Assembly: GCF_003449035.1 (NCBI RefSeq)
Contig: NZ_QRGB01000001.1
Coordinates: 1,736,001-1,800,000 of the forward strand
Length of the DNA stretch: 64,000 bases
Origin: Pedobacter indicus
GTDB lineage: Bacteria > Bacteroidota > Bacteroidia > Sphingobacteriales > Sphingobacteriaceae
Reading direction: 5' to 3'
Shown here: positions 1 to 64,000 of the stretch, one piece after another
Layout: each line of letters starts with the position of its first letter
How positions within the stretch are numbered: position 1 is the stretch's first letter
The notes under the pieces: model-generated
Seen by the model: only the letters and a program-made list of their open reading frames with translations
Told to the model about the DNA's origin: nothing
The model's database searches: none
Position numbers and translations under genes: made by a program

Positions 1-203
1 CGCTCCTCCATTTTTAATTTTATAACCTCAATAGGGTCAATAGTCGGTATTTGAATGTGTTTATCTTCATAATCTTTGATTAACACCAATAGCAATGCTA
101 ACTCATCTGCCTCGACTGTGCCATCTTCCACGTGGAAGATGGCCATTGTTCTCTTCACAGCTGTTTGATATTGTTCTTCTGTATTTAATACTTTCCAGTC
201 CAT
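1..203 (-). CDS. higA: HigA-family antitoxin, partial (cut by left window edge)
   Basis: I translated this short reading frame by hand from the start codon complementary to 201-203. The product begins MDWKVLNTEEQYQTAV, then reads VEDGTVEADELALLLVLIKDYED, and stays open to base 1. This N-terminal region, with its acidic 'EADEL..LL.L..DYE' helix, is typical of HigA/Xre antitoxins of Bacteroidota. The helix-turn-helix part lies beyond the edge. It follows the toxin gene with a 4-nt gap, so the two are co-transcribed in the toxin-first order of higBA. HigA would neutralise HigB and repress the operon. The family call is from pattern recognition; the start is secure. Confidence 0.75.
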   Translation of the reverse strand, partial: MDWKVLNTEEQYQTAVKRTMAIFHVEDGTVEADELALLLVLIKDYEDKHIQIPTIDPIEVIKLKMEE

Positions 204-207
204 CTTT

Positions 208-534
208 TTATCCTTTATAAGTTAATATTTTCGTGTCGAAGGTCACTGTTTCTGCGTCCATTTTGTCGTATTCTTTATGTGTGCCGAACCAGATTATATA
301 AGCGGCACGTTGTTGAAAATTCACAGATACTATTAACCGATAATCGTTTCCTTTAATATTAAATATTACTCTACCGTTTGCTACAATACTCGCATTCCCA
401 TATACATTCTTTAAGTCATTGAAACTTCCGAAGTCTTGTTTTAAAAATTCGGTATACCATATCAATAATGAGCTTTTAGCGCTTGGGTATTTTTCGGCAT
501 AGTACAATATAGACCGTCGTACGATTATATTCAT
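208..534 (-). CDS. higB: HigB-family type II toxin (mRNA interferase)
   Basis: A 108-residue protein starting MNIIVRRS. HigB toxins of this family (RelE superfamily) cleave mRNA on the ribosome. Family-like features are an N-terminal helix with 'YAEKYPSAKSSLLIWY', a central 'GNDYRLIVSVNF' strand and a C-terminal 'IIWFGTHKEYDK' strand in which the His/Lys/Tyr side chains usually form the active site. A longer in-frame extension upstream to about 813 overlaps the divergent murF gene and looks non-coding, so I place the start at 532-534. The antitoxin gene follows after 4 nt. The gene is divergent from murF-alr, with about 96 bp between them, which must hold both promoters. Confidence 0.8.
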   Translation of the reverse strand: MNIIVRRSILYYAEKYPSAKSSLLIWYTEFLKQDFGSFNDLKNVYGNASIVANGRVIFNIKGNDYRLIVSVNFQQRAAYIIWFGTHKEYDKMDAETVTFDTKILTYKG

Positions 535-630
535 TTCTATACAAAGATAATAAAAGTTTTCAAAATGAAAACAAACATTAGTTGACAATTTTTTCATCTT
601 AACCCAAAAAATGATGAAATTCGTTGTAGA

Positions 631-3084
631 ATGCATACCCAGCTCTATACCATTGACCGCATTGCGGATATTATTGCCGACCGATATCGAATCGTCCGAC
701 CTGATGATGAAATTCTCCATCTGATCTACGATACCAGAAAAATCAATGATGGCGGGCGGTCGCTTTTTTTTGCATTGAAAGCCGATCTGGATGGTCATGC
801 TTTTATCGAGCAAGCCTACCGGGCTGGGGTGAGAAACTTTGTTGTGATAGAAGGGAAGGTTGATGAGCGTGCTTATCCGGATGCAAACTTTCTATTTGTC
901 GAAAGTACTTTGGCTGCCCTACAGCAATTAGCAAAATATCATCGCACACAGTTTGACATTCCTGTAATTGCTATTACAGGAAGTAATGGGAAGACGATTG
1001 TGAAAGAATGGTTGTTCCAGCTTTTGTATCCCGAATTCAATATTGCCCGAAGTCCTAAGAGTTATAATTCACAATTAGGGGTGGCTTTGTCTTTATGGCA
1101 ACTCTCTGCTGAAAATACCTTGGCAATTATTGAAGCAGGTATCAGCCGCGTGGGTGAAATGGAGCGTTTGCAGAATATCATTCGTCCGACGATAGGTGTG
1201 TTGACGAACATAGGAACTGCACATAGTGAGGGTTTTAAAAGTAATGTGGAGAAGCTGTCTGAAAAGCTTTTTTTGTTTAAAGGTGCAGAAAAGTTAATCT
1301 TATCGCCGAAATATATCAGCGTGGGAACAACCCTCCCTGAGAATACTGAGGTGATTTCATGGGGTGATGAAGAGGGGTGTGATTTGCAGATCAAAGAAAT
1401 CAACAAAGGCACTTATACGCAAATTACAGCGATATATAAAGGAGAGACGGTTGATATTCAGATCACCCTCAGTGATGATGCTTCAATTGAGAATGCAATC
1501 TCTTGTTGGACGGTGCTTCTTGGTTTGGGTTATGCGCCGGAATTGATTAAACAGCGGATGATTGCTTTATTTCCAGTTGAGATGCGACTGGAACTGAAAA
1601 ATGGGATCAATAACTGTTCGATTATTGATGATTCATATAGCTGCGATGTCGCTTCATTGATAATCGCATTGAATTTTTTGCAGCAGCAAAATCAAGCTGG
1701 AAAGAAAACTGTTATTCTCTCAGATATTCCCGAGATCAAAGGTAATAAGGAAAGTGTCTACCGTACGGTTGCTCAGTTGATAAAGATTAATAAAATTGAT
1801 CGGTTCATTGGCGTGGGCGAGGAGATTTCTTCTTTTCGACATTTATTTGATAGTGACTCGCTGTTTTATTCTTCGACGGAGGGGTTTCTGGCAGCTGCCG
1901 CAAACATTGGTTTTCAAGACGAAGTCATTTTACTAAAGGGCGCGCGGGTTTTTTCTTTTGAGAGAATTAGCCGGATTCTTACGCAGAAGACGCATGATAC
2001 CGCTTTGGAGATCAATTTGAAAGCTTTGGAGAGAAATCTAAAGTATTATAAGTCTAGGTTGCAACCAAACACAAAGTTAATGGTGATGGTGAAGGCTTTT
2101 TCCTATGGTAGCGGAAGCTTTGAGATTGCAAATTTATTGCAGTTTAACCAGGTCGACTATCTCGCCGTAGCTTATCCTGATGAAGGGGTCACGTTACGGA
2201 AGTCGGGGATCACGCTTCCCATTATGGTAATGAATGTAGATACGACTTCTTTTGAGGCAGTGGTAAGTCATGAATTAGAGCCTGAAATCTTTTCTCTGAC
2301 GCAGTTGACTGCCTTTGTGGATTTTCTGGAGAGCAGGGATATAGCGAATTACCCCATTCATATTAAATTGGAGACGGGGATGCACCGCCTAGGTTTTGAG
2401 GAAAATGACTTAGATAAGCTATTGCAATTTCTAAGAGAACGAGACGCTATTCGGGTTGCCTCGGTTTTTTCTCACCTCGCGGCGTCAGGGAGTGCCGAAC
2501 ATGATGATTTTACACGTTTGCAGATCAGTACGTTTGATAGGATCAGCAGTGTGTTGCAGGAAGCGCTTCCTTATTCGTTTATTCGTCACCTTTCGAATAC
2601 GGCGGCTATTGATCGCTGGCCGACGGCTAGTTTTGATATGGTTCGTTTGGGAATCGGTCTGTATGGTATTGCTTCCGCTGACGATTATCAGCTTGAGCCG
2701 GTTGCGAGATTAAAAACTCGTATTTCTCAAATTAAACAAATCCATCCCGAAGATACGGTTGGCTATAATCGAAAAGGTAAATTGCTGCATGGTGGAACAA
2801 TTGCCACTGTTAAAATAGGTTATGCAGATGGTTATAACCGACGCTTTGGGAATGGGGTCGGAAGGATGTTAGTTGATGGGAAGTTGGTGCCTACGATAGG
2901 TGATATCTGTATGGATATGTGCATGTTGGATGTAACCGGACAAGATGTGAAGGAAGGGGATTCAGTAGAGGTGTTTGGTGAAGTGCTTAATTTAATGAGT
3001 CTTGCAGATGCGATTGGTACCATACCTTATGAGCTTATGACAGGAATATCGCAACGTGTAAAGCGAGTATATTTCTATGAGTAG
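631..3084 (+). CDS. murF-alr: Bifunctional UDP-MurNAc-tripeptide:D-Ala-D-Ala ligase / alanine racemase
   Basis: An 817-residue fusion for peptidoglycan precursor synthesis in the cytosol. The C-terminal half makes D-alanine; the N-terminal half adds D-Ala-D-Ala to the UDP-MurNAc-tripeptide. MurF half, residues 1 to about 450: P-loop GSNGKT at 117-122, then 'SPKSYNSQLGV' and 'DDSYSCD' (usually DDSYNAN). Alr half from about 455: the PLP lysine is K488 in 'MVKAFSYGSG', and the second catalytic base is Y712 in 'VGYNRKGK'. The fusion is usual in Bacteroidota and is about the sum of the two single enzymes. The MurF half may be poorly active in some members, since its conserved residues deviate slightly. 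A DUF502 gene follows 48 bp downstream on the same strand. Confidence 0.93.
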   Translation: MHTQLYTIDRIADIIADRYRIVRPDDEILHLIYDTRKINDGGRSLFFALKADLDGHAFIEQAYRAGVRNFVVIEGKVDERAYPDANFLFVESTLAALQQLAKYHRTQFDIPVIAITGSNGKTIVKEWLFQLLYPEFNIARSPKSYNSQLGVALSLWQLSAENTLAIIEAGISRVGEMERLQNIIRPTIGVLTNIGTAHSEGFKSNVEKLSEKLFLFKGAEKLILSPKYISVGTTLPENTEVISWGDEEGCDLQIKEINKGTYTQITAIYKGETVDIQITLSDDASIENAISCWTVLLGLGYAPELIKQRMIALFPVEMRLELKNGINNCSIIDDSYSCDVASLIIALNFLQQQNQAGKKTVILSDIPEIKGNKESVYRTVAQLIKINKIDRFIGVGEEISSFRHLFDSDSLFYSSTEGFLAAAANIGFQDEVILLKGARVFSFERISRILTQKTHDTALEINLKALERNLKYYKSRLQPNTKLMVMVKAFSYGSGSFEIANLLQFNQVDYLAVAYPDEGVTLRKSGITLPIMVMNVDTTSFEAVVSHELEPEIFSLTQLTAFVDFLESRDIANYPIHIKLETGMHRLGFEENDLDKLLQFLRERDAIRVASVFSHLAASGSAEHDDFTRLQISTFDRISSVLQEALPYSFIRHLSNTAAIDRWPTASFDMVRLGIGLYGIASADDYQLEPVARLKTRISQIKQIHPEDTVGYNRKGKLLHGGTIATVKIGYADGYNRRFGNGVGRMLVDGKLVPTIGDICMDMCMLDVTGQDVKEGDSVEVFGEVLNLMSLADAIGTIPYELMTGISQRVKRVYFYE

Positions 3085-3132
3085 GGGCACAAAATTTCCG
3101 AAGATTTATTTAAGTTTGAGTAAAAGATTATC

Positions 3133-3729
3133 ATGATAAAAAGGAGTTTTCGCCGAATATTTAACTATCTGATTCGAGGTACCATTGTGGTTTTGCCTTT
3201 GGTAGGAGCGGTTTTTTTAATTTATTGGTTGTTCTCTCGATTGGATTCTGCTTTGAATTTAAGTACTTGGCTTTTTACGGATGAATTGGGGCAACCTTTA
3301 TATGTGCCTGGCCTTGGAATTATCAGTGTATTGGTTATTCTGATCCTGGTCGGCTTCCTTATAACAAATTTGGTAACTGCACCAATCTATAATTGGTTCG
3401 GCAGGTTGTTGAACCGAATTCCACTTTTCAATACCCTGTATACTTCCTTGAAAGATTTTACCGAGGCTTTTGTAGGCGACGCAAAGAAGTTTAATGAACC
3501 GGTGATAGTCGAAGTAAATGATAGTGGACTGAAGCGAATTGGTTTTCTGACACAACATGATCTATCTAAATTGGGATTAGAAGGCGAGGTGATGGTTTAT
3601 TTTCCTTATGCTTATTCCTTTGCCGGACAGGTGGCTATTGCTAAAGTTGAGCGGGTGAAGCGAATGAATATTAGTGCGACGGATGCGATGAAGTTAGTGG
3701 TTTCGGGCGGAGTAAGCGGTTTGGAATAA
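3133..3729 (+). CDS. DUF502 family inner-membrane protein
   Basis: A 198-residue protein with two clear membrane segments, about residues 15-33 (GTIVVLPLVGAVFLIYWLF) and 56-80 (a Leu/Ile/Val-rich stretch ending in FLITNLV). Then comes the conserved 'RIPLFNTLYTSLKDFTEAF' signature and a soluble C-terminal domain ('LGLEGEVMVYFPYAYSF'). These match the DUF502 family, inner-membrane proteins of unknown function. It follows murF-alr on the same strand and is convergent with the methyltransferase gene, with only 8 bp between the stops. Family assignment is fairly sure; role unknown. Confidence 0.85.
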   Translation: MIKRSFRRIFNYLIRGTIVVLPLVGAVFLIYWLFSRLDSALNLSTWLFTDELGQPLYVPGLGIISVLVILILVGFLITNLVTAPIYNWFGRLLNRIPLFNTLYTSLKDFTEAFVGDAKKFNEPVIVEVNDSGLKRIGFLTQHDLSKLGLEGEVMVYFPYAYSFAGQVAIAKVERVKRMNISATDAMKLVVSGGVSGLE

Positions 3730-3737
3730 TTCTACTC

Positions 3738-4925
3738 TTACGATGATAGACGTTCGGCGGAAATGACCCGTAGGTTTTCATCGTGAGTTTTACAAAAGAA
3801 TAAGAAATGCTCAGCGCTTTCTTTGATCTTATGTTTTTTTCTGAGGGTAGTGGAATTGATGGGGAAGTTTTTGCTGATGATGCTCGCTGCAGGGTGGTCT
3901 TTTCCTTTTTTGAAATCCCGATAATCCATTACGGCCTTTATTTTAAAAGTTCGGCCGGCAAAATTTTCGATTTTATTTGAGGATGTGTATAGGTGGGTGT
4001 TGATATGGAGCTTGTTAAGCTGATAATATGTCGATATTAGCTTAAAGCAGCCTGCTTTTAAGAGGGATGCATCGGGGTCGTAGATATAACTTTCAGGTTC
4101 GCTGAACAGGGCTTTTGCTTCCAGTTCTTCATCAGCGAAAAATGAAAAGCTTCTCTCATCTTCGTTCAACAGTTGGGCCGTGATTTTGGTACGGCTAACG
4201 GGTTCCTGACCAAGAACAATTAATAATTCTTTGCATTCGTTTTTAATACTGAGAATATAGACTTCTTTGATGTTTTGAAGTTGAACGAGCGTTTGACTGA
4301 TATCGAGTAGAGGAGAGGTTTTAACGATCACCTGTTTGCTCCGCTCTAATAAAGTTTGCCGGTGCTCCAAAATATCTGGCTGGCAATCTTGAAGAAGAAA
4401 TACCTTTTTTGTATTGAGGCGGCGCGCTGGATCGATATAAATTGTATCAAAATGTTCGTTGCTTTTTTTCAGGATATCGATGCCGTTGCCCTGTCTAAAC
4501 TCAATATTTTTGCGGTTCAGAACCTTTGCGTTGTGTTTCGAAATTTTTGATAGCGTTGGGTCGATTTCGCAGTGTACAACTTTCTTAGCTGTCAGTGAGA
4601 AATAATGGGCGTCCACACCGAAACCGCCTGTCAAGTCAATCAACGACTCGTTAGAACTGATCAGCTGCCTTTTGAAATCTGCCGTTTGTTCTGAAGATGA
4701 CTGCTCAATAGACAGGGCTTTGGGGTAATAAATCCCATTCGTCATGTACCAGGTCGGAAGTTTTTTTTTCGCTTTTCGGCGGGATTCAATCTGTTGCGCA
4801 AGCTCTGCGCTATTTACCTGTAAAAAAGGAGTTTTTTTTAATGCAATCAGCTTTGGATCTGTCCATTCATTTTCTATGATAAATTTCTGAACTTCAGTAG
4901 TTAATATTTTTTCATTTAAACTCAT
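3738..4925 (-). CDS. THUMP-like class I SAM-dependent methyltransferase
   Basis: A 395-residue protein. SAM-binding motif I is 'LIDLTGGFGVDAHYF' (about 95-109), the acidic motif II residue is E120 in 'VVHCEID', and 'DPAR' at 165-168 sits where the catalytic loop is expected. The N-terminal helical part and C-terminal region resemble Bacteroidota proteins annotated as THUMP-like methyltransferases, suggesting an RNA substrate. DPAR instead of DPPY/NPPY argues against a standard N6-adenine enzyme. Its start overlaps the aspartokinase stop by 4 nt (ATGA), so the two are translationally coupled, although no functional link is obvious. Methyltransferase fold is certain; substrate is unknown. Confidence 0.8.
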   Translation of the reverse strand: MSLNEKILTTEVQKFIIENEWTDPKLIALKKTPFLQVNSAELAQQIESRRKAKKKLPTWYMTNGIYYPKALSIEQSSSEQTADFKRQLISSNESLIDLTGGFGVDAHYFSLTAKKVVHCEIDPTLSKISKHNAKVLNRKNIEFRQGNGIDILKKSNEHFDTIYIDPARRLNTKKVFLLQDCQPDILEHRQTLLERSKQVIVKTSPLLDISQTLVQLQNIKEVYILSIKNECKELLIVLGQEPVSRTKITAQLLNEDERSFSFFADEELEAKALFSEPESYIYDPDASLLKAGCFKLISTYYQLNKLHINTHLYTSSNKIENFAGRTFKIKAVMDYRDFKKGKDHPAASIISKNFPINSTTLRKKHKIKESAEHFLFFCKTHDENLRVISAERLSS

Positions 4926-6190
4926 GATGCTTTATCCCGAATCAGCATTTGGCAGGTATACAAGTCTTTGACTTCCAGAATAACTTCCTTGTTCACGAGG
5001 ACGCGGTCGATTGTCTCTTGGTTATAGTAACGAATCGTTACCAACTCCAAATTAGGCAAATATGACACACTAAAATCTTTGCGAAGCTCTTCTATAAGTG
5101 CTGTAACCTGATCTTCGTGATTATCTACACTGACCGAGAAGCTGACCGCACTATTGTGCATCATATTAATCTTGACTTTGTGTTTGTGGAACGCATTGAA
5201 GATATGGCTAAGGTTATCTTCTACAATAAACGAAAAGTCGTTTGGTAAGATCGATATCAAGGCCTGGTTTACTTTGAATATAAACGATGGCACGGATAGG
5301 CTCTCTGTAGTCTTATGAATGCGAGTTCCACTTCCGCTAACGTTGATAAAAGATCGTACGTATAGTGGTATTTCCTTGTTTTCTAATGGCTTAATGGTTT
5401 TAGGATGAATAACATTTGCTCCGTAATAACTCAATTCGATTGCATCGATATAAGATAGTTCAGGAATCAGCTCAGTTGAGCTAAACCACTTCGGATCGGC
5501 ATTCAGAATGCCGGGAACGTCTTTCCAAATGGTAAGCGCCCGTGCATTGAGACAAGCGGCGAAGATCGCTGCAGTATAATCTGAGCCCTCTCGTCCAAGG
5601 GTAGTCGTGAAATTTTCTGATGTTCCGCCGATAAAGCCTTGAGTGATGGGTATGGAGCTCTGTATCATTGCAGGGATGTCTCTCTGAATGGCAATTTCTG
5701 TTTTTTCCCAGTCGACCCGAGCATCTCTGTATGTATTGTCTGTATGAATATAGTTTCGGACATCAATCCACTTTGTTGGCAGCCCACATGTTTCGAAGTA
5801 AGCACTAAGGATCTTTGTGGAAACCATCTCGCCTATAGATACAATTTGATCATATAGATAATCATAAGGGTCTTGTGGGTCTTCCTCAATAATCCAGTCG
5901 ATTTCAACAAAAGTATTCAGAACATCATCAAAAATTGGATGGTTTTTGTCTTCAAAAAGTTCGTCGAGAACTTGAAAGTGGAACTGTTTGATTTCATCGA
6001 ATAGTTGTAGATGTGTTCCCTGTCGGTAGAAAAATGAATTTAATAATTCTTCTAATTTGTTCGTTGTTTGTCCGATTGCTGAGACAATAATCAAGAGCTG
6101 TTCTTGTTTATGTAGCTCTATTATTTGCAGAACGTTCTTAATGTTTTCTGCATTTTTAACGGACGCGCCGCCAAATTTAAATATGTGCAT
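4922..6190 (-). CDS. lysC: Aspartate kinase (monofunctional)
   Basis: Catalyses ATP-dependent phosphorylation of L-aspartate, the first step toward lysine/diaminopimelate, threonine and methionine. The 422-residue protein has the N-terminal KFGGAS motif (residues 5-10), the 'GREGSDYTAA' substrate-binding segment, 'WKDVPGILNADP' and 'ELSYYGANVIHP', all typical of aspartokinase. The last 130 or so residues form an ACT-type regulatory region, so feedback control by an end product is likely. No homoserine dehydrogenase domain is present, which separates it from ThrA. It lies 9 bp after the upstream lipoprotein gene and overlaps the methyltransferase by 4 nt. Isozyme choice (lysC-type) is inference. 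Confidence 0.9.
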   Translation of the reverse strand: MHIFKFGGASVKNAENIKNVLQIIELHKQEQLLIIVSAIGQTTNKLEELLNSFFYRQGTHLQLFDEIKQFHFQVLDELFEDKNHPIFDDVLNTFVEIDWIIEEDPQDPYDYLYDQIVSIGEMVSTKILSAYFETCGLPTKWIDVRNYIHTDNTYRDARVDWEKTEIAIQRDIPAMIQSSIPITQGFIGGTSENFTTTLGREGSDYTAAIFAACLNARALTIWKDVPGILNADPKWFSSTELIPELSYIDAIELSYYGANVIHPKTIKPLENKEIPLYVRSFINVSGSGTRIHKTTESLSVPSFIFKVNQALISILPNDFSFIVEDNLSHIFNAFHKHKVKINMMHNSAVSFSVSVDNHEDQVTALIEELRKDFSVSYLPNLELVTIRYYNQETIDRVLVNKEVILEVKDLYTCQMLIRDKAS

Positions 6191-6199
6191 TTAGTTTAT

Positions 6200-7039
6200 T
6201 TACAGTTGCGAATGTTGACTTATGTATTCCTTTGCTTTTGGTGTTAGAAGGTTTTCTATCTGTGTGTATGGTATAGCTAATTCTGTAATGCCATCTGAAT
6301 AAGGTTTGATTTCATAGATGTTGTAGAGAAAAAGCAGACTGTCCTTCTTAAGAAGGAAGTTATCGTTCAATGTAAATTTATTGTCTTCAAAAAAGAATGA
6401 ACTAATTGGTGCCTCTTCGCCCCGAGCTTTCTTTTCGTTTTCCAAAAAGACAGTCTCTGCTATTTGGGTCAGCGAGTCCATTTTACCGTCTGCAATAATC
6501 TCATTTAAATTGATCTCTCTTTTGTCCTGTAGGTCGTAATTGGTAAATAGAACCCCATACGACCCATGTGCGCCACCGGTGAAGTTATCTGTTCTTACTT
6601 CTAGTCCGAGATAAAGCGGTGTGTTCACAGGAACAAGAATCTCTGTATTGGTGTACCATGGAAATGGACTTTTAACTTCTTCTTTCTGGAAGTCGTCGAA
6701 GCTTTTAATAAAAGTTTTTGCGGCTTCATCAATAGTCTCGGAGCTGGTATCCGGGTAGATAAAAGATAAGCGAGACTCAAGGTACCTGTTGAGTTCTCCT
6801 AAGTTTGCTTCATCAAATTTAGGGTAACGAACCTGGTAATAGGTTTTACCCATGGTGTCAGTAACTTCTGTTTCTACCTCGCTTTCTAAGCGATAGTCTT
6901 CTATGGTATAGGCAATCGTATCAGTCGCAGCCGAATCAGCCGTTTTAGCGGAGGTGGAATCGGTGTTTTGTTGCGATTGGTTACATGCGAACAAGGTAAT
7001 TGCTGCTAAAAATAATAATGGTGAGATGAATTTAGTCAT
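6200..7039 (-). CDS. DUF3298/DUF4163-type lipoprotein
   Basis: A secreted lipoprotein of about 279 residues. I start it at the Met giving MTKFISPLLFLAAITLFACN, a clean lipoprotein signal with the lipobox Cys in 'TLFAC'; a Met 12 codons upstream would spoil the signal peptide and overlap the GNAT gene. A Ser/Thr/Asp linker follows, then a domain with 'LYLGLEVRTDNFTGGAHGSYG' and 'FTLNDNFLLKKDSLLFLYN', typical of the DUF4163-DUF3298 (RsiV C-terminal-like) architecture. It probably sits in the periplasm. The family binds muropeptides or lysozyme in the RsiV case, but no sigma factor lies nearby, so function is open. Confidence 0.75.
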   Translation of the reverse strand: MTKFISPLLFLAAITLFACNQSQQNTDSTSAKTADSAATDTIAYTIEDYRLESEVETEVTDTMGKTYYQVRYPKFDEANLGELNRYLESRLSFIYPDTSSETIDEAAKTFIKSFDDFQKEEVKSPFPWYTNTEILVPVNTPLYLGLEVRTDNFTGGAHGSYGVLFTNYDLQDKREINLNEIIADGKMDSLTQIAETVFLENEKKARGEEAPISSFFFEDNKFTLNDNFLLKKDSLLFLYNIYEIKPYSDGITELAIPYTQIENLLTPKAKEYISQHSQL

Positions 7040-7052
7040 GATAATATGTTTT

Positions 7053-7505
7053 TTAATTGTGGGATATTGAGGCATTTAGCCAGCCATCTTCAATAGTGGT
7101 ATTGTATTTCTTATAAAAGTTTATTGCAGGCTCATTCCAGTCAAGAACTTGCCATACCATCCCCGAATAGCCTTTTTCTTTACTAATATTAAGTACTTTA
7201 TCGAACAAAAGTTTACCTAAGCCTTGACCTCTGTGCTTTTCAGTGACGATGATGTCCTCCAGATAGAGCCTACGGCCTTTCCATGTAGAATAACGGATAT
7301 AGTAAAGAGCCATTCCCACGACTTGACCGCCGATCTCAGCTACATATGCTTCCCAAACGGGATTTTCTCCAAAGCCAGCCGACTCAAACTCGCCTATGCT
7401 GACTGTCACCTCTTTAGGGGCTTTCTCATATTCGGCTAGTTCCTTAACCAACTCAAGTAAACGTGGACAATCTTCTTTCTGAGCTTTTCTTAATTGAACT
7501 TCCAT
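7053..7505 (-). CDS. GNAT family N-acetyltransferase
   Basis: About 150 residues from the Met giving MEVQLRKAQKEDCPRLLEL; the upstream in-frame Met lies inside the YggS coding end and is unlikely. The acetyl-CoA pyrophosphate loop is 'EKHRGQGLGKLLFDK' (R-x-x-G-x-G), preceded by the beta4 strand 'LYLEDIIVTE' and followed by 'WQVLDWNEPAINFYKKYN', which resembles diamine N-acetyltransferases. The substrate cannot be read from the sequence. It starts 1 nt after the YggS stop, so these genes with the lipoprotein gene form one operon. Confidence 0.85.
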   Translation of the reverse strand: MEVQLRKAQKEDCPRLLELVKELAEYEKAPKEVTVSIGEFESAGFGENPVWEAYVAEIGGQVVGMALYYIRYSTWKGRRLYLEDIIVTEKHRGQGLGKLLFDKVLNISKEKGYSGMVWQVLDWNEPAINFYKKYNTTIEDGWLNASISHN

Positions 7506-7506
7506 G

Positions 7507-8187
7507 TTATTTTTTGTCGTAATCACGTTCTCCAAAAACTAAACTCCCGATTCGAACCATGGTGCTTCCTTCTTCCAAAGCAATTTTATAGTCGGAAGAC
7601 ATACCCAGAGATAATTCCTTAAAGTCAGCGTTCTCCTTGAAGAAGCTTTCTTTTATGCCGGAGAAAAGAACCTTCAGGTCGTGAAATTCTTCTTTGATCA
7701 TTTTTTCATTGGGCGTATTGGATGCAATGCCCATTAAGCCAACAATTCGGATGTTCTCCATGCTTCTATATTCTTCTGAGCGTAATAAATCGATGGCATC
7801 AGCGTATTCCAGTCCGAATTTTGTTGTTTCTCCGGATATTTGTATCTGTAAAAGACAATCAATAATCCTGCCTGCTTTAAGTGCTTGCTTATTTATTTCC
7901 AGTAGAAGTTTAAGACTGTCAACTGAATGGATTAAACCAACATAGGGTGCAATGTATTTTACCTTGTTCCGCTGGAGGTGACCGATCTGGTGCCAAATAA
8001 TGTCTTCTGGCAATTGGGCTCTCTTTTCATCCAGCTCCTGTACCTGGTTTTCTCCAAAATGACGTTGACCAGCAGCGTAGGCTTCCATGATTTCCTCTAC
8101 GCTTTTTGTCTTAGAGACTGCAATCAACAAAGATGAATAGTTTTCTAGCTCGCTATTGATTTTTTCGATTTTTTCTGCTGTAGTCAT
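7507..8187 (-). CDS. yggS: YggS family PLP homeostasis protein
   Basis: A 226-residue single-domain TIM-barrel protein of the YggS/PROSC family, which binds pyridoxal phosphate and controls its free level; no enzymatic reaction is known. I start at MTTAEKIEKINSEL because the in-frame Met nine codons earlier adds no conserved sequence. The PLP lysine is in 'LIAVSKTKS'. Other signatures are 'HFGENQVQEL', 'WHQIGHLQRNKVKYI', 'IHSVDSLKLL', 'FGLEYADA' and 'LSLGMSSDYKIALEEGSTMVRIGSLVFGER', the phosphate-binding C-terminus. First gene of a minus-strand cluster with the GNAT and lipoprotein genes; divergent from the DUF4296 gene. Confidence 0.93.
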   Translation of the reverse strand: MTTAEKIEKINSELENYSSLLIAVSKTKSVEEIMEAYAAGQRHFGENQVQELDEKRAQLPEDIIWHQIGHLQRNKVKYIAPYVGLIHSVDSLKLLLEINKQALKAGRIIDCLLQIQISGETTKFGLEYADAIDLLRSEEYRSMENIRIVGLMGIASNTPNEKMIKEEFHDLKVLFSGIKESFFKENADFKELSLGMSSDYKIALEEGSTMVRIGSLVFGERDYDKK

Positions 8188-8248
8188 ACGGATGCTAATT
8201 TCTGCCAATGGCAAATATTTATTTGTATTTTTGTTGCAAATTTAACAA

Positions 8249-8881
8249 ATGCAACGGTGTTTAGGAATTTTACTTCTGTTGATTTTACTGATTGGCTGTA
8301 AAGAGAAGCCACCGGCGGGCGTGTTAAAGAAGAATGTTATGACAAATATTCTTTACGATATACACCTTTCGGAGGGTTATCTGTATACGAGTGCAGTGGA
8401 TTCGATGCGACAACGAACTGCGGACTTCAATGAAGGGATTTATCAGCACTACCAGACGGATTCGGCTACGGTTAGGCAAAGTTTAGAGTATTATGCCAGC
8501 CGGCCGCAGATCCTTCAGGATATTTATAACGAAATACAAGGAAGACTGAAGAAAGTAGAGGACGGGTTGCGAACTGCTGAGGAAGAGCGTTATCGGTCTG
8601 TATTTCAAGCCGACTCGATAAATAGAGCTGCAAAAGCAGATAGCTTGAATAGGATCGTGGCAGACTCTATTAGAATGGAGCAAAGAAAACATATGCTTTA
8701 TTGGGAGAGTGCCGACTCAGTTGATCTAAAACCTAAACCATGGTCATGGGAAAATGCTTTGAAATTGCCTTTCTTTCCGGAAAGCACGAGTGAAGTGGAA
8801 CAGAATGAAATAGCGCCGGATACGGTGGTGACCGATACAATTGGGAACTCCGGACTGAGACCTGCATCAACAGTAGAATAA
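8249..8881 (+). CDS. DUF4296 lipoprotein
   Basis: A 210-residue lipoprotein with signal peptide MQRCLGILLLLILLIGC and lipobox 'LLIGC'. The first 110 residues carry the family signature 'MTNILYDIHLSEGYL' and 'YQTDSATVRQSLEYYASRP', as in the Bacteroidota DUF4296 family of unknown function. The second half is a Glu/Arg/Ala-rich helical stretch, probably coiled coil, then a low-complexity tail. The mutS2 stop-start gap is only 3 nt, so both are one transcription unit. Periplasmic or outer-membrane location is inferred from the lipobox. Confidence 0.85.
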   Translation: MQRCLGILLLLILLIGCKEKPPAGVLKKNVMTNILYDIHLSEGYLYTSAVDSMRQRTADFNEGIYQHYQTDSATVRQSLEYYASRPQILQDIYNEIQGRLKKVEDGLRTAEEERYRSVFQADSINRAAKADSLNRIVADSIRMEQRKHMLYWESADSVDLKPKPWSWENALKLPFFPESTSEVEQNEIAPDTVVTDTIGNSGLRPASTVE

Positions 8882-8884
8882 GAA

Positions 8885-11257
8885 ATGGGAGAAATGATCT
8901 ATCCGGATAATGCAGCTGAAAAGCTGGGCTTTATAGAAATCAAAGAGCTTATTAAAGGGAAGTGCCTGAGCATTATGGGGCGGGAGATGGTTGATAAGAT
9001 TCAGCCGATGAATCAGTACGGGCAGATTGATAAGTTTTTAAGACAGGCTCATGAGTTTAAAGATATTTTAGAAAACGATGCTCCGTTACCGATTGATCAT
9101 CTATATCCTATCAGAAAGATTGCTGAAAAGGCACGCATTGAGGGAGCTTTTTTATCGGAGGAGGAGCTTTTCCAGATGTGCCTTTCATTGAAAACGGTTT
9201 TTAGCGTAATTAACTATTTTGATGAGAGGAAAGGGGTATACGAAGCATTAGAAATGCTTTTTGAACATCTGCCGATTGAACGATCGATCGTCAAACGGAT
9301 TGAGGCGATCATTGACCAAAGTGGTTCAATGAAGCCGACCGCCTCTACAAGGCTTCAGGAGATATTTAGAGAGATTGCTTTTGCGGAGAGGGAGTCTCGA
9401 AAGCGAATGGACGCTCTTTTAAAGAAAGCGCAGGAAGCTGGATGGACGGCTGATGGTGGACTAACAGTTCGGGATGGACGCTTGTGTATTCCTATTTTGG
9501 CAGAAAATAAAAGAAAGATTAAGGGCTATATTCATGACGAGTCTGCAACCGGACAGACGGTTTATCTGGAACCAGAAGAAGTCTTTCAACTCAACAATCA
9601 ACTTCGAGACTTGGAGTTTGATAAACGAAGAGAGAAAATCAGAATACTAATTGCGGTCACTGCAGAGTTACGGCCCTTTGTTCCGACATTAATATCATAT
9701 CATAGTTTATTGAGCAAATTGGACTTTGTCCGGGCAAAAGCGTTGTTTGCTATAGATATTGAGGCTACCATGCCGGAATTGCAAAAGGAGGCCTCTCTTC
9801 ATTTGATCAACGCGCGCCACCCATTGCTTTTTCTGAATTTGAGGAGTGAAGGAAAGACGGTTGTCCCGCTTAATGTAACGATCGATGATGTCCAACGGGT
9901 CATTGTCGTGTCTGGTCCGAATGCTGGGGGTAAATCGGTGTGTATGAAAACTATCGGACTGCTCCAAATGATGGTGCAAGCGGGCTTGCTGATCCCGGCT
10001 GATTCAAGCTCTAAAGTAGGTGTTTTTAAAAACTTTTTTGCTGATATCGGTGATGATCAGTCAATAGAAAGTGATCTGAGTACTTATAGCGCACATTTGT
10101 CGAAAATGCGTTACTTTTTGGAACATAGCACTGCGAAATCCCTAATACTAATTGATGAGTTTGGAGCCGGAACAGATCCTCAATTTGGTGGGCCGATAGC
10201 CGAGGCAGTGCTGCAAAATTTAAACAAAAAGAAAGTTCGAGGTGTGGTTACAACGCATTATTCCAACTTGAAATTATTTGCGAATGCAACGGAAGGTCTG
10301 GAGAATGCTTCGATGTTGTTTGACAATGCAGCGATGCAACCGCGTTATATCTTGGAAATTGGAAAGCCGGGTAGTTCATATGCTTTTGAGATCGCTTATA
10401 AAATAGGATTGCCCCAAGGTGTGTTGCAGGAAGCAAAACAGAAAATAGGTGTACAACAGAAGAAGGTGGATCACCTGTTGGTTGATCTTGAGCGAGAAAA
10501 GAAGCAAGTTCACGAGGCTAAAGTAGAGTTGCGGAAGAGGGAAGCTAAGCTTAATCAACTTTTAAAAGAAAACGAGGAGAGGTCTGTATTTCTCGAAGAG
10601 AATAAAAAACAGCTTATGAAGCAGGCGAAGTTGGAAGCTCAAGAAGTCTTGAAGAATGCGAACCGACTCGTTGAGAATACCATCGCACAGATTAAAGAAT
10701 CAAAGGCCGATAAAGAGAAAACGAAGGAGTTACGGAAGGTTTTGGATGCTGAGTTGACTAAGAACCGAACGGCGGTGTCAAAGAAGAAGGCTGTTTTAGT
10801 GAACGAAGAGCTGGTTGTTGGTGATTGGGTACGAATTGTGGATACAGGTACAATGGCACAGATTATCGAAATTGCGAAAGATAATTTGATTTTGGCGATT
10901 GGTGACCTGCGTTCTGTAGTTAAGAAAAATCGGGTTGAAAAGGTCAGCAAAAAGGAAGTGTCGAAGTCTGTTAAACGTAGTCATGGAACCCAGCTTACTG
11001 ACAGTCTTGCGAGTTTTAATCCTGAAATTGATGTGCGGGGTATGAGGGCCGAAGCCGCGCTATATGAGATTGAAAAATATCTTGATAAAGCGATTATGAT
11101 GAGTTTCCCCTCTTTAAAAATTATCCACGGGAAAGGTAATGGTATCCTTAGAAAGATGATCCGTGATTACTTGAGGAAGTATAAAGAGGTTGACCGGTTG
11201 GAGGACGAGCATCTGGATAGGGGTGGGGATGGAGTAACCTATGTGTACTTTGTTTAG
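8885..11257 (+). CDS. mutS2: Endonuclease MutS2
   Basis: A 790-residue MutS-family ATPase. It has the core clamp region, Walker A GPNAGGKS at 344-351, the ABC-type 'STYSAHL' signature, Walker B 'SLILIDEFGAGTDP' and the 'VVTTHYSNLK' switch. Then come a long Lys/Glu-rich coiled coil (about 500-640), a KOW-like segment and a C-terminal Smr nuclease domain from about 714 ('IDVRGMRAEAAL', 'KIIHGKGNGILRKMI'). MutS2 proteins lack the mismatch-recognition domain; they limit recombination and, in some bacteria, act on collided ribosomes. ATG at 8894 (MIYPDNAAEK) is an equally plausible start. Confidence 0.95.
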   Translation: MGEMIYPDNAAEKLGFIEIKELIKGKCLSIMGREMVDKIQPMNQYGQIDKFLRQAHEFKDILENDAPLPIDHLYPIRKIAEKARIEGAFLSEEELFQMCLSLKTVFSVINYFDERKGVYEALEMLFEHLPIERSIVKRIEAIIDQSGSMKPTASTRLQEIFREIAFAERESRKRMDALLKKAQEAGWTADGGLTVRDGRLCIPILAENKRKIKGYIHDESATGQTVYLEPEEVFQLNNQLRDLEFDKRREKIRILIAVTAELRPFVPTLISYHSLLSKLDFVRAKALFAIDIEATMPELQKEASLHLINARHPLLFLNLRSEGKTVVPLNVTIDDVQRVIVVSGPNAGGKSVCMKTIGLLQMMVQAGLLIPADSSSKVGVFKNFFADIGDDQSIESDLSTYSAHLSKMRYFLEHSTAKSLILIDEFGAGTDPQFGGPIAEAVLQNLNKKKVRGVVTTHYSNLKLFANATEGLENASMLFDNAAMQPRYILEIGKPGSSYAFEIAYKIGLPQGVLQEAKQKIGVQQKKVDHLLVDLEREKKQVHEAKVELRKREAKLNQLLKENEERSVFLEENKKQLMKQAKLEAQEVLKNANRLVENTIAQIKESKADKEKTKELRKVLDAELTKNRTAVSKKKAVLVNEELVVGDWVRIVDTGTMAQIIEIAKDNLILAIGDLRSVVKKNRVEKVSKKEVSKSVKRSHGTQLTDSLASFNPEIDVRGMRAEAALYEIEKYLDKAIMMSFPSLKIIHGKGNGILRKMIRDYLRKYKEVDRLEDEHLDRGGDGVTYVYFV

Positions 11258-11292
11258 AGCCGAGCGCTTGTAAAATTGGTTTATTACGAATT

Positions 11293-11448
11293 TTAGCCTT
11301 TGGGACATTTCTTGCAACGTTTTCCTTTCTTGTATTTTTTACAACACTTCTTAAAGTCACAGTTTTGACATTCGAACGGGTATAAACCTTTAGGCTTTCC
11401 CCAATCGAAGCCTTTCTCACGTAGTCCATCAATTTCGATCATCATCAT
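11293..11448 (-). CDS. Small Cys/Lys-rich protein (about 49-51 aa)
   Basis: A short frame found by reading 11258-11460 on the minus strand. It starts with three consecutive Met codons (440-448), of which any could be used, and reads MIEIDGLREKGFDWGKPKG, then YPFECQNCDFKKCCKKY and KGKRCKKCPKG before a TAA. Six Cys arranged as C-x2-C, CC and C-x2-C suggest metal binding, such as a small zinc ribbon. The sequence is not low-complexity noise and ends cleanly. Overlapping frames in this place look spurious. I do not know a function; the gene is convergent with mutS2, 35 bp from its stop. Confidence 0.55.
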   Translation of the reverse strand: MMMIEIDGLREKGFDWGKPKGLYPFECQNCDFKKCCKKYKKGKRCKKCPKG

Positions 11449-11609
11449 CCTGATTAATAGGCGATAGCAAAAGTAGTTTATTATTTAGAATTATTCTAAT
11501 TGAAATGCTTTAATTTTTGATTTGTCAAAAATTAAATTGTCCGAGTGCCTGTATTTGGGATTTTTTATGTATTTTGTCTGTTGCGATCCGTTTACCAAAA
11601 TAGACCAAA

Positions 11610-12302
11610 ATGATTAATAAGGTAGTTAAAAATGCTGATGAGGCCATTAAAGATGTTCATGACGGAATGACTCTTATGTTGGGTGGTTTCGGGTTATGTG
11701 GTATACCGGAAAATACGATAGCGGCTCTGGTAAGAAAGGATGTCAAAGACTTAACGTGTATTTCGAATAATGCAGGGGTAGATGATTTCGGAATTGGGTT
11801 AATGCTCAAGAAAAGACAGCTGAAGAAAATGATTGCCTCTTATGTTGGAGAAAATGTCGAATTTGAACGTCAATTGCTAAGTGGAGAGCTAGATGTTGAA
11901 CTGATTCCGCAAGGGACATTGGCTACTCGTTGTATGGCAGCAGGATATGGTATGCCAGCGATTTTTACGCCGGCAGGTGTAGGTACGGAAGTGTCCGAAG
12001 GAAAAGAAGTTCGAGTTTTTAAAAATAAAGAATATTTGCTGGAAGAGGCATTTGACGCAGATTTTGCGATTGTTAAGGCGTGGAAAGGCGATACAGCAGG
12101 AAATTTGATTTATCGGTTAACGGCCCGAAATTTTAACCCCGTAATGGCAATGGCGGGTAAGACCACGATTGCTGAAGTTGAAGAGTTGGTGCCTGCTGGT
12201 GAGCTTGACCCCGACCATATTCATACGCCAGGTATCTTCGTTCATCGGATATTTAAAGGTGAGCATTTTGAAAAACGTATTGAACAGCGGACCCTACGAT
12301 AA
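11610..12302 (+). CDS. scoA: 3-oxoacid CoA-transferase subunit A
   Basis: A 230-residue alpha subunit of a succinyl-CoA:3-ketoacid (acetoacetate) CoA-transferase, which moves CoA from succinyl-CoA to acetoacetate and allows ketone-body or short-chain acid use in the cytosol. Signatures: '[18 protein letters not shown]', '[15 protein letters not shown]', '[12 protein letters not shown]' and '[15 protein letters not shown]'. Length agrees with SCOT alpha subunits (about 230). The beta subunit gene follows 10 bp downstream, so the two form the usual heteromer. Substrate could be another 3-oxoacid such as 3-oxoadipate, but the motifs favour the SCOT branch. Confidence 0.9.
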
Positions 12303-12312
12303 TATAGCAGTT

Positions 12313-12975
12313 ATGTTAGACAAGAATGGTATTGCAAAGCGTATAGCAAAGGAAATTGAAGATGGTTTTTACATTAATTTGGGTATCGGTATACCTACGT
12401 TGGTAGCTAATTATATTCCCGATGATGTTCAAGTAGTGCTCCAGTCGGAAAATGGTCTGCTCGGTATTGGCCCCTTTCCTTATGAAGGAGAGGAAGATGC
12501 GGATTTAATTAATGCAGGAAAACAAACGATTACAACAATGCCTGGATCTGCAATCTTTGATTCGGCAATGAGTTTTGGGATGATTCGCAGTCAAAAGGTT
12601 GATTTGACGATCCTTGGTGCGATGGAAGTGTCTGAATTCGGTGACATTGCCAGTTGGAAGATTCCTGGAAAACTAGTGAAGGGGATGGGCGGTGCAATGG
12701 ATTTAGTCGCGTCAGCAAAGAACATTATTGTGGCGATGCAACAGGTGAATAAACATGGAGACAGTAAGCTCTTGCCTGAATGTACGTTGCCACTGACTGG
12801 AAAGCGATGTATAAGTAAGATCGTAACTGAAATGGCTGTTTTCGAAATCGATAGGGAGAGAGGCGGGTTTAAATTAATCGAACGGGCACCAGGAGTGAGT
12901 GTTGAGGAGATCAAAGATGCAACTGCCGGTAAACTGATCGTGGAGGGCGAGGTTCGGGAAATGCACCTTAATTAA
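12313..12975 (+). CDS. scoB: 3-oxoacid CoA-transferase subunit B
   Basis: A 220-residue beta subunit of the CoA-transferase, partner of the preceding gene. I start at MLDKNGIAKRIAKE: the frame stays open further upstream but there it overlaps subunit A and lacks conservation. The catalytic glutamate that forms the glutamyl-CoA thioester is E46 in 'LQSENGLLGIGP'. Other motifs: 'GFYINLGIGIPTLVANYI', 'KVDLTILGAMEVSEFGD', 'IPGKLVKGMGGAMDLV' and 'CISKIVTEMAVFEID'. It ends 14 bp before the convergent LysM gene. Confidence 0.92.
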   Translation: MLDKNGIAKRIAKEIEDGFYINLGIGIPTLVANYIPDDVQVVLQSENGLLGIGPFPYEGEEDADLINAGKQTITTMPGSAIFDSAMSFGMIRSQKVDLTILGAMEVSEFGDIASWKIPGKLVKGMGGAMDLVASAKNIIVAMQQVNKHGDSKLLPECTLPLTGKRCISKIVTEMAVFEIDRERGGFKLIERAPGVSVEEIKDATAGKLIVEGEVREMHLN

Positions 12976-12989
12976 AAATACCCTACATT

Positions 12990-13886
12990 TTATTCAGGAA
13001 CTCCGTAGCTAATATTGATTAAAAAACGCTTATCAAGAATCCCCAGCAAATCTGCCGTTGCTTTTGAGATAACTATAACGGCATCACGTGTTGTAGCATT
13101 TTCTGTGTATTTGCCTACAATTTTTGCAAAAGTGATCTTTTGATTCATTGGGTTGGTGATTTTGACCACAGTGCCTACAGGGGCAGTCCGATGCAGTGCT
13201 AACATATTTCCACTATCAGAATTCAGGCCCTCTAGCCATACGCCGACGCCACGCTCGTTGACTTGTTTTAAACCATATCTTTCAGCTGGAAGTGAAGTTG
13301 ATTTTTCGGGTACTATAATGGGTTCAGCTTCAGTTTCTTGAGCGGCTACAGGTTCTGGGGCTTCATTATCATTAGGAATGACGATTGTCTGTCCGGCTTT
13401 AATAGCTTGCCCGTTAGATAGATTGTTCTTGGCGACGATCTGTGCGACGGTGACCTGAAACCGTTTAGCGATTGTGTATAGAGTTTCGCCTGCACCTACT
13501 TTGTATAGTGTGCCTCCACCTGACGGTTGATTTCCCGATGTCTGCTGTGCCGTTGATGTGCTCGGGTTCTGAGAGGTGCTTGAGGCTTGCTGTGGAGCTG
13601 CTATCGAGTAAGAGCGTTCGGAAGGTATTTTGATGACATCGCCTACTTTGAGTGATTTATTGTTATTGAAAGACATGATGTCTCGATGAGAGACTCCGTA
13701 TTTTCGAGATAGCGAGTAATAAGTTTCTTTTGCTTCAAGTTTATGTATGATAACCTGTTTTCCGTTATTGTTCTCTATTCCTATTGAATCAATGCGTGAA
13801 ATTATAGTCGCCTGTGTTGTTTTGGTATGGAATGTGAGTATTATAAGAAAGACGAATCCGGATATATTGTGAAGAAATTTGTTCAT
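12990..13886 (-). CDS. LysM peptidoglycan-binding protein with RlpA-like C-terminus
   Basis: A 298-residue exported protein with signal peptide (to about residue 26, ending 'TKTTQA'). Two LysM repeats follow: about 45-92 ('HKLEAKETYYSLSRKYGVS', 'LKVGDVIKIPS') and about 125-172 ('YKVGAGETLYTIAKRFQVT', 'IKAGQTIVIPND'), joined by a Ser/Gln/Thr-rich linker. The C-terminal 85 residues ('LHRTAPVGTVVKITNPMN', 'VIVISKATADLLG') resemble the double-psi beta-barrel of RlpA-type proteins. It probably binds peptidoglycan in the periplasm; I see no clear catalytic residues, so lytic activity is uncertain. Confidence 0.82.
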   Translation of the reverse strand: MNKFLHNISGFVFLIILTFHTKTTQATIISRIDSIGIENNNGKQVIIHKLEAKETYYSLSRKYGVSHRDIMSFNNNKSLKVGDVIKIPSERSYSIAAPQQASSTSQNPSTSTAQQTSGNQPSGGGTLYKVGAGETLYTIAKRFQVTVAQIVAKNNLSNGQAIKAGQTIVIPNDNEAPEPVAAQETEAEPIIVPEKSTSLPAERYGLKQVNERGVGVWLEGLNSDSGNMLALHRTAPVGTVVKITNPMNQKITFAKIVGKYTENATTRDAVIVISKATADLLGILDKRFLINISYGVPE

Positions 13887-14043
13887 GCGCTGCTTATCTG
13901 TTTTGCAATTGTTGTATATAGAACGTTTGCTGATCTTATTTTGTCTTGCTAAGATGCACTAAAATTTATGAATTGGTGTATATTTATAGATGTTAAATAG
14001 TTGACCATTCCGTTTACAAAAATAATAATTTAAACCATACTTT

Positions 14044-15414
14044 ATGGCTGCAAAAATTGACAGAAGATTTTATATTTTCATTATTACCTTTTTGATGTCC
14101 GTTCTGGTATTCGGACAAGCTGGACTTTCGCAGGAGCAAAACGCAACCGTATATAAATTTTCCATTCGGGACGATATTAATGCGACATCGTGGAGAAATA
14201 CAAAGCAAGCGTATTTAAAAGCGATGGAACAGAATGCGAATGTTATGCTGATTGAAATGAACACTTTTGGCGGTATGGTCAATTTTGCTGATTCAATCAG
14301 AAGCACTATTCTTGATTCACCAATTAAGACTATCGTGTATATTAATCACAATGCAGCATCCGCAGGTGCGTTGATTTCTTTAGCGAGTGAAAAAATTTAT
14401 ATGGCTAAAGGTTCTAGTATCGGTGCCGCAAGTGTAGTTGATGGCCAAGGAGAGGTTATGCCAGAGAAATATCAGTCATACATGCGAGCGTTAATGCGTG
14501 CGACGGCAGAAGCAACCGGTCGTGACCCAAAGGTAGCTGAGGCTTTTGTGGATGAGGATGTTGACTTGCCGACCCTTAAAGAAGACGGTAAACTGCTGAG
14601 TCTTACTTCTAAAGAAGCGACAGATATAGGTCTGAGCGACGGGGAAGTGAGCTCTTTAGATGAAATATTGACGCTCGAGAATTTAACCGGATCTTCAATG
14701 ATTGTACATCAGATTACTTGGGTTGATCAGGTGATCGGATTTTTAACAAACCCGGCGGTTCAAGGTTTTTTGATTGTACTGATTATGGGAGGGATTTATT
14801 TTGAAATGACATCTCCTGGAATTGGATTGCCTTTTATTGTTGCGCTAGTTTCAGGTATTCTTTACTTTGCACCGCTTTACATTGAAGGTTTTGCTGCGAA
14901 TTGGGAGATTCTTTTATTTATTATCGGTGTGATATTGTTGCTCCTTGAAATATTTGTTATACCCGGTTTTGGAGTAGCAGGAATAGCAGGGATTGTTCTG
15001 CTGGTTTGTAGCTTTGCATTTAGTATGGTGCCCAACGAGTCTTTTGATTTCTCGATGATGCCTCCTAATTTCTTGTTTAGGTCATTTTTATTGGTTATAT
15101 TGTCTATCATCGGAGCGATTATTTTATCTGTTTTATTCGGGAAGAGTATTCTGAATAGCCGTGCTTTTAAACGGTTGGTTTTGGCCGATGAGCAAGCTTC
15201 ATCTCAAGGCTATGTGGCATCGACATTTGACAATGAGGTAATTGGTAAGGAGGGGATTGCCAGAACAGATTTGCGGCCCTCAGGAAAGGTCGAAATTGAT
15301 GGAAAGTGGTTTGACGCTGTAGCTTTGGGTGGTTACATAGAAAAGGGCACTGCGGTTCAGGTTGAGAGGCACGAAAACTATAATCTCTTTGTAAGGAAAA
15401 AGTTTGAGATTTAA
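14044..15414 (+). CDS. nfeD: NfeD family membrane-bound protease-like protein
   Basis: A 456-residue full-length NfeD protein (1510-type STOPP family). After a signal segment (about 10-28) comes a ClpP-like serine protease domain with 'NTFGGMVNFADSIR' and the candidate nucleophile Ser in 'NHNAASAGALISLA', and 'MAKGSSIGAASVV' carrying a candidate Lys. Four or five membrane segments (about 240-360) follow, then a C-terminal OB-fold NfeD domain ('GKEGIARTDLRPSGKVEID'). Such proteases cut membrane partner proteins such as stomatins; no stomatin/SPFH gene is next to it here. Starts 157 bp from the divergent LysM gene. Confidence 0.88.
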   Translation: MAAKIDRRFYIFIITFLMSVLVFGQAGLSQEQNATVYKFSIRDDINATSWRNTKQAYLKAMEQNANVMLIEMNTFGGMVNFADSIRSTILDSPIKTIVYINHNAASAGALISLASEKIYMAKGSSIGAASVVDGQGEVMPEKYQSYMRALMRATAEATGRDPKVAEAFVDEDVDLPTLKEDGKLLSLTSKEATDIGLSDGEVSSLDEILTLENLTGSSMIVHQITWVDQVIGFLTNPAVQGFLIVLIMGGIYFEMTSPGIGLPFIVALVSGILYFAPLYIEGFAANWEILLFIIGVILLLLEIFVIPGFGVAGIAGIVLLVCSFAFSMVPNESFDFSMMPPNFLFRSFLLVILSIIGAIILSVLFGKSILNSRAFKRLVLADEQASSQGYVASTFDNEVIGKEGIARTDLRPSGKVEIDGKWFDAVALGGYIEKGTAVQVERHENYNLFVRKKFEI

Positions 15415-15489
15415 AACAATTTAGCTTTAAGTCACTTTAATAGATAACAAATTATTCAATTAACATATAACATAAAAATAAAAAATATC

Positions 15490-15969
15490 ATGAACGCAAA
15501 ATCAATTAGTTTGGAAGAGAAAAAGTTAAGACCCGTTGTAGAAAATTTGCATGACTTATTGGCAAATTATCATATTTACTATCAAAACCTGAGAGGCTGC
15601 CACTGGAATATTAAGGGTCCTCATTTTTTTACGCTACACGCAAAGTTTGAAGAACTGTATAATGCGGCGATAACTACAATTGATGAATTGGCTGAACGTA
15701 TTCTGACATTGGGTAAAGATCCAGAAAGTCGATACTCTGTGTTTAAGACACAATCGGAAATTGAAGAAGTTGAAACAATAGGCATGAAGGATACGGATAT
15801 GGTAAAGGCTATTACCGATAACTTGAGTATTTTGATCGCTTTAGAAAGAGATTTGTTGGCGATCACGAGTGAAGCGAACGACGAAGGATCAAACGACATG
15901 GTGAACGCTTTTATGCAATTCAACGAAAAACAAAACTGGATGTTACGGTCATTCTTGAAGAAGATTTAA
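15490..15969 (+). CDS. dps: Dps family ferritin-like DNA-binding stress protein
   Basis: A 159-residue Dps/miniferritin, which forms a 12-mer that oxidises Fe2+ with H2O2, stores iron and protects DNA. The inter-subunit ferroxidase ligands are all visible: H38 ('RGCHWNIKGP'), H50 ('FTLHAKFEE'), D65 and E69 ('TIDELAERI'), with canonical spacing. A Lys-containing N-terminal tail (MNAKSISLEEKKL) may bind DNA. It has its own 75-bp upstream region and is followed by a hairpin terminator, so it is probably monocistronic. I could not identify an OxyR-type site. Confidence 0.93.
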   Translation: MNAKSISLEEKKLRPVVENLHDLLANYHIYYQNLRGCHWNIKGPHFFTLHAKFEELYNAAITTIDELAERILTLGKDPESRYSVFKTQSEIEEVETIGMKDTDMVKAITDNLSILIALERDLLAITSEANDEGSNDMVNAFMQFNEKQNWMLRSFLKKI

Positions 15970-15993
15970 CGATTTCTCTGAGATATGAGAACG

Positions 15994-16034
15994 GTATGGG
16001 ACATGGGTAGCTATTCTGTGTCCCATACTTTTGT
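15994..16034 (+). terminator. Rho-independent terminator after dps
   Basis: Perfect 10-bp inverted repeat, GTATGGGACA at 15994-16003 and TGTCCCATAC at 16019-16028, 15-nt loop, then TTTTGTTTG. It begins 24 bp after the dps stop. Seen directly; termination is inferred. Confidence 0.75.
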
Positions 16035-16185
16035 TTGTAATTATCTAAAATAAAGACAGTTGTTGAAAATAGTGGGGTAGGGTTGCTTTTTTTTGAAAAA
16101 ATGTTGGACTTTTTCAACTATTTTTTTCTTTCTTTGTGCGCTGAAAGAAAACAGAGTTCTAGTAAAAATAATATTTAAATTTTCT

Positions 16186-16215
16186 TTTGTATTATTACAA
16201 CTTTGTATATCTTTG
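16186..16215 (+). promoter_or_regulatory. Bacteroidota-type sigma-A promoter for the tRNA/tuf block
   Basis: TTTG at 16186-16189 and TATCTTTG at 16208-16215 match the Bacteroidota -33 (TTTG) and -7 (TAnnTTTG) elements with an 18-nt spacer, close to the usual 19. It lies about 50 bp upstream of the first tRNA gene, in a 294-bp stretch (15970-16263) otherwise holding only the dps terminator and AT-rich sequence. A good match for a strong stable-RNA promoter. Confidence 0.6.
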
Positions 16216-16263
16216 CAGTCCCTAAAGGAAAAAGGTGATTACTGATTGAATTTAGGAAAAAAG

Positions 16264-16336
<73 letters not shown>

Positions 16337-16378
16337 CGTTAAGAAGCCGAAGGGCTTTGTTGAAATATAAAAGACGTT

Positions 16379-16462
16379 GGGGGGATTCCAGAGCGGTCAA
16401 ATGGGACGGACTGTAAATCCGTTACTTCGGTTTCGAAGGTTCGAATCCTTCTCCCCCCACCA
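16379..16462 (+). tRNA. tRNA-Tyr (anticodon GTA), CCA encoded
   Basis: Acceptor GGGGGGA (16379-16385) pairs with TCCCCCC (16452-16458). Anticodon loop CTGTAAA gives GTA; a long variable arm (about ACTTCGGTTT) and T-arm AAGGTTCGAATCCTT mark a type II bacterial tRNA-Tyr. After discriminator A459 the genome reads CCA (16460-16462), unlike the four other tRNAs in this window, which need CCA addition. Confidence 0.95.
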
Positions 16463-16544
16463 AGGTTTTAAGAGTTTGTGATTTATATAAACTTTATCCG
16501 GTTATCAGAGGTTTGTTTTTACCGGATTAAAACAATACATACAA

Positions 16545-16617
16545 GCGGAAGTAGCTCAGTTGGTAGAGCGATAGCCTTCCAAGCTATAGGTCGCGAGTTC
16601 GAACCTCGTCTTCCGCT
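16545..16617 (+). tRNA. tRNA-Gly (anticodon TCC)
   Basis: Acceptor GCGGAAG (16545-16551) pairs with CTTCCGC (16610-16616); D-arm TAGCTCAGTTGGTAGAGC; anticodon stem-loop ATAGCCTTCCAAGCTAT with anticodon TCC; T-arm GCGAGTTCGAACCTCGT. No encoded CCA. Confidence 0.96.
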
Positions 16618-16682
16618 CGAAATAATTAAAGAGTTGATTCCTTATAAAAGAGGTGTTGACTTTTTAGTGTTAAAAAAAGCAA

Positions 16683-16754
<72 letters not shown>

Positions 16755-16816
16755 CGTAAGCGTTTAATAATTGAAACCAAAATAAAAATTAACTTATCTA
16801 CTAATTCGCATACAAC

Positions 16817-18004
16817 ATGGCAAAAGAGAAATTTGACCGCAGTAAACCACACCTAAACATAGGTACTATTGGTCACGTTGACCACGGTAAAACGACTACA
16901 ACAGCAGCTATTACGAAAGTTTTGGCTGACGCTGGATTATCAGAGTCTCGTTCATTCGACTCAATTGACTCAGCTCCTGAAGAAAAAGAGCGTGGTATTA
17001 CAATTAATACATCGCACGTAGAATATGCAACACAAAATCGTCATTATGCACACGTTGACTGTCCGGGTCACGCTGACTATGTTAAAAACATGGTTACTGG
17101 TGCTGCTCAAATGGACGGTGCTATTATCGTTGTTGCTGCTACTGATGGCCCAATGCCTCAGACTCGTGAACACATTTTATTGGGTCGCCAGGTAGGTATC
17201 CCTGCTTTGGTGGTTTTCATGAATAAAACTGACTTAGTTGATGACCCTGAGTTGTTAGACTTGGTTGAAATGGAAATTCGTGAATTGTTGTCATTCTACG
17301 AATACCCTGGAGATGATATTCCTGTGATCCGTGGATCTGCATTAGGTGCATTGAATGGTGAGCAACAGTGGGTTGACAAAATCATGGAACTGATGGAAGC
17401 GGTTGATAACTACATTCCACTTCCTCCGCGTTTGACAGATCTTCCATTCTTGATGCCGATTGAAGACGTATTTTCGATCACTGGTCGTGGTACTGTAGCA
17501 ACTGGACGTATTGAGCGTGGTGTAATTAACTCTGGAGAGGCTGTTGATATTCTTGGTATGGGTGCTGAGAACTTAAAATCAACTGTAACTGGTGTTGAGA
17601 TGTTCCGTAAGATTCTAGATCGTGGTGAAGCTGGAGATAACGTAGGTTTATTGTTACGTGGTATTGAGAAAACTGATATCCGTCGTGGTATGGTTATCTG
17701 TAAACCAGGTTCAGTAACTCCTCACACAGAATTTAAAGCTGAGGTTTATGTATTGTCGAAAGCAGAAGGTGGACGTCACACTCCATTCTTTAACAAATAC
17801 CGTCCTCAGTTCTATTTCCGTACAACTGACGTAACTGGAGAGATTACTCTACAGGAAGGTGTTGAGATGGTTATGCCAGGTGATAACGTAACGATCAACG
17901 TAAAATTGATTAACGCGATCGCAATGGAAAAAGGTCTTCGTTTCGCTATCCGTGAAGGTGGTAGAACTGTAGGTGCTGGACAGGTAACTGAAATCATTGC
18001 ATAA
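16817..18004 (+). CDS. tuf: Elongation factor Tu
   Basis: A 395-residue GTPase that delivers aminoacyl-tRNA to the ribosome A site. G1 loop GHVDHGKT at 19-26, switch I '[13 protein letters not shown]', G3 '[12 protein letters not shown]', G4 'FMNKTDLVD', then beta-barrel domains II ('[15 protein letters not shown]') and III ending '[13 protein letters not shown]'. Length and motifs are canonical. It is the first protein gene of the block and lies between four upstream tRNAs and tRNA-Trp. Codon use is strongly biased (CGT for Arg, GGT for Gly), as expected of a highly expressed gene. Confidence 0.98.
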
Positions 18005-18029
18005 TTAATAAGCTTAGGCTTAGCTAATA

Positions 18030-18068
18030 AAACAAAGTACCCTAATTTTATAGTAGGGTACTTTGTTT
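18030..18068 (+). terminator. Strong stem-loop after tuf
   Basis: A perfect 14-bp inverted repeat, AAACAAAGTACCCT (18030-18043) and AGGGTACTTTGTTT (18055-18068), with an 11-nt AT-rich loop, 26 bp past the tuf stop. The T-run is short, so it may be a partial terminator or an RNA processing site before tRNA-Trp (which starts 10 bp later) and secE. Confidence 0.6.
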
Positions 18069-18077
18069 ATAAGAATT

Positions 18078-18148
18078 ACGGGCATAGTTCAATGGTAGAA
18101 TAGAGGTCTCCAAAACCTTTGATCAGGGTTCGAATCCTTGTGCCCGTG
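18078..18148 (+). tRNA. tRNA-Trp (anticodon CCA)
   Basis: Acceptor ACGGGCA (18078-18084) pairs with TGCCCGT (18141-18147), discriminator G148. Anticodon loop CTCCAAA gives anticodon CCA; T-arm CAGGGTTCGAATCCTTG. No encoded 3' CCA. The tuf - trnW - secE order is conserved in many bacteria. Confidence 0.96.
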
Positions 18149-18165
18149 CAAAATAATGAGCGTTT

Positions 18166-18360
18166 ATGTCAAGTGTACTTGAATTTTTTAAAGAGTCTTA
18201 CGATGAGATGATGCATAAGGTGACTTGGCCTACTTGGGGTGAGTTGCAAAATTCGGCAGTTGTCGTGCTGATTGCATCAGTAATCATTGCGTTAATCATA
18301 TTAGCAATGGATGAGTCTTCAAGTTCTATTTTAAAATTGTTTTATCAATCTGTAGGATAA
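18166..18360 (+). CDS. secE: Preprotein translocase subunit SecE
   Basis: A 64-residue single-span SecE, part of the SecYEG translocon in the inner membrane. Signature 'FFKESYDEMMHKVTWPTWGEL' (K-x-x-WP-x-x-E) precedes one membrane helix (about 29-48, VVVLIASVIIALIILAMDE). The short, one-helix form is standard outside enterobacteria. It starts 17 bp after tRNA-Trp and is followed by nusG, the near-universal order. Confidence 0.95.
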   Translation: MSSVLEFFKESYDEMMHKVTWPTWGELQNSAVVVLIASVIIALIILAMDESSSSILKLFYQSVG

Positions 18361-18372
18361 AAAAAAGAATTG

Positions 18373-18918
18373 ATGGCAGATCAAAAATTAAAATGGTATG
18401 TAGTCCGTGCCGTAAGTGGAAAAGAAAAGAAGGTAAAGCAATATATCGAAGCAGAAATTAATCGTCTAGGTCTTTCACAACAGGTTCCTCAAGTATTGAT
18501 TCCGATGGAAAAGTACTATCAAATGAGGGACGGAAAAAAGATCGCTAAAGAGCGAAACTTTTACCCAGGATATGTATTGATAGAAGTTGCACTTGATAGT
18601 GAATTAGAACATCTGATAAAAGGGATTAATAGCGTAATTGGTTTTCTTGGTGATAAGGAAGGGAACGCTATCCCACTTCGACCATCTGAAGTAAATAGAA
18701 TCCTAGGAAAAGTTGACGAAATGTCTGAACAGGTAGAAACGATCAATGTTCCTTATTTTGTTGGGGAGTCTGTTAAGGTTGTCGACGGTCCGTTCAATGG
18801 GTTTACAGGTGAGATAGAAGAAGTTAATGAAGAGAAAAAGAAACTCAAGGTTATGGTTAAAGTCTTCGGTAGAAAAACACCGCTTGAGTTGAACTACATG
18901 CAAGTAGAAAAAGAATAG
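18373..18918 (+). CDS. nusG: Transcription termination/antitermination factor NusG
   Basis: A 181-residue NusG, which binds the RNA polymerase clamp and links it to Rho or the ribosome. The NGN domain ('KWYVVRAVSGKEKKVKQYIE', 'KERNFYPGYVLIEV') is followed by a KOW domain ('ESVKVVDGPFNGFTGEIEEV'). An in-frame TTG one codon before the ATG could also initiate, but MADQKLKWY from 18373 fits family starts better. Gap to secE is 12 bp; rplK follows after 73 bp. Confidence 0.97.
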   Translation: MADQKLKWYVVRAVSGKEKKVKQYIEAEINRLGLSQQVPQVLIPMEKYYQMRDGKKIAKERNFYPGYVLIEVALDSELEHLIKGINSVIGFLGDKEGNAIPLRPSEVNRILGKVDEMSEQVETINVPYFVGESVKVVDGPFNGFTGEIEEVNEEKKKLKVMVKVFGRKTPLELNYMQVEKE

Positions 18919-18991
18919 AATACAAGTAAATGTTACGTTATATGCTTCCAACTTACTAACAAACATTTAGTAATTAAATTAAAATTCAAAA

Positions 18992-19435
18992 ATGGCAAAA
19001 CAAGTCAGTGGCTTAGTGAAATTACAGGTGAGAGGTGGCGCAGCTAACCCTTCTCCCCCCGTAGGACCTGCTTTAGGTGCAAAAGGGGTGAACATCATGG
19101 AGTTTTGCAAGCAATTTAATGCGCGCACACAAGACAAAGCAGGTAAAGTGTTACCTGTCGTTATTACTGTTTACGCCGATAAGTCTTTTGATTTTATCAT
19201 TAAAACTCCGCCAGTAGCAGTTCAACTAGTAGAGGCTACGGGAGTGAAAGGTGGTTCGGGCGAACCTAACCGTAAAAAGGTTGGTTCGGTAACTTGGGAT
19301 CAAGTTGAAACTATCGCTAAGGATAAAATGACAGATTTAAATGCGTTCACAGTAGAGTCAGCCATGAAAATGGTGGCAGGTACTGCGCGTAGTATGGGTA
19401 TTACTGTAAGTGGTGATGCTCCCTGGACAAATTAA
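18992..19435 (+). CDS. rplK: 50S ribosomal protein L11
   Basis: A 147-residue L11, part of the GTPase-associated centre of the 50S subunit. Signatures: '[19 protein letters not shown]', '[11 protein letters not shown]', and the C-terminal RNA-binding domain '[16 protein letters not shown]'. In order before rplA, as in nearly all bacteria. Confidence 0.98.
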
Positions 19436-19458
19436 TTAACAGATATCAATTTAAAAAA

Positions 19459-20157
19459 GTGGCTAGATTAACAAAAAATCAAAAAACGGCACTTACCAAA
19501 ATTGAAGCTGGTAAAGTTTATTCATTACAAGAAGCTTCGTCTTTAGTAAAAGACATCACAACTACCAAATTTGATGCATCGGTGGATATTGACGTCCGTT
19601 TGGGCGTTGATCCTCGGAAAGCAAATCAGATGGTACGTGGTATAGCAACTCTACCTCACGGAACAGGTAAAACTGTACGTGTTTTGGTACTTTGTACTCC
19701 GGATAAGGAGGAAGAGGCTAAAGCTGCAGGTGCAGATTATGTAGGTTTAGATGAATATATCAGCAAAATTGAAGGAGGATGGACAGACGTAGATATCATT
19801 ATTACCATGCCTAGTGTGATGGCAAAAGTAGGTCGGTTAGGTCGTATTTTAGGACCTCGAAACCTTATGCCTAATCCTAAGTCAGGTACGGTTACTCAAG
19901 ATGTGGGTAAAGCGGTAACTGATGTTAAAGGCGGTAAGATTGATTTCAAAGTTGACAAAACCGGAATCATTCATGCTTCAATTGGTAAGGTGTCATTCTC
20001 TGCAGATAAAATTTATGATAATGCTTTGGAAGTAATCCAAACTATTTCTAAATTAAAGCCTTCTGCAGCGAAAGGGACTTACTTTAGAAGTATACACATC
20101 TCATCAACAATGAGCCCGAGTATACAAGTTGAAACTAAATCAGTAGTGGGAATCTAA
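19459..20157 (+). CDS. rplA: 50S ribosomal protein L1 (GTG start)
   Basis: A 232-residue L1 of the L1 stalk, which helps E-site tRNA release. Starts at GTG (19459-19461) giving [12 protein letters not shown]; no ATG lies nearby in frame. Signatures: '[13 protein letters not shown]', '[11 protein letters not shown]', '[20 protein letters not shown]', '[10 protein letters not shown]'. rplJ starts 2 nt after the stop. L1 commonly represses its own operon by binding leader mRNA; I could not recognise a target site here. Confidence 0.97.
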
Positions 20158-20159
20158 TC

Positions 20160-20681
20160 ATGAGAAAAGAAGAAAAACAAGAAATTGTAGAAGCTTTAGC
20201 AGATCAGATTAAAAACTACGGTAATTTTTATATTACCGACACCGCTGATTTGACTGTAGAAAAAGTAACTAGCATTCGTCGCAAATGTTTTGAGAAAGGA
20301 ATTGTGATGCAAGTAGTGAAGAATACCTTAATCCTTAAGGCTATGGAAGCTGCTGGCGTTGATTCAGAAGAGTTGAAAGGTACCTTAAAAGGTTCATCAA
20401 CGCTTCTTTTCTCTGAAATAGGTAATGCACCCGCGAAATTAATTAAAGAGCTTAGAAAGTCTGGCGATAAACCAGTATTGAAAGGCGCTTATATTGACTC
20501 GTCTGTGTTTATCGGTGATGAACAAGTGAATTCACTAGCAAGCTTGAAATCGAAAGAAGAGCTTATTGGCGAAATCATCGGGTTGCTTCAGTCTCCTGCG
20601 AAAAACGTTGTTTCTGCCCTTCAATCTGGTGGAAGCACACTTGCTGGAATTGTTAAAACTTTACAAGAAAAGGAAGGTTAA
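20160..20681 (+). CDS. rplJ: 50S ribosomal protein L10
   Basis: A 173-residue L10, base of the L7/L12 stalk. N-terminal rRNA-binding domain 'MRKEEKQEIVEALADQI' with 'VVKNTLILKAMEAAG' and 'LKGSSTLLF'; C-terminal helix for L7/L12 dimers 'PAKNVVSALQSGGSTLAGIV'. Only 2 nt separate it from rplA, so the L10 leader regulatory structure known from E. coli cannot sit between these genes. Confidence 0.97.
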   Translation: MRKEEKQEIVEALADQIKNYGNFYITDTADLTVEKVTSIRRKCFEKGIVMQVVKNTLILKAMEAAGVDSEELKGTLKGSSTLLFSEIGNAPAKLIKELRKSGDKPVLKGAYIDSSVFIGDEQVNSLASLKSKEELIGEIIGLLQSPAKNVVSALQSGGSTLAGIVKTLQEKEG

Positions 20682-20747
20682 CGAACTCCTTAAAAGTTCG
20701 ATAGATTATTAATTATTTATTACGCACAATTCAAAAATTTAAATAAA

Positions 20748-21128
20748 ATGGCAGATTTAAAATCGTTTGCTGAACAGTTGGTGAACTTAACGGTAAAAGA
20801 AGTTAACGAGTTAGCTCAAATCTTAAAAGATGAGTATGGTATCGAACCTGCTGCGGCAGCTGTAGCTGTAGCTGGACCTGCAGCTGGTGCTGAAGGCGGA
20901 GCCGCTGCAGAAGAAAAAACATCATTTGATGTAATTCTTACTGAGGCTGGTGGTTCAAAATTAGCAGTTGTTAAATTAGTGAAAGATTTAACAGGTCTTG
21001 GACTAAAAGAAGCTAAAGAATTAGTTGACGGCGCACCAAAACCATTGAAGGAAGGTGTAGCTAAAGACGAAGCTGAATCGTTGAAAAAACAACTAGAAGA
21101 AGCAGGAGCTACTGTTGAGATTAAGTAA
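20748..21128 (+). CDS. rplL: 50S ribosomal protein L7/L12
   Basis: A 126-residue stalk protein that recruits translation factor GTPases. N-terminal dimerisation helices ('[20 protein letters not shown]'), an Ala/Gly-rich hinge (about 35-56) and the C-terminal factor-binding domain ('[20 protein letters not shown]', '[12 protein letters not shown]'). Followed by a stem-loop at 21153-21178 before rpoB. Confidence 0.98.
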
Positions 21129-21152
21129 TTCTCTAAATAGTTCTTTAGGCAT

Positions 21153-21178
21153 TAGACTCCGAAAATTCTCGGGGTCTA
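21153..21178 (+). terminator. Stem-loop between rplL and rpoB (attenuator)
   Basis: TAGACTCCGA (21153-21162) pairs with TCGGGGTCTA (21169-21178, one G-U), 24 bp after the rplL stop and followed by TTGCTGTTTG. The weak T-run fits partial termination, which would lower rpoBC relative to ribosomal protein transcripts, as known in E. coli. Structure seen; function inferred. Confidence 0.5.
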
Positions 21179-21289
21179 TTGCTGTTTGTATATACAAGTA
21201 AATTATACTTGATTTGACTATTCAAGTTTCCTTTTAGGATAAAAAATATAGTCTAACGTGCAGTTTATTTAAACTAAATTCTTATTCCC

Positions 21290-24200
21290 TTGGCAAATAA
21301 AGATATTCGTAACGAAAGAGTAAATTTTGCTACCAGCAAAAAGGTAATTGATTACCCTGATTTTCTGGACGTGCAACTTCAGTCTTTTATGGAGTTTTTT
21401 CAGTTAGAAACAACTTCAGATAACCGCCACCAGGAAGGGCTATTCAAAGTATTTTCTGAAAACTTCCCAATTTCTGATTCGAGAAATATTTTTGTTCTTG
21501 AATTTTTAGATTATTTTATTGATCCTCCCCGCTATGATATACAGGAGTGTATAGAGCGTGGGTTGACTTATAGTGTGCCACTAAAAGCCAAACTTCGTCT
21601 ATCTTGTAATGATGAAGAACATGAGGATTTTGAAACGATTGTACAGGATGTGTACTTGGGAACAATTCCTTATATGACACCTAAAGGTACTTTTGTGATT
21701 AATGGTGCTGAGCGAGTTATCGTTTCTCAATTACACAGATCGCCAGGTGTGTTTTTTGGCCAGAGTCGTCATACAAATGGTACTAAACTATATTCCGCAA
21801 GGGTGATACCATTTAAGGGCTCATGGATCGAATTTGCAACAGACGTAAATAACGTGATGTATGCATATATCGATCGTAAAAAGAAATTTCCTGTTACTAC
21901 TTTGCTTCGTGCTATCGGGTATGACTCTGATAAGGATATATTAGAGTTGTTCGAACTTGCAGACGAAGTGAAAGTAAGTAAATCAGGGTTAAAGAAATTA
22001 CTCGGAAGGAAGTTAGCTGCTCGCGTGCTTAAAAAGTGGGTGGAAGATTTTGTAGATGAAGATACAGGCGAGGTTGTTTCGATAGATCGTAATGAGATCA
22101 TCCTCGAGCGTGAAACTGTTTTAGAGGAAGAGCATATCGATATGATAATCGACTCTGGTGCTAAAACAATCATTTTGTCGAAAGATGACTCTTCTAGCAA
22201 TGCTGACTATTCGATAATTTATAATACATTACAAAAAGATACTTCCAATTCCGAAAAGGAAGCGGTTGAACATATATATCGTCAATTGCGTAATGCGGAA
22301 CCACCTGATGAGGAAACAGCTCGTGGTATCATCGATCGCTTATTTTTCTCTGACAAACGTTATGATTTAGGGGACGTAGGTAGATATCGTATTAATCGTA
22401 AGTTGAAACTCGATACTGACGGAGATATCAAAGTACTGACGAAACAGGATATCATTGCGATCGTTAAGTATTTGATCAATCTTATTAACTCAAAAGCAGA
22501 GGTTGATGATATCGATCACTTATCAAATCGTCGAGTACGTACAGTAGGCGAACAGCTATATGCTCAGTTTGGCGTAGGTTTGTCTAGAATGGCAAGAACC
22601 ATTCGTGAACGTATGAATATACGTGATAATGAGGTGTTTACGCCAACTGATTTAATCAATGCTCGTACATTATCCTCGGTAATTAATTCGTTCTTTGGAA
22701 CTAATCAGTTATCGCAGTTTATGGACCAGACGAATCCACTTGCTGAAATTACTCACAAAAGAAGACTTTCGGCTTTAGGACCAGGTGGTTTATCGCGAGA
22801 GAGAGCTGGTTTTGAGGTTCGTGACGTTCACTATACGCATTACGGACGTCTATGTACCATTGAGACACCGGAAGGTCCAAATATTGGTTTGATTTCGTCA
22901 TTATGCGTTCATGCAAAGATCAATAACCTCGGATTTATTGAAACACCGTACCGTAAAGTAGAAGAGGGAAGGGTCGTTGTGGAGGAACCGGTAGTTTACT
23001 TGTCGGCAGAAGATGAAGATGGAAAGGTGATTGCGCAAGCAAACGCTGAGTACGACGATAAGGGGAACTTTATTACTCCGCGTGTTAAAGCACGTCTGGA
23101 AGGTGACTTTCCTATTATTGAACCTGAACGCTTAGACTTGATGGATATTGCTCCAAATCAGATTACGTCGATCGCTGCTTCGTTAATTCCGTTCTTGGAA
23201 CATGATGATGCGAACCGTGCTTTGATGGGATCAAACATGCAACGTCAAGCTGTACCGTTACTTCGTGCGGAAGCTCCGATCGTTGGTACAGGACTTGAAG
23301 GTCGTGTCGCGAGGGATTCACGGACATTGATCAATGCTGAAGGTAATGGTGTAGTTGAATATGTGGATGCAAATGAGATCAAGATCCGGTATGAAAGAAC
23401 GGATGATCAGAAGCTGGTTTCTTTTGATGATGATATCAAGACATATCGATTGATTAAATTTAAGAAGACGAACCAAAGCACTTGTATCAACCTGAAACCG
23501 ATTGTTGTAAAAGGCCAAAAGGTAGAAAAAGGGCAGGTGCTTTGTGAAGGATACGCTACTCAAAATGGAGAATTAGCTTTAGGGCGTAACTTGAAGGTTG
23601 CCTTTATGCCTTGGCAAGGTTATAACTTTGAGGATGCTATTGTAATTTCGGAGCGTGTAGTAAGTCAGGATATCTTTACTTCTTTACACATCGATCAATT
23701 TGAACTTGAAGTTCGTGATACAAAACGTGGTGAAGAAGAATTGACTCCAGATATTCCAAACGTTTCTGAAGAGGCTACAAAAGACCTTGATGAGAACGGA
23801 ATTATCCGGGTAGGTGCTGAAGTTCGTGACGGCGACATTTTGATTGGAAAAATTACACCGAAAGGTGAATCTGATCCATCGCCTGAAGAGAAACTTTTAC
23901 GTGCTATCTTCGGAGATAAAGCTGGAGATGTTAAAGACGCTTCATTGAAAACACCTCCTTCAATCCAAGGAGTTGTTATTGATACCAAATTGTTCTCTAG
24001 GTCGAAAAAAACGTCTAAATCAGAAGAAAAAGCTGCTTTGGAAGAGTTAGAGAACCGTTTTAACAAAGCAACGAAAAGCTTAAAGGATCGTCTAGTTGAT
24101 AAGCTGTTTTCCATTGTAAATGGTAAAACTTCTCAGGGTGTTTATAGTGTATACAAAGAGCTACTTGTTGCTAAGGGAGCTAAGTTTACCCAAAAAATTC

Positions 24201-25099
24201 TGACAGACTTAGATTATACCAACATCAACCCAACTAAATGGACTACAGATGACGATAAGAATGAGTTGATTAAGCAAACACTTCATTTTTACAACATTAA
24301 GTTGAACGAAGAGTTGGGTGCTTATAAGAGAGATAAGTTTGCAATTAGTGTGGGTGATGAACTTCCGTCTGGTATAGTTCAGATGGCTAAGGTATATGTT
24401 GCTAAGAAACGTAAATTGAAGGTAGGAGATAAGATGGCAGGACGTCACGGAAATAAAGGTATTATAGCCCGTATTGTTCGTGATGAAGACATGCCGTTCT
24501 TAGAAGACGGAACTCCAGTAGATATTGTTCTTAACCCACTAGGTGTACCTTCGCGGATGAACCTTGGACAGATTTATGAAACGGTCTTGGGTTGGGCAGG
24601 ACAAAAACTTGGAGTCAAGTTTGCGACACCTATTTTTGACGGTGCGGAAACCAATGAGGTTGAAGAGTGGATCAAGAAAGCGGAGCTGCCAGCCGGAGGT
24701 AAAACTTATCTTTACGATGGCTTAACGGGTGTTCGTTTCGACCAGCCAACAACGGTTGGTGTTATCTATATGTTGAAACTTGGTCACATGGTAGATGATA
24801 AGATGCACGCGCGGTCAATTGGCCCTTACTCATTGATTACACAACAGCCTTTGGGTGGTAAAGCTCAGTTTGGTGGTCAGCGTTTTGGTGAGATGGAGGT
24901 CTGGGCATTGGAAGCATTTGGTGCTGCCAATATCCTACAAGAAATCCTGACTGTTAAGTCTGATGATGTTGTCGGAAGAGCCAAAACATATGAGGCAATT
25001 GTAAAAGGTGACAATTTGCCAACACCTTCTGTTCCTGAGTCATTTAATGTACTTGTACATGAATTACGCGGACTAGGTTTAGATATCACTTTAGATTAG
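21290..25099 (+). CDS. rpoB: RNA polymerase beta subunit (TTG start)
   Basis: A 1269-residue beta subunit of RNA polymerase. It starts at TTG (21290-21292) giving [14 protein letters not shown] see no nearer ATG that keeps the conserved N-terminus. The rifampicin-site cluster reads '[17 protein letters not shown]' and '[13 protein letters not shown]', i.e. the usual susceptible residues at the positions of E. coli D516, H526 and S531. Other motifs: '[12 protein letters not shown]', '[11 protein letters not shown]', '[17 protein letters not shown]'. rpoC follows 18 bp downstream. Confidence 0.98.
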
Positions 25100-25117
25100 T
25101 ACTCTTAATTAAAGATT

Positions 25118-28100
25118 ATGTCTTATAAAAAAGATAATAAAATAAAAAGCAACTTCACGTCTATCACCATTAGTCTATCATCACCAGAGGTGATTTTAGA
25201 GCGCTCAAGTGGTGAGGTTTTGAAACCGGAAACAATCAACTACCGGACTTATAAACCTGAGCGTGACGGCTTGTTTTGTGAGCGTATTTTTGGTCCGGTA
25301 AAAGACTATGAATGTCATTGCGGTAAATACAAACGTATTCGTTATAAGGGTATTGTTTGTGATCGTTGTGGTGTGGAAGTTACTGAGAAAAAGGTACGTA
25401 GGGAACGCATGGGGCACATCAATTTGGTTGTACCTGTAGCCCATATTTGGTATTTCCGCTCGCTTCCTAACAAAATTGGATATTTATTGGGGCTTCCTAC
25501 CAAAAAGCTGGATATGATCATTTACTACGAACGTTATGTAGTTATTCAGCCCGGTATTAAAGAAGACGATGGAATTAATTACATGGATTTCCTAACGGAG
25601 GAAGAGTATCTGGACGTATTAGATACATTGCCAAAGGAAAACCAGTATTTGGATGATAAAGATCCGCAGAAATTCATCGCTAAGATGGGAGCAGAAGCAC
25701 TAGAAGAGCTTCTTAAGCGTTTAGATCTTGATCAGCTTTCTTACAATTTACGCCACCAAGCAGCCAATGAAACTTCGCAACAGCGTAAGACAGAAGCATT
25801 AAAGCGTCTGCAAGTTGTGGAAGCTTTCCGTGGTTCAAGGGATCGTATTGAAAACCGTCCGGAGTGGATGATTGTTAAGATTGTACCAATTATTCCACCA
25901 GAATTACGACCGTTGGTGCCTTTGGATGGAGGTCGGTTTGCTACATCAGACTTAAACGATCTTTACCGTCGTGTAATTATCCGAAATAACCGTCTGAAAA
26001 GATTGTTAGAGATTAAAGCTCCTGAGGTTATTTTACGTAATGAGAAACGCATGCTTCAAGAAGCTGTCGACTCATTGTTTGATAACTCGAGAAAAGTAAA
26101 TGCAGTAAAAACTGAAGGTAACCGTGCCTTGAAATCCCTTTCAGACATTTTGAAAGGTAAACAAGGACGTTTCCGTCAAAACTTGCTCGGTAAGCGTGTT
26201 GATTACTCGGCGCGTTCCGTAATTGTTGTAGGTCCAAACCTTAAACTGCATGAGTGCGGATTGCCGAAGAATATGGCGGCTGAACTTTATAAGCCGTTCA
26301 TCATTCGCAAGATGATTGAACGTGGTATTGTTAAGACCGTTAAATCTGCGAAAAAGATTGTTGATCGTAAAGATCCGGTTGTATGGGATATTCTTGAGAA
26401 TGTTCTTAAAGGGCACCCTGTATTACTTAACCGTGCTCCGACACTTCACAGATTGGGTATTCAGGCGTTTCAACCGAAACTGGTTGAGGGTAAGGCAATC
26501 CAGTTACACCCGTTAGTTTGTACTTCGTTTAACGCCGACTTTGACGGTGACCAGATGGCTGTACACTTACCTTTGGGCAATGCGGCAATCTTGGAGGCGC
26601 AAATCTTAATGCTTGCATCGCACAACATTTTGAATCCGGCGAATGGAACTCCGATTACGGTTCCATCTCAAGATATGGTGTTGGGCTTATATTATATTAG
26701 CAAAGGACGTAAAACTGACGATACGCGCGTAATGAAAGGTCAGGGAATGACCTTCTATTCTGCGGAAGAGGTGATTATCGCGTATAATGAAGGTAAAGTA
26801 GATTTGCATGCTTTCATTAATGTAAAAGTTAATGTAAGAGCGCAGGATGGTTCTGTAGAAAGTAAGGTTATTGAAACTACCGTTGGAAGAATCCTATTTA
26901 ACCAGCGTGTTCCTGAAGAATTGGGTTATATCAATGAATTGTTGACGAAGAAGTCTCTTCGCGATATTATTGGTCGGGTTGTGAAGATCTCTGGTATGGC
27001 GCGTGCAGCCGAATTCCTTGATGATATTAAGGAGTTAGGTTTCCAAATGGCATTCCGTGGGGGGCTTTCATTTAACCTCCAAGACTTGAATATTCCTGAT
27101 GCTAAAGGTGATTTGATAGAACAGGCAACCGCTGAAGTTGATGAAGTGATGAATAACTACAACATGGGATTCATTACCAACAACGAACGTTACAATCAGA
27201 TTATCGATATCTGGACTCGTATCAACAATCGCTTGACTGCTTCAGTGATGAAAATCCTTTCGGAAGATAACCAGGGCTTCAACTCTGTTTATATGATGCT
27301 GGATTCTGGAGCCCGTGGTTCGAAAGAGCAGATTCGTCAGCTTTGCGGTATGCGTGGATTGATGGCTAAACCTCAGAAATCAGGATCTTCGGGTGGTGAG
27401 ATTATCGAAAACCCAATTTTGTCAAACTTTAAAGAAGGGTTATCTGTATTAGAGTACTTTATCTCCACTCACGGTGCTCGTAAAGGTTTGGCAGATACGG
27501 CATTGAAGACGGCCGATGCTGGTTACTTGACACGTCGTTTACATGACGTTGCGCAAGATATGATCGTTACCGAAGAGGATTGCGGAACATTGCGTGGTAT
27601 TTACACAACTGCTCTGAAAGACAACGAAGATATCGTTGAACCTCTTTATGAGCGAATATTAGGTAGAACTGCTCTTCATGATGTATACGATCCAGCAACC
27701 AATGAATTATTGGTGAAAGCCGATCAAGATATCGATGAAGAAATAGCCTATAAAATTGAACAATCATCTGTAGATGGACTTGAAATCCGTTCGGTATTAA
27801 CATGTGAAAGCAAGCGAGGCGTTTGTTCGTTATGTTACGGACGTAACTTGGCTAGTGGCAAGCGTGTTCAAAAAGGTGAAGCTGTTGGGGTTATTGCAGC
27901 TCAATCAATCGGTGAACCTGGAACTCAGTTAACACTACGTACGTTCCACGTTGGGGGTACTGCTTCTAACATTGCTGCTGAATCTCAGATTGTTTCTAAA
28001 TTCAGTGGACGAATCGAATTTGAAAACGTGCGTGTTGTAGAACGTGAGAATAACGGTGAAAAGCAAAATGTTGTATTGGGTCGTTCAGGTGAATTTAGAG

Positions 28101-29395
28101 TAGTAGATGAAGATACGAAGAAGGTTGTTATGACTAATAACATTCCTTATGGTTCATTCTTATTTGTAAATGATGGTGATAAAGTAAATAGTGGGGATCT
28201 GATTTGTTCATGGGATCCATACAATGCAGTTATCATTTCAGAGTTTGCAGGTAAAGTTGAATTCGAATCCATTATCGAAGGTGTTACTTATCGTGAAGAA
28301 TCAGATGAGCAAACTGGTCACCGCGAGAAAGTAATCATCGAAACTCGTGATAAAACGAAGAACCCGGCTATCCGGATTCTTGACAAGAAAGGTGAACTTA
28401 TCCGAAATTACAATATTCCGGTAGGAGCTCACATTTCAATCAACGACGGAGAAGAAGCAAAAGTCGGCGCTATCATCGCAAAGATTCCACGTTCAACTGG
28501 TAAGACCCGAGATATTACAGGCGGTTTACCGAGAGTTACAGAGTTGTTCGAAGCTAGAAACCCTTCAAACCCAGCTGTTGTTACAGAGATTGATGGTGTT
28601 GTAACGCTAGGTGGCGTGAAGCGTGCTAACCGTGAAATTTCTATCGAATCAAGAGATGGTCAAATTAAGAAATACTTGGTGCCGCTTTCAAAGCATATCT
28701 TAGTTCAGGATAATGACTTTGTAAAAGCTGGTATGCCATTGTCAGATGGATCCATCTCTCCGGCGAATATCTTAAAGATCAAAGGCCCGGCTGCCGTTCA
28801 AGAATACTTGGTAAACGGAATTCAGGAAGTCTATCGTCTTCAAGGTGTGAAAATCAACGATAAGCACTTCGAGACCATCGTTCACCAGATGATGCAGAAA
28901 GTACATATCGAAGATCCGGGAGATTCAATGTTCCTTGAAAAGGATAATGTAAGCAAATGGGATTTCATTGAAGAAACCAATAACATGTTCGACAAGAAAG
29001 TTGTTGTTGATCCGGGAGATTCCAATGAGCTGAAAGCTGGTCAGATTGTTTCTTCTCGTAGATTAAGAGAGGAAAACTCCAGCTTGAAACGTCGTGACCT
29101 GAAACTTGTAGAAGTACGTGATGCTATTCCTGCAACTTCTAGTCCGATCCTTCAGGGTATCACCAGAGCATCGTTAGGTACGAAGTCGTTTATTTCGGCT
29201 GCTTCCTTCCAGGAAACAACGAAAGTGTTAAATGAGGCTGCTATTCATGCTAAACAGGACGATCTGTTAGGATTAAAAGAAAACGTAATTGTTGGGCATT
29301 TAATTCCTTCCGGTACTGGTCTTCGCGAGTACGACAACATCATTGTTGGTTCTCAAGAAGAATATGACAAGCTGTTAGCATCAAAAGAAGACTAA
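25118..29395 (+). CDS. rpoC: RNA polymerase beta' subunit
   Basis: A 1425-residue beta' subunit holding the catalytic Mg2+ site: NADFDGDQ with D474, D476 and D478. The N-terminal zinc-binding domain has '[20 protein letters not shown]'; a second Cys cluster is '[16 protein letters not shown]'. The bridge helix/trigger loop region is '[17 protein letters not shown]'. Length is normal for Bacteroidota. It ends the tuf-secE-nusG-rpl-rpoBC block and is followed by a strong terminator at 29469-29507. Confidence 0.98.
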
Positions 29396-29468
29396 AGCTC
29401 TAAAAAACAATTCGATTGAAAACAAAATCTCAGTCGTAAAGATTTGAGATTTTGAAAGGCATCATAGT

Positions 29469-29507
29469 AAGAGCCTGTTTGGAATTTTCAGACAGGCTCT
29501 TTTTTTT
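29469..29507 (+). terminator. Strong Rho-independent terminator after rpoC
   Basis: AAGAGCCTGT (29469-29478) pairs perfectly with ACAGGCTCTT (29492-29501), 13-nt loop, followed by an eight-T run. It ends the rpoBC operon 74 bp after the rpoC stop and separates it from the DUF3467 gene. Confidence 0.92.
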
Positions 29508-29534
29508 AGTTGAATAATTTCTCTATTTTTGATT

Positions 29535-29846
29535 ATGGCAGGACAAGATAAACCACAAGAACTAAGCATAGAACTATCTGAAGAAATAGCTGAAGGGATT
29601 TATTCCAACTTAGCAATTATAACGCATTCCAATACAGAATTTGTTGTCGATTTTATACGCATCATGCCCGGCACTCCGAAAGCACGTGTTAAATCAAGGA
29701 TCGTATTGACACCAGAACATGCCAAGCGTTTTTTAGCGGCGATGAAGGACAATATCAAAAAGTTCGAAGATATTCACGGTCAGATTGATACCAACGAAGT
29801 GCCGCCGTTTCCTATGAATTTCGGAGGGCCGACAGCTCAGGCATAA
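29535..29846 (+). CDS. DUF3467 protein
   Basis: A 103-residue protein starting MAGQDKPQELSIEL (the ATG two codons after an unlikely in-frame TTG). Signature 'YSNLAIITHSNTEFVVDFI', 'MPGTPKARVKSRIVLTPEH' and 'GGPTAQA' place it in DUF3467, a small conserved family of unknown function that in Bacteroidota often follows rpoC, as here. No membrane segment or signal peptide, so it is cytosolic. A strong terminator separates it from rpoC, so it likely has its own promoter. Confidence 0.9.
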   Translation: MAGQDKPQELSIELSEEIAEGIYSNLAIITHSNTEFVVDFIRIMPGTPKARVKSRIVLTPEHAKRFLAAMKDNIKKFEDIHGQIDTNEVPPFPMNFGGPTAQA

Positions 29847-29942
29847 ACAAAAACCAGCTTTTTCCGTTTCTTATTTAATTGATGCATGAATTTCCTTCCT
29901 GTTTCAGGTGGGGATTATTGTTATTATCCAAACCGATTGCTT

Positions 29943-31181
29943 ATGAAGAACATGAAACTTTTCTTTTGGGGTATATTCTTCCTATTATTCACTCCGATAA
30001 GTTTATTGGCTCAAGGCTTCCAGGTGAACCTTCAAGGCCAGAAGCAGTCTGCAATGGCCGGAGGAGGTGCAGCACTCATCTTGGATGAAAGTACTATCTT
30101 TTTTAATCCGGGTGCCATGAGTTTTGTCGACCACAATGCTGTTAGCGGTGGTATAAACCCTCTATGGTTCAAGTCTGCTTTTAACCAAAGCGGGAGCAAT
30201 ATCGTTGAGCATGTGGAAAATCATATTGCGACACCACTTGCTGTTTATGGCTTATGGGGGCCAACCCAATCAAAGTGGAAAGTAGGGCTTGGCGTTTATA
30301 CACCTTTCGGCGGTTTGGTCGATTGGGGAAACAACTGGTCTGGTAAGTATACCGTTACCTCGTTGAACCTGAAAGCCATCTATATTCAGCCAACCTTCAG
30401 TTATCAACTGACTGAAAATTTAGGTGTCGGCGCCGGTTTTGTGTACAATCATGGTGAGGTTGACTTGCAAAGAGCACTACCTATCAATCACAGCGACGGC
30501 ACAGACGCCAGCGCACAATTAACCGGTACCGGCGCTGGTTATGGATGGAATGCAGGTATCTATTATCGAATGGACAACGGCTTTGCGATTTCACTTGTAC
30601 ACCGATCCAAAGTCATAACAAAGCTGGAGAATGGTGATGCCATATTCAATGTTCCTGAGTCGGTCAGAAGTAATTTCCCCGTTGGTAATACCTTTAATGC
30701 AGAGCTGCCGCTGCCTTCGACAACAACCCTTGCTTTTGGTTATCCTATCAACGAAAACACATCCCTCGCATTAGATCTAAGTTTTGTGAATTGGGAAGTA
30801 TATAAAGAATTAGCATTTGATTATGCTGAAAATACCCCCATTCTCGAAGATACCCGCTCCGAGCGGAATTATTCAAATGGTGGCTCTGCCAAGCTTGGAG
30901 TGCAACATCGCCTGAATCCAGAACTCATTATCCGTGCAGGTGCAGCCTATGTGTTAACGCCAGTGGAAGATGGCTATGTAACTCCCGAAGCTCCAGATGC
31001 AGATCGTATGATCCTGAGTGCGGGGTTTGGCTATGAAATTAATCAAAACTGGGAGCTAAATGCCAGCTTCCTATATGAATCAATTTTTGAAAGAACGCAA
31101 ACAAACTTAGAGACCGGCCTGTCCGGTACATTTAAAACACACGTTTATGCGCCAGGTATTTCTATCGGTTATAAATGGTAG
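29943..31181 (+). CDS. OmpP1/FadL family outer-membrane transporter
   Basis: A beta-barrel protein of about 412 residues after the start at MKNMKLFFWG; the open frame extends 19 codons upstream but only this start gives a clean signal peptide ending 'SLLAQ'. The mature N-terminus 'GFQVNLQGQKQSAMAGGGAA' followed by 'STIFFNPGAMSF' is the hatch signature of FadL/OmpP1/TodX transporters, which pass long-chain fatty acids or hydrophobic compounds. Alternating beta strands run to the C-terminus ending in 'ISIGYKW', with a terminal aromatic residue for BAM insertion. The next gene is a lipoprotein hydrolase 49 bp on, possibly a lipid-handling pair. Confidence 0.88.
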   Translation: MKNMKLFFWGIFFLLFTPISLLAQGFQVNLQGQKQSAMAGGGAALILDESTIFFNPGAMSFVDHNAVSGGINPLWFKSAFNQSGSNIVEHVENHIATPLAVYGLWGPTQSKWKVGLGVYTPFGGLVDWGNNWSGKYTVTSLNLKAIYIQPTFSYQLTENLGVGAGFVYNHGEVDLQRALPINHSDGTDASAQLTGTGAGYGWNAGIYYRMDNGFAISLVHRSKVITKLENGDAIFNVPESVRSNFPVGNTFNAELPLPSTTTLAFGYPINENTSLALDLSFVNWEVYKELAFDYAENTPILEDTRSERNYSNGGSAKLGVQHRLNPELIIRAGAAYVLTPVEDGYVTPEAPDADRMILSAGFGYEINQNWELNASFLYESIFERTQTNLETGLSGTFKTHVYAPGISIGYKW

Positions 31182-31230
31182 CTAACAAAACAGGTGTATT
31201 ACCAAGAAGTAATAATAAAAGCATGTTGAA

Positions 31231-32532
31231 ATGAAAAGATTCAATTTATTATATATTCTCATTAGTGTATTTATTTTCGCTTGTAAGCCCAGTATAGACA
31301 CTCCACAAACCTCGGCAGGTGATGTGGATTTTAGCACCTATATTGCCGTTGGAAATTCACTGACAGCAGGTTTTGCAGATGGAGGCCTCTACCTCGAAGG
31401 ACAAAAAGTCGCCTTCCCGAACCTGATGGCTGAACAAATGAAATCTGTTGGTGGCGGTGACTTTATGTCGCCATTCTTTGATGAGCAGCACGCCAACGGT
31501 TCCGGCTATTTACGGTTAACCGCCATTACAGAGGGAACCCCTCAGCTGGAAAGTGTTACTGAAAATCTAGCTTATCGTGATCAGGATAAACACTTGATCA
31601 AATATACCGACCCTATCCAAAATCTCGGAGTCCCAGGCATGCGTCTAGATTTAGCCTTCTACGAGCCTTTTAGTCAGGCTAATAATTATTTCGAAAGACT
31701 TCTTCCAGATGGGGAGCAGAAAAGCTATTTTGATTTTGTAGCCGAGCATGAACATACATTTTTTTCTTTTTGGTTAGGTAATAATGATGTTTTAGGTTAC
31801 GCCACCGCGGGTGGTGTTACAACTGGTCCTACCAGCACACTCACTGATCAATCACAATTTGCCGCTCTATACAATAATTTTCTAACGGCATTGACGGCGG
31901 GAGGACAAAAAGGTGTTGTCGCCACGATCCCTAATGTTACCTCTATTCCATTTTTTACAACTGTAACCATTCAAGCCCTGATTGACGGAGCGAAGGCCGC
32001 CAGTCCAGAAAATGCAGACCAAATTGAAAATATCTTTATTCAAGACGAAAATGCCGTTGTCGTTGGTCTACCTCCCGGAGTTCGTCCTGCTACGGACGAG
32101 GATTTGGTTGTTCTGCCCTTCATGTCCGCAGGTTTGCTTGGCAAACCCAATGCCAGCGGAATTCCTTATGGTTTACATCCTTTGAACCCTGTTGAAGATC
32201 ACTACATTTTGGATAAAGCGGAAGCTGCCATTGTCCAGGATTATATCAACTCCTACAATGAAACCATCGTCAATGCAGCTGCTAGCCACGGTTTAGCGGT
32301 AGCAGATGTCTATTCCTATTTAAATGAGGTCAAAGATGGCGTTCTTATTAATGGGGCAGGGGTTAGTGCAACTTTTATAACGGGTGGAGCGATCTCACTG
32401 GATGGGATTCATCTGACTCCGAAAGGCAATGCATTAATCGCTAATTTGATGATTAAAGCAATTAACGAGCAATATGGTGCCAAGCTACCGATTGTTGATG
32501 TTAACCAGTATTCAGGAGTACGTTTTCCTTGA
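31231..32532 (+). CDS. SGNH/GDSL hydrolase lipoprotein
   Basis: A 433-residue lipoprotein, lipobox Cys C18 in 'FIFACKP'. Block I has the nucleophile S43 in 'AVGNSLTAGF', block III is 'LGNNDVLGYA', and block V has D391 and H394 in 'DGIHLTPKGN', giving a full SGNH set. Members are esterases or lipases acting on lipids or acylated sugars. The position next to a FadL-type transporter suggests that it cuts a lipid whose fatty acid is then imported; this is inference. Convergent with miaA, stops 6 bp apart. Confidence 0.87.
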   Translation: MKRFNLLYILISVFIFACKPSIDTPQTSAGDVDFSTYIAVGNSLTAGFADGGLYLEGQKVAFPNLMAEQMKSVGGGDFMSPFFDEQHANGSGYLRLTAITEGTPQLESVTENLAYRDQDKHLIKYTDPIQNLGVPGMRLDLAFYEPFSQANNYFERLLPDGEQKSYFDFVAEHEHTFFSFWLGNNDVLGYATAGGVTTGPTSTLTDQSQFAALYNNFLTALTAGGQKGVVATIPNVTSIPFFTTVTIQALIDGAKAASPENADQIENIFIQDENAVVVGLPPGVRPATDEDLVVLPFMSAGLLGKPNASGIPYGLHPLNPVEDHYILDKAEAAIVQDYINSYNETIVNAAASHGLAVADVYSYLNEVKDGVLINGAGVSATFITGGAISLDGIHLTPKGNALIANLMIKAINEQYGAKLPIVDVNQYSGVRFP

Positions 32533-32538
32533 TCCACC

Positions 32539-33462
32539 CTAGCGTTCACCATTAACAAATGTGTCAATATATGTTCGAATGGAGTCTGGTTCCTTGGGGT
32601 CAAACCACTGGATGTCTGGCATTTTTTTAAACCAAGTGATCTGGCGTTTTGCGTAGCGCCGTGAGTTTCTCTTGATTAATTCAATCGCCCGTTCCAAGCT
32701 AATAGAACCATCCAAATAATCGAAAAGCTCTGAGTAGCCGACCGACTGAAGTGGACTCTTGTTCCGGTGGGGAAGCAAGTCCTTTACTTCCTTTAACAAC
32801 CCGTCATCCAGCATTTTATCTACCCGCAGGTTAATCCGTTCATATAATTGATCCCGATCCATATGCAAGCCGATAGGTAGGATGTTAAAATTCCGTAATG
32901 CTAGATCCTTTTTCCTCCATTTGGAAAATGCAATACCAGTTGTTTCAAAAACCTCTAAAGCACGAATCATCCGTTGCGGATTCTGATGATCCACTTCCAT
33001 ATAATATTCCGGGTCGGCAGCCAATAGTTTTTCCTGTAGGTAGCTAACTCCTTTTTTTTCAAAGTCTTCCGTTAACTGTTCACGAACACCCGCTGCAGGC
33101 TTAGGTAATTTATCCAAACCGTAGCAGGCAGCGTTAATAAAAAGCCCCGATCCTCCCACCATGATAAGCACGTCGTGCTTTTTAAAGAGCTGTTCGAGTA
33201 AGTTTAGAACATCGACTTCATAATCGCCAGCCGAATAGTCTTCAGTAATACTATGTGAGTCAATGAAGTGATGTGTTGCAGCAGTTAGCTCTTGCATGTC
33301 AGGCTTTGCCGTACCAATATTCATTTCCTGGTAAAATTGCCTGGAATCAGCAGATATAATCTCTGTTTGATAATGTCTCGCCAGTTCAATTGCCGTGCTC
33401 GTTTTCCCTACTGCTGTTGGTCCCACGACACAGACCAAGGTTTTGGCATGCCGAATGGACAT
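32539..33462 (-). CDS. miaA: tRNA dimethylallyltransferase
   Basis: A 307-residue MiaA, which transfers dimethylallyl from DMAPP to N6 of A37 in tRNAs reading UNN codons. P-loop GPTAVGKT at 14-21, then 'ISADSRQFYQEMNIGTAKP' and 'FIDSHSITEDYSAGDYE', the 'GGSGLFINAACYGLD' segment, 'NPQRMIRALEVFE' and the C-terminal 'NSRRYAKRQITWFKKMP'. Length is usual. Its start overlaps the stop of the upstream gene by one base (TAATG), implying translational coupling. Confidence 0.96.
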   Translation of the reverse strand: MSIRHAKTLVCVVGPTAVGKTSTAIELARHYQTEIISADSRQFYQEMNIGTAKPDMQELTAATHHFIDSHSITEDYSAGDYEVDVLNLLEQLFKKHDVLIMVGGSGLFINAACYGLDKLPKPAAGVREQLTEDFEKKGVSYLQEKLLAADPEYYMEVDHQNPQRMIRALEVFETTGIAFSKWRKKDLALRNFNILPIGLHMDRDQLYERINLRVDKMLDDGLLKEVKDLLPHRNKSPLQSVGYSELFDYLDGSISLERAIELIKRNSRRYAKRQITWFKKMPDIQWFDPKEPDSIRTYIDTFVNGER

Positions 33463-34043
33463 TAATATTCGTCCTCAGCTGGCGCGTCGTCCGAAAAGTC
33501 CGAACCTTCACCATCTTCATCATCCATCAAGTCCAGATTATTATCATCTTCTGCATCATAGCCCATATCATGTAGAAAGTCGAAGTCTGACTTCTCTTCT
33601 TTGTCAGAACCACTTTCATCCGTGTTTATCGTCCCTGTGGCTTTTGGAGCGATGCCGATACTTTTAAAAACAGCTGGATATTCTTTGCCCTCTTCCTCCT
33701 TTAAAATCTTAATCAACTGCACATGAAAGTCATAAGGTCTGTCGAAGTTATAGATATAGTAAAACTTCTGATGTGGGTCATCGATGAATTTATTCAGTTT
33801 AGCAGTTTCCATCAGCGTGACACCCTTATTCGATTTAAATTCAGTTGGCAGGTAGGCAATTTCTTCACCTTTCTTCCACTGATCATTACTAACGTAAAAA
33901 GAAGATGATTTCTCTGGGTCATAATTAACCGATTTTTGAATAGCCCGGTGCAGATCCAAAAACGTATGTTTCGATAAGATATCGATCTCTCTGATTACGT
34001 CGTCATAATCTTCAAATGTCACTTTAAACCTATAAATAGCCAT
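33462..34043 (-). CDS. Plasmid pRiA4b ORF-3-like protein with acidic tail
   Basis: A 193-residue protein. The N-terminal 120 residues ('IYRFKVTFEDYDDVIREIDI', 'HTFLDLHRAIQKSVNYD', 'SFYVSNDQWKKGEEI') match the IS1096 passenger/pRiA4b ORF-3 family, named for a mobile-element origin but found as a stable chromosomal gene in Bacteroidota. The last 60 residues are strongly acidic (Asp/Glu/Ser), unusual for a nuclease and suggestive of a protein-interaction tail. No inverted repeats or transposase accompany it, so I do not call a mobile element. Function unknown; coupled to miaA by a one-base overlap. Confidence 0.75.
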   Translation of the reverse strand: MAIYRFKVTFEDYDDVIREIDILSKHTFLDLHRAIQKSVNYDPEKSSSFYVSNDQWKKGEEIAYLPTEFKSNKGVTLMETAKLNKFIDDPHQKFYYIYNFDRPYDFHVQLIKILKEEEGKEYPAVFKSIGIAPKATGTINTDESGSDKEEKSDFDFLHDMGYDAEDDNNLDLMDDEDGEGSDFSDDAPAEDEY

Positions 34044-34099
34044 GCTTAACGATTTTTTACGAATATGTTTAAAAAAATAGAATTTTAAAAGAGCGAAAA

Positions 34100-35515
34100 T
34101 TAATCTTGATGATTCTTAATTTCCAAGCCGAGCGACTTCGCTTTTTCAATCATAAACTGAAGTGCTTCTTCACGGTCATTACCTATCTCGCCGTCCAGTA
34201 TAGCGTCGCGGATAGCATTTTTTATAATTCCCACCTTACGACCAGGTTTAATATCAAAACACTTCATAATATCACTACCGTCAACCGGCGGTTGCCAATT
34301 CCGAATCTGATCACGCTCTTCAACATCTTTTAGTTTCTGTTTTACTAGTTGAAAATTCTCCCTATATTTTTTCCTCTTATACTTATTTTTTGTTGTCACA
34401 TCCGCATGGCACAGCTTCATCAAATCATCAATATCATCTCCAGCTTCAAATAACAAGCGTCTTACAGCCGAGTCAGTTACAATGTCTTGAGCCAGAACAA
34501 TTGGCCTCAAATGCAGAAGAACCAACTTTTGTACAAACTTCATTTTTTCATTTAGAGGAAGCTTTAGTTCTTTAAAAAGCTTAGGCACCATCCTGGCCCC
34601 CCTGTCTTCATGGCCATGAAAAGTCCAGCCCAAGTTCTCGTCAAAACGCTTCGTAGCGGGCTTCGCTATATCATGCATAATCGCCGCCCAGCGAAGCCAG
34701 ATATCGTCACTCACTTCCGCAACATTATCCAGCACCTCCAATGTATGGTAGAAGTTATCTTTATGACTTTTGCCCCGAATCGTTTCTACACCCTGCAGAT
34801 TGGCAAGGGCAGGGAAGATCAGATGTAGCAATCCGGTGTCAAAAAGAAACTTAAAACCGGTTGATGGCTTGTCCGCTGCTATAATTTTCTGCAACTCATC
34901 TATAATCCTCTCTTTTGATACAATTTTAATGCGTCCTTTGTTTCGCTTAATTGCATCAAACACCTTTTGGTCAAGGTCAAAATGTAACTGCGTGGCAAAA
35001 CGAATAGCTCTCATCATCCGAAGCGGATCGTCAGAAAAAGTAAGTTCAGGGTCAAGAGGCGTGCGAATTATCTTCTTCTCAATATCAGCTAGTCCATCGA
35101 AAGGGTCGATCAAAGAACCATAATTATCCTTATTCAATCCCAACGCCATGGCATTAATTGTAAAATCCCGACGATTCTGATCATCCTCCAGTGTTCCGTC
35201 CTCCACGATTGGTTTGCGTGAATCTGCACGGTAAGACTCTTTTCGTGCACCCACAAATTCAATATCTATATCCCCATAGCGGAGCATCGCCGTTCCAAAA
35301 CTTTTAAACACGTTTACTTTGGTGTTTAGCAGCGCACCAGCTTTTTCTGCGAAATTAACACCGCTTCCGATAACCAAAATATCGATATCGTTTTTAAAGC
35401 CCCTTTCCATGATAAGATCACGAACAAAGCCACCAATAACGTAAAGCTCCGTTTGATCTCGGTCGGCTAATTCACCAAGAATCTTAAAAACTGGATGCTG
35501 TAAGTGTTCCCTCAT
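34100..35515 (-). CDS. cca: CCA-adding tRNA nucleotidyltransferase with HD domain
   Basis: A 471-residue class II tRNA nucleotidyltransferase that adds or repairs the 3' CCA end. The head has 'VIGGFVRDLIMERGFKNDID' with catalytic D-x-D, 'DRRDFTINAMAL'-type motif B ('NRRDFTINAMALGLN'), 'DPLRMMRAIRFA', and an HD phosphohydrolase domain ('IMHDIAKPATKR', 'GHEDRGARM'). It would serve the four tRNAs in this window without encoded CCA. It is preceded on the same strand by the threonylcarbamoyl-AMP synthase gene, giving a tRNA-maturation group with miaA. Confidence 0.93.
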   Translation of the reverse strand: MREHLQHPVFKILGELADRDQTELYVIGGFVRDLIMERGFKNDIDILVIGSGVNFAEKAGALLNTKVNVFKSFGTAMLRYGDIDIEFVGARKESYRADSRKPIVEDGTLEDDQNRRDFTINAMALGLNKDNYGSLIDPFDGLADIEKKIIRTPLDPELTFSDDPLRMMRAIRFATQLHFDLDQKVFDAIKRNKGRIKIVSKERIIDELQKIIAADKPSTGFKFLFDTGLLHLIFPALANLQGVETIRGKSHKDNFYHTLEVLDNVAEVSDDIWLRWAAIMHDIAKPATKRFDENLGWTFHGHEDRGARMVPKLFKELKLPLNEKMKFVQKLVLLHLRPIVLAQDIVTDSAVRRLLFEAGDDIDDLMKLCHADVTTKNKYKRKKYRENFQLVKQKLKDVEERDQIRNWQPPVDGSDIMKCFDIKPGRKVGIIKNAIRDAILDGEIGNDREEALQFMIEKAKSLGLEIKNHQD

Positions 35516-35579
35516 CGTGTGTCGGCAGAATAAGAATAGTATTTAGGGCGCAAAAATACAAAATAGCAGTCACTTTTGC

Positions 35580-36152
35580 CTATTTTCGGATTAATTCAAA
35601 TTGCCCGGACGGCCCGAGCCTAACGATCATCGACGATTTCCCTTCTGATACCAGTTCCCGTCCATTCTGAACAACATAGTCTACCGCCTCAACCAGCTCT
35701 TCGTCAATATCGTCAAACGAGCGTGGGCTCGCTTGTCCCGAGAAATTGGCAGACGTTGACACAATGGGTTTTTTGAAACGACTGATCAGCTGTTTGCAAA
35801 ACTCATGATTAACAATTCGTATTCCTAAGCTTCCGTCCTCAGCAATCAGATTATCCGGAAGGTTCTTTGCGCCTGAGTAAACAATTGTAAGCGGACGCTC
35901 CGTAACGTCCATCAGCTCATAGGCTACGTCTGGAATTTCCCTAACATAGCTTGCAAGCTTACTTTCCGAGTCCAGTAAAACAATCAGATGTTTGTCACCA
36001 CTTCTTCCTTTCAATTGATTTACTTTCTCAACCGCCTCAGCGTTCGTAGCATCACAGCCTATTCCCCAGATCGTATCGGTGGGATAGAGGATGATGCCCC
36101 CTGTTTTCAAAACTTCAAGAGCTTTGTTAATATCTTCTTTCAATGAAATCAT
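35580..36152 (-). CDS. tsaC: L-threonylcarbamoyladenylate synthase
   Basis: A 190-residue YrdC-domain protein making threonylcarbamoyl-AMP from Thr, bicarbonate and ATP for t6A37 of ANN-decoding tRNAs. Signatures: 'GGIILYPTDTIWGIGCDATN', 'VNQLKGRSGDKHLIVLL', 'PIVSTSANFSGQASPRSFDD'. It lacks the C-terminal Sua5 domain, so it is the short TsaC form. It lies 19 bp after the neighbouring GT4 gene on the same strand. Confidence 0.93.
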   Translation of the reverse strand: MISLKEDINKALEVLKTGGIILYPTDTIWGIGCDATNAEAVEKVNQLKGRSGDKHLIVLLDSESKLASYVREIPDVAYELMDVTERPLTIVYSGAKNLPDNLIAEDGSLGIRIVNHEFCKQLISRFKKPIVSTSANFSGQASPRSFDDIDEELVEAVDYVVQNGRELVSEGKSSMIVRLGPSGQFELIRK

Positions 36153-36171
36153 AAACTATGAATCTACGGAA

Positions 36172-37266
36172 CTAAGCCAGAACAAAATCTTCAACCTCAG
36201 CCATAATCTTGTCGCTATCAAATCTTTGGGTAACATATTTATAGCCACACTCGCCCATTTTATCCCTTAGTTCTTTTTGTTCTTTCAATATGCGTATTTT
36301 CTCAACGCACTCTTCCACATTGTTATTAATTAAGAAACCAGACTTTTTGTCAAGCACGATTTCCGGGATGCTGCTCAGATTAAAAGCGATAATCGGTTTC
36401 TTGCAAAGTGCTGCTTCAGCCAGAACATAGCCAAATCCTTCCCACAGAGAGGGAAGAACGAAGACATCGCAATTCATCAATACATTTTTCACATTACGAA
36501 CAAAGCCGAGAAAGTGAATGTTATCACGTACCCTTCGTTTTTTAGCTTCTTCCTTCAGTTCCCTTTCCAGTCGCCCGGTACCCCCGATAACCACCTTATG
36601 CTCCAACTTCTCTTCCTGCAGTCTCTCTGATAACCTAATCAAAAAGCGTTGATTCTTTTCATGTTCCAGACGCCCCAGGTTACCGATAATAAATTCATGA
36701 TCGCCCGATTGCCTGGCTGGTTCATATTCTCTTAAAGTAAACTCTTCTGTATCAATGGGGTTGTAGATAACTTTAATCCTTCCCTCAGGAAAAAGCCTGG
36801 CATTATGCTGCAAAATAGTTCTTTTCGTTGCTTGCGAATTTGCCAGTACATCGGTTACCCAGTTCCGAAAAACAAAGCGGTTCATCAGGCTGTTCCGAAT
36901 CGGTATAGCGCTCCCTCGGCGGTAAATAATCTTCTTCACTCCAGCCAACTTACCCGCAAATGAAGCAAGTTTAAGATCATTAGGCAAGTTGATGATCAGC
37001 GCATCCAGTTTAGCGCGCTGCAAAACCCTTTTAAGCCTGCTCACTTTGATAGGATTCAGAAAGCTCGTTCCTGTAATGCGCACCAGCTCAATATGAATGC
37101 TTTTATGATCGGAGAGTTTCTTATGCAACACGCTATTTTCTGCCGTGAAGAAGTACACAGAATACCCTTTGGCAGCAAAATAAGTTGCTGCTTCATAATG
37201 CCATTTCTCCCCACCACCCCAAGACATAACTGAATTAAAAAATCCGATGGCACTTTTTTCACTCAT
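36172..37266 (-). CDS. GT4 family glycosyltransferase
   Basis: A 364-residue GT-B glycosyltransferase. The N-terminal 'FFNSVMSWGGGEKWHYEAA' is the acceptor-side Gly-rich loop, and the C-terminal donor domain has 'IIGNLGRLEHEKNQRFLIRL' and the E-x7-E motif in 'PSLWEGFGYVLAEAALCKKP'. It probably transfers a sugar from a nucleotide donor to a lipopolysaccharide or capsule acceptor at the cytosolic membrane face. The neighbouring GT4 gene ends 5 bp upstream of its start, so they are co-transcribed. Donor and acceptor cannot be read. Confidence 0.87.
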   Translation of the reverse strand: MSEKSAIGFFNSVMSWGGGEKWHYEAATYFAAKGYSVYFFTAENSVLHKKLSDHKSIHIELVRITGTSFLNPIKVSRLKRVLQRAKLDALIINLPNDLKLASFAGKLAGVKKIIYRRGSAIPIRNSLMNRFVFRNWVTDVLANSQATKRTILQHNARLFPEGRIKVIYNPIDTEEFTLREYEPARQSGDHEFIIGNLGRLEHEKNQRFLIRLSERLQEEKLEHKVVIGGTGRLERELKEEAKKRRVRDNIHFLGFVRNVKNVLMNCDVFVLPSLWEGFGYVLAEAALCKKPIIAFNLSSIPEIVLDKKSGFLINNNVEECVEKIRILKEQKELRDKMGECGYKYVTQRFDSDKIMAEVEDFVLA

Positions 37267-37271
37267 CGTAT

Positions 37272-38390
37272 TTAGGTTTTTCTATACACAGACATGATAT
37301 CGTCTGCTATGGTTTCGCTGTTAAATTTCTGTACAAACTTATATCCTTTGCTCGCCAAATCCAATCGCAACCCCTCATTTTTAAGCAATAAATTTATTTT
37401 ATCCTCTATTTCAGAGACTTGCAAAGGATCCTGAATGTAAAGAGCACCAGGGCCGGCAGCCTCCTTAAAACAACCATCTTGGGTCGTTATTACAGGGGTT
37501 TTCGAATAAAGAGCTTCAATAATCGGTATACCAAAGCCCTCAAATAGCGATGGATAGACAAAAACAGAAGCAAGTTGATAGACTATTGCCAACTCCTCAT
37601 TGCTGATACCTTTCAAAAACCTGACTTTGGTTTCCAGTCCTTCCGTCTGGATATACCCCATGAGCTCCGTCGCATATTTCGTTTTCGTTGAGCCCACTAC
37701 CAGCAACTGTGAGTCGATGTTCTTCATGGCCTTTACCACTGAAAGTAGATTTTTGCGTGATTCCACTGTACCCACACTCAGTAAAAAGTGTTCCGGCAGC
37801 TCATATTGCCTGATCACTCGCTTTTTTTGCTCATTATCGTAAGACTGTTTGAAAACCTGATCACAACTCTGGTAAACCACCGTTATTTTCTCTTCAGGTG
37901 CTCCTAAAAAGTCAACGACATCTCGCTTTGTTTGTTCACTGATTGCGATGATATGATCCGCATGTTCGGCGGCATATTTGAATTTCCGAAAATAAATCTT
38001 CCGGTCAATCAACTTGAAATACTGCGGGAAGCGCACAAAGATCAAATCGTGGATGGTCACCACCGTGCGGATACCCTGCTTTGTCAGGCCTACCGGTATT
38101 TCGCCCGAAAGGCCGTGAAACAACTCAATTTTGTCTCTTTTTAAATCATCAGCAATGTTTTTCTGTCGCCACAGATTGTAGAAGAATTTATCAAAAGCAG
38201 AAGAGGGTAGGCGTTCTACCACATTCTTCTGCTTTGATTCAAATAATGTTTTCTTTCCGGGTTTCGGATTGTAGAGGTAGTATTGATGCTCAGGATACTG
38301 CTTGCTCAGCGCATTGACAATTTCCCTGCTGTAGTTTCCCAATCCTGTTGAGTTATGAAAAACCCGCTTTGCATCAAAACCAATATTCAT
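37272..38390 (-). CDS. GT4 family glycosyltransferase
   Basis: A 372-residue GT-B enzyme starting MNIGFDAKRVFHNSTGLGNY, a start common in mannosyltransferase-like GT4 enzymes. The donor domain has 'LLSVGTVESRKNLLSVVKAM' and the E-x7-E motif in 'PSLFEGFGIPIIEALYSKTP'. It forms a pair with the next GT4 gene (5-bp gap). dapD lies 22 bp upstream on the same strand, so the housekeeping gene and these glycosyltransferases may share a transcript. Confidence 0.87.
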   Translation of the reverse strand: MNIGFDAKRVFHNSTGLGNYSREIVNALSKQYPEHQYYLYNPKPGKKTLFESKQKNVVERLPSSAFDKFFYNLWRQKNIADDLKRDKIELFHGLSGEIPVGLTKQGIRTVVTIHDLIFVRFPQYFKLIDRKIYFRKFKYAAEHADHIIAISEQTKRDVVDFLGAPEEKITVVYQSCDQVFKQSYDNEQKKRVIRQYELPEHFLLSVGTVESRKNLLSVVKAMKNIDSQLLVVGSTKTKYATELMGYIQTEGLETKVRFLKGISNEELAIVYQLASVFVYPSLFEGFGIPIIEALYSKTPVITTQDGCFKEAAGPGALYIQDPLQVSEIEDKINLLLKNEGLRLDLASKGYKFVQKFNSETIADDIMSVYRKT

Positions 38391-38412
38391 TATATAGCCG
38401 ATCTGATCAAGC

Positions 38413-39231
38413 CTATACCGCTACCTGATGATCGCGCAGCGCATCATTCAGCGATGTTTTCTTGTCGGTTGATTCCTTTCTTGTGCCAATTATCAGTGCA
38501 CAGGGCACCTGGTATTCACCGGCAGGGAATTTCTTTGTGTAAGAACCTGGTATAACTACCGAGCGTGCCGGTACGCGGCCCTTATATTCTTTTGGCTCAT
38601 CGCCACTCACATCAATGATTTTTGTAGACGCTGTCAGCACCACGTTAGCACCTAAAACAGCTTCTGTTTCTACATGTACACCCTCCACGACAATACAGCG
38701 AGAGCCCAAGAAGCAATTATCTTCTATTACCACAGGTGCAGCTTGTAAAGGTTCTAAAACGCCCCCAATCCCAACACCACCGCTCAAGTGAACATTCTTG
38801 CCAACCTGTGCGCAGGAACCTACCGTAGCCCAAGTATCAACCATCGTACCCTCATCCACATAAGCACCGATATTAACATAAGACGGCATCATCACAACCC
38901 CTTTACCCAAGAAAGCACCGTATCGTGCAATACCGTGTGGTACCACGCGCACACCCAAGTCCTTATAGTTCGTTTTCAATTTCATTTTATCATGAAACAC
39001 AAAAGGGCCTACTTCCGTCACCTTCATTTGTCTCAGCGGGAAATAAAGCACAACAGCCTTTTTGATCCACTCATTCACATGCCAACGGTTGCCAATGGGT
39101 TCAGCTACCCTTAGCTCACCTTTATCCAGCTTCATGATCACCGTTTCAATGGCTATTTGATAATCTTTATACTCCAACAGCTGGCGATCTTCCCACGCGT
39201 CTTCTATCAGTTTTTTGTATTCTGTAGTCAT
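38413..39231 (-). CDS. dapD: Tetrahydrodipicolinate N-succinyltransferase
   Basis: A 272-residue trimeric left-handed beta-helix enzyme of the succinylase route to diaminopimelate and lysine: it transfers succinyl from succinyl-CoA to tetrahydrodipicolinate. Signatures: 'VVPHGIARYGAFLGKGVVMM', 'YVNIGAYVDEGTMVDTWATV', 'GSCAQVGKNVHLSGGVGIGG', 'GSRCIVVEGVHVETEAVLGA'. Length is standard. It works downstream of the aspartokinase at 4.9-6.2 kb but is not linked to it. Confidence 0.96.
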   Translation of the reverse strand: MTTEYKKLIEDAWEDRQLLEYKDYQIAIETVIMKLDKGELRVAEPIGNRWHVNEWIKKAVVLYFPLRQMKVTEVGPFVFHDKMKLKTNYKDLGVRVVPHGIARYGAFLGKGVVMMPSYVNIGAYVDEGTMVDTWATVGSCAQVGKNVHLSGGVGIGGVLEPLQAAPVVIEDNCFLGSRCIVVEGVHVETEAVLGANVVLTASTKIIDVSGDEPKEYKGRVPARSVVIPGSYTKKFPAGEYQVPCALIIGTRKESTDKKTSLNDALRDHQVAV

Positions 39232-39295
39232 TGTAAAATAGTTTAATCACGAAAGTAGGAATTTTTTATTAATTGAAAATAGCTAACTTTGATAT

Positions 39296-39700
39296 ATGTC
39301 GAAGGAACCGGAGAAATTAAGGATTGATAAATATTTATGGGCCATACGCATCTTTAAAACGCGTAGTTTGGCTACCGAAGCCTGCAGGGCAGGAAAAGTA
39401 AAACTGAACGGCCAAAACGTCAAGCCATCTTACCTTGTGAAAGAAGGGGAGACCTACCATATCCAGAAAGGGATAGAGAAAAAGGTGATCAAAGTACTTG
39501 GTTTATTAGAGCGGCGTAGCGATGCAAAAACAGCTGTTACCTTCTACGAAGACCTCACGCCGCTAGAGGAAACCTATAAGTATAAATCAGTCTTCCATGC
39601 GCCCGTCCTCAAAAGAGATCGTGGAAGCGGTCGCCCTACAAAGAGAGACCGTCGTGAAATAGACTCCTTACAAAACAAATTTAGAGAAGACGAGGACTAA
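39296..39700 (+). CDS. S4-domain RNA-binding protein (Hsp15-like)
   Basis: A 134-residue protein with an N-terminal S4 domain: 'LRIDKYLWAIRIFKTRSLAT', 'ACRAGKVKLNGQNVKPSY', 'EGETYHI'. Related to Hsp15/HslR, which in E. coli rescues free 50S subunits carrying nascent chains. The C-terminal half is basic ('RDRGSGRPTKRDRREID'), fitting rRNA contact. Convergent with the GT gene, with an inverted repeat at 39701-39730 between or over the stops. Confidence 0.88.
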   Translation: MSKEPEKLRIDKYLWAIRIFKTRSLATEACRAGKVKLNGQNVKPSYLVKEGETYHIQKGIEKKVIKVLGLLERRSDAKTAVTFYEDLTPLEETYKYKSVFHAPVLKRDRGSGRPTKRDRREIDSLQNKFREDED

Positions 39701-39730
39701 GAAGCTTCAGCTTGAAAAGCTTTAAGCTTC
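39701..39730. terminator. Inverted repeat at convergent gene ends
   Basis: GAAGCTT (39701-39707) and AAGCTTC (39724-39730) with inner AGCTT/AAGCT pairing give an interrupted stem of about 12 bp between the S4 gene and the convergent GT gene, overlapping the GT stop codon. It could serve as a bidirectional terminator; no clear T-run. Confidence 0.35.
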
Positions 39731-40915
39731 ATCTGGCCGGCTAAATTGCGTCGTCAGCAAATCGCGATAGTGTTGACTAAACACGTCGTCAGAGAACTTT
39801 CCTTTTACCAACTCATAGCCATTATTTGCAATTTCAGCTAAGTCATCCCGATTATCAGCTATTTCCCTAATGACGTGAATAAACCCGTTCACTATATCAT
39901 CGGTATCCGCATAATCAGGCACAATAAAGCCGGTATTTTTTTCACTGTTGATATCCATGCTGATCTCACCAACGTCTGTCGCAACAGGTATCACGCCTTG
40001 TGCCATACCTTCCGAAATAACCATTGGAAAACCTTCAAAAATAGAAGTTATAAGAATAAAGTGAGCCTCTCGGTAATATGAATTCAGCCTTTCGGCATCG
40101 GTTATCTTTCCGATAATCTCTAGGTTGGCAGGCCGATGATTACTGAAAGATTCAAAATCACCAATCATTTGAAAAGTAAAAGGTAGCTTTTGTCTGTATG
40201 CTTCGGCAGCAATTTCAATAAAAAGCTCCGGTCTTTTTTCGTGACTATTCCTACCAACAAAGAGTACAGTCATGATGTCCGAATAGTCCTTTATAGGTGG
40301 TGGATCAGGCGGAATAGGTATTCCATTCGGTATGATCCGAATCTTTTCAATTTCAGCCAATGTAATCCCTTTTCGCGTATAGAAAGGCTTTAACTTTTCC
40401 TTATGGCTTTCGCCCAGAACCACCCGTCGCGTTAACTGATGAGTTACCGGAGCAGCATAATTCTCGATCGATAAAGGTAAATGACTCAAGTCTGTATGCA
40501 GCAGATCGATCTTTACACAACTTTCTTTCAGATGAGGAAAGAGATCATAAAAAAACTCTGAATTGCTGCCAAAAACTATCGGATTGTCAATTTTGTTGAT
40601 TTCCGCAGCCAGCTTTTTTGCCATTTTCTTACGGAAAGACGTCTTCCAGCCCCATCGGTGAAGGTTAATCAAGCGTACATAGCGTTTAAATTCATCACGT
40701 AAATCGTGGTTTACCGACAAGTCTGTTATAAAGCAAGTCGGTTTCCGATCCGCTACGCTTCTCATGATATTCAGGTGAACACGTTCGGCCCCACCTGTCT
40801 GGTACTGAGGGAAGAAGAAAAATATCGTTGAGTCCAGCCGTTTAGTTTTCTGGCGGATGGAAGGGTAGAGAAGTAGCGCCTTCAGTGTCTCTTTCCATTT
40901 TGTAATCTTCTTCAT
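39722..40915 (-). CDS. GT4 family glycosyltransferase (paralog of 42890-44077)
   Basis: A 397-residue GT-B glycosyltransferase. N-terminal 'TIFFFFPQYQTGGAERVHLN', donor-domain 'MTVLFVGRNSHEKRPELFIE' and the E-x7-E motif 'TSIFEGFPMVISEGMAQGVI'. It closely parallels the 395-residue protein at 42890-44077 throughout, including 'GGAERVH', 'PTCFITD/PTCIITE', 'KKLAAEINKIDNPIVFGSN' and 'SEGMAQGV/LEGMAVGV', so the two probably arose by duplication. Last gene of a minus-strand cluster of four; gap to the GT2 gene is 6 bp. Confidence 0.87.
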   Translation of the reverse strand: MKKITKWKETLKALLLYPSIRQKTKRLDSTIFFFFPQYQTGGAERVHLNIMRSVADRKPTCFITDLSVNHDLRDEFKRYVRLINLHRWGWKTSFRKKMAKKLAAEINKIDNPIVFGSNSEFFYDLFPHLKESCVKIDLLHTDLSHLPLSIENYAAPVTHQLTRRVVLGESHKEKLKPFYTRKGITLAEIEKIRIIPNGIPIPPDPPPIKDYSDIMTVLFVGRNSHEKRPELFIEIAAEAYRQKLPFTFQMIGDFESFSNHRPANLEIIGKITDAERLNSYYREAHFILITSIFEGFPMVISEGMAQGVIPVATDVGEISMDINSEKNTGFIVPDYADTDDIVNGFIHVIREIADNRDDLAEIANNGYELVKGKFSDDVFSQHYRDLLTTQFSRPDEA

Positions 40916-40921
40916 GATCCG

Positions 40922-41941
40922 TCATCGATTATTACGTGGCAGTTCGTCATCCTTGATGAATCGACGAACTGCATCAATCAGTGGACTGTTGTAGGTCGAT
41001 TGTGGAAAAAGCAAACCTAGTAAAATACGTTGACGCTGTTTTTTTATCCCGCTTCGCATCCGATAGCGTAAGCCCGTCAATATTTTTAACCGGAGAAGCT
41101 GCAAAGGGCTCTTATATTTATCAGAATATACCTTCACCGCCATATAATATACATCGATAACGTCAAAAGATCGGTCAATATTAGCATTCAGCTTCAACCA
41201 ATACTCCTTTGTCAGACGCTCGTTCGGAATAAAATGGCGCAACTTCAGCTTAGAAGAATAGTGCAAGCGAAATCCACGCAAAATCAATCGCAGGCAATAT
41301 TCCGTATCTTCCACAACCAAAATGTTTTTATCGGAGAAATCAATCAAAAAAGAGGGGTATTTCTCATACATCCTTCGATAAAGTTCTGTTCTGGAAACCA
41401 AGCCAGCACCCCAAAGATGTTTTCTGTAGGTAACATCCCCATCAGAACCTTGCGCACCGATAGCATAGCGCTCGTTCGGTCGCTGAAGCCAGGTTGGAAT
41501 TTTCGCATGTTCTTCTTCATACTCTGCTTCCGTATGACTCCCGATAGCCCCGATATGATCCTGACCGTTGATAAGGTTAAAAGCCGTAGCTAAATAGTTT
41601 GGTTCAAGGCGGTTATCATCGTCAACAATAATAAAGTAACTGTATTTCGCTTGTTTCAGCCCCTTGTTAAATGCGTAGTATTTTCCCGGTTGTGATTCAG
41701 ACAGACAGATAAAAGAAATCGCTGGTTTTTCCGCAATAGCATCCCAGCATTGCTTTGCCACTTCGGTAGAATGGTCGTTTGAATTATTGTCGACAAATAT
41801 AATTTCCCAGTTTATGTCGGTCGGAACCTGCTGTTTTGCAAGAGCTTGAAGAGTAGGCGGTAGTTTATCTGCACCATTATATGTACAAAGGATCACAGAT
41901 ATCCCCGACTGTAAAGTTGTTATTTTCTGTAGATCGTCCAA
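40922..41941 (-). CDS. GT2 family glycosyltransferase
   Basis: A 339-residue GT-A glycosyltransferase: nucleotide-sugar site 'SVILCTYNGADKLPPTLQAL', 'IIFVDNNSNDHSTEVAK', the metal-binding DDD in 'YFIIVDDDNRLEPNYL' and 'LVVEDTEYCLRLILRGFRL' with the catalytic acidic residues. No membrane anchor visible. 5 bp separate it from the next GT2 gene upstream. Likely adds a sugar during surface polysaccharide synthesis; specificity unknown. Confidence 0.87.
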   Translation of the reverse strand: MDDLQKITTLQSGISVILCTYNGADKLPPTLQALAKQQVPTDINWEIIFVDNNSNDHSTEVAKQCWDAIAEKPAISFICLSESQPGKYYAFNKGLKQAKYSYFIIVDDDNRLEPNYLATAFNLINGQDHIGAIGSHTEAEYEEEHAKIPTWLQRPNERYAIGAQGSDGDVTYRKHLWGAGLVSRTELYRRMYEKYPSFLIDFSDKNILVVEDTEYCLRLILRGFRLHYSSKLKLRHFIPNERLTKEYWLKLNANIDRSFDVIDVYYMAVKVYSDKYKSPLQLLRLKILTGLRYRMRSGIKKQRQRILLGLLFPQSTYNSPLIDAVRRFIKDDELPRNNR

Positions 41942-41946
41942 CTCAC

Positions 41947-42741
41947 TTAAGCAGTTTTATAGAAAGCAACTTCCCGAAAACCTGGTGAGCGGCGCCACAT
42001 CTTATTTTCTACTGTTTCTTGGTAGATACGTTCATTGGGTTTGAAATTGGCGCGTGATGAAAGAGGGTGAAAAATATGAAAACCAACGGCTGCCCATTTC
42101 AGGCGTTTTTTCTTCACCCCAGAATTGATCAGGCGCTCCGCGAATTCATAATCTTCCCAACCCCAACCTGTAAAACCGTTGAAATACCCGTTGATACGTA
42201 CATAGTCATCCAGCCAAAATGCTAGGTTGCAGCCTTTTACATTATGTGAGCTGCATGGGTCGGTCTTAAATATACCCGACAATAGCGGAAAACGTATCGC
42301 ATTAAAACGCGTTGTCATCCCGCGCGTTAAGAAGTTAAAGCTAAGCCTTTTGTTTCGGAGCGTTTTTTTAGTTAGTTCTTCACCGATCATAGCACGACTT
42401 CCCTGAACAAAATAATTCTTCTCTGCTGCCCCAATATGGTCTTTTATAAAGTGTTTGTGTAATATGATGTCACCGTCAATCTCGATGATGTATTCCGAAG
42501 TACAAATTTTCAATGCTTTGTTCAGGATCAGAGTTTTCTGAAAACCATTGTCTTCATGCCATACATGCTCAATCGGCAACTTACCCCTAAACCGATCGAT
42601 AAGCTTTGCTGTAGCCTGTCCAGAGCCGTCGTCAGCAATAATTACCTGATCGGGTATTACACTTTGCTTCATGACGCTTAAAAGAACCAGCTCCAGTGCT
42701 TCTGGCCAATTGTAAGTTGATATGATTAGACTAACGGTCAT
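41947..42741 (-). CDS. GT2 family glycosyltransferase
   Basis: About 264 residues, starting at the Met giving MTVSLIISTYNWPEALELVL; an in-frame Met 11 codons upstream adds only a Lys/Thr-rich stretch. It has 'QVIIADDGSGQATAKLIDRF', the DxD equivalent in 'YIIEIDGDIILHKHF', and 'FNGFTGWGWEDYEFAERL', the C-terminal galactosyltransferase-like motif (GWGxED). Such proteins often add sugars to LPS or glycoproteins. 148 bp separate it from the GT4 gene upstream, an AT-rich gap that may hold a promoter. Confidence 0.86.
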   Translation of the reverse strand: MTVSLIISTYNWPEALELVLLSVMKQSVIPDQVIIADDGSGQATAKLIDRFRGKLPIEHVWHEDNGFQKTLILNKALKICTSEYIIEIDGDIILHKHFIKDHIGAAEKNYFVQGSRAMIGEELTKKTLRNKRLSFNFLTRGMTTRFNAIRFPLLSGIFKTDPCSSHNVKGCNLAFWLDDYVRINGYFNGFTGWGWEDYEFAERLINSGVKKKRLKWAAVGFHIFHPLSSRANFKPNERIYQETVENKMWRRSPGFREVAFYKTA

Positions 42742-42889
42742 AGTTAAAGTTTTTGTTTTCGCATTTTTGTGCAATAATCTTGCCTTTTCTTAACAAGCTG
42801 TTTGATTGCATACTTCTAGTTAAACGAATTGGATGCATATTATGCTACAAATGCCCTTAATAGTAATTTTATATTTTTTTAACTTTTAT

Positions 42890-44077
42890 CTAACGCGATC
42901 CATTATCCTTACAAAAAGATTGGAAAAGTAGACGATAGTTTTCAATGAATTTTTCGGAACTAAATTCCTTTTTAACCAGAGAATAGGCTGTTTTAGAGAA
43001 CGTGCCAAGCGCGTCCAAATTTTCTGTACATCCCATTAGAACTTTTATAAAAGCATCGGCAAGTTTCTCTTCATCGTCTAAGTTACCTACGAGAAAACCT
43101 GTTTCTAATTTTTCTCCAATCAGCGAAGGAATATCTCCTACGTCCGTAGATATAGGTACCACGCCTACAGCCATCCCTTCCAGCAAAATCATCGGAAAGC
43201 CTTCCAGAACTGAAGTAATCAGAATAATGTCCGAACTTCTATAGAGGGAGTCCAGTTCAGTTTTATCTGTTACCGGCCCTGTAAAATTAATGTAGTCGCC
43301 GTATTCAGCTCGGTGCTCCTCAAAATCACCCACCATTATAAAATCCAGTGGCAAACCCAGTTCATGACTCTTCTTCGCGATCTTAAGAAAAACTCCCGGT
43401 CGCTTTTCCGGCGAGTTCCTCGAAACGAAAATCACCTTCAAGGGCAGCTTTATTTCTACCTTTACATAATCATTTGGAGCGTCAACCTGATTGGGAATTA
43501 TCCTAAAACGATCCATATAATCGAGTGAGATGTCATTTTTTTGATATAAGTCCCGATAATCTTCCTGTGTCTTTCTCCCGATAGTAATTCGCCGGTCAAT
43601 CCGCATAACATAGGGCAAACTGTAGAATTCCATACCCATTAAATTAGGAGTAAATGCGTGCGTCAGGTCGATCACCTCTACCCGCTTATCCAGATAGTCT
43701 GTAATCTTATACATGAACTCTGCATTACAACCAAATACAACAGGCTTGTCTTGCCGGTTAATCGTCTCGGCAATTTTTTTTGCCATGATCGGTACAAATG
43801 CTTTTTTTGTTCCCCAGCGTTTCAATTCAATGACCTTAGCAGCTCGATAGAAGTCCTGTTTAAACCCACCGTCTTTAGGCTCCTCCGTAATGATACATGT
43901 AGGGTTTTGATCGGCCACCACAGCCATAATCTCAGCATGTACGCGCTCGGCTCCGCCGATTTGGTAGGTAGGGAATACAAAAAAGATATTCGAGTTAACT
44001 TTCTTTAAATCGCGGGAGATTTTTCCGTACGACAGTAAAGAAACGATCGTGCCTTTCGTTTTTTTAGTCTTTATCAT
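42890..44077 (-). CDS. GT4 family glycosyltransferase (paralog of 39722-40915)
   Basis: A 395-residue GT-B enzyme with 'NIFFVFPTYQIGGAERVHAE', 'LKVIFVSRNSPEKRPGVFLK' and the E-x7-E motif 'TSVLEGFPMILLEGMAVGVV'. It resembles the 397-residue protein at 39722-40915 over its whole length. It begins the minus-strand glycosyltransferase cluster; a GT2 gene diverges from it after 63 bp. Acceptor and donor unknown. Confidence 0.87.
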   Translation of the reverse strand: MIKTKKTKGTIVSLLSYGKISRDLKKVNSNIFFVFPTYQIGGAERVHAEIMAVVADQNPTCIITEEPKDGGFKQDFYRAAKVIELKRWGTKKAFVPIMAKKIAETINRQDKPVVFGCNAEFMYKITDYLDKRVEVIDLTHAFTPNLMGMEFYSLPYVMRIDRRITIGRKTQEDYRDLYQKNDISLDYMDRFRIIPNQVDAPNDYVKVEIKLPLKVIFVSRNSPEKRPGVFLKIAKKSHELGLPLDFIMVGDFEEHRAEYGDYINFTGPVTDKTELDSLYRSSDIILITSVLEGFPMILLEGMAVGVVPISTDVGDIPSLIGEKLETGFLVGNLDDEEKLADAFIKVLMGCTENLDALGTFSKTAYSLVKKEFSSEKFIENYRLLFQSFCKDNGSR

Positions 44078-44140
44078 GAGTCGTATCCTTTAAACGTAGA
44101 AGCTATTCGTTTATTTTCTGCACCTTTGTTCTGAATTGTT

Positions 44141-45160
44141 ATGAGCCCACGTATCACTGTTTTCATACCTGTCTATCAAGCCGAACGTTATTTGGCTGAG
44201 TCCATTGATAGTATCCTTTGCCAAAGCTATGCCGACTTCGAACTATTGATCATCGACGACGGCTCTCGTGATAATAGTTACGAGATTGCTAAAGATTATG
44301 CTACAAAAGACCAGCGTATTCGCGTTTTGCGGAACGAGGGTAACCGGGGTGTTTCCTTTACAAGAAACAGAGGTATCCAAGAGGCGAGGGGCGAGTTTAT
44401 CGCTTTATTAGATGCAGATGATCTCGCAGTTCCAGAACGATTGGCTAAACAGCTCGCCTTTTTAGATCAGAATCCAGATGTGGTGGCTTGTGGCACACAG
44501 GCAAGCCTGATTGATACAAATGGAAAAGAAACCGGAGAGCTGATTGCTGTTCCGACCCATAAAGAGGAGGTCAAAGTCCGCTTAGCGTTTCAAAACCAGT
44601 TTGTGAATTCCAGTATGATGTTCCGCACGGAAGCATTGAAGCATACGAAGGGTTACTATAGTGGATTGTGTGAAGACTATGAGCTTGCTGCTCAGCTCAA
44701 TGCCCAAAACTGTCTGGCAAATTTAGCTGACACGTTGGTGAAGTACCGCGTACATGAACAGGGGATATCAAAGCAGCACATCGCGAAGATGCGAGAAGGC
44801 GAACGCGCAGTAATGGCTCTTATCCAGAAGCAATTGGGCTTAGAACCCGATTCCCGATCAATCGATATCCATCATTGTGTTTTAAACGAAGGTATAGAAT
44901 CCGAGGAAGTTAGGAATACCATTACACTTCGAGATTTTGAATCTCTGTTTTTAGAACTTAAGGAAGCAAACCGAGGGAAGGAGATCTACCCGCCAGACGA
45001 CTTTGAGCACTTGCTGTTTGACCTCTTTTATGAAAAACTGCGCCGTTCAAAAAGTCGCACTGCCCTGTGGATTTTTATGACGAGTGATCTGTATCGATGG
45101 AAATGGACGACTGCAAAAATGTTCAGGAAATTGTTTAAGCAGGCGTTAGGAATAACCTAA
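44141..45160 (+). CDS. GT2 family glycosyltransferase
   Basis: A 339-residue GT-A enzyme: 'ITVFIPVYQAERYLAESIDS', 'ELLIIDDGSRDNSYEIAK', DxD in 'FIALLDADDLAVPERLAKQL', and 'GLCEDYELAAQLNAQ' with the general-base region. The C-terminal 100 residues are helical, with no transmembrane segment. Divergent from the GT4 gene and convergent with the first beta-propeller gene, marking the border between the glycosyltransferase cluster and the peptide/RND region. Confidence 0.87.
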   Translation: MSPRITVFIPVYQAERYLAESIDSILCQSYADFELLIIDDGSRDNSYEIAKDYATKDQRIRVLRNEGNRGVSFTRNRGIQEARGEFIALLDADDLAVPERLAKQLAFLDQNPDVVACGTQASLIDTNGKETGELIAVPTHKEEVKVRLAFQNQFVNSSMMFRTEALKHTKGYYSGLCEDYELAAQLNAQNCLANLADTLVKYRVHEQGISKQHIAKMREGERAVMALIQKQLGLEPDSRSIDIHHCVLNEGIESEEVRNTITLRDFESLFLELKEANRGKEIYPPDDFEHLLFDLFYEKLRRSKSRTALWIFMTSDLYRWKWTTAKMFRKLFKQALGIT

Positions 45161-45193
45161 TCAGTACGTGTCAGTAAAAACCGTTTTTATTTG

Positions 45194-46219
45194 CTAAAAA
45201 AAAGGCAAGTCGTAAGTAAATATCTTATTTTCATTGTTTTCTTCACTCGTACTTACTGCATAGATTTTACGATATTCTTCAGATATTGTAAATAGGGATA
45301 AATTCTCATTCAAGCTATAAGTTGCTATTGGCGAACCATTCCAATCCCATACCTGTAATTCGGTGACATTCTCGCCAGACTCTTTTTCGTTTTGATAGAA
45401 GACATAGATATAGTTGTTTACGGATTTCGGATATGCATAATAATGAATCTTTTTTCCTTTATCATTATTTACATTATTTTCATGTGATGAAATATCCACT
45501 TGAATATCTTTTAAGATATTTCCCTGATTATCATATATTCTAAAACGGTCAAAATATCCATAGAACGACGCGAACTGGCTACCATCAGAATTGACAACGC
45601 TGTTCTTCACGTATGTGAACATTTTATCTTCATCTAAAGGTTCTGAATCACCCCAATCAGGGTATGGACTGAATGGTTCACTCATATTATTGCTAATATC
45701 AAGCAGCGTATACTCTGTGTCTTGATTAAAACCACTCCAATATGTATACAGCGAATCAGTTAAAGGAAGCAGACCATTTACTGGGATCTCGTCGATAGCA
45801 AAACGAATACTATTTTCATTGTCGACAAACAGTTCGTTCCTATCGATGACAACCTCTTTTAGCGTATTTTGCATTTGGTAAAACAACTTGAATCCTCTAT
45901 CCGTGGGTACAAAAACTCTCCTGTCGATATTGTTAAAGTCATTTGGCCCGTCACCTTTAATCCCAAGGTTTTTAATATGTTTCACTTCGGGAAGTTTGAA
46001 CATGTTGAAAACAGTATCCTGTCGTGGATTAAACAGCAATAACTTATCACCGGTAATAAAGATATTTGCCGGACTTAATATTACTGGTGGCACTTCGATT
46101 ATATCAGCATCTAAAGTCTCTTGAATCGGGAATTCCCGGACAATAGTATCTAATTCATTTGAATTACTACATGAACCAAAAAAATATATAAAAATAAATA
46201 TGAAGAACAGTTTTTTCAT
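45194..46219 (-). CDS. 6-bladed beta-propeller lipoprotein (cassette 1)
   Basis: A 341-residue lipoprotein with lipobox Cys in 'FFGSCSNSN'. The rest is beta-rich with repeated short strands of the kind 'KLLLFNPRQDTVFNMFKLPE' and 'FRIYDNQGNILKDIQVD', consistent with the 6-bladed beta-propeller (TolB-like, BF3164-type) lipoproteins common in Bacteroidota. These have no established function. It is the downstream partner of the NVEALA peptide gene at 46305-46580, separated by 85 bp holding a stem-loop. Likely outer-membrane-anchored (the position after Cys is Ser, then Asn). Family call is by pattern, since propeller sequences vary greatly. Confidence 0.75.
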   Translation of the reverse strand: MKKLFFIFIFIYFFGSCSNSNELDTIVREFPIQETLDADIIEVPPVILSPANIFITGDKLLLFNPRQDTVFNMFKLPEVKHIKNLGIKGDGPNDFNNIDRRVFVPTDRGFKLFYQMQNTLKEVVIDRNELFVDNENSIRFAIDEIPVNGLLPLTDSLYTYWSGFNQDTEYTLLDISNNMSEPFSPYPDWGDSEPLDEDKMFTYVKNSVVNSDGSQFASFYGYFDRFRIYDNQGNILKDIQVDISSHENNVNNDKGKKIHYYAYPKSVNNYIYVFYQNEKESGENVTELQVWDWNGSPIATYSLNENLSLFTISEEYRKIYAVSTSEENNENKIFTYDLPFF

Positions 46220-46231
46220 AATGATGGATGC

Positions 46232-46269
46232 AATTAAAAAGGAAATATTATATTATTCCCTTTTTAATT
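46232..46269 (-). repeat. Stem-loop between peptide and propeller genes (cassette 1)
   Basis: AATTAAAAAGG (46232-46242) and CCTTTTTAATT (46259-46269) are a perfect 11-bp inverted repeat with a 16-nt AT-rich loop. It sits 35 bp after the peptide stop and 12 bp before the propeller start. The same position is occupied by hairpins in cassettes 2 and 3. No T-run follows, so partial termination or transcript stabilisation are both possible. Confidence 0.6.
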
Positions 46270-46304
46270 CAGTGTGCTTTTTAGAGGTAATATTTTGTAA
46301 AAAA

Positions 46305-46580
46305 TTAGGAACACGTAGAACTTGAACTTGCGCTAGTAGCCCAATATTCTTTACAATCGCTACAGTCAACGACTTTAATTGCTAGTGAGTTATCGTCAGG
46401 TGCTTTTGTAATTGTAGAATAGCAATGTTTATCAGAACCTTCTTCACCATCTGCCAAAGCCACAATATTATCCAATGTTATGTTGGCGTTTTTGCCTAAC
46501 TCTGATTTAAGATTTAGATTGAAGGTCATTATAGCTGCAACTGCTACAGTTCCGGCTAAAGCATAAGTTTTCTTTTTCAT
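46305..46580 (-). CDS. NVEALA-family Cys-containing exported peptide (cassette 1)
   Basis: A 91-residue peptide. Residues 1-4 are MKKK, 5-23 a hydrophobic signal-like segment ending NLN (21-23), and 37-46 read DNIVALADGE, the NVEALA signature (DUF/PF NVEALA family, function unknown). The C-terminal core (47-91) has Cys at 53, 73, 76 and 90, with CYSTIT at 53-58, C-x2-C and a Ser-rich tail. The core probably forms two disulfides after export. Leader length and signature position are identical in all three peptides of this window. Its promoter element lies about 190 bp upstream (46724-46788), giving a long leader that contains a hairpin. Confidence 0.8.
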   Translation of the reverse strand: MKKKTYALAGTVAVAAIMTFNLNLKSELGKNANITLDNIVALADGEEGSDKHCYSTITKAPDDNSLAIKVVDCSDCKEYWATSASSSSTCS

Positions 46581-46654
46581 TCTTTGTTAAGTTTATTTTT
46601 TTATTAATAGTTAAGGGTTTTTTGAATTCTTTCACTCGTCAATCATTCTGTATT

Positions 46655-46700
46655 TTGAAAAAATGTTCTGAACTGAGAAGTGTTCATCTCAGTTCAGAAC
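46655..46700 (-). terminator. Terminator-like hairpin downstream of the export operon / in cassette 1 leader
   Basis: A perfect 13-bp inverted repeat, GTTCTGAACTGAG (46665-46677) and CTCAGTTCAGAAC (46688-46700), 10-nt loop, followed on the minus strand by ATTTTTTC. It can terminate transcripts from the hydrolase/RND2 operon (stop at 46790). However, the predicted cassette 1 start site (near 46717) lies before it, so it may also act inside the peptide mRNA leader. Confidence 0.75.
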
Positions 46701-46723
46701 TATGTTGGTCACTCACACCAATT

Positions 46724-46788
46724 TAAAAGTACTGTTTACTTTATTGGGAGACGAATTTTGAAAACGATCAATTCTTGCTCAATTCTTA
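46724..46788 (-). promoter_or_regulatory. Tandem 11-bp operator and -7 box, cassette 1
   Basis: On the minus strand two copies of TAAGAATTGAG / CAAGAATTGAT lie head to tail with 11-bp period at 46767-46788. TACTTTTA (46724-46731), like the Bacteroidota -7 box TAnnTTTG, starts 36 bp past the repeat. The spacing matches cassettes 2 and 3 and the 55196 gene. An 11-bp direct repeat is the usual site format of PhoB/OmpR-type response regulators. It starts right after the hydrolase stop codon. Confidence 0.65.
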
Positions 46789-46789
46789 C

Positions 46790-49399
46790 TTACCGCCAAT
46801 CATTGTCAAAGTCTCCAGAACTGATCAGCTGGTAGCGATCCCCACGATAGCGAAATATTTTGAAATCAGAATCGCCTTCATTTGAGAAATCCCTGATCGG
46901 CATACTCTTAATCATCGAATTTGAAGCGATCAGAACAATATACCTGTTGGGCTTAAGTGGATTAGGATAAACAAAAGAAATTAAGATGTCGTTCCCGTTT
47001 ATCCGTTCCTCCCTGAAAACAATGTGGTCTTCGTGAATCTGGATGGGCAACTGTTCTACAATCTTTTGTATTGTTTTATTGTGGAACCGTGTGCCTATCA
47101 AAACCAGGTTTGAGTTTTGAATATCTTCATTCGAAAGGTCAATCTCTTTGACCGAGATCATGTCGTTAAAGTAGATGTTCTGCCATAGGACATTAAGTGT
47201 GTCCCTGATTGGTCGATTTCTGTCAGCAAAGACCACTTTAAAACTATTGGCAAATGCGTGATTGATGGGGCCTTCGACCATATTATTTTTTCTGAAAGCG
47301 AACCTGCTATCCTTGTTATTAAGGTTAAAATAGAGTTTCTCATCAGACTTGACAATGCCGTTTGTCAGAACACCGTTCAATAATATCGTTCGTTCGTTCA
47401 TACGTCCCCGTAAGTCAAGTTCAAACCTGTTCACGTTTTTACTAGATATCCAAATCGTGTCCTTATCGAATGAAACCTTCACGATTGCAATACCGTCTCC
47501 AAGTTTCTCCAAGATCCGTAACCCATGGTTTTCCCCGTACTTTAGTTCAGATGTAGAGACGGTGATGCTATCCGGCCTGAGGTTCCGTTTCTTACCTTTC
47601 AAATACTCGAATGCCGACCTGTACCAGTCTGTCGGAGCTACAAAATGAGTGGTGTTTTCATCGATGTTGAGTACGGGATCCCTGGAATAGTTTTTCATCC
47701 GCTGAAAGATCCGCTCGGCAATTTCCACCGATACCATTTCGTCGTTTTTGGAATGTTGCATGAACAAATATGCATTCGATAGGTTTTCTATCCTGTACTT
47801 GTCGGTGTCGAACTTATTGATATCAAGGTCTGGGCCGTAAAAAATGTTGCCAGCCATCAATGAAGGAAAGCGGGTCGCTAGCGTCAAAGCTTTTCGGGAA
47901 GAGGAACTGCTGCCCAGGATGAATACCCTATCCTCATCAATGCTGTATCTCGTCTTCAGGTCAGCCATTATCTCCTGAAAGGCGGTCATCGCTATATCAT
48001 TGAGCCCCGGATGACCACGGATATTAAGCCAGACCAGCCCAAATCCATATTCGTCCGCCAGTCTCGAATCCCATAGATCCTGATCCCTGTTAGACGTATA
48101 CCAGCTTTCCAGATAGGGGACGGGGATATAACTAAAAGGGCACGAGAGGATCAAGGGGATCTTTTCCTTTCCTTGTTTTAAGCGTTCGGGTATATAGCTG
48201 CTGTAATATTGTTTACTCCCGTCGATTTTAGAGGTATATGCTTTTATCAAGCCATCGAAGTGTATGTTGGCGCCACGTTCCTCCCCGTCCTTCTTAAAGA
48301 AACTGCTGAGTTCCTTTGCATAGAGAACCCTGCTCCGGTCCCAATAGGCCCTGACGAAAGTCGACAGTTCTGGATCGTTGTCTTTGGTCTTCAAAAACTG
48401 CAAGCGTTCGTATGATGCCATCAGATCCATCTTATCCTTTTCCTGCAAGCCGCTGTTCATGGCCGTTTTGTACCTTTCCGAGATTTCATGCAAAATGGTG
48501 TCGAAGTCCCCATAATAGAAATCCTGTTCCAACTTCTCCCCGGCAATGTCAAATTCGATCCGGTAGAGCCCATTCCTTTCCACCGAACTTAAATCAACGG
48601 TCGCCATCCCGGTGCTTTTTGTTATCTGACCCAATTTGCCCTGCGCCACCACGTTCGAGTCGTTGCCAAATATCCTGTAACCGACATCGTCATGGATAAA
48701 TGGCCCTAAGTATGCCGTCAGGTTGGTGTCGACGATACTTTTTGTAAGGATCGAAAACCTATAGTCCGTTAGATAGTTTTCCTTCGCATGTTCCATGCTG
48801 CTTACAAAGAAATTGAACTTCCAATGCGAAGCAGATTCCATATCTGAATAGGCCAGTTTCAGGAGCAGGGTATTGCGGCCTTTTTTTAGTTTTGCCGGCA
48901 CATATTCCTCGTGGTATTTATACTGCACGCGTTTCCAGAGTGTCTCGTACACCGGTTCATTATTAAGCCATAATTTGGCGTGCTGCATACCGCTGAATAC
49001 AAAACTGACATCCTCATCTGTTTTATTGTTTATTTCACAAAATAGGTATACTACACCTTCTTCTTTTTGCACGTAATCCAGTATATTCACTCCCTGCGGT
49101 CTTGTCTTTATCAGGCCGCTTTTGAGGGTTGAATTGCGGCTGCCTACTTTCAGTAGATCGTCGAGGTTTATCTCGGCTTCTTTTGTTCCCGTTTCTAGGT
49201 TCAGGAAGTCGAAATCCATGACTCCCACCCTTGAGAATGAATCTTTAGGAAATGAACCCAAAAAGTGCCAATTTTGTACTTGGATCACATCGACTTGATC
49301 ATCGAATTTTATTTCATTTATTGCTGACGGAGCCCTATTGAAGCATGCCGATGTTATTAAAGAGAGAGTTAAGAATAAAAAAGTATAGCGGATTGTCAT
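46790..49399 (-). CDS. Large lipoprotein with alpha/beta-hydrolase (prolyl-oligopeptidase-like) domain
   Basis: An 869-residue lipoprotein, lipobox 'LITSACFN'. The N-terminal 270 residues look like beta-sandwich domains ('MQHAKLWLNNEPVYETLWKR'). The catalytic domain (about 400-615) has nucleophile elbow GSSSSS at 496-501 (probable nucleophile S498, with the usual last Gly replaced), acid D553 ('QHSKNDEMVS') and base H585 ('DENTTHFVAP'). A C-terminal region of 250 residues follows, with no family I recognise. It could be an esterase or peptidase in the periplasm. Its start overlaps the RND2 stop (ATGA), so it belongs to the export operon and may process the exported substrate; that role is inference. 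Confidence 0.72.
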   Translation of the reverse strand: MTIRYTFLFLTLSLITSACFNRAPSAINEIKFDDQVDVIQVQNWHFLGSFPKDSFSRVGVMDFDFLNLETGTKEAEINLDDLLKVGSRNSTLKSGLIKTRPQGVNILDYVQKEEGVVYLFCEINNKTDEDVSFVFSGMQHAKLWLNNEPVYETLWKRVQYKYHEEYVPAKLKKGRNTLLLKLAYSDMESASHWKFNFFVSSMEHAKENYLTDYRFSILTKSIVDTNLTAYLGPFIHDDVGYRIFGNDSNVVAQGKLGQITKSTGMATVDLSSVERNGLYRIEFDIAGEKLEQDFYYGDFDTILHEISERYKTAMNSGLQEKDKMDLMASYERLQFLKTKDNDPELSTFVRAYWDRSRVLYAKELSSFFKKDGEERGANIHFDGLIKAYTSKIDGSKQYYSSYIPERLKQGKEKIPLILSCPFSYIPVPYLESWYTSNRDQDLWDSRLADEYGFGLVWLNIRGHPGLNDIAMTAFQEIMADLKTRYSIDEDRVFILGSSSSSRKALTLATRFPSLMAGNIFYGPDLDINKFDTDKYRIENLSNAYLFMQHSKNDEMVSVEIAERIFQRMKNYSRDPVLNIDENTTHFVAPTDWYRSAFEYLKGKKRNLRPDSITVSTSELKYGENHGLRILEKLGDGIAIVKVSFDKDTIWISSKNVNRFELDLRGRMNERTILLNGVLTNGIVKSDEKLYFNLNNKDSRFAFRKNNMVEGPINHAFANSFKVVFADRNRPIRDTLNVLWQNIYFNDMISVKEIDLSNEDIQNSNLVLIGTRFHNKTIQKIVEQLPIQIHEDHIVFREERINGNDILISFVYPNPLKPNRYIVLIASNSMIKSMPIRDFSNEGDSDFKIFRYRGDRYQLISSGDFDNDWR

Positions 49400-52300
49400 G
49401 ATTTTTTATATTGCGAATAAAGCTGCTTTTTTCTTCCTACACCCATAAAAAGCGGTAAAAACAAAAAGATTGCAATCAGTGAGACCACCAGCCCTCCAAT
49501 CGTTCCTGCAGCCAATGGAAACCAGAACCCTTCTCTAAAATCACCGATTAAGAAAGGGATGAAACCTAATATCGTTGAAACAATGGTTAAGAGTACCGGT
49601 CTGATCTTTGCGTTCCATGCTTTGATATAAGCTTTGTCTCGAGCTATTTTAAAACGGGAGCGAATAGTATTGTACTCGTCCAGAATATAGATATTAGCGT
49701 TAATGGTGATTCCTGAAAGTAGGATAAAAGAAGCAAAGCCACCCTGATCAAAGTTTAATTCAAACAGGTAAAAGGTCAGAAATATCCCAATAAAAGATAT
49801 CGGTACAACGAATAGGATACAGAGAGGCTGCCGGAATGAGTTGAACAGGATGCTTGTCGTAAAATAAATAACAATAAATATCAGCAACAGCAGAACATAC
49901 TGCTTATTACTATCTTTTCCCCATAAGTTCTGCTGGTCAGCATTAGCAATGGTATATCCCATTGGCAATTGCTTTTCATAATCGTCGATAGCTCGTTCAA
50001 GTACTTTTTTCCCCTGCTCAGCTGCGCCAATGTACTCGTACTGCAAACACAAGCGATATTGTTGATCAACTTTAACTACGCTGTTCGGCGTTTGCTCCCT
50101 TTTAATAACAGCGAGATCAGATAGTTTATAATAGCGGTCATTAAAAAATACCGGTGTATTGTTCAAATCCCAAATATTGTAAATTTCCGAATAGGCAGAC
50201 TTTAAATAAACCTCTTGTCGCTTGTCATCATCAAACAAATCTTCTACGTAGGCTCCGCTATTAAAAATTGTGTTTAGTTGAGCATATAAGTTGATGGGTG
50301 CTATGTTTTCGTAGGCCAGCTTTTCGTTGTCGATATCAAAGTTGTATTCTTCGTAATCATCTTTATACCAGCTGAATTCAGAACGTATATTGACATCGTT
50401 AATCCTTCGGTGTTGAATTAATTCCTGTTTAAAAATAGTTGCTAGCTCCATTAGCTCGTCGTAGTTGTAGCCAAACATCTCAACACGATAGGAGCCGGCG
50501 CCCTCACGTACATCATTGCTAAAACCATCACCGAACCCATAAACACCCCAACTTCCACCCCCAAGTGTCAATGATTTGCTGATCACATTGGCTTTTAGAA
50601 CATGCGGGAAAGCCGTACGCTGATGTTCTTTTTTAAACTGCACATTGATGCTAGCCTGACGGGGGCTGCTGATATTGGTTTGAAACAGGCTTATCTCTTC
50701 AAATTGACTCAAATAAGATTCCATACCCTTTACCAAATTATTCATCTGTTCCAGGGTATAATAATTGGGTAGAGAGGCCGTGATATAGAGATTTGTTTCT
50801 TCCCGGTCAGCATAATAAGAGCCCTCATAAACATCTTCCACGAAAAGACGTAGTGTACCACCCAATGCTTTATCCACATAGGGCTTTATTCCCTCAGTGT
50901 AGGTGTCGCTCCCTAACGTAGCATTATACCATCCTGCAAACCGACTGTCACCCTCCATTTCATCGGGCAACATAAAAACGGGTATACCAAAAGCAAGAAT
51001 CAGCAAGGTGATCACGATCCCTTTTCTTCTATAAAAGATTCGGCATAAACCAAGGTAGAAGTGATTAAAATGATAGTTCAGCCGAATTAGCCATGCGCGT
51101 CTTCCACCATGTTTTTTTATTCGTTTCTTTTCCGAAATTTTCAACTTCTCCATCAATGCCGGAACCAGAAATAAAGCCACAATTAGGGAAAGTGATAGGT
51201 TGATGATCAGTACTATCGCAAAATCAATCAGATTGAGTCTGGTTTTTTCGTCCAGGAAGAAAATTACCGAAAGCGCTATAATGGTCGTCAGTGTCGCCGT
51301 CAGAATAGCAAAGAAGGCCAGAATATTTTTCCGTTTGATGATCTGATCCGCCATGACGATGGTATTGTCAATGATCAAAGTAATCGATATGGTAATCCCC
51401 GCCAGCGAATACAGTTGGATTTCCACCTGAAAAAGATAATAGAAAATGACTGCTGCAAATATATTGACCACCACAGATATAATCACCATGAGTGTATATT
51501 TTAAACTTCGGTAAGCAATCAACACAAAAAGTAATAAAATCAGTAGCGTCAATCCGGTTCGGAAATATATTTTCGCCAACTCCTCTTTGATATAGTCGGT
51601 ACTATCGTAATTCAGGTGAATCTGGTAACCCGGCGAAAAACTCATAGAAAGAGCTTCAATTTCATCTTTTATTTCTTCTGCAAGAGTCAGCTGATTGGCA
51701 TTGTCCTCTGCAACGATAGAAAGGTATATCGAGTTTAGACCATTAACCCGAAAATAACGTTGTGGTTCCGCTTCTACATGAACTATTTCGGCAAGTTGAT
51801 CCAAGTTAATGATTTTTCCGTCTTCTGCTTTTATCTGAATACTACCTAGATCATAAGCTACGGGAAGGGCCAAAACCCTCATCCACTGATCCGTTGTTTC
51901 GTCCACACTTACCCGTCCTAAACCTAAAAACTCTTGTTGCAATTGCTCCTCGATCGCTTGCTCGATCGATTCATGACTGACTTTATGTGCCTCTAATTTC
52001 CGGTAATCATACAATATGTGATATTCTGTGCCCGTAGCTCCATATACATCAATGCGGTGTATCCCTTCAATATGCGCTAATTTAGGGCGAATATTATTCT
52101 CAACATATTCTTGTATATCGGTAGGCGTCAGTGGCGCGTTAACTGTATAATTCAAGAACGATTGGTTTCTGTTATCTGCCTGGGAAACAGTAATACTGGG
52201 ATAAGAGACATTTGAAGGTAGCGAGCTCCATGCTTGTCGGATGATTGTTGACACTTCAAAGCGGGCGTTCTCTATGTTGGTATGCTTATCAAACTCAAGC

Positions 52301-52563
52301 GTAATTTTACCGCTTCCATTATCTGATGAAGAAGTGATTGACCGTACCCCTTTAATCCTGTTCAGCATCGCCTCCAGCTTCGACGTAGTTTCAATTTCAA
52401 CAATACGTGGTGAGCTTCCTGGCATCGCAAATTGAACACTTATCTGAGGTAGCGTTTTAGATGGTGAAAGTTTTACCGAAAGCTCTGGCAAAAGAAATAA
52501 ACCTACAATGGTCAAGCAGACTGCGATCAGGATAATCGAGAAAGAAGAAGCATAGGTTTTCAT
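49396..52563 (-). CDS. RND family efflux permease 2
   Basis: A 1055-residue inner-membrane RND protein, about the usual length. TM1 starts at residue 8, two large periplasmic loops follow, with TM4 'ISITLIIDNTIVMADQIIKR' holding the proton-relay Asp (second Asp of the usual DD replaced by Asn) and the second-half equivalents 'GITINANIYILDEYNTIRSR'. It is the second RND permease of the system and is clearly distinct from the one at 57063-60161, with a degenerate N-terminal consensus. The two may form a heterotrimer, as MdtB/MdtC do. 17 bp follow tolC; overlaps the hydrolase gene by 4 nt. Confidence 0.88.
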   Translation of the reverse strand: MKTYASSFSIILIAVCLTIVGLFLLPELSVKLSPSKTLPQISVQFAMPGSSPRIVEIETTSKLEAMLNRIKGVRSITSSSDNGSGKITLEFDKHTNIENARFEVSTIIRQAWSSLPSNVSYPSITVSQADNRNQSFLNYTVNAPLTPTDIQEYVENNIRPKLAHIEGIHRIDVYGATGTEYHILYDYRKLEAHKVSHESIEQAIEEQLQQEFLGLGRVSVDETTDQWMRVLALPVAYDLGSIQIKAEDGKIINLDQLAEIVHVEAEPQRYFRVNGLNSIYLSIVAEDNANQLTLAEEIKDEIEALSMSFSPGYQIHLNYDSTDYIKEELAKIYFRTGLTLLILLLFVLIAYRSLKYTLMVIISVVVNIFAAVIFYYLFQVEIQLYSLAGITISITLIIDNTIVMADQIIKRKNILAFFAILTATLTTIIALSVIFFLDEKTRLNLIDFAIVLIINLSLSLIVALFLVPALMEKLKISEKKRIKKHGGRRAWLIRLNYHFNHFYLGLCRIFYRRKGIVITLLILAFGIPVFMLPDEMEGDSRFAGWYNATLGSDTYTEGIKPYVDKALGGTLRLFVEDVYEGSYYADREETNLYITASLPNYYTLEQMNNLVKGMESYLSQFEEISLFQTNISSPRQASINVQFKKEHQRTAFPHVLKANVISKSLTLGGGSWGVYGFGDGFSNDVREGAGSYRVEMFGYNYDELMELATIFKQELIQHRRINDVNIRSEFSWYKDDYEEYNFDIDNEKLAYENIAPINLYAQLNTIFNSGAYVEDLFDDDKRQEVYLKSAYSEIYNIWDLNNTPVFFNDRYYKLSDLAVIKREQTPNSVVKVDQQYRLCLQYEYIGAAEQGKKVLERAIDDYEKQLPMGYTIANADQQNLWGKDSNKQYVLLLLIFIVIYFTTSILFNSFRQPLCILFVVPISFIGIFLTFYLFELNFDQGGFASFILLSGITINANIYILDEYNTIRSRFKIARDKAYIKAWNAKIRPVLLTIVSTILGFIPFLIGDFREGFWFPLAAGTIGGLVVSLIAIFLFLPLFMGVGRKKQLYSQYKKS

Positions 52564-52580
52564 GGGCCTTACTCTCTTTT

Positions 52581-54053
52581 TTAATGCATTACATCAAACT
52601 GATACGTCAGTGGTTCCTGCTTTTCAAAATCGTACAGCGTCAACTTTCGTAGCTTATAGTAATTTTGCCAGTAGTACCTCAATGTCGAAATATAATTGCT
52701 TTGCGCTTCTTTTTGCCTGTTTTGGGCCAAAGTCAAACTATTTATATCTGCTTTCCCTATGATGAAGCGCGCTTTTGTAGCTTCATATGCCATATTAGCC
52801 AGATCTGAAGCTTCTTGTGCTGAGGCTATCATATCCAGTTGTATTTCAAAATCGTTGAGCGTAATCCGTACCTCCTGATCCAGGCTCAGCTCCTCCTGTT
52901 GGAAGGTAATCTGAGCCACACCCAAATTATTCCTGGCCATATTGGCTTTTCCTTTTCTAACCCCCCAATCCACAAGCGGTACGGTCAAGCTAATAGAAAC
53001 CAGATCTTGCCGAAGTGGCTGATAGTAAGCATCCGCAAAGTTGTTGGCTATTTGATTGAAGCCCACACTTGCGGACAGGCTCGCATCGAATAAAGTACTC
53101 TTTTTAGTCTGGTCAACTTCCCTTTCCGCTTCCAATACCTGTTGTTGATTGGCAAGATAATTTGGGTTGTTGTTCTTAGCATACTCCAGCGCCTTCTCCA
53201 GAGAGATATCTAGTTTCCGCGGCACCTCTGGTAATTCCAAAACAACATCTGTTTCTTTATCCAGGTTCAAATACGATACGAAGCTATACTTTGCTTTTTT
53301 AAGTTCTACCTCTGCATTTTTTAATGTGTTTTGTGCATTGATCGCATCAAGACGGAGTGTTAGTAAGTCTGCCTGAGAAATCGAAGCAATTTGTTGTCTC
53401 TGCTTACCAATGTTGTACAAGGTATCTGTAGATAGTACATTATCTTTCGCCAGGTCATATTCAGCTTGTGCTAAAGCCAAATTGAAAAAGTATTCAATAA
53501 CCGTTTCCGAAATCTCTTCCCGGTCGAAGAGGTACTGTTTCTTGGCCTCCTCATATTTTAGCGGTTCTATCTTCTTCTCCCATTTAAAACTATTAAAACC
53601 AAATAGTGCTTGCGAATATCCCACCCGAATGGGGACAGATGTAAACTGCGTATAGGTACTAGCACCAAAGTTTCGCATATAGCCTAACTCGGAGTCAACG
53701 AACACTGTACCTCCCGTTACGTCAATATTTTGAGCCAGTGAAAGGTTACCATAAGAGAACAAGGATTGTTGCCGGCGGTAGACATCAATATTATTCTCCG
53801 AATCATACCTCCTTGTAAAGTCTCGGGTATACTGAATAGGTGTCATGGTCAAGCTCAGCGTAGGTAGGCGGCCTGCTTTATAGGCATGGTATTCCCAGTA
53901 GCCCGCTTGGTAAAGGTTTTTGGCTCGGAAAGACTGTAAAGAGCTGTCAGCTGCTAATCCGATACTTTCAGAAAGTGAAAGTATTTCAGTTTTCTGAGCT
54001 ATTGCAGAATTACAGAATAATCCGAATATCAATATATATACTAGCTTTTTCAA
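52581..54053 (-). CDS. TolC family outer-membrane factor
   Basis: A 490-residue outer-membrane channel protein with signal peptide ending 'CNSAIAQ'. Two long helical regions typical of TolC: 'FFNLALAQAEYDLAKDNVLS' to 'DLLTLRLDAINAQNTLKNAE', and 'RITLNDFEIQLDMIASAQEA' to 'DINSLTLAQNRQKEAQSNYI', each with the heptad pattern of coiled coils; 'VPLVDWGVRKGKANMARNN' marks the second strand-helix junction. It would form the exit duct for the RND permeases here. The propeller gene upstream ends 3 bp before its start, so they are translationally linked. Confidence 0.9.
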   Translation of the reverse strand: MKKLVYILIFGLFCNSAIAQKTEILSLSESIGLAADSSLQSFRAKNLYQAGYWEYHAYKAGRLPTLSLTMTPIQYTRDFTRRYDSENNIDVYRRQQSLFSYGNLSLAQNIDVTGGTVFVDSELGYMRNFGASTYTQFTSVPIRVGYSQALFGFNSFKWEKKIEPLKYEEAKKQYLFDREEISETVIEYFFNLALAQAEYDLAKDNVLSTDTLYNIGKQRQQIASISQADLLTLRLDAINAQNTLKNAEVELKKAKYSFVSYLNLDKETDVVLELPEVPRKLDISLEKALEYAKNNNPNYLANQQQVLEAEREVDQTKKSTLFDASLSASVGFNQIANNFADAYYQPLRQDLVSISLTVPLVDWGVRKGKANMARNNLGVAQITFQQEELSLDQEVRITLNDFEIQLDMIASAQEASDLANMAYEATKARFIIGKADINSLTLAQNRQKEAQSNYISTLRYYWQNYYKLRKLTLYDFEKQEPLTYQFDVMH

Positions 54054-54056
54054 TGT

Positions 54057-55196
54057 CTATATTTTGAATTTGTATAAAAAGAGGATCGGACTATTGTCAG
54101 TGCTTTCACGATCGAGCAAACATTCTAGTTCCAGATCAAGATCATAACCTGCATTTTTTTTATTTCGCAAATCAGATGGGAGTAGAGTAGCGACGATAAA
54201 TTCATTAATTCTTCCGACCGGTTTACTCATACCTCCAATCTTCATCTTATCTTCGAATATCTTTGTTGTGAAACCAAGAGTTTCACCACTCCGTTTGTTA
54301 TATAGTCCAAGAAAGTGTTGATTGGAGACGGTGTAATAAGTATTTAAAATGTTTCCAGTTTCTAAAATGTCGTAATGAGAAATATATTCAGAATTACGTA
54401 ATGTTTTCAGAGCTCCTTCTTTTTTATCGGATAGTTTATCGAGGTATTCTTTCGGTGGGAGCTCAAAATTTCCGAACCGCAGGTTATACACAGGTTCAAA
54501 CTTGTTATCGTTAAAAGAATAAACGATTGGGTTAAGTTGTGCATAAGCATGAATGTTCCCTTGGCTTTTATAGATCGTCTTCTTGAAGTTTTGAGGTAGA
54601 CTGGATATTTTTTTTATATAAGTGTTTGTTACAGCCATTTTCCGGTTAGATAGGAGAAATTCCCATTCTTTATGGTTAGGCTCATCGTCAACATTCTTTA
54701 TCAAATACTGCTTATCGTCTAAATATTCAAAGCTGGTAGATCGTATTGGTAAGTTTATTTCCGTTATGAAATTATAACTGTATAGACTATAATTGACTAC
54801 TTTTTTTTGGACGAAGTCAACAATGGATATTAATCCAGCTTCTTCATCGATACTGAAAGAATTTGCCATAACGAATTGCCCTTTTTCTTTCCCTCGACTA
54901 CCGATTTGGCTAATAAAATTACCAGATAAGTCAAATGCTGAGAGATATGCATCAGGTCCTTCCGTCAAAATAAATATTTTATTAAGAGCATAGTCTACTT
55001 GGATTATGGACTCTTCAATTAGTTTTTCGTCAGCTTTTAACTTTATATAATTTGTTGCTAATAGATCATAGGGATCAGACCCTTGTTCTTTAAAATCAAG
55101 AGTTAAGACATTTAAACGAGTGTTTTGATTATCGACGTTACATGATCCTAAGACAAGGAAAAAGCAAAAAAATATAAACAGGCAATAATGGTACAT
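54057..55196 (-). CDS. 6-bladed beta-propeller lipoprotein without peptide partner
   Basis: A 379-residue lipoprotein, lipobox 'LVLGSCNVDN', then beta-rich propeller-type repeats ('KIFILTEGPDAYLSAFDLSG', 'GQFVMANSFSIDEEAGLISI'). Same family as the three propellers in the peptide cassettes, but no NVEALA gene precedes it. Instead a tandem repeat/-7 box is 45-109 bp upstream of the start, giving a short leader of about 38 nt. Its stop is 3 bp from tolC, so it is the first gene of a propeller-tolC-RND2-hydrolase operon. Its role may be in the export machine itself, for instance as a sensor or docking lipoprotein (inference). Confidence 0.75.
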   Translation of the reverse strand: MYHYCLFIFFCFFLVLGSCNVDNQNTRLNVLTLDFKEQGSDPYDLLATNYIKLKADEKLIEESIIQVDYALNKIFILTEGPDAYLSAFDLSGNFISQIGSRGKEKGQFVMANSFSIDEEAGLISIVDFVQKKVVNYSLYSYNFITEINLPIRSTSFEYLDDKQYLIKNVDDEPNHKEWEFLLSNRKMAVTNTYIKKISSLPQNFKKTIYKSQGNIHAYAQLNPIVYSFNDNKFEPVYNLRFGNFELPPKEYLDKLSDKKEGALKTLRNSEYISHYDILETGNILNTYYTVSNQHFLGLYNKRSGETLGFTTKIFEDKMKIGGMSKPVGRINEFIVATLLPSDLRNKKNAGYDLDLELECLLDRESTDNSPILFLYKFKI

Positions 55197-55240
55197 TTGA
55201 GTTAATTATATATCGGGCACTGAAGTAGTTGACTTTGCTT

Positions 55241-55305
55241 TGAAATTATGAAGTGGTAGTTTTAATTCAAAAGGAATCACCTCCTCAATTCTTTCTCAAT
55301 TCTTT
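55241..55305 (-). promoter_or_regulatory. Tandem 11-bp operator and -7 box upstream of the 55196 propeller gene
   Basis: Two perfect copies of AAAGAATTGAG (minus strand) at 55284-55305, then TAATTTCA at 55241-55248, starting 36 bp past the repeat. TTTTG lies where a -33 element is expected. The repeat is part of the segment duplicated from the RND1 gene end at 57051-57072, but the sequence below it is not, so the matching -7 box is not explained by the duplication. Confidence 0.65.
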
Positions 55306-55397
55306 TCCTGTTTTCTATAAATCGCCCAATAGGCGAGAGGCACCACAAATACACTGATAATGGTTCCTATGACCATACCACCAATCGTAGCAATCGC
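55284..55397 (-). repeat. Direct repeat copy 2 (RND1 3' end plus operator)
   Basis: About 114 bp align without gaps to 57051-57164 (offset 1767) with 6 mismatches by eye. The two copies bracket cassette 2. Recombination between them would delete the peptide and propeller genes at 55421-56832. Confidence 0.9.
55296..55397 (-). pseudogene. Remnant of an RND permease C-terminus
   Basis: The minus strand encodes 33 residues (AIATIGGMVIGTIISVFVVP, then LAYWAIYRKQEKN and stop) identical to the end of RND permease 1 at 57063-60161. All six nucleotide differences are third-position synonymous changes (for example GCG/GCA, ATT/ATC, CCT/CCC). Upstream of 55397 the similarity stops abruptly. An ATG at 55422-55424 overlaps the propeller stop and could open a 42-codon frame, but the rest of the permease is missing, so I treat it as a remnant. 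The pattern suggests origin from a diverged functional homolog, not decay after local duplication. Confidence 0.85.
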
Positions 55398-55420
55398 CCT
55401 CAGCCGTTTTATCGCCATTC

Positions 55421-56509
55421 TCATCTCAATTCTTGTAATATTTGTCTGATGTCGTATTTATAGAGTTCATCCGAATGAACATCAAAAGTATACATTTCAC
55501 CTCTATTGAGATCGAAATCGAAAGACGTAATATGATGTTCAAGGTTAATCTCTATTAGTGGTTTTCCGTCATAATCAAAGAACAGAATTCGGGGTTTTTT
55601 TTCTCGGTTTGTCTGATAGATCGATTCCTTTTCATTAATATGCAGAGTTCCAAAATAGTTATCGAACAATCTTAAGTCAGCAAACGTATAAAGTCTGTCA
55701 CCTAGACTTTTTTGTTGGATTTTATTTATGTCGTTTAATTTTGATTCAACCGAGACAGTTTTTTTGAAAATACCATCCAAGGAGTAAATGTTAAGATGAT
55801 TTAGACCAATGGGCATTTCAACTATCTTTCCATTTTTATTGTGAGCTTTTGTAATGGTCGATAGTATATTAATATCTTCATTCATTTCGATTTTAGCACT
55901 ATTCAATACATTTAGCACTTCAGACGTTTTCTTTTCGTTTCTGTGATATAGATACCTAAGTTGCTGAGTTAGATCTGGGCTCGCTTCCTTGAATAAATAT
56001 TGTGACGAATCAATTACAACTGAATTAAATAAAAAAGGTGGAATAGAGTCCGTTACAATCGAAATACTTAAAGCTTTATCATTAATTGATTTGTCAATAT
56101 TCATTTTTAATAATCTACCCCTTTGAGAGTCATAAATATATGCATAGAGCGAGTCGTATGTGTGAAGAGTGCCTTTAGTAGCTATACTCGGAGGTTGTAA
56201 GAACTGAAAAGGGCCTTCGCCTATTGTCAAGAAATTGCCAAGTATCGAATAATCATTTAGTGAAACAAATGACCACAGGCCATCATCGTCGATTGTAGAA
56301 AAAATTAATAGTGAGTCATGTATAGCGAAATTACGAATACCAATTACATCGATGTCAACGAAGGTTCTTTCTTTTAAAGTAACGCTTTTTGGAAATTTTT
56401 TAACGAAATCAACCTGTTTAAACGCCATATTATTAGTGATTGACTCTTTACAACCAACTGTTAATATGGCAAAGACCAAGATCATCAGATGAATGTTTTT
56501 TTTTCTCAT
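55421..56509 (-). CDS. 6-bladed beta-propeller lipoprotein (cassette 2)
   Basis: A 362-residue lipoprotein starting MRKKNIHLMILVFAILTVGC, lipobox 'LTVGC'. A Met 11 codons upstream lies inside the intergenic hairpin and gives a poor signal peptide, so I reject it. Beta-rich propeller repeats: 'IRNFAIHDSLLIFSTIDDDG', 'LHTYDSLYAYIYDSQRGRLL', 'FDFDLNRGEMYTFDVHSDEL'. It follows the NVEALA peptide gene on the same strand by 59 bp. Its last codons contain one CAAGAATTGAG half-site. It directly abuts the RND1 remnant, marking the end of the inserted unit. Confidence 0.75.
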   Translation of the reverse strand: MRKKNIHLMILVFAILTVGCKESITNNMAFKQVDFVKKFPKSVTLKERTFVDIDVIGIRNFAIHDSLLIFSTIDDDGLWSFVSLNDYSILGNFLTIGEGPFQFLQPPSIATKGTLHTYDSLYAYIYDSQRGRLLKMNIDKSINDKALSISIVTDSIPPFLFNSVVIDSSQYLFKEASPDLTQQLRYLYHRNEKKTSEVLNVLNSAKIEMNEDINILSTITKAHNKNGKIVEMPIGLNHLNIYSLDGIFKKTVSVESKLNDINKIQQKSLGDRLYTFADLRLFDNYFGTLHINEKESIYQTNREKKPRILFFDYDGKPLIEINLEHHITSFDFDLNRGEMYTFDVHSDELYKYDIRQILQELR

Positions 56510-56531
56510 TGAATATTGACTAAGAGTTAAA

Positions 56532-56555
56532 ACACCCTCCACAACTGGAGGGTGT
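56532..56555 (-). terminator. Stem-loop between peptide and propeller genes (cassette 2)
   Basis: A perfect 10-bp inverted repeat, ACACCCTCCA (56532-56541) and TGGAGGGTGT (56546-56555), tetraloop CAAC, followed on the minus strand by TTTTAAC. It lies 13 bp after the peptide stop. It would lower propeller transcription relative to peptide, or protect the peptide mRNA 3' end. Confidence 0.7.
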
Positions 56556-56568
56556 AACTAGATAATAA

Positions 56569-56832
56569 TTAACATTTATCGGAGGAAGAGTTCCATGCGT
56601 AAGTTCCGTCCACAAATTCGCAAGTTTGACAATATCGTACTTGACTTCCTTCTTTAGTCGTAATCGTATTATAACAAGTCTCTTTGTCATCTTCTTCACC
56701 AGTCGCCAAAGCTTCTATATTGTTCATAGTTAACATTGAGATGTTATTATCATCTTTTTTAATATTTAAATTAATTGCTGCAAATAATGCAACGACGATT
56801 GCAGCTGAAGCTGTTAAGATTTTCTTTTTCAT
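56569..56832 (-). CDS. NVEALA-family Cys-containing exported peptide (cassette 2)
   Basis: An 87-residue peptide: MKKK, hydrophobic segment to about 22 with NLN at 21-23, signature MNNIEALATGE at 36-46 and core 47-87 with Cys at 53, 68, 71 and 87. The core pattern CYNTIT, C-x2-C, Ser-rich, terminal Cys matches the cassette 1 peptide (CYSTIT, C-x2-C, SSSS, Cys), so these two are one subtype. Upstream lies a 220-bp region with the operator at 57051-57072. Export presumably uses the Sec-like leader; whether cleavage follows the GE motif is not known. Function unknown. Confidence 0.8.
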   Translation of the reverse strand: MKKKILTASAAIVVALFAAINLNIKKDDNNISMLTMNNIEALATGEEDDKETCYNTITTKEGSQVRYCQTCEFVDGTYAWNSSSDKC

Positions 56833-57007
56833 TGTTTTAGATTAATAATGTGAATTAAATAAATGACTACATATATCATTTCAGTAGTCTTCAGATATAT
56901 ACATATAAATGTATTTTTGTTATATCAAACCTCCTTTTTTTAATCTATAGAAGTAAGATTCGTGTTCTTATTCCTATGTGTGATGAATATTTAATTTCGA
57001 AATATTT

Positions 57008-57072
57008 TAAAATTACAGCTCATAAAACATCATCCCAAGAGAATCATCCTCTCAATTCTTTCTCAATTCTTT
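57008..57072 (-). promoter_or_regulatory. Tandem 11-bp operator and -7 box, cassette 2
   Basis: Two perfect copies of AAAGAATTGAG (minus strand) at 57051-57072, TTG 13-15 nt further, and TAATTTTA at 57008-57015, which starts 36 bp past the repeat. The repeat overlaps the last codons and stop of RND1 (AAG AAT TGA encodes K-N-stop), so the operator is embedded in coding sequence. Predicted transcript start near 57001, leaving a leader of about 170 nt before the peptide. Confidence 0.65.
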
Positions 57073-57164
57073 TCCTGTTTTCTATAAATCGCCCAATAGG
57101 CTAGGGGTACCACAAATACACTGATAATGGTTCCTATGACCATGCCACCAATCGTAGCGATTGC
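57051..57164 (-). repeat. Direct repeat copy 1 (intact RND1 3' end plus operator)
   Basis: Partner of 55284-55397. Here the segment is the real end of the RND1 gene. See the remnant entry for the synonymous differences between the copies. Confidence 0.9.
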
Positions 57165-60161
57165 GAGCGGTTTCTCAAGTTCAGACCCCATATCACTACT
57201 GAAAAGTAAGGGTGCCATACAAACAATTGATGTTAAACTAGTCATGAGTATGGCATTGAGCCTTCGTTTTCCTGCCTCATGAATAGATTCTATGAGGGGG
57301 ACACCCGATCGGCGAAGTTGATTCATCATGTCAACTTTCAGAATACTATCGTTGATGATAATGCCACAAGTCACAATAATTCCGATTGCTGACATTAAGT
57401 TTAAAGAATGTCCCAAAATCAACAGTAAAGCTAGCGCAGCTGCTATCGCAATCGGTATTTCTAAAAGTACAATCAGTGGCTGGACAAAACTTTCAAACTG
57501 TGCCGCTAAGATGAAATACATCAGCATGATGGATATGGCCAAGATGATCATCATTTCGGTCAGCATCTCGTTGTTTGTGAAGTAGGAACCTGAAAAACTG
57601 ATATCCCAATCTGAGAAGGAAGCCTGATTCGCCTCAATTTTATCGATAAGCTGTTCAGCATGATTAGTTTCAAAAAAATGATAAGGTATATATTCACCAG
57701 TCCTGCCCGCAATAATTGATTTTAAATCTTCTGAGGTAGTCGTGCTGACAAAACTGTTCAGGGGCAAGGATTCCGTTCTACCATTTTCATCAGCCTCAGT
57801 TTGTACAAGTGAGCTTTCCAATATGTCATGTAGATCGGTCTCTTGGTTACTGGCTACCACAATAGGAAGATATTGCTGATAGGAGCGGAGTGTCGTTATT
57901 TCACTTTCGCTCAAACTGGTTTCCAATGTTTGCAAAAGTGTGTTGAAAGACACATTATACAACAGTAATTTAGCGCGATCGATATGAATATTAATCTGAT
58001 TTTCGAAGGATTCGATAGAGGGGACTTGAGCCGTTATATGCGAAAGATCGTTACCCATTTTTTCAATTTCACCCGCTGTAATTGACCGGTGGATGTTCTT
58101 TTTGTATAACTCCATTGTCAAATCTGGCTCATTGGTTGCGAAAATACTCTCAAAGATCGTATTGGAAGGCGCAAAGCTTATCGCAGCATCTGGATGGTTT
58201 CCCGAAAAATAATCCTGAACCTTCTTTGTAATAACAGGGATGTCTTCATCACTAGGCACCTTCAAATAAATTTCAGATTCAGTAGATGTCTTTTCCCGAT
58301 CTTTATTCAGCAGAAACTGTTGTTCACCTACGAGTGCTGCGCTTTCTATAACACCGGAATCAAGGTTTTGAAGGAAGTGTCTGATTCTGTTTTCGTTCGC
58401 TTCCAGATTAATATTTTCATTCCATTCGACCGTAACTACCAGTTCATTTTGACTGATATCAGGCATCTTTTCTTTAGGAATAAGTTGCAGTAGCAGAAAG
58501 CAGAAAGGAAGTAATGCCACCATAACCGTCGCCGTGAGTAATTTATGTCTGAAGATCCAGTCTGTTCCTTGATGGTAAATTCTATGATGAAGGGGCTCTT
58601 TTTCATTATTGGGTTCAGTTCTACTGTCTTTACTTCCAAAGCGTTTAGCGAAGTTTATAGTGCCCTTTGGCTTTATGGAGTAAACCGTTTTGTACAAAAC
58701 CGGTACAAACATAATCCCCGTCAGATAGGAGACCATCAGTCCCACAGCAACCGAAAATGCCTGATCAAAAAAAATCGCTCCTGCAATACCACTTAGAAAA
58801 ATCAGGGGCATGAATACCGATATGGTGGTCAATGCAGAACTCAGCATTGGCGCGATAACCTCGTTCGTTCCCATTACAACGGCATCGTCAAGTGTCAAGC
58901 CCTTTTTTTGATATTGGCCGATGTTGTCCGTAACAATAATCGAATTATCAATCATCATTCCTAGAGCCAGAATCAACCCCGTAAGCGAAACCACATTCAA
59001 CGAAATATTGAACAGATAGAAAAAGAGAAATGCAATAATAAGTGAAACAAACACACTGATTCCGATAATAAGCGGCGCACGGATATCGCTTAGAAAAAAT
59101 ATGGATACCAGACACACGAAAATAAATGCGAGAATAAGGTTTTGTTGCAGATTTGAAATGGTATAATCCAGTAACTCGGTTTGGTTTTGAGAAATATCAA
59201 AAGCAATCTGAGGGTAATTCAGCCGAAGTTGGTCGACGACATCGCTCAAACCTTCCTGCATGGTAGCCATATTCTCATCCGCTTGCTTGATGATGTCCAG
59301 AACTATCGCACGCTTCCCATTGTAAAAAGAGATACCCTTTTCCTGAATCGGCACCTCCTTAATCTGAGCTATATCCTTAAACTGATAGATCTTCTCATTT
59401 TTTTTGATGTAAATATTTGCAACATCAGAGACTGTCCGCAACAGAGATGAGAAGTTGATGTTATATTCATAATGCCCGTCTTTAATCTTCATGCTTCCCG
59501 GCTCAATGTTGTTATTGAGCAGGCTATTTTCCAGGTCTGCATACGTGATTCCTGATATTGCCAGGGTTTGCTTATCAGGTATAATGCTTACCTGCTTTTT
59601 TACCAGACCCGTCATGTCAACCATGGATATTTCCGGTAACTGTTCGATTCTTCTTCTGATGACTGATTCAGAAAGTTCACTCAATTCCAGAAAAGAGGCC
59701 ATGTTATGCTCACCATAGGGTAAATCCTCTTTCAGCGTCAGGTTCAGTTTGAATACCGGAATATCTGTAGCGCTGGCTTTTACCACTCTTGGCCGGTCAA
59801 TCGAACGTGGAATATAATTCATCGCCACATCAATCTTTTCATTGACTTCAATAAATGCTAAGTCAATATCAGCCCCGTATTTAAAATTAAGCTTAATAAC
59901 TGAGTTCCCGTCTCGCGTCTCGGTTCTCAAGTCTTGTAGCTTGCCTACCTGCAGCAGCTGGCGTCTTATTGGGGATACAACCGAATTTTCAAGCTCACGC
60001 GCAGAGATGTTGTTTCCAGAAACCTGCACCGTAATTTCTGGGATTGGTATATTAGGCAATAATGAAACCGGAACATTCATATAGGTAATCATGCCTATAA
60101 TGAAAAAAGCCGTGACCGCCATAAATACAGCAATAGGTCTGTTTATCAGGTGTCTAACCAT
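57063..60161 (-). CDS. RND family efflux permease 1
   Basis: A 1032-residue inner-membrane proton-driven RND transporter (HAE1-type). TM1 from residue 13, 'VPVSLLPNIPIPEITVQVSG' in the porter domain, TM4 'GLILALGMMIDNSIIVTDNI' with the relay Asp (second Asp is Asn), a cytosolic loop, and second-half 'AIGIIVTCGIIINDSILKVD'. The C-terminus ends RKQEKN. It follows the adaptor gene by 3 bp. Downstream the path to tolC and RND2 is interrupted by cassette 2 and an orphan propeller. Substrate unknown; the neighbours suggest export of NVEALA peptides or of a metabolite they control. Confidence 0.92.
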   Translation of the reverse strand: MVRHLINRPIAVFMAVTAFFIIGMITYMNVPVSLLPNIPIPEITVQVSGNNISARELENSVVSPIRRQLLQVGKLQDLRTETRDGNSVIKLNFKYGADIDLAFIEVNEKIDVAMNYIPRSIDRPRVVKASATDIPVFKLNLTLKEDLPYGEHNMASFLELSELSESVIRRRIEQLPEISMVDMTGLVKKQVSIIPDKQTLAISGITYADLENSLLNNNIEPGSMKIKDGHYEYNINFSSLLRTVSDVANIYIKKNEKIYQFKDIAQIKEVPIQEKGISFYNGKRAIVLDIIKQADENMATMQEGLSDVVDQLRLNYPQIAFDISQNQTELLDYTISNLQQNLILAFIFVCLVSIFFLSDIRAPLIIGISVFVSLIIAFLFFYLFNISLNVVSLTGLILALGMMIDNSIIVTDNIGQYQKKGLTLDDAVVMGTNEVIAPMLSSALTTISVFMPLIFLSGIAGAIFFDQAFSVAVGLMVSYLTGIMFVPVLYKTVYSIKPKGTINFAKRFGSKDSRTEPNNEKEPLHHRIYHQGTDWIFRHKLLTATVMVALLPFCFLLLQLIPKEKMPDISQNELVVTVEWNENINLEANENRIRHFLQNLDSGVIESAALVGEQQFLLNKDREKTSTESEIYLKVPSDEDIPVITKKVQDYFSGNHPDAAISFAPSNTIFESIFATNEPDLTMELYKKNIHRSITAGEIEKMGNDLSHITAQVPSIESFENQINIHIDRAKLLLYNVSFNTLLQTLETSLSESEITTLRSYQQYLPIVVASNQETDLHDILESSLVQTEADENGRTESLPLNSFVSTTTSEDLKSIIAGRTGEYIPYHFFETNHAEQLIDKIEANQASFSDWDISFSGSYFTNNEMLTEMMIILAISIMLMYFILAAQFESFVQPLIVLLEIPIAIAAALALLLILGHSLNLMSAIGIIVTCGIIINDSILKVDMMNQLRRSGVPLIESIHEAGKRRLNAILMTSLTSIVCMAPLLFSSDMGSELEKPLAIATIGGMVIGTIISVFVVPLAYWAIYRKQEKN

Positions 60162-60164
60162 TTT

Positions 60165-61259
60165 TTATTCCGTTACTTTTACCACTGTCTCATGCGCCAG
60201 GTTTACGTTACCGTCATAAATTACCTGATCGCCTTCGTTCAAGCCTTCAGCGATCATGTATTCAGAAGCGTTCTCACCGCCGACCGTCACATAATTCCAC
60301 TGTGCTTTACCATTTTCGTAGGTAAAAACTACTTCTTTATTATTTCGCAACACCAATGCTTCCTTGGGTATTGTCAGCTGTTTGGCTAGCAGTTTCTGAA
60401 TTTGCACCCTCACGTTCATTCCATCATACAGCTTCATGCCTCCAGTTTGCGAGATACCAGCTTGAATTTTCACCATGCCGTTTTTGTCGACCAGGGGGTT
60501 TATTTCCGTTATCCTTCCTTCAGCTACTTTGCCATTATAAGAGACAGGCATTACGCGTACTTTATTATTACTTTGAATAAGCTGTAATTCACTTTCCAGT
60601 ACGCTGAAATCGACGTTAAAACTGCCCGTTGCCAGAACCGTACAAAACGGTTCATCTGAAGCGGGTATATTATGTTCCTGTGTAAAGAGGTTTGCGATGA
60701 TACCTGAAAAAGGCGCATAAAGTACGGTGTTCTTTAGGTTGTGGTCAGCAAGCCGAAATTGAATAATAGACTTATCATATCCGCTACGAACCCTTGCCAA
60801 CTCCATAATTGCTTTGGGAACGTTGACGGAGTCTTCCAGCGTATAGCCCTGACCGATCAAAACATCCTGTAATTCCAGTCGCGCTTGTTTTAAAGCATCT
60901 GAAGCCTGATCCAGTTCATTTTGATAGTTGAACCTGTCGAGACTTGCTATTTTCTGTCCGACAGCTACCCGCTGACCATTTTTGACATATATGTGCTCAA
61001 TCACATCTGGCTGTTCAAACCTCAAGTCAGCTTTCTTTGCTGCGGACACAATACCATTCGAAACAATATCCCTATTGAAATCTTTGATTTCAACTGTTTT
61101 TACTTTAACAAGATTATCGGCATCTGGTAGGACGATGTTCTCCGTATTCTCGTTTTCATCCTTGTTTTTTGAATTTGAACAGGAAAAGAAAACCGTTGAA
61201 AAAACAACAGTAACTAAAAGGCATTTCGTTATAATATTTTCGGTCATAAGAATTGGCAA
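60165..61259 (-). CDS. RND periplasmic adaptor lipoprotein (HlyD/AcrA family)
   Basis: A 364-residue membrane-fusion protein that bridges the RND permeases and TolC. Lipobox 'VFFSCSNS' anchors it to a membrane. The biotinyl-lipoyl half motif 'VIEHIYVKNGQRVAVGQKIA' is followed by a short helical hairpin (about 115-165) and 'LKNTVLYAPFSGIIANLF', then beta-barrel and membrane-proximal domains ('LKYDGMNVRVQI'-type 'MKLYDGMNVRVQIQ'). A start at MTENIITK four codons later is equally possible. It starts the adaptor-RND1 unit and is divergent from cassette 3; one repeat site (61326-61347) lies 67 bp upstream. Confidence 0.9.
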   Translation of the reverse strand: MPILMTENIITKCLLVTVVFSTVFFSCSNSKNKDENENTENIVLPDADNLVKVKTVEIKDFNRDIVSNGIVSAAKKADLRFEQPDVIEHIYVKNGQRVAVGQKIASLDRFNYQNELDQASDALKQARLELQDVLIGQGYTLEDSVNVPKAIMELARVRSGYDKSIIQFRLADHNLKNTVLYAPFSGIIANLFTQEHNIPASDEPFCTVLATGSFNVDFSVLESELQLIQSNNKVRVMPVSYNGKVAEGRITEINPLVDKNGMVKIQAGISQTGGMKLYDGMNVRVQIQKLLAKQLTIPKEALVLRNNKEVVFTYENGKAQWNYVTVGGENASEYMIAEGLNEGDQVIYDGNVNLAHETVVKVTE

Positions 61260-61325
61260 AACGTTTTTTTGTAAATCTACTGCCTAGCGAACGATGAACA
61301 AAAGAATATAAATAGTGAAATCTTA

Positions 61326-61347
61326 CTCAATTCTTTCTCGAAATATT
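61326..61347 (-). promoter_or_regulatory. Degenerate tandem operator upstream of the RND adaptor gene
   Basis: On the minus strand, AATATTTCGAG followed by a perfect AAAGAATTGAG (61326-61336). One half is degenerate, and no TAnnTTTA box lies 36 bp downstream as it does in the other sites, so regulation here may be weaker or different. Orientation toward the adaptor gene agrees with the others. Confidence 0.45.
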
Positions 61348-61399
61348 GTCTCTATTGGGGTAAATATTAGACCCAACTTTTCCGGGATTGGGGATTGAA

Positions 61400-61465
61400 A
61401 AAGAATTCAGAAAGAATTGAGTATCTCGATTATTGAAGAAAACGGATGATTAGGTAATATCTTTA
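61400..61465 (+). promoter_or_regulatory. Tandem 11-bp operator and -7 box, cassette 3
   Basis: AAAGAATTCAG and AAAGAATTGAG in tandem at 61400-61421, TTG at 61433-61435, and TATCTTTA at 61458-61465, which starts 37 bp past the repeat. Spacing and orientation relative to the gene are nearly the same as in the minus-strand cassettes. Predicted start near 61471 leaves a leader of about 190 nt. Confidence 0.62.
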
Positions 61466-61658
61466 TTACATGTTTAAAGCAACTTTAAGGAGAGAGTTGA
61501 ATTAAACCCTTTTTAAGTGGTCGCTCTTTTAAAACTCGTTTGAAATACCAAAAAAGAAAGGAGGAATATACGGAAGCATAAATTTAAAATGTAAAGATTG
61601 ACTGTAGATAGAGACACAGTTAAATAAGCAGAATGAATAATTTTAAAAGTAAGAAAAA

Positions 61659-61910
61659 ATGAAAAAGAAAATTTTGGGAGCTGTAGCTGCTACAGCATTT
61701 GCCGCCGTAATGGCATTAAACTTAAATGTTGGCATTGGTGCCAATGAAACATCTGCCTTGACTATGAATAATATAGAGGCTTTGGCCAATGGTGAAGGTG
61801 CCGATTGCCCGAACGGATGCAAAGATGTTGGATGGGGAACTCAAGAAATATTAAAATGTGATTGTACTTATACAAGCTATTTTTCGAGTTGTGATTCTTG
61901 GGGTTGTTGA
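61659..61910 (+). CDS. NVEALA-family Cys-rich exported peptide (cassette 3)
   Basis: An 83-residue peptide with the same leader plan as the other two: MKKKIL, hydrophobic segment, NLN at 21-23, signature MNNIEALANGE at 36-46. The core (47-83) differs: six Cys at 50, 54, 67, 69, 78 and 83, Gly/Trp-rich ('DVGWGTQEILKCDCTYTSYF'), three possible disulfides. Thus the leader is conserved and the core variable, as in secreted effector or signalling peptides. It lies on the opposite strand from cassettes 1 and 2. Function unknown. Confidence 0.8.
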   Translation: MKKKILGAVAATAFAAVMALNLNVGIGANETSALTMNNIEALANGEGADCPNGCKDVGWGTQEILKCDCTYTSYFSSCDSWGC

Positions 61911-61916
61911 TCTGAT

Positions 61917-61950
61917 TTAAGGGAGCAAAAGCTCCCTTAAATTTAAATTT
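61917..61950 (+). terminator. Stem-loop between peptide and propeller genes (cassette 3)
   Basis: A perfect 11-bp inverted repeat, TTTAAGGGAGC (61917-61927) and GCTCCCTTAAA (61932-61942), AAAA loop, followed by TTTAAATTTT. It starts 6 bp after the peptide stop and looks like an intrinsic (possibly leaky) terminator before the propeller gene at 61964. Confidence 0.75.
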
Positions 61951-61963
61951 TACTATATAATAT

Positions 61964-62995
61964 ATGCGTAATTTATATTTATTTATAATAGGACTTGTGT
62001 TACTATTCTCATGTAACAATAGCGAAACTAGGGAAACGAAAGAGTTTCCAAGGCATATTACATTAACTGCTCAAAAGCAGCAAATAGATCAGGTAATAAA
62101 ACCTGTAAATATGACTATATATGACGATTTTTTGATTATTCAAAACGATCGAATTCCTGATTCACATTGTTTTTATGTGTATTCTATCGAAACACTAGAC
62201 TTCCTTTACAGTTTTGGCTCATTTGGAGAAAGTGAAGATGAGTATCTTGCACCTCGTATTTCCCGTAGTGTTGACAACGAACATTTTGCTGTTTTCGATC
62301 AAAGAACTCGGAATATCAATTTGTATAATATTACTAATGAGTCTGCTGAACTTGTTGAACGAAAGAATATGAATGAACCTACTAAGTTCCCTCTTCAGGA
62401 ATTGAGTTTTGTCAATGATTCTGTCCTTCTTTATTTATCAGTAGATAACAAGGTTGTATCATATAACCTGAATCAGGAGAGCATAGTCGATACAATACAA
62501 TTCGACACGGGAATTGAGAGCTATTTAGGCGGTGAATATAGTCAGTCTATGGATTTTTTCCATTTTGCTAATTATGGCAATAGAATCGTTACTGGACACA
62601 ATTTCATAAATAGAATAACCGCTAATCAATCTGATGATAGAGGCCTTTTTCAAACAAATGTTGTTTCTATGACAAAAGAAAGGCCGAATAATTTTAACTC
62701 GAGTTTATATGATAATATTTATCAGTACGTATACGTTTATGCTAGTGCGGAAAATGTCTTTGCACAGTATTCCGGATATAAATTTAAAACATTGCAGCCG
62801 TTTCCAATGAACATGGGCAAAAGGCATTTCGACTTCCTGATGGAAGTTTATGATTGGGATTTAAAGCCTAAAGTTTTGTTGGAATTTGATAATAATATTA
62901 TGACTTGTGTAATTGATGAAGAGAGAAAGAGAATTATAACTTGGGATCCATTAGAAGATTTGAACTATTTATTGGTTTACGATTATGATATTTAA
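61964..62995 (+). CDS. 6-bladed beta-propeller lipoprotein (cassette 3)
   Basis: A 343-residue lipoprotein, lipobox 'LLFSCNNSE'. Propeller-like beta repeats: 'MTIYDDFLIIQNDRIPDSHC', 'FYVYSIETLDFLYSFGSFGE', 'HFAVFDQRTRNINLYNITNE', 'ISYLVYDYDI'-like C-terminus ('NYLLVYDYDI'). It ends the plus-strand peptide cassette, 53 bp after the peptide gene, and is convergent with the TPR protein gene (10 bp between stops). Family BF3164/TolB-like lipoproteins; function not known. Sequence differs widely from the other three propellers, matching the variable peptides. Confidence 0.75.
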   Translation: MRNLYLFIIGLVLLFSCNNSETRETKEFPRHITLTAQKQQIDQVIKPVNMTIYDDFLIIQNDRIPDSHCFYVYSIETLDFLYSFGSFGESEDEYLAPRISRSVDNEHFAVFDQRTRNINLYNITNESAELVERKNMNEPTKFPLQELSFVNDSVLLYLSVDNKVVSYNLNQESIVDTIQFDTGIESYLGGEYSQSMDFFHFANYGNRIVTGHNFINRITANQSDDRGLFQTNVVSMTKERPNNFNSSLYDNIYQYVYVYASAENVFAQYSGYKFKTLQPFPMNMGKRHFDFLMEVYDWDLKPKVLLEFDNNIMTCVIDEERKRIITWDPLEDLNYLLVYDYDI

Positions 62996-63005
62996 TTTGA
63001 AGATT

Positions 63006-64000
63006 CTAAAAACAATTTTCACAACCATCGACAAAGTCGTTGGTTGTGGATCTGGAAGTAGTTTTTTCAAGCGAATCTAAAACGTTTTTCATGTCGTTTC
63101 TCATTTGTTCGGTTGCAGGCGAAGTAATCTTAATATTCGTATCTAATAGGTTCTGTACACTTTCTTTTGCTTTCTCCAAATCATTGATTTCTATGTACAA
63201 TCGTGTCAACAAATAAGATGGATACAACCTATGAGGAACCAAGTTCATTGCAAATAAATAATGTTCAATAGCCTGATCATATTCTCCCAATGCTTGATGA
63301 TTTTTTCCTAAAATATTATATATCATGGGGTCGCAACTGCGCTCCTTAGCTCTTCCTAAGATTAAATTGCTAGTACGATAGTCTTTTATATTGGATAGTA
63401 TATGACCATATTCAAAAAGATACTCTACATTGTGTTTTAAAGCCTCATATTCTTCTGAATATGACTTTTCTGCTGTTTCATAAGATTTTGTGTTGTATAG
63501 GTAACGAGACTTTGTCCATGCTTGATAAGATTCATATATCTCCTTCTGCTGAGCAGCAATATATACAGTCGAACAAAATGCAGAAATGTAAAACAAAAAT
63601 ACAGGAACTCGTGCGATCGGTTTATTGATACTTTCGTAGTCTTCTGAAGAGTTGCATATAGCGATCAGGACGATAAGGGAAATAACAAATGGCATTAGAC
63701 TAAAAGGGTAGGACATACCCGCAAACACCAATAAAGAAATCAAACCACCTAACGGTGCTATCTTTTTGTTCTTAATAGCCGAAGAAATGGAGAGAGCTAA
63801 AATTGTAAGGAAAAGCAAAAAGGGAAAAATTCCCCACTCCGCACATATCTGAAGATATTCATTGAATGCGTATTGAGGAACACCTGCAATCATTTCTTCT
63901 TGTTCCGTTCCATTTTTGTTTTCGAAATATTCTGCTTGATATTTACCATAGCTTCCTGCATAGAATCCTATACCAACACCAAATGGATTGTCTTTAATTT
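63006..64000 (-). CDS. O-antigen ligase-like membrane protein with TPR domain, partial
   Basis: The frame stays open to the right edge, so the gene is truncated by the window; the readable part is 331 residues. Just inside the edge it reads NPFGVGIGFYAGSYGKYQ and then 'PQYAFNEYLQICAEWGIFPF', like the periplasmic loop of the Wzy_C/O-antigen ligase family. Four membrane segments and a soluble C-terminus with TPR-like helices ('YNILGKNHQALGEYDQAIEH', 'LTRLYIEINDLEKAKESVQN') follow. The last residues are CENCF. Polysaccharide ligation or polymerisation is the family role. The position next to cassette 3 may be meaningful, or just chromosome context. Confidence 0.8.
   Translation of the reverse strand, partial: IKDNPFGVGIGFYAGSYGKYQAEYFENKNGTEQEEMIAGVPQYAFNEYLQICAEWGIFPFLLFLTILALSISSAIKNKKIAPLGGLISLLVFAGMSYPFSLMPFVISLIVLIAICNSSEDYESINKPIARVPVFLFYISAFCSTVYIAAQQKEIYESYQAWTKSRYLYNTKSYETAEKSYSEEYEALKHNVEYLFEYGHILSNIKDYRTSNLILGRAKERSCDPMIYNILGKNHQALGEYDQAIEHYLFAMNLVPHRLYPSYLLTRLYIEINDLEKAKESVQNLLDTNIKITSPATEQMRNDMKNVLDSLEKTTSRSTTNDFVDGCENCF
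63020..63048 (-). terminator. Hairpin at the 3' end of the TPR/ligase gene
   Basis: CACAACCATCGAC (63020-63032) pairs with GTCGTTGGTTGTG (63036-63048) with one mismatch and a 3-nt loop. On the minus strand it is followed by AAAATTGTTTTT, which overlaps the stop at 63006. A terminator for this gene embedded in its last codons is plausible. Confidence 0.5.

Follow-up and report, generated by a model that had tools for sequence, protein, structure and literature searches.

The window analysed here, 64,000 nucleotides of the Pedobacter indicus genome, carries on its minus strand a gene (46790..49399, ATG start) for an 869-aa lipoprotein-type protein, referred to below as HYD, which is composed of a jelly-roll-like N-terminus, an alpha/beta-hydrolase core and a C-terminal module. 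The exporter genes near it, all recognised by Pfam and also on the minus strand, encode RND2 (ACR_tran, 49396..52563), an outer membrane efflux protein (OEP, 52581..54053), RND1 (ACR_tran, 57063..60161) and a membrane fusion protein (HlyD_D23, 60165..61259), and among them lies a gene for a 6-bladed propeller lipoprotein-type protein (DUF5128, 54057..55196). The RND2 stop and the HYD start have an ATGA in common, giving a 4-nt overlap, and about 90 nt downstream of the HYD stop there is an intrinsic terminator (46665..46700, minus), a 14-pair stem followed by ATTTTTT, which, judged by sequence, would end the transcription unit. Its stem is the longest among the 18 terminator-like sites detected between 44.8 and 62.2 kb, with a folding energy of -23.5 kcal/mol and a z of -4.4. 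Across the window, the TAnnTTTG pattern is rarer than chance (56 found, 67.2 expected) and was left unused, and sigma-70-type sites are near chance (59 found, 49.9 expected).

Past the terminator, the minus strand continues with an NVEALA-type peptide gene (46305..46580; predicted mature peptide of 48 aa with four Cys) and the propeller gene adjoining it (PF15869, 45194..46219). A second pair lies between the DUF5128 and RND1 genes, on the same strand, and consists of a peptide of 44 predicted mature residues with four Cys (56569..56832) and a propeller (55421..56542) that scores 23.8 bits against a PF15869 cut-off of 29.2 and whose own sequence is a row of the propeller profile. The third pair is on the plus strand, with a peptide of 40 predicted mature residues and six Cys (61659..61910) followed by its PF15869 propeller (61964..62995). 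The window ends within the gene for a 620-aa Wzy_C O-antigen-ligase-like protein (63006..64000, minus, continuing past the window), whose TPR matches are below the cut-off. Beyond it, the locus (L140) holds a signal peptidase I, a CxxC-bearing lipoprotein-type ORF with no Pfam match, a further propeller and NVEALA peptide, and, on the opposite strand, an HK/RR pair. Three of the four peptides of the locus pass the PF14055 cut-off, and the one at 46305 stays below it (23.3 bits, cut-off 27).

The peptides have a common leader followed by Cys-bearing ends that vary, a propeller gene accompanies each of them, and the number of Cys is even in every peptide read, in five genomes. The pattern with which they were searched returned 14 peptides, 12 of them already known from an earlier step, and it requires the ALA motif, so that the statement that the leader ends in ALA reflects selection. 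Eight of the 14 propellers beside these peptides are themselves rows of the profile that recognises them, and the other six have E-values from 6.6e-15 to 1.4e-104. Within the stretches covered, one NVEALA match was missed by the pattern (G086, L146 8451-8669; 44-residue leader, two Cys), its first codon apparently not having been taken as a start by the ORF finder; the gene that follows it (L146 8791) resembles a propeller by eye only. Within the collection and terms used, the literature search for the word NVEALA found no paper, and that for the gene combination found a transcriptome table only.

Near its N-terminus, HYD has a lipobox-type cysteine, Cys19 (LITSAC, 49343..49345, minus), which is aligned to Cys in all eight orthologues, with Thr at position -3 in HYD itself. 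The N-terminal domain (residues 28-210, 48770..49318, minus) recurs within proteins of ~1250 aa and as a 165-aa ORF in G364, and three orthologues give sub-threshold PA14 or galactose-binding-like Pfam matches to it; the best explanation is a jelly-roll-like domain of the sugar-binding type. The ORF in G364, which holds the N-terminal domain only, adjoins an NVEALA-propeller pair, and since the match continues past a stop, it may be a broken copy. The core (residues 370-620, 47540..48292, minus) was modelled with AlphaFold2 as a segment of 251 aa (pLDDT 71.2, pTM 0.75) and has an alpha/beta-hydrolase fold, by which it belongs to this superfamily. Its closest solved fold is that of LC-Est1C (3wyd; Z 20.4, rmsd 2.5 over 186 residues), and feruloyl and acetylxylan esterases are also among the closest. 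The full-length AlphaFold2 model, built from three alignment rows, has a pLDDT of 46.8 and supports no claim.

Against Pfam, HYD has no family above cut-off: Esterase_PHB (PF10503) gives no match, Peptidase S9 (PF00326) reaches 16.3 bits (cut-off 22.6) and dienelactone hydrolase (PF01738) 14.5 bits (cut-off 21). Four of the six other orthologues scanned, G310 and G387 being the remaining two, exceed the cut-off for one or both of the first two families, namely Esterase_PHB in G296, G375 and G336, and Peptidase S9 in G092, G296 and G336; matches of the orthologues to dienelactone hydrolase are sub-threshold. For the C-terminal module (residues 613-869, 46790..47563, minus), the sequence-only reading had recognised no family in the last 250 residues. 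It is true that no Pfam model covers them, but the module has clear relatives in Ser esterases of ~660 and ~850 aa, and its second half is also found after a DUF4932 domain. An orphan domain was therefore rejected, since ~850-aa proteins that were not among the training rows match the module with E-values as low as 3.9e-51; the profile omits the G310 row because the G310 copy is devoid of this part.

The elbow of HYD reads G496-S497-S498-S499-S500-S501, and the candidate triad is formed by Ser498 (AGT codon, 47906..47908), Asp553 (47741..47743) and His585 (47645..47647), all on the minus strand. In the core model, Ser498 is placed between strand 118-127 and helix 131-141 (model numbering), Asp553 after strand 174-181 and His585 after strand 203-211; model topology and profile alignment together put the three residues after beta5, beta7 and beta8. 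Aligned to 3wyd (E 3e-17), the family profile matches its nucleophile to the Ser of that structure, its acid to the Asp and its His region to the His. The ORF, its GSSSSS elbow and the three residues are thus where the sequence-only reading had located them, and its proposal of a hydrolase with a plausible triad, to be checked by structure prediction, agrees with the modelled fold and the predicted positions of the residues.

That reading had also called the elbow unusual for having lost the final Gly of GxSxG. The GSSSSS sequence is real, but, as the aligned sequences indicate, the oddity is less the lost Gly than the nucleophile position, which is Ser in HYD and Cys in all seven other orthologues. 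A characterised precedent for a fifth elbow residue other than Gly is PsEst3, whose elbow is given as GHSRA in the passages concerned (PMC9980389). HYD and its orthologues lack the GxSxG elbow of Esterase_PHB, and HYD, having Ser, lacks the Cys nucleophile of dienelactone hydrolase. In the passages of PMC9853848 that describe it, P91 is a dienelactone-hydrolase-like alpha/beta-hydrolase with a Cys-His-Asp triad, in which Cys replaces the elbow Ser. The orthologues resemble this type in the same replacement (seven of eight), and differ from it in the Ser of HYD, the missing His of several members and the sub-threshold matches to dienelactone hydrolase.

An elbow Cys in seven of eight family members, beside peptides that are all even in their Cys count, could suggest that the elbow residue acts on the thiols or disulfides of these peptides and not on esters. 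This is very improbable, as HYD itself has Ser at the elbow and the CxxC-bearing and thioredoxin-like proteins of the same loci are better suited to the task.

Whether the family is catalytic at all is a more serious question. The fold may have been kept for a binding or scaffold lipoprotein, for peptide, propeller or glycan, with decayed catalysis and with the complete Ser-Asp-His of HYD as a leftover or chance occurrence, a view that we regard as quite possible although doubtful. Homologues, through which the sequence-only reading proposed to challenge the triad, speak on both sides: the nucleophile position is Cys or Ser in 8/8 and the acid Asp in 7/8 and Glu in 1/8, but the His is out of the aligned column in 5/8, being present in HYD, G310 and G387. 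In G092 and G375, there is no His from 16 residues before to 11 residues after that column. The HG oxyanion motif is absent from the aligned stretch in all eight orthologues, the G364 copy has an internal stop, the G310 copy is truncated, and the short N-terminal-only ORF beside the G364 peptide pair, possibly a broken copy, counts on the same side. Against decay stand the His of the three members that have it in the aligned column and the nucleophile and acid columns, which are near-invariant in the core despite a mean identity of 20-27% by segment, below 30% throughout. The active-site residues are thus complete in HYD and partly lost in several relatives, so that HYD may be an enzyme or a former enzyme now used for binding.

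The C-terminal esterase domain of LC-Est1 (3wyd), compared with the HYD core without flanking domains, shares the fold and the alignment of the nucleophile, Asp and His regions, but has only 17% identity and a GHSMGG elbow, versus GSSSSS in HYD and GxC in the orthologues. Sphingobacteriaceae Ser esterases of ~850 aa (for example e_L087, e_L088 and c_G031) have the same order of core and C-terminal module; unlike HYD, they carry GHSMGG, Asp and a nearby His in 9/9 compared. In the tree, the orthologue clade is separate from 13 Ser esterases with a support of 97/94 (c_G126 and c_G036 were aligned and excluded from both trees). Whether the Ser of HYD is a reversion from Cys was left undecided, since the tree requires two changes and two independent Ser-to-Cys changes cost equally. 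Scans of viral contigs for further orthologue rows, and of genome contigs with the HYD sequence alone, confirmed no orthologue. Relation to the widespread ~850-aa serine esterases, followed by recruitment in Sphingobacteriaceae as an accessory of Wzy_C clusters, is the best explanation for these observations.

Linkage supports such a recruitment. A Wzy_C gene is found less than 15 kb from the HYD orthologue in 8/8 genomes, on the same strand in seven and on the opposite one in G375; the joint chance is ~10^-14, with the 15-kb limit set post hoc and the genomes taken as independent. TPR matches on the Wzy_C proteins are above the cut-off in two of six scanned (G092, G296), below it in three and absent in G387. 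The eight PF15869 matches occur in four of the eight orthologue genomes, every one within ~17 kb of HYD. That HYD is simply a carbohydrate esterase for envelope or nutrient sugars, situated beside the cluster incidentally, for which one could invoke LC-Est1C and the feruloyl and acetylxylan esterases among the closest folds and the GH30 gene adjoining the G375 copy, is improbable given the constant proximity to Wzy_C and a clade distinct from the Ser esterases.

The proposed place of HYD in an exporter cluster is borne out by the OEP, membrane fusion and RND genes adjoining it and by Wzy_C near every orthologue, and the 4-nt overlap and the end of the unit after HYD, the latter by its terminator, also agree with the sequence-only reading. 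The claim that its synthesis is tied to the pump does not hold as a conserved coupling and was rejected: among the related RND2 operons compared, the overlap is seen only in this genome, RND2 is the last gene in G086 and G089, where no hydrolase follows, and in a third related operon (G056) the contig stops ~100 nt past RND2. Among draws of 151 Sphingobacteriaceae genomes, the four with NVEALA peptides are the same four with RND2 (54-100% identity). Of the five genomes that have classical NVEALA peptides, three (G056, G086, G089) are without HYD, G089 having one C-terminal-only match in a ~850-aa frame; HYD is therefore not needed for the cluster, of which it is an accessory. In G364 and the three genomes without HYD, several neighbours, namely signal peptidase, Wzy_C and some HK, were assigned by eye and not by Pfam. 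Two NVEALA loci contain transglutaminase-like ORFs, one above the Pfam cut-off and one just under; a Cys and a His readable by eye in them point to another possible acyl-enzyme among the accessories.

Comparable systems can be found for parts of this arrangement. In the passages of PMC10434189 covering Bacteroides thetaiotaomicron BT0662-BT0669, an O-antigen ligase, a hypothetical protein, a propeller, a signal peptidase I and an RND adaptor are named; these are the same gene kinds under neighbouring locus numbers, with no hydrolase among the genes named there. The prolyl-oligopeptidase-type macrocyclase OphP (7zb2) ranks 45th in the Foldseek list for HYD, a likeness of fold class with no sequence-level claim. 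OphP, which is fungal and carries its own propeller domain, is a precedent for the tailoring of a peptide by a fold of this type. Class II bacteriocin or competence-type loci, such as pln and blp, combine an inducer-like peptide by an HK/RR pair with a set of variable peptides that have one partner gene apiece, and export genes close by. The HYD cluster has the same elements, a peptide by the HK/RR pair, variable peptide-partner pairs and export genes, but an RND pump and an S26 peptidase take the place of the peptidase-ABC exporter. Known here from gene content alone, the cluster looks like a pheromone- or bacteriocin-type system.

The account we prefer, with a confidence somewhat short of even, is that HYD is a working enzyme, a putative anchored lipoprotein of the PHB-depolymerase/feruloyl-esterase-like type that serves as an accessory of Wzy_C clusters. 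For its activity and substrate and for the order of events, we infer the following course. The signal peptidase of the cluster would cut the peptides behind the ALA motif, their cysteines would form disulfides outside the cytoplasm, and the peptides would leave via the RND tripartite pump (MFP-RND-OMF-RND). Membrane-held HYD may form an acyl-enzyme through Ser498 (Cys in orthologues), Asp553 and His585, either on the peptide or on a glycan or lipid acceptor made with Wzy_C, and may then free or transfer the acyl part. Points that were counted against an enzyme are the loss of His, the lack of the HG motif, the broken copies (G364, G310), the genomes without HYD, the lack of a Pfam family above cut-off for HYD itself and a substrate that is putative. 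A more specific version, which is rather unlikely, would make HYD an envelope acyl-transfer tailoring enzyme, of a Cys-type family and Ser-type here, acting on disulfide-bonded NVEALA peptides within an RND-exported, signal-peptidase-matured pheromone- or bacteriocin-like system, with one propeller lipoprotein per variable peptide and the conserved 28-residue peptide by the HK/RR pair as the signal.

Taken alone, HYD and its orthologues vary a known theme only modestly: on an esterase fold, the nucleophile switches between Ser and Cys, the oxyanion region is altered and the His is fading. They offer a natural series for studying the decay of a catalytic triad. The wider point is the setting, a small and rare cluster that joins RND export, a signal peptidase, peptides, propellers and a two-component pair. 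If this is a system of peptide signalling or antagonism, it would represent a route of peptide export in Gram-negative Bacteroidota.

The hydrolase gene, an 869-residue open reading frame (46790..49399, reverse strand), is real and was correctly described in the sequence-only reading: the GSSSSS elbow stands at residues 496-501, D553 and H585 lie where that reading placed them, and an ATGA is shared by the stop of the RND2 pump gene and the start of the hydrolase. Its position at the end of the operon is borne out by a terminator-like stem of 14 pairs with a T tail (46700-46665, reverse strand), about 90 nt downstream and the longest among 18 such sites of the region, past which an NVEALA-type (PF14055) peptide gene and then a propeller gene (PF15869-type, encoding a lipoprotein-type partner) follow on the same strand.

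The full-length model of the hydrolase, with a pLDDT of 46.8, is too poor to support any claim. The catalytic triad proposed earlier, S498, D553 and H585, agrees at the level of topology with a core-only model (residues 370-620, 3 rows; pLDDT 71.2, pTM 0.75, eight strands), in which these residues are predicted to sit in loops following strands 5, 7 and 8. Both Foldseek and VIA-align rank 3wyd, the C-terminal esterase domain of LC-Est1, first (Z 20.4, rmsd 2.5, 186 residues), and the family profile by sequence also picks up 3wyd, 8daj and 3doh. The C-terminal 250 residues had been said to match no recognised family; the last 257 in fact match the ends of ~660- and ~850-residue proteins with a serine esterase elbow, and the second half of this module also occurs after DUF4932 in locus L016 (E 1.7e-12). 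The N-terminal segment (28-210) is found in ~1250-residue proteins and in a 165-residue ORF of genome G364 (L061 8239-8733), which holds only this domain, adjoins an NVEALA-propeller pair and is possibly a broken hydrolase copy, because the match continues past a stop.

Seven orthologues align over a long stretch, six from a search of 301 genomes (G092, G364, G296, G375, G336 and G310) and G387 from an overlapping draw of 400; the remaining matches listed in these searches, including the ~660-residue esterases, extend over no more than one or two domains. The G364 copy has one internal stop, and that of G310 ends at 615 residues, its C-terminal part absent. G001, of the same genus as the window, has no hydrolase match, no RND2 at E 1e-100 and no NVEALA peptide. 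The eight family members form one clade against 13 Ser esterases (support 97/94), within which the window protein pairs with G310 (96/91), a long branch of unsure position; parsimony gives no decision on the window Ser as a reversion.

The nucleophile, Ser in the window, is Cys in all seven orthologues, and the acid is Asp in seven of the eight proteins and Glu in one; both columns are among the near-invariant ones of the core, where mean pairwise identity is 20-27% by segment. This retention favours chemistry, and a tentative case, somewhat short of even, can be made that the protein is an enzyme. A Cys triad has precedent within the fold class in P91 (PMC9853848), as does an elbow with a non-Gly fifth residue in PsEst3 (PMC9980389). 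The choice between enzyme and scaffold is close, and the scaffold, to which we give roughly one chance in three, draws on the loss of the His and of the oxyanion motif. Only the window, G310 and G387 have His in the aligned H585 column; it lies 2-3 residues upstream in G364 and G296 and 11 upstream in G336, and no His occurs between 16 residues before and 11 after this column in G092 and G375. The HG oxyanion motif is absent from the aligned stretch in all eight proteins and present in the three Ser esterases examined there. Each of the 13 Ser esterases compared retains GxSMGG and the Asp at the corresponding positions, with a His near the H585 column.

A Wzy_C (O-antigen-ligase-like) gene, with a frame of 601-640 residues, lies less than 15 kb from the hydrolase in 8/8 genomes (gaps 1,975 to 14,408 bases), on the same strand in seven. 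PF15869 propellers are rare (eight matches) and occur in four of the eight, all ~17 kb or less away, and NVEALA peptides over cut-off in two, the window's genome G000 and G364, so the link of the hydrolase to classical NVEALA peptides rests on two loci and that to Wzy_C on eight. In G387 a single run of genes comprises the hydrolase, a small Cys-bearing peptide, a propeller, a protein that matches AhpC-TSA below threshold, signal peptidase I and Wzy_C; in G375 one propeller and one small Cys-bearing peptide lie ~7.5 kb away on the opposite strand. G092, G296, G310 and G336 combine Wzy_C with varying sets of DUF1573, redoxin, LytTR or propeller-type genes, including the propeller-like DUF4221 of G336; no propeller was recognised in the G296 and G310 neighbourhoods.

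Past the window's right end the locus (L140) runs successively through Wzy_C, signal peptidase I (PF10502), an ORF of lipoprotein type that bears a CxxC and matches no Pfam family, a propeller and an NVEALA peptide; the genes for a histidine kinase and for a regulator of the OmpR type (HK/RR) are divergently oriented. Window 45194-62995 and L140 1007-7868 together hold four NVEALA-propeller pairs, signal peptidase I, Wzy_C, the CxxC ORF, two RND pumps and the HK/RR pair, and all three over-cut-off NVEALA matches of G000. G086 and G089 have like gene kinds, some named by eye, in similar order, their MFP-RND1-OMF-RND2 showing 48.6-60.5% identity, but neither has the hydrolase; G056 has the same kinds split over two contigs. 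The 3' end of RND1 (57063-57190) is repeated at 55296-55424, on the far side of an NVEALA-propeller pair, which suggests that insertion or duplication brought this pair into the operon.

A pattern search in five genomes (G000, G364, G056, G086 and G089) picked 14 NVEALA-type peptides, each followed on the same strand by a propeller gene. Their leaders have 42-44 residues, except for one of 51 that starts earlier, and the predicted mature parts of 28-62 residues always hold an even number of Cys (2, 4 or 6). Signal peptidase I follows the AxA rule, so cleavage is expected after ALA. Two further peptides have 2 Cys each, one on G056 contig C3, followed by a propeller (E 1.2e-109), and one in G086, missed by the pattern, where the next gene is propeller-like by eye. 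A 13-pair hairpin between a peptide gene and its propeller gene (61914-61943, forward strand) possibly sets their ratio. Transglutaminase-like ORFs with Cys and His readable by eye, one above and one below the Pfam cut-off, stand at two other NVEALA loci (L147 4654-6693, L062 4405-6318).

The peptide adjoining the divergent HK/RR genes (L140 5334-5546; L062 10072-10284; L146 4178-4456; L147 9934-10149; L149 9414-9629) has a predicted mature part of 28 residues with 2 Cys and is conserved in sequence in 5/5 genomes. Pfam identifies HK/RR in L140 and L146 and the regulator in L062; for L147 and L149 the pair was assigned by inspection of the sequences. The other peptides vary, and the conserved one is a candidate pheromone. 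In the 151-genome draws, taken as one set on the agreement of their listed handles, the four NVEALA genomes coincide exactly with the four carrying a close RND2 (54-100% identity); three more have RND2 at 36-39%.

The cluster may thus be read as one for peptide export of the pheromone or bacteriocin type, to which the hydrolase would belong as an accessory lipoprotein. Like gene kinds appear in Bacteroides thetaiotaomicron BT0662-BT0669, in an iron-response table (PMC10434189). The hydrolase is a novel variation on a known fold, and the uncharacterised cluster in which it lies merits more attention than this gene alone.

Follow-up and report, generated by a model that had tools for sequence, protein, structure and literature searches.

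The 3' end of the transporter gene RND1 occurs twice in the window, by which we mean the whole 64,000-nucleotide stretch of the Pedobacter indicus genome that was analysed, and the two copies bracket a cargo cassette. This repeat is, on balance, probably the scar left by module stacking in which the RND1 tail anchored the recombination, with the two tails derived from diverged alleles and the putative operators retained. It is the only direct repeat of at least 40 bp within the window. Copy A' (55265..55397, minus strand) and copy A (57032..57164, minus strand) match over 133 nt with 90% identity, or over 124 nt with 92.7% identity by blastn (E 2e-47). Copy A lies at the end of the full-length RND1 gene, and copy A' contains a remnant of the same 3' end, comprising 33 codons and the stop codon (55296..55397, minus strand). 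The earlier note had drawn the edge of the repeated region at 55284. The repeat is indeed found there, but its real boundary is at 55265, and an operator-like element of 22 bp has its edge at 55284. Homology between A and A' extends ~26 nt beyond the RND1 stop codon, and their identical block ends ~16 bp past this element. With the remnant as query, A and A' were the only copies in the whole 3.47-Mb genome and plasmid records gave no match; an Rfam search of 44-64 kb found nothing. On the other side, sequence comparison places a non-homologous joint between the TolB-like stop codon and the remnant (55398..55420, minus strand).

The genes around the repeat are read from the minus strand in the order HlyD, RND1, NVEALA, TolB-like, RND1-tail remnant, DUF5128 propeller, OEP, RND2 and S9-like. 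The HlyD-type adaptor (60165..61259, identified by profile search) is followed by RND1, an AcrB-type transporter (57063..60161; Pfam ACR_tran, E 7e-160). Cassette 2 then comprises an NVEALA peptide gene (56569..56832), the product of which passes the PF14055 gathering cut-off (35.9 vs 27 bits), and a gene for a TolB-like six-bladed propeller lipoprotein (55421..56506, with a possible ORF start at 56542). The latter scores 23.9 bits against PF15869, below the gathering cut-off of 29.2 bits, and is propeller-like rather than a member of that family. The peptide and the lipoprotein thus fall in or near PF14055 (NVEALA) and PF15869 (TolB_like), both of which are uncharacterised families; no mention of NVEALA was found in the literature searched. 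Beyond the remnant, profile searches identified a unit that starts with a cargo-like DUF5128 propeller (54057..55196, 33.6% G+C) and continues with an OEP/TolC-like outer-membrane efflux protein (52581..54053) and the RND2 transporter (49396..52563). A weakly S9-like protein (46790-49399) comes next. Cassette 1 is located on the plus strand (NVEALA 61659-61910, TolB-like 61964-62995), and a further NVEALA gene lies at ~46416-46570.

The closest RND1 proteins are ~60-63% identical and are scattered across Bacteroidota, including Sphingobacterium of the same family. In most of the related loci the OEP and RND2 genes follow RND1 within a few to tens of bases, and only a minority carry NVEALA or propeller genes between RND1 and OEP (the window, L007, L017 and L062) or beside HlyD. 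Judged by this comparison of gene orders, cassette 2 is an insertion in the canonical HlyD-RND1-OEP-RND2 order. Since OEP normally directly follows RND1 in related loci, the DUF5128 propeller has probably been inserted as well. The base composition differs between these groups of genes: the TolB-like gene has 32% G+C vs 41% for RND1, and the cargo genes in the RND1-OEP gap together have 32-34% vs 40-42% for HlyD, RND1, OEP and RND2.

Other genes recur next to the NVEALA genes and RND1 exporters of these loci, namely a signal peptidase (Peptidase_S26) and a Wzy_C/TPR membrane protein (L110 4292-7074; window 63006-64000, continuing into L091 3007-5742), which suggests a larger conserved peptide-export system without a literature of its own. 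Outside the window, L091 also holds a further module (5767-7546) with an NVEALA peptide, a propeller with a strong TolB_like match (247.7 bits) and a lipoprotein of 178 residues that has a CxxC-like motif and no Pfam match. This module has an operator-like site to itself, at window coordinate 67627. A dispersed repeat of ~100 bp, with many copies in this genome and in its congener G001, lies at ~11950-12115 of L091.

The remnant encodes the same 33 residues and stop as the end of RND1, and exactly six nucleotides differ between them, each at a third position and each synonymous, as the earlier note had recorded. Its argument that a decaying duplicate would gather non-synonymous changes also holds. 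Between 23 and 27% of random changes in the remnant sequence are synonymous, and on this basis six out of six would arise in a freely decaying copy with a probability of ~1.5e-4 to 4e-4. The two tail copies differ with dS ~0.32 and dN 0. Because all six coding differences are synonymous, both tails most likely diverged as functional RND1 alleles. The diverged homolog that had been proposed as the source of the remnant is supported to this extent: the copies diverged under constraint at the protein level, a pattern that agrees better with two functional RND1 alleles than with decay. The searched collections contained no RND1 with more than ~63% identity, and G001, the only congener in the comparison, is without an RND1 locus.

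The repeat also carries a putative operator across the RND1 stop codon, which consists of two 11-bp direct repeats of AAAGAATTGAG; the full element can be written as two 11-bp direct repeats of [ACT]AAGAATTGAG. In copy A this element (57051..57072, minus strand) precedes cassette 2, and its first half-site encodes the K-N-stop end of RND1. In copy A' it lies at 55284..55305 (minus strand) ahead of the propeller-OEP-RND2 unit. Each is followed at 36 nt by a -7-like element, TAATTTTA (57015-57008, minus strand) and TAATTTCA (55248-55241, minus strand), respectively. Within the window, a weaker operator-like element with its -7-like element 36 nt on is found upstream of HlyD-RND1 (61315..61336, minus strand), another upstream of cassette 1 (61400..61421, plus strand; -7-like element 37 nt on), and another just past the S9-like stop, upstream of the NVEALA gene at ~46416-46570 (46767..46788, minus strand). 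Outside it, a site heads the NVEALA gene at C1:1803369. Six putative operator sites were thus found at this locus, heading NVEALA cassettes and exporter units. Four of the five genome occurrences of AGAAAGAATTGAG fall in this locus. A candidate at 72223 (plus strand, outside the window) is without a -7-like element and probably does not belong to the set.

The related loci contain 22 putative operator sites, compared with none in a reversed-sequence control, and most of these precede NVEALA, signal peptidase, Wzy-like or HlyD genes. Of 28 sites, 23 are followed at position 36 by a TAnnTTTR-like element, which resembles the -7 boxes of Bacteroidota. In 39 of 40 sampled relatives the motif is absent. 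A better supported part of our reading is that a conserved operator-like element, common to all units of the locus, lies within the repeat. As this element and the RND1 stop codon overlap, a separate site would be kept both by cassette 2 and by the displaced propeller-TolC-RND2 unit, and each does retain a putative operator. The displaced genes would thus have had a reason to retain the duplicated piece, since it carries a putative operator and promoter element. The spacers between the operators and the -7-like elements of A and A' match at only 11 of their last 27 nt. Equal spacing with unrelated spacers suggests two separately evolved modules joined to allelic RND1 tails. Ahead of the start codon, the leaders of NVEALA genes share two stems, GGGCGG...CCGCCC and CCTCC...GGAGG (L007 7390-7520; L009 1030-1130 and 8840-8940; L017 10075-10180), which could form an RNA structure.

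A gene for an OmpR-type response regulator (PF00486 domain) is found with a kinase gene at C1:1803.7-1805.9 kb, the regulator itself occupying C1:1805191-1805868. Orthologues of the regulator with 49-61% identity are present in all 8 tested RND1-bearing members of the family; in 7 of these the orthologue is on the RND1 contig, ~13-32 kb away, and in G213 it is on another contig. The RND1-less congener G001 has just a 35% paralogue. No regulator was found within the related loci as fetched, and the orthologues lie outside the fetched flanks. Direct repeats of 11 bases are a hallmark of OmpR/PhoB/ArcA sites (PMC3798270). The sites described here resemble those operators in their direct repeats of 11 bp centre-to-centre, in having at least two half-sites and in the OmpR-type regulator nearby; they differ in their consensus, AAAGAATTGAG, and in the overlap of the putative site with the stop codon of the preceding gene. 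An 11-bp period, a fixed promoter spacing and a co-occurring OmpR-family regulator, as expected of an OmpR/PhoB-type operator, are all found here, and we infer that the regulator may act on these sites.

The architecture of the window recurs in L007 (BNYG01000028.1), a locus of a termite-gut Bacteroidia. There, RND1 ends at 7367 and is followed by an NVEALA gene (7599-7877), a propeller gene (7962-8993), an extra ORF and then a copy of the RND1 tail from 9638. This 423-bp copy comprises the RND1 tail, the leader and the first part of a broken NVEALA gene, and DUF5128 propellers and OEP follow it. A fragment of the anchor gene is therefore present downstream of the inserted module both here and in L007. 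The L007 copy has four coding differences, three of them synonymous. It has no start codon and is preceded by an in-frame stop; without a start codon, the pattern cannot be due to coding constraint on this copy. The C-terminus of the L007 RND1 ends in a dispersed repeat of the AGLTRHP type (7316-7365) that is also found elsewhere in the contig (3032-3081, 4620-4661 and 9703-9752); a repeat element has thus become part of the protein end. HlyD N-terminal fragments lie beside modules in L061 (99% identical) and L074 (50% identical). Overall, exporter-gene fragments accompany modules in 4 of ~95 loci, and in 2 of these the fragments are RND1 tails. The common start of propeller and HlyD in L031, L035 and L067 was left uncounted, as it may just be an exchanged signal sequence, and so were repeats near the RND1 stop in L027 and L062, which lie outside the RND1 coding sequence.

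The gain of cassette 2 by recombination at the RND1 end, as the earlier note had proposed, is favoured by the architecture of L007 and by the HlyD fragments of L061 and L074, and the cassette may have been acquired horizontally from a related locus. The recombination pathway itself can be outlined as follows. A segment from a related RND1 locus would have brought in an RND1 3' end, the operator and an NVEALA/TolB-like module. It would have entered via homologous recombination in the RND1 tail together with one non-homologous joint at 55398-55420. Either a single crossover of a recircularised fragment or homology-facilitated illegitimate recombination could have produced this joint. The resulting order would be RND1-operator-promoter-NVEALA-TolB-like, followed by RND1 tail-operator-promoter-propeller-OEP-RND2. 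In the case of homology-facilitated illegitimate recombination, the native tail would be the remnant and the immigrant one that of the full-length gene, opposite to the original wording; with a single crossover both copies would be hybrids.

There are precedents for both routes. In E. coli, single crossovers of recircularised DNA gave gene-end duplications of 109-950 bp (PMC3240628). As in the window, a partial copy of a gene end brackets the inserted DNA, but that case involved experimental plasmid DNA of identical sequence, whereas the present one is natural and its copies are 6% diverged. In V. cholerae, T6SS clusters underwent sequential displacement of effector-immunity modules, for which homology-facilitated illegitimate recombination was proposed (PMC5361080). 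The T6SS clusters and the displacement of Rhs C-terminal regions resemble the present locus in that modules are added beside a conserved secretion gene, while older cargo and gene-end fragments are pushed downstream. Unlike in those systems, an RND pump gene, and not a toxin gene, provides the anchor here with its 3' end, and the pump stays intact. The displaced copy also carries a putative operator, and the cargo is an NVEALA peptide and a propeller lipoprotein.

An alternative that we regard as unlikely is tandem duplication of a segment with the full RND1, divergence of the copies under selection and then deletion of most of the second copy down to its tail. Such a history would also yield differences that are only synonymous, and some loci do contain tandem partial copies of neighbouring genes, for example ~1.2 kb at 84.9% in L036. 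However, it needs a 3-kb paralogue to be retained until dS reached ~0.3 and then, in two unrelated genomes (the window and L007), to be deleted almost entirely up to a point near the tail. Beyond ~16 bp, the sequences that follow the two operators are also unlike each other.

It is quite improbable that the duplication was kept only for the operator it supplies, its coding part being passive and its synonymy a matter of luck. In its favour, the element is 100% identical in both copies and its flanks differ, but the luck amounts to a chance of ~2e-4, and L007 adds three synonymous differences out of four. Slightly more improbable still would be the view that selection on the remnant itself explains the synonymy, the remnant being a functional small gene for a 42-residue membrane peptide, made up of MRMAIKRLR and the last RND1 helix, that is translationally coupled to the TolB-like gene via ATGA. 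Upstream, the frame does stay open as far as an ATG overlapping the TolB-like stop (a 42-codon ORF), and the predicted peptide has a basic-hydrophobic-basic layout. Yet the equivalent in L007, with no in-frame start and after an in-frame stop, is preserved nonetheless, the high identity runs past the stop through the operator-like element, and no other locus has a free-standing RND1-tail ORF. Finally, it is very unlikely that an integrase uses the AAAGAATTGAG repeat as its attachment site, with the 133-bp repeat as the two att sites of an integrated element. The copies do bracket a cassette, and sequences like them are present where other modules start, but there is no integrase gene in between, and a recent att duplication would be nearly identical, which this diverged repeat is not. 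Site-specific recombination was also set aside on the grounds that the motif behaves like an operator: it keeps a fixed distance of 36 nt to the -7-like element and precedes exporter operons in many genera.

Under the preferred reading, that of module stacking anchored in the RND1 tail, a duplicated scrap of a gene becomes evidence on how a widespread, uncharacterised peptide-export locus of Bacteroidota gains its cargo. Cassettes would be exchanged via recombination in exporter genes, and a dedicated putative operator would mark the start of each unit. The combination of this operator with NVEALA and propeller genes may serve as a sequence handle for finding the cargoes of the exporter family, and it predicts a testable two-component regulon. 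More tentatively, the operator-bearing end of the pump gene may be a reusable docking site, at which modules with their own operator copy recombine at gene ends and join the two-component control of the exporter. This is a possibility to which we give rather less than even credence; if it were true, one RND exporter could gather several separately regulated peptide cargoes.
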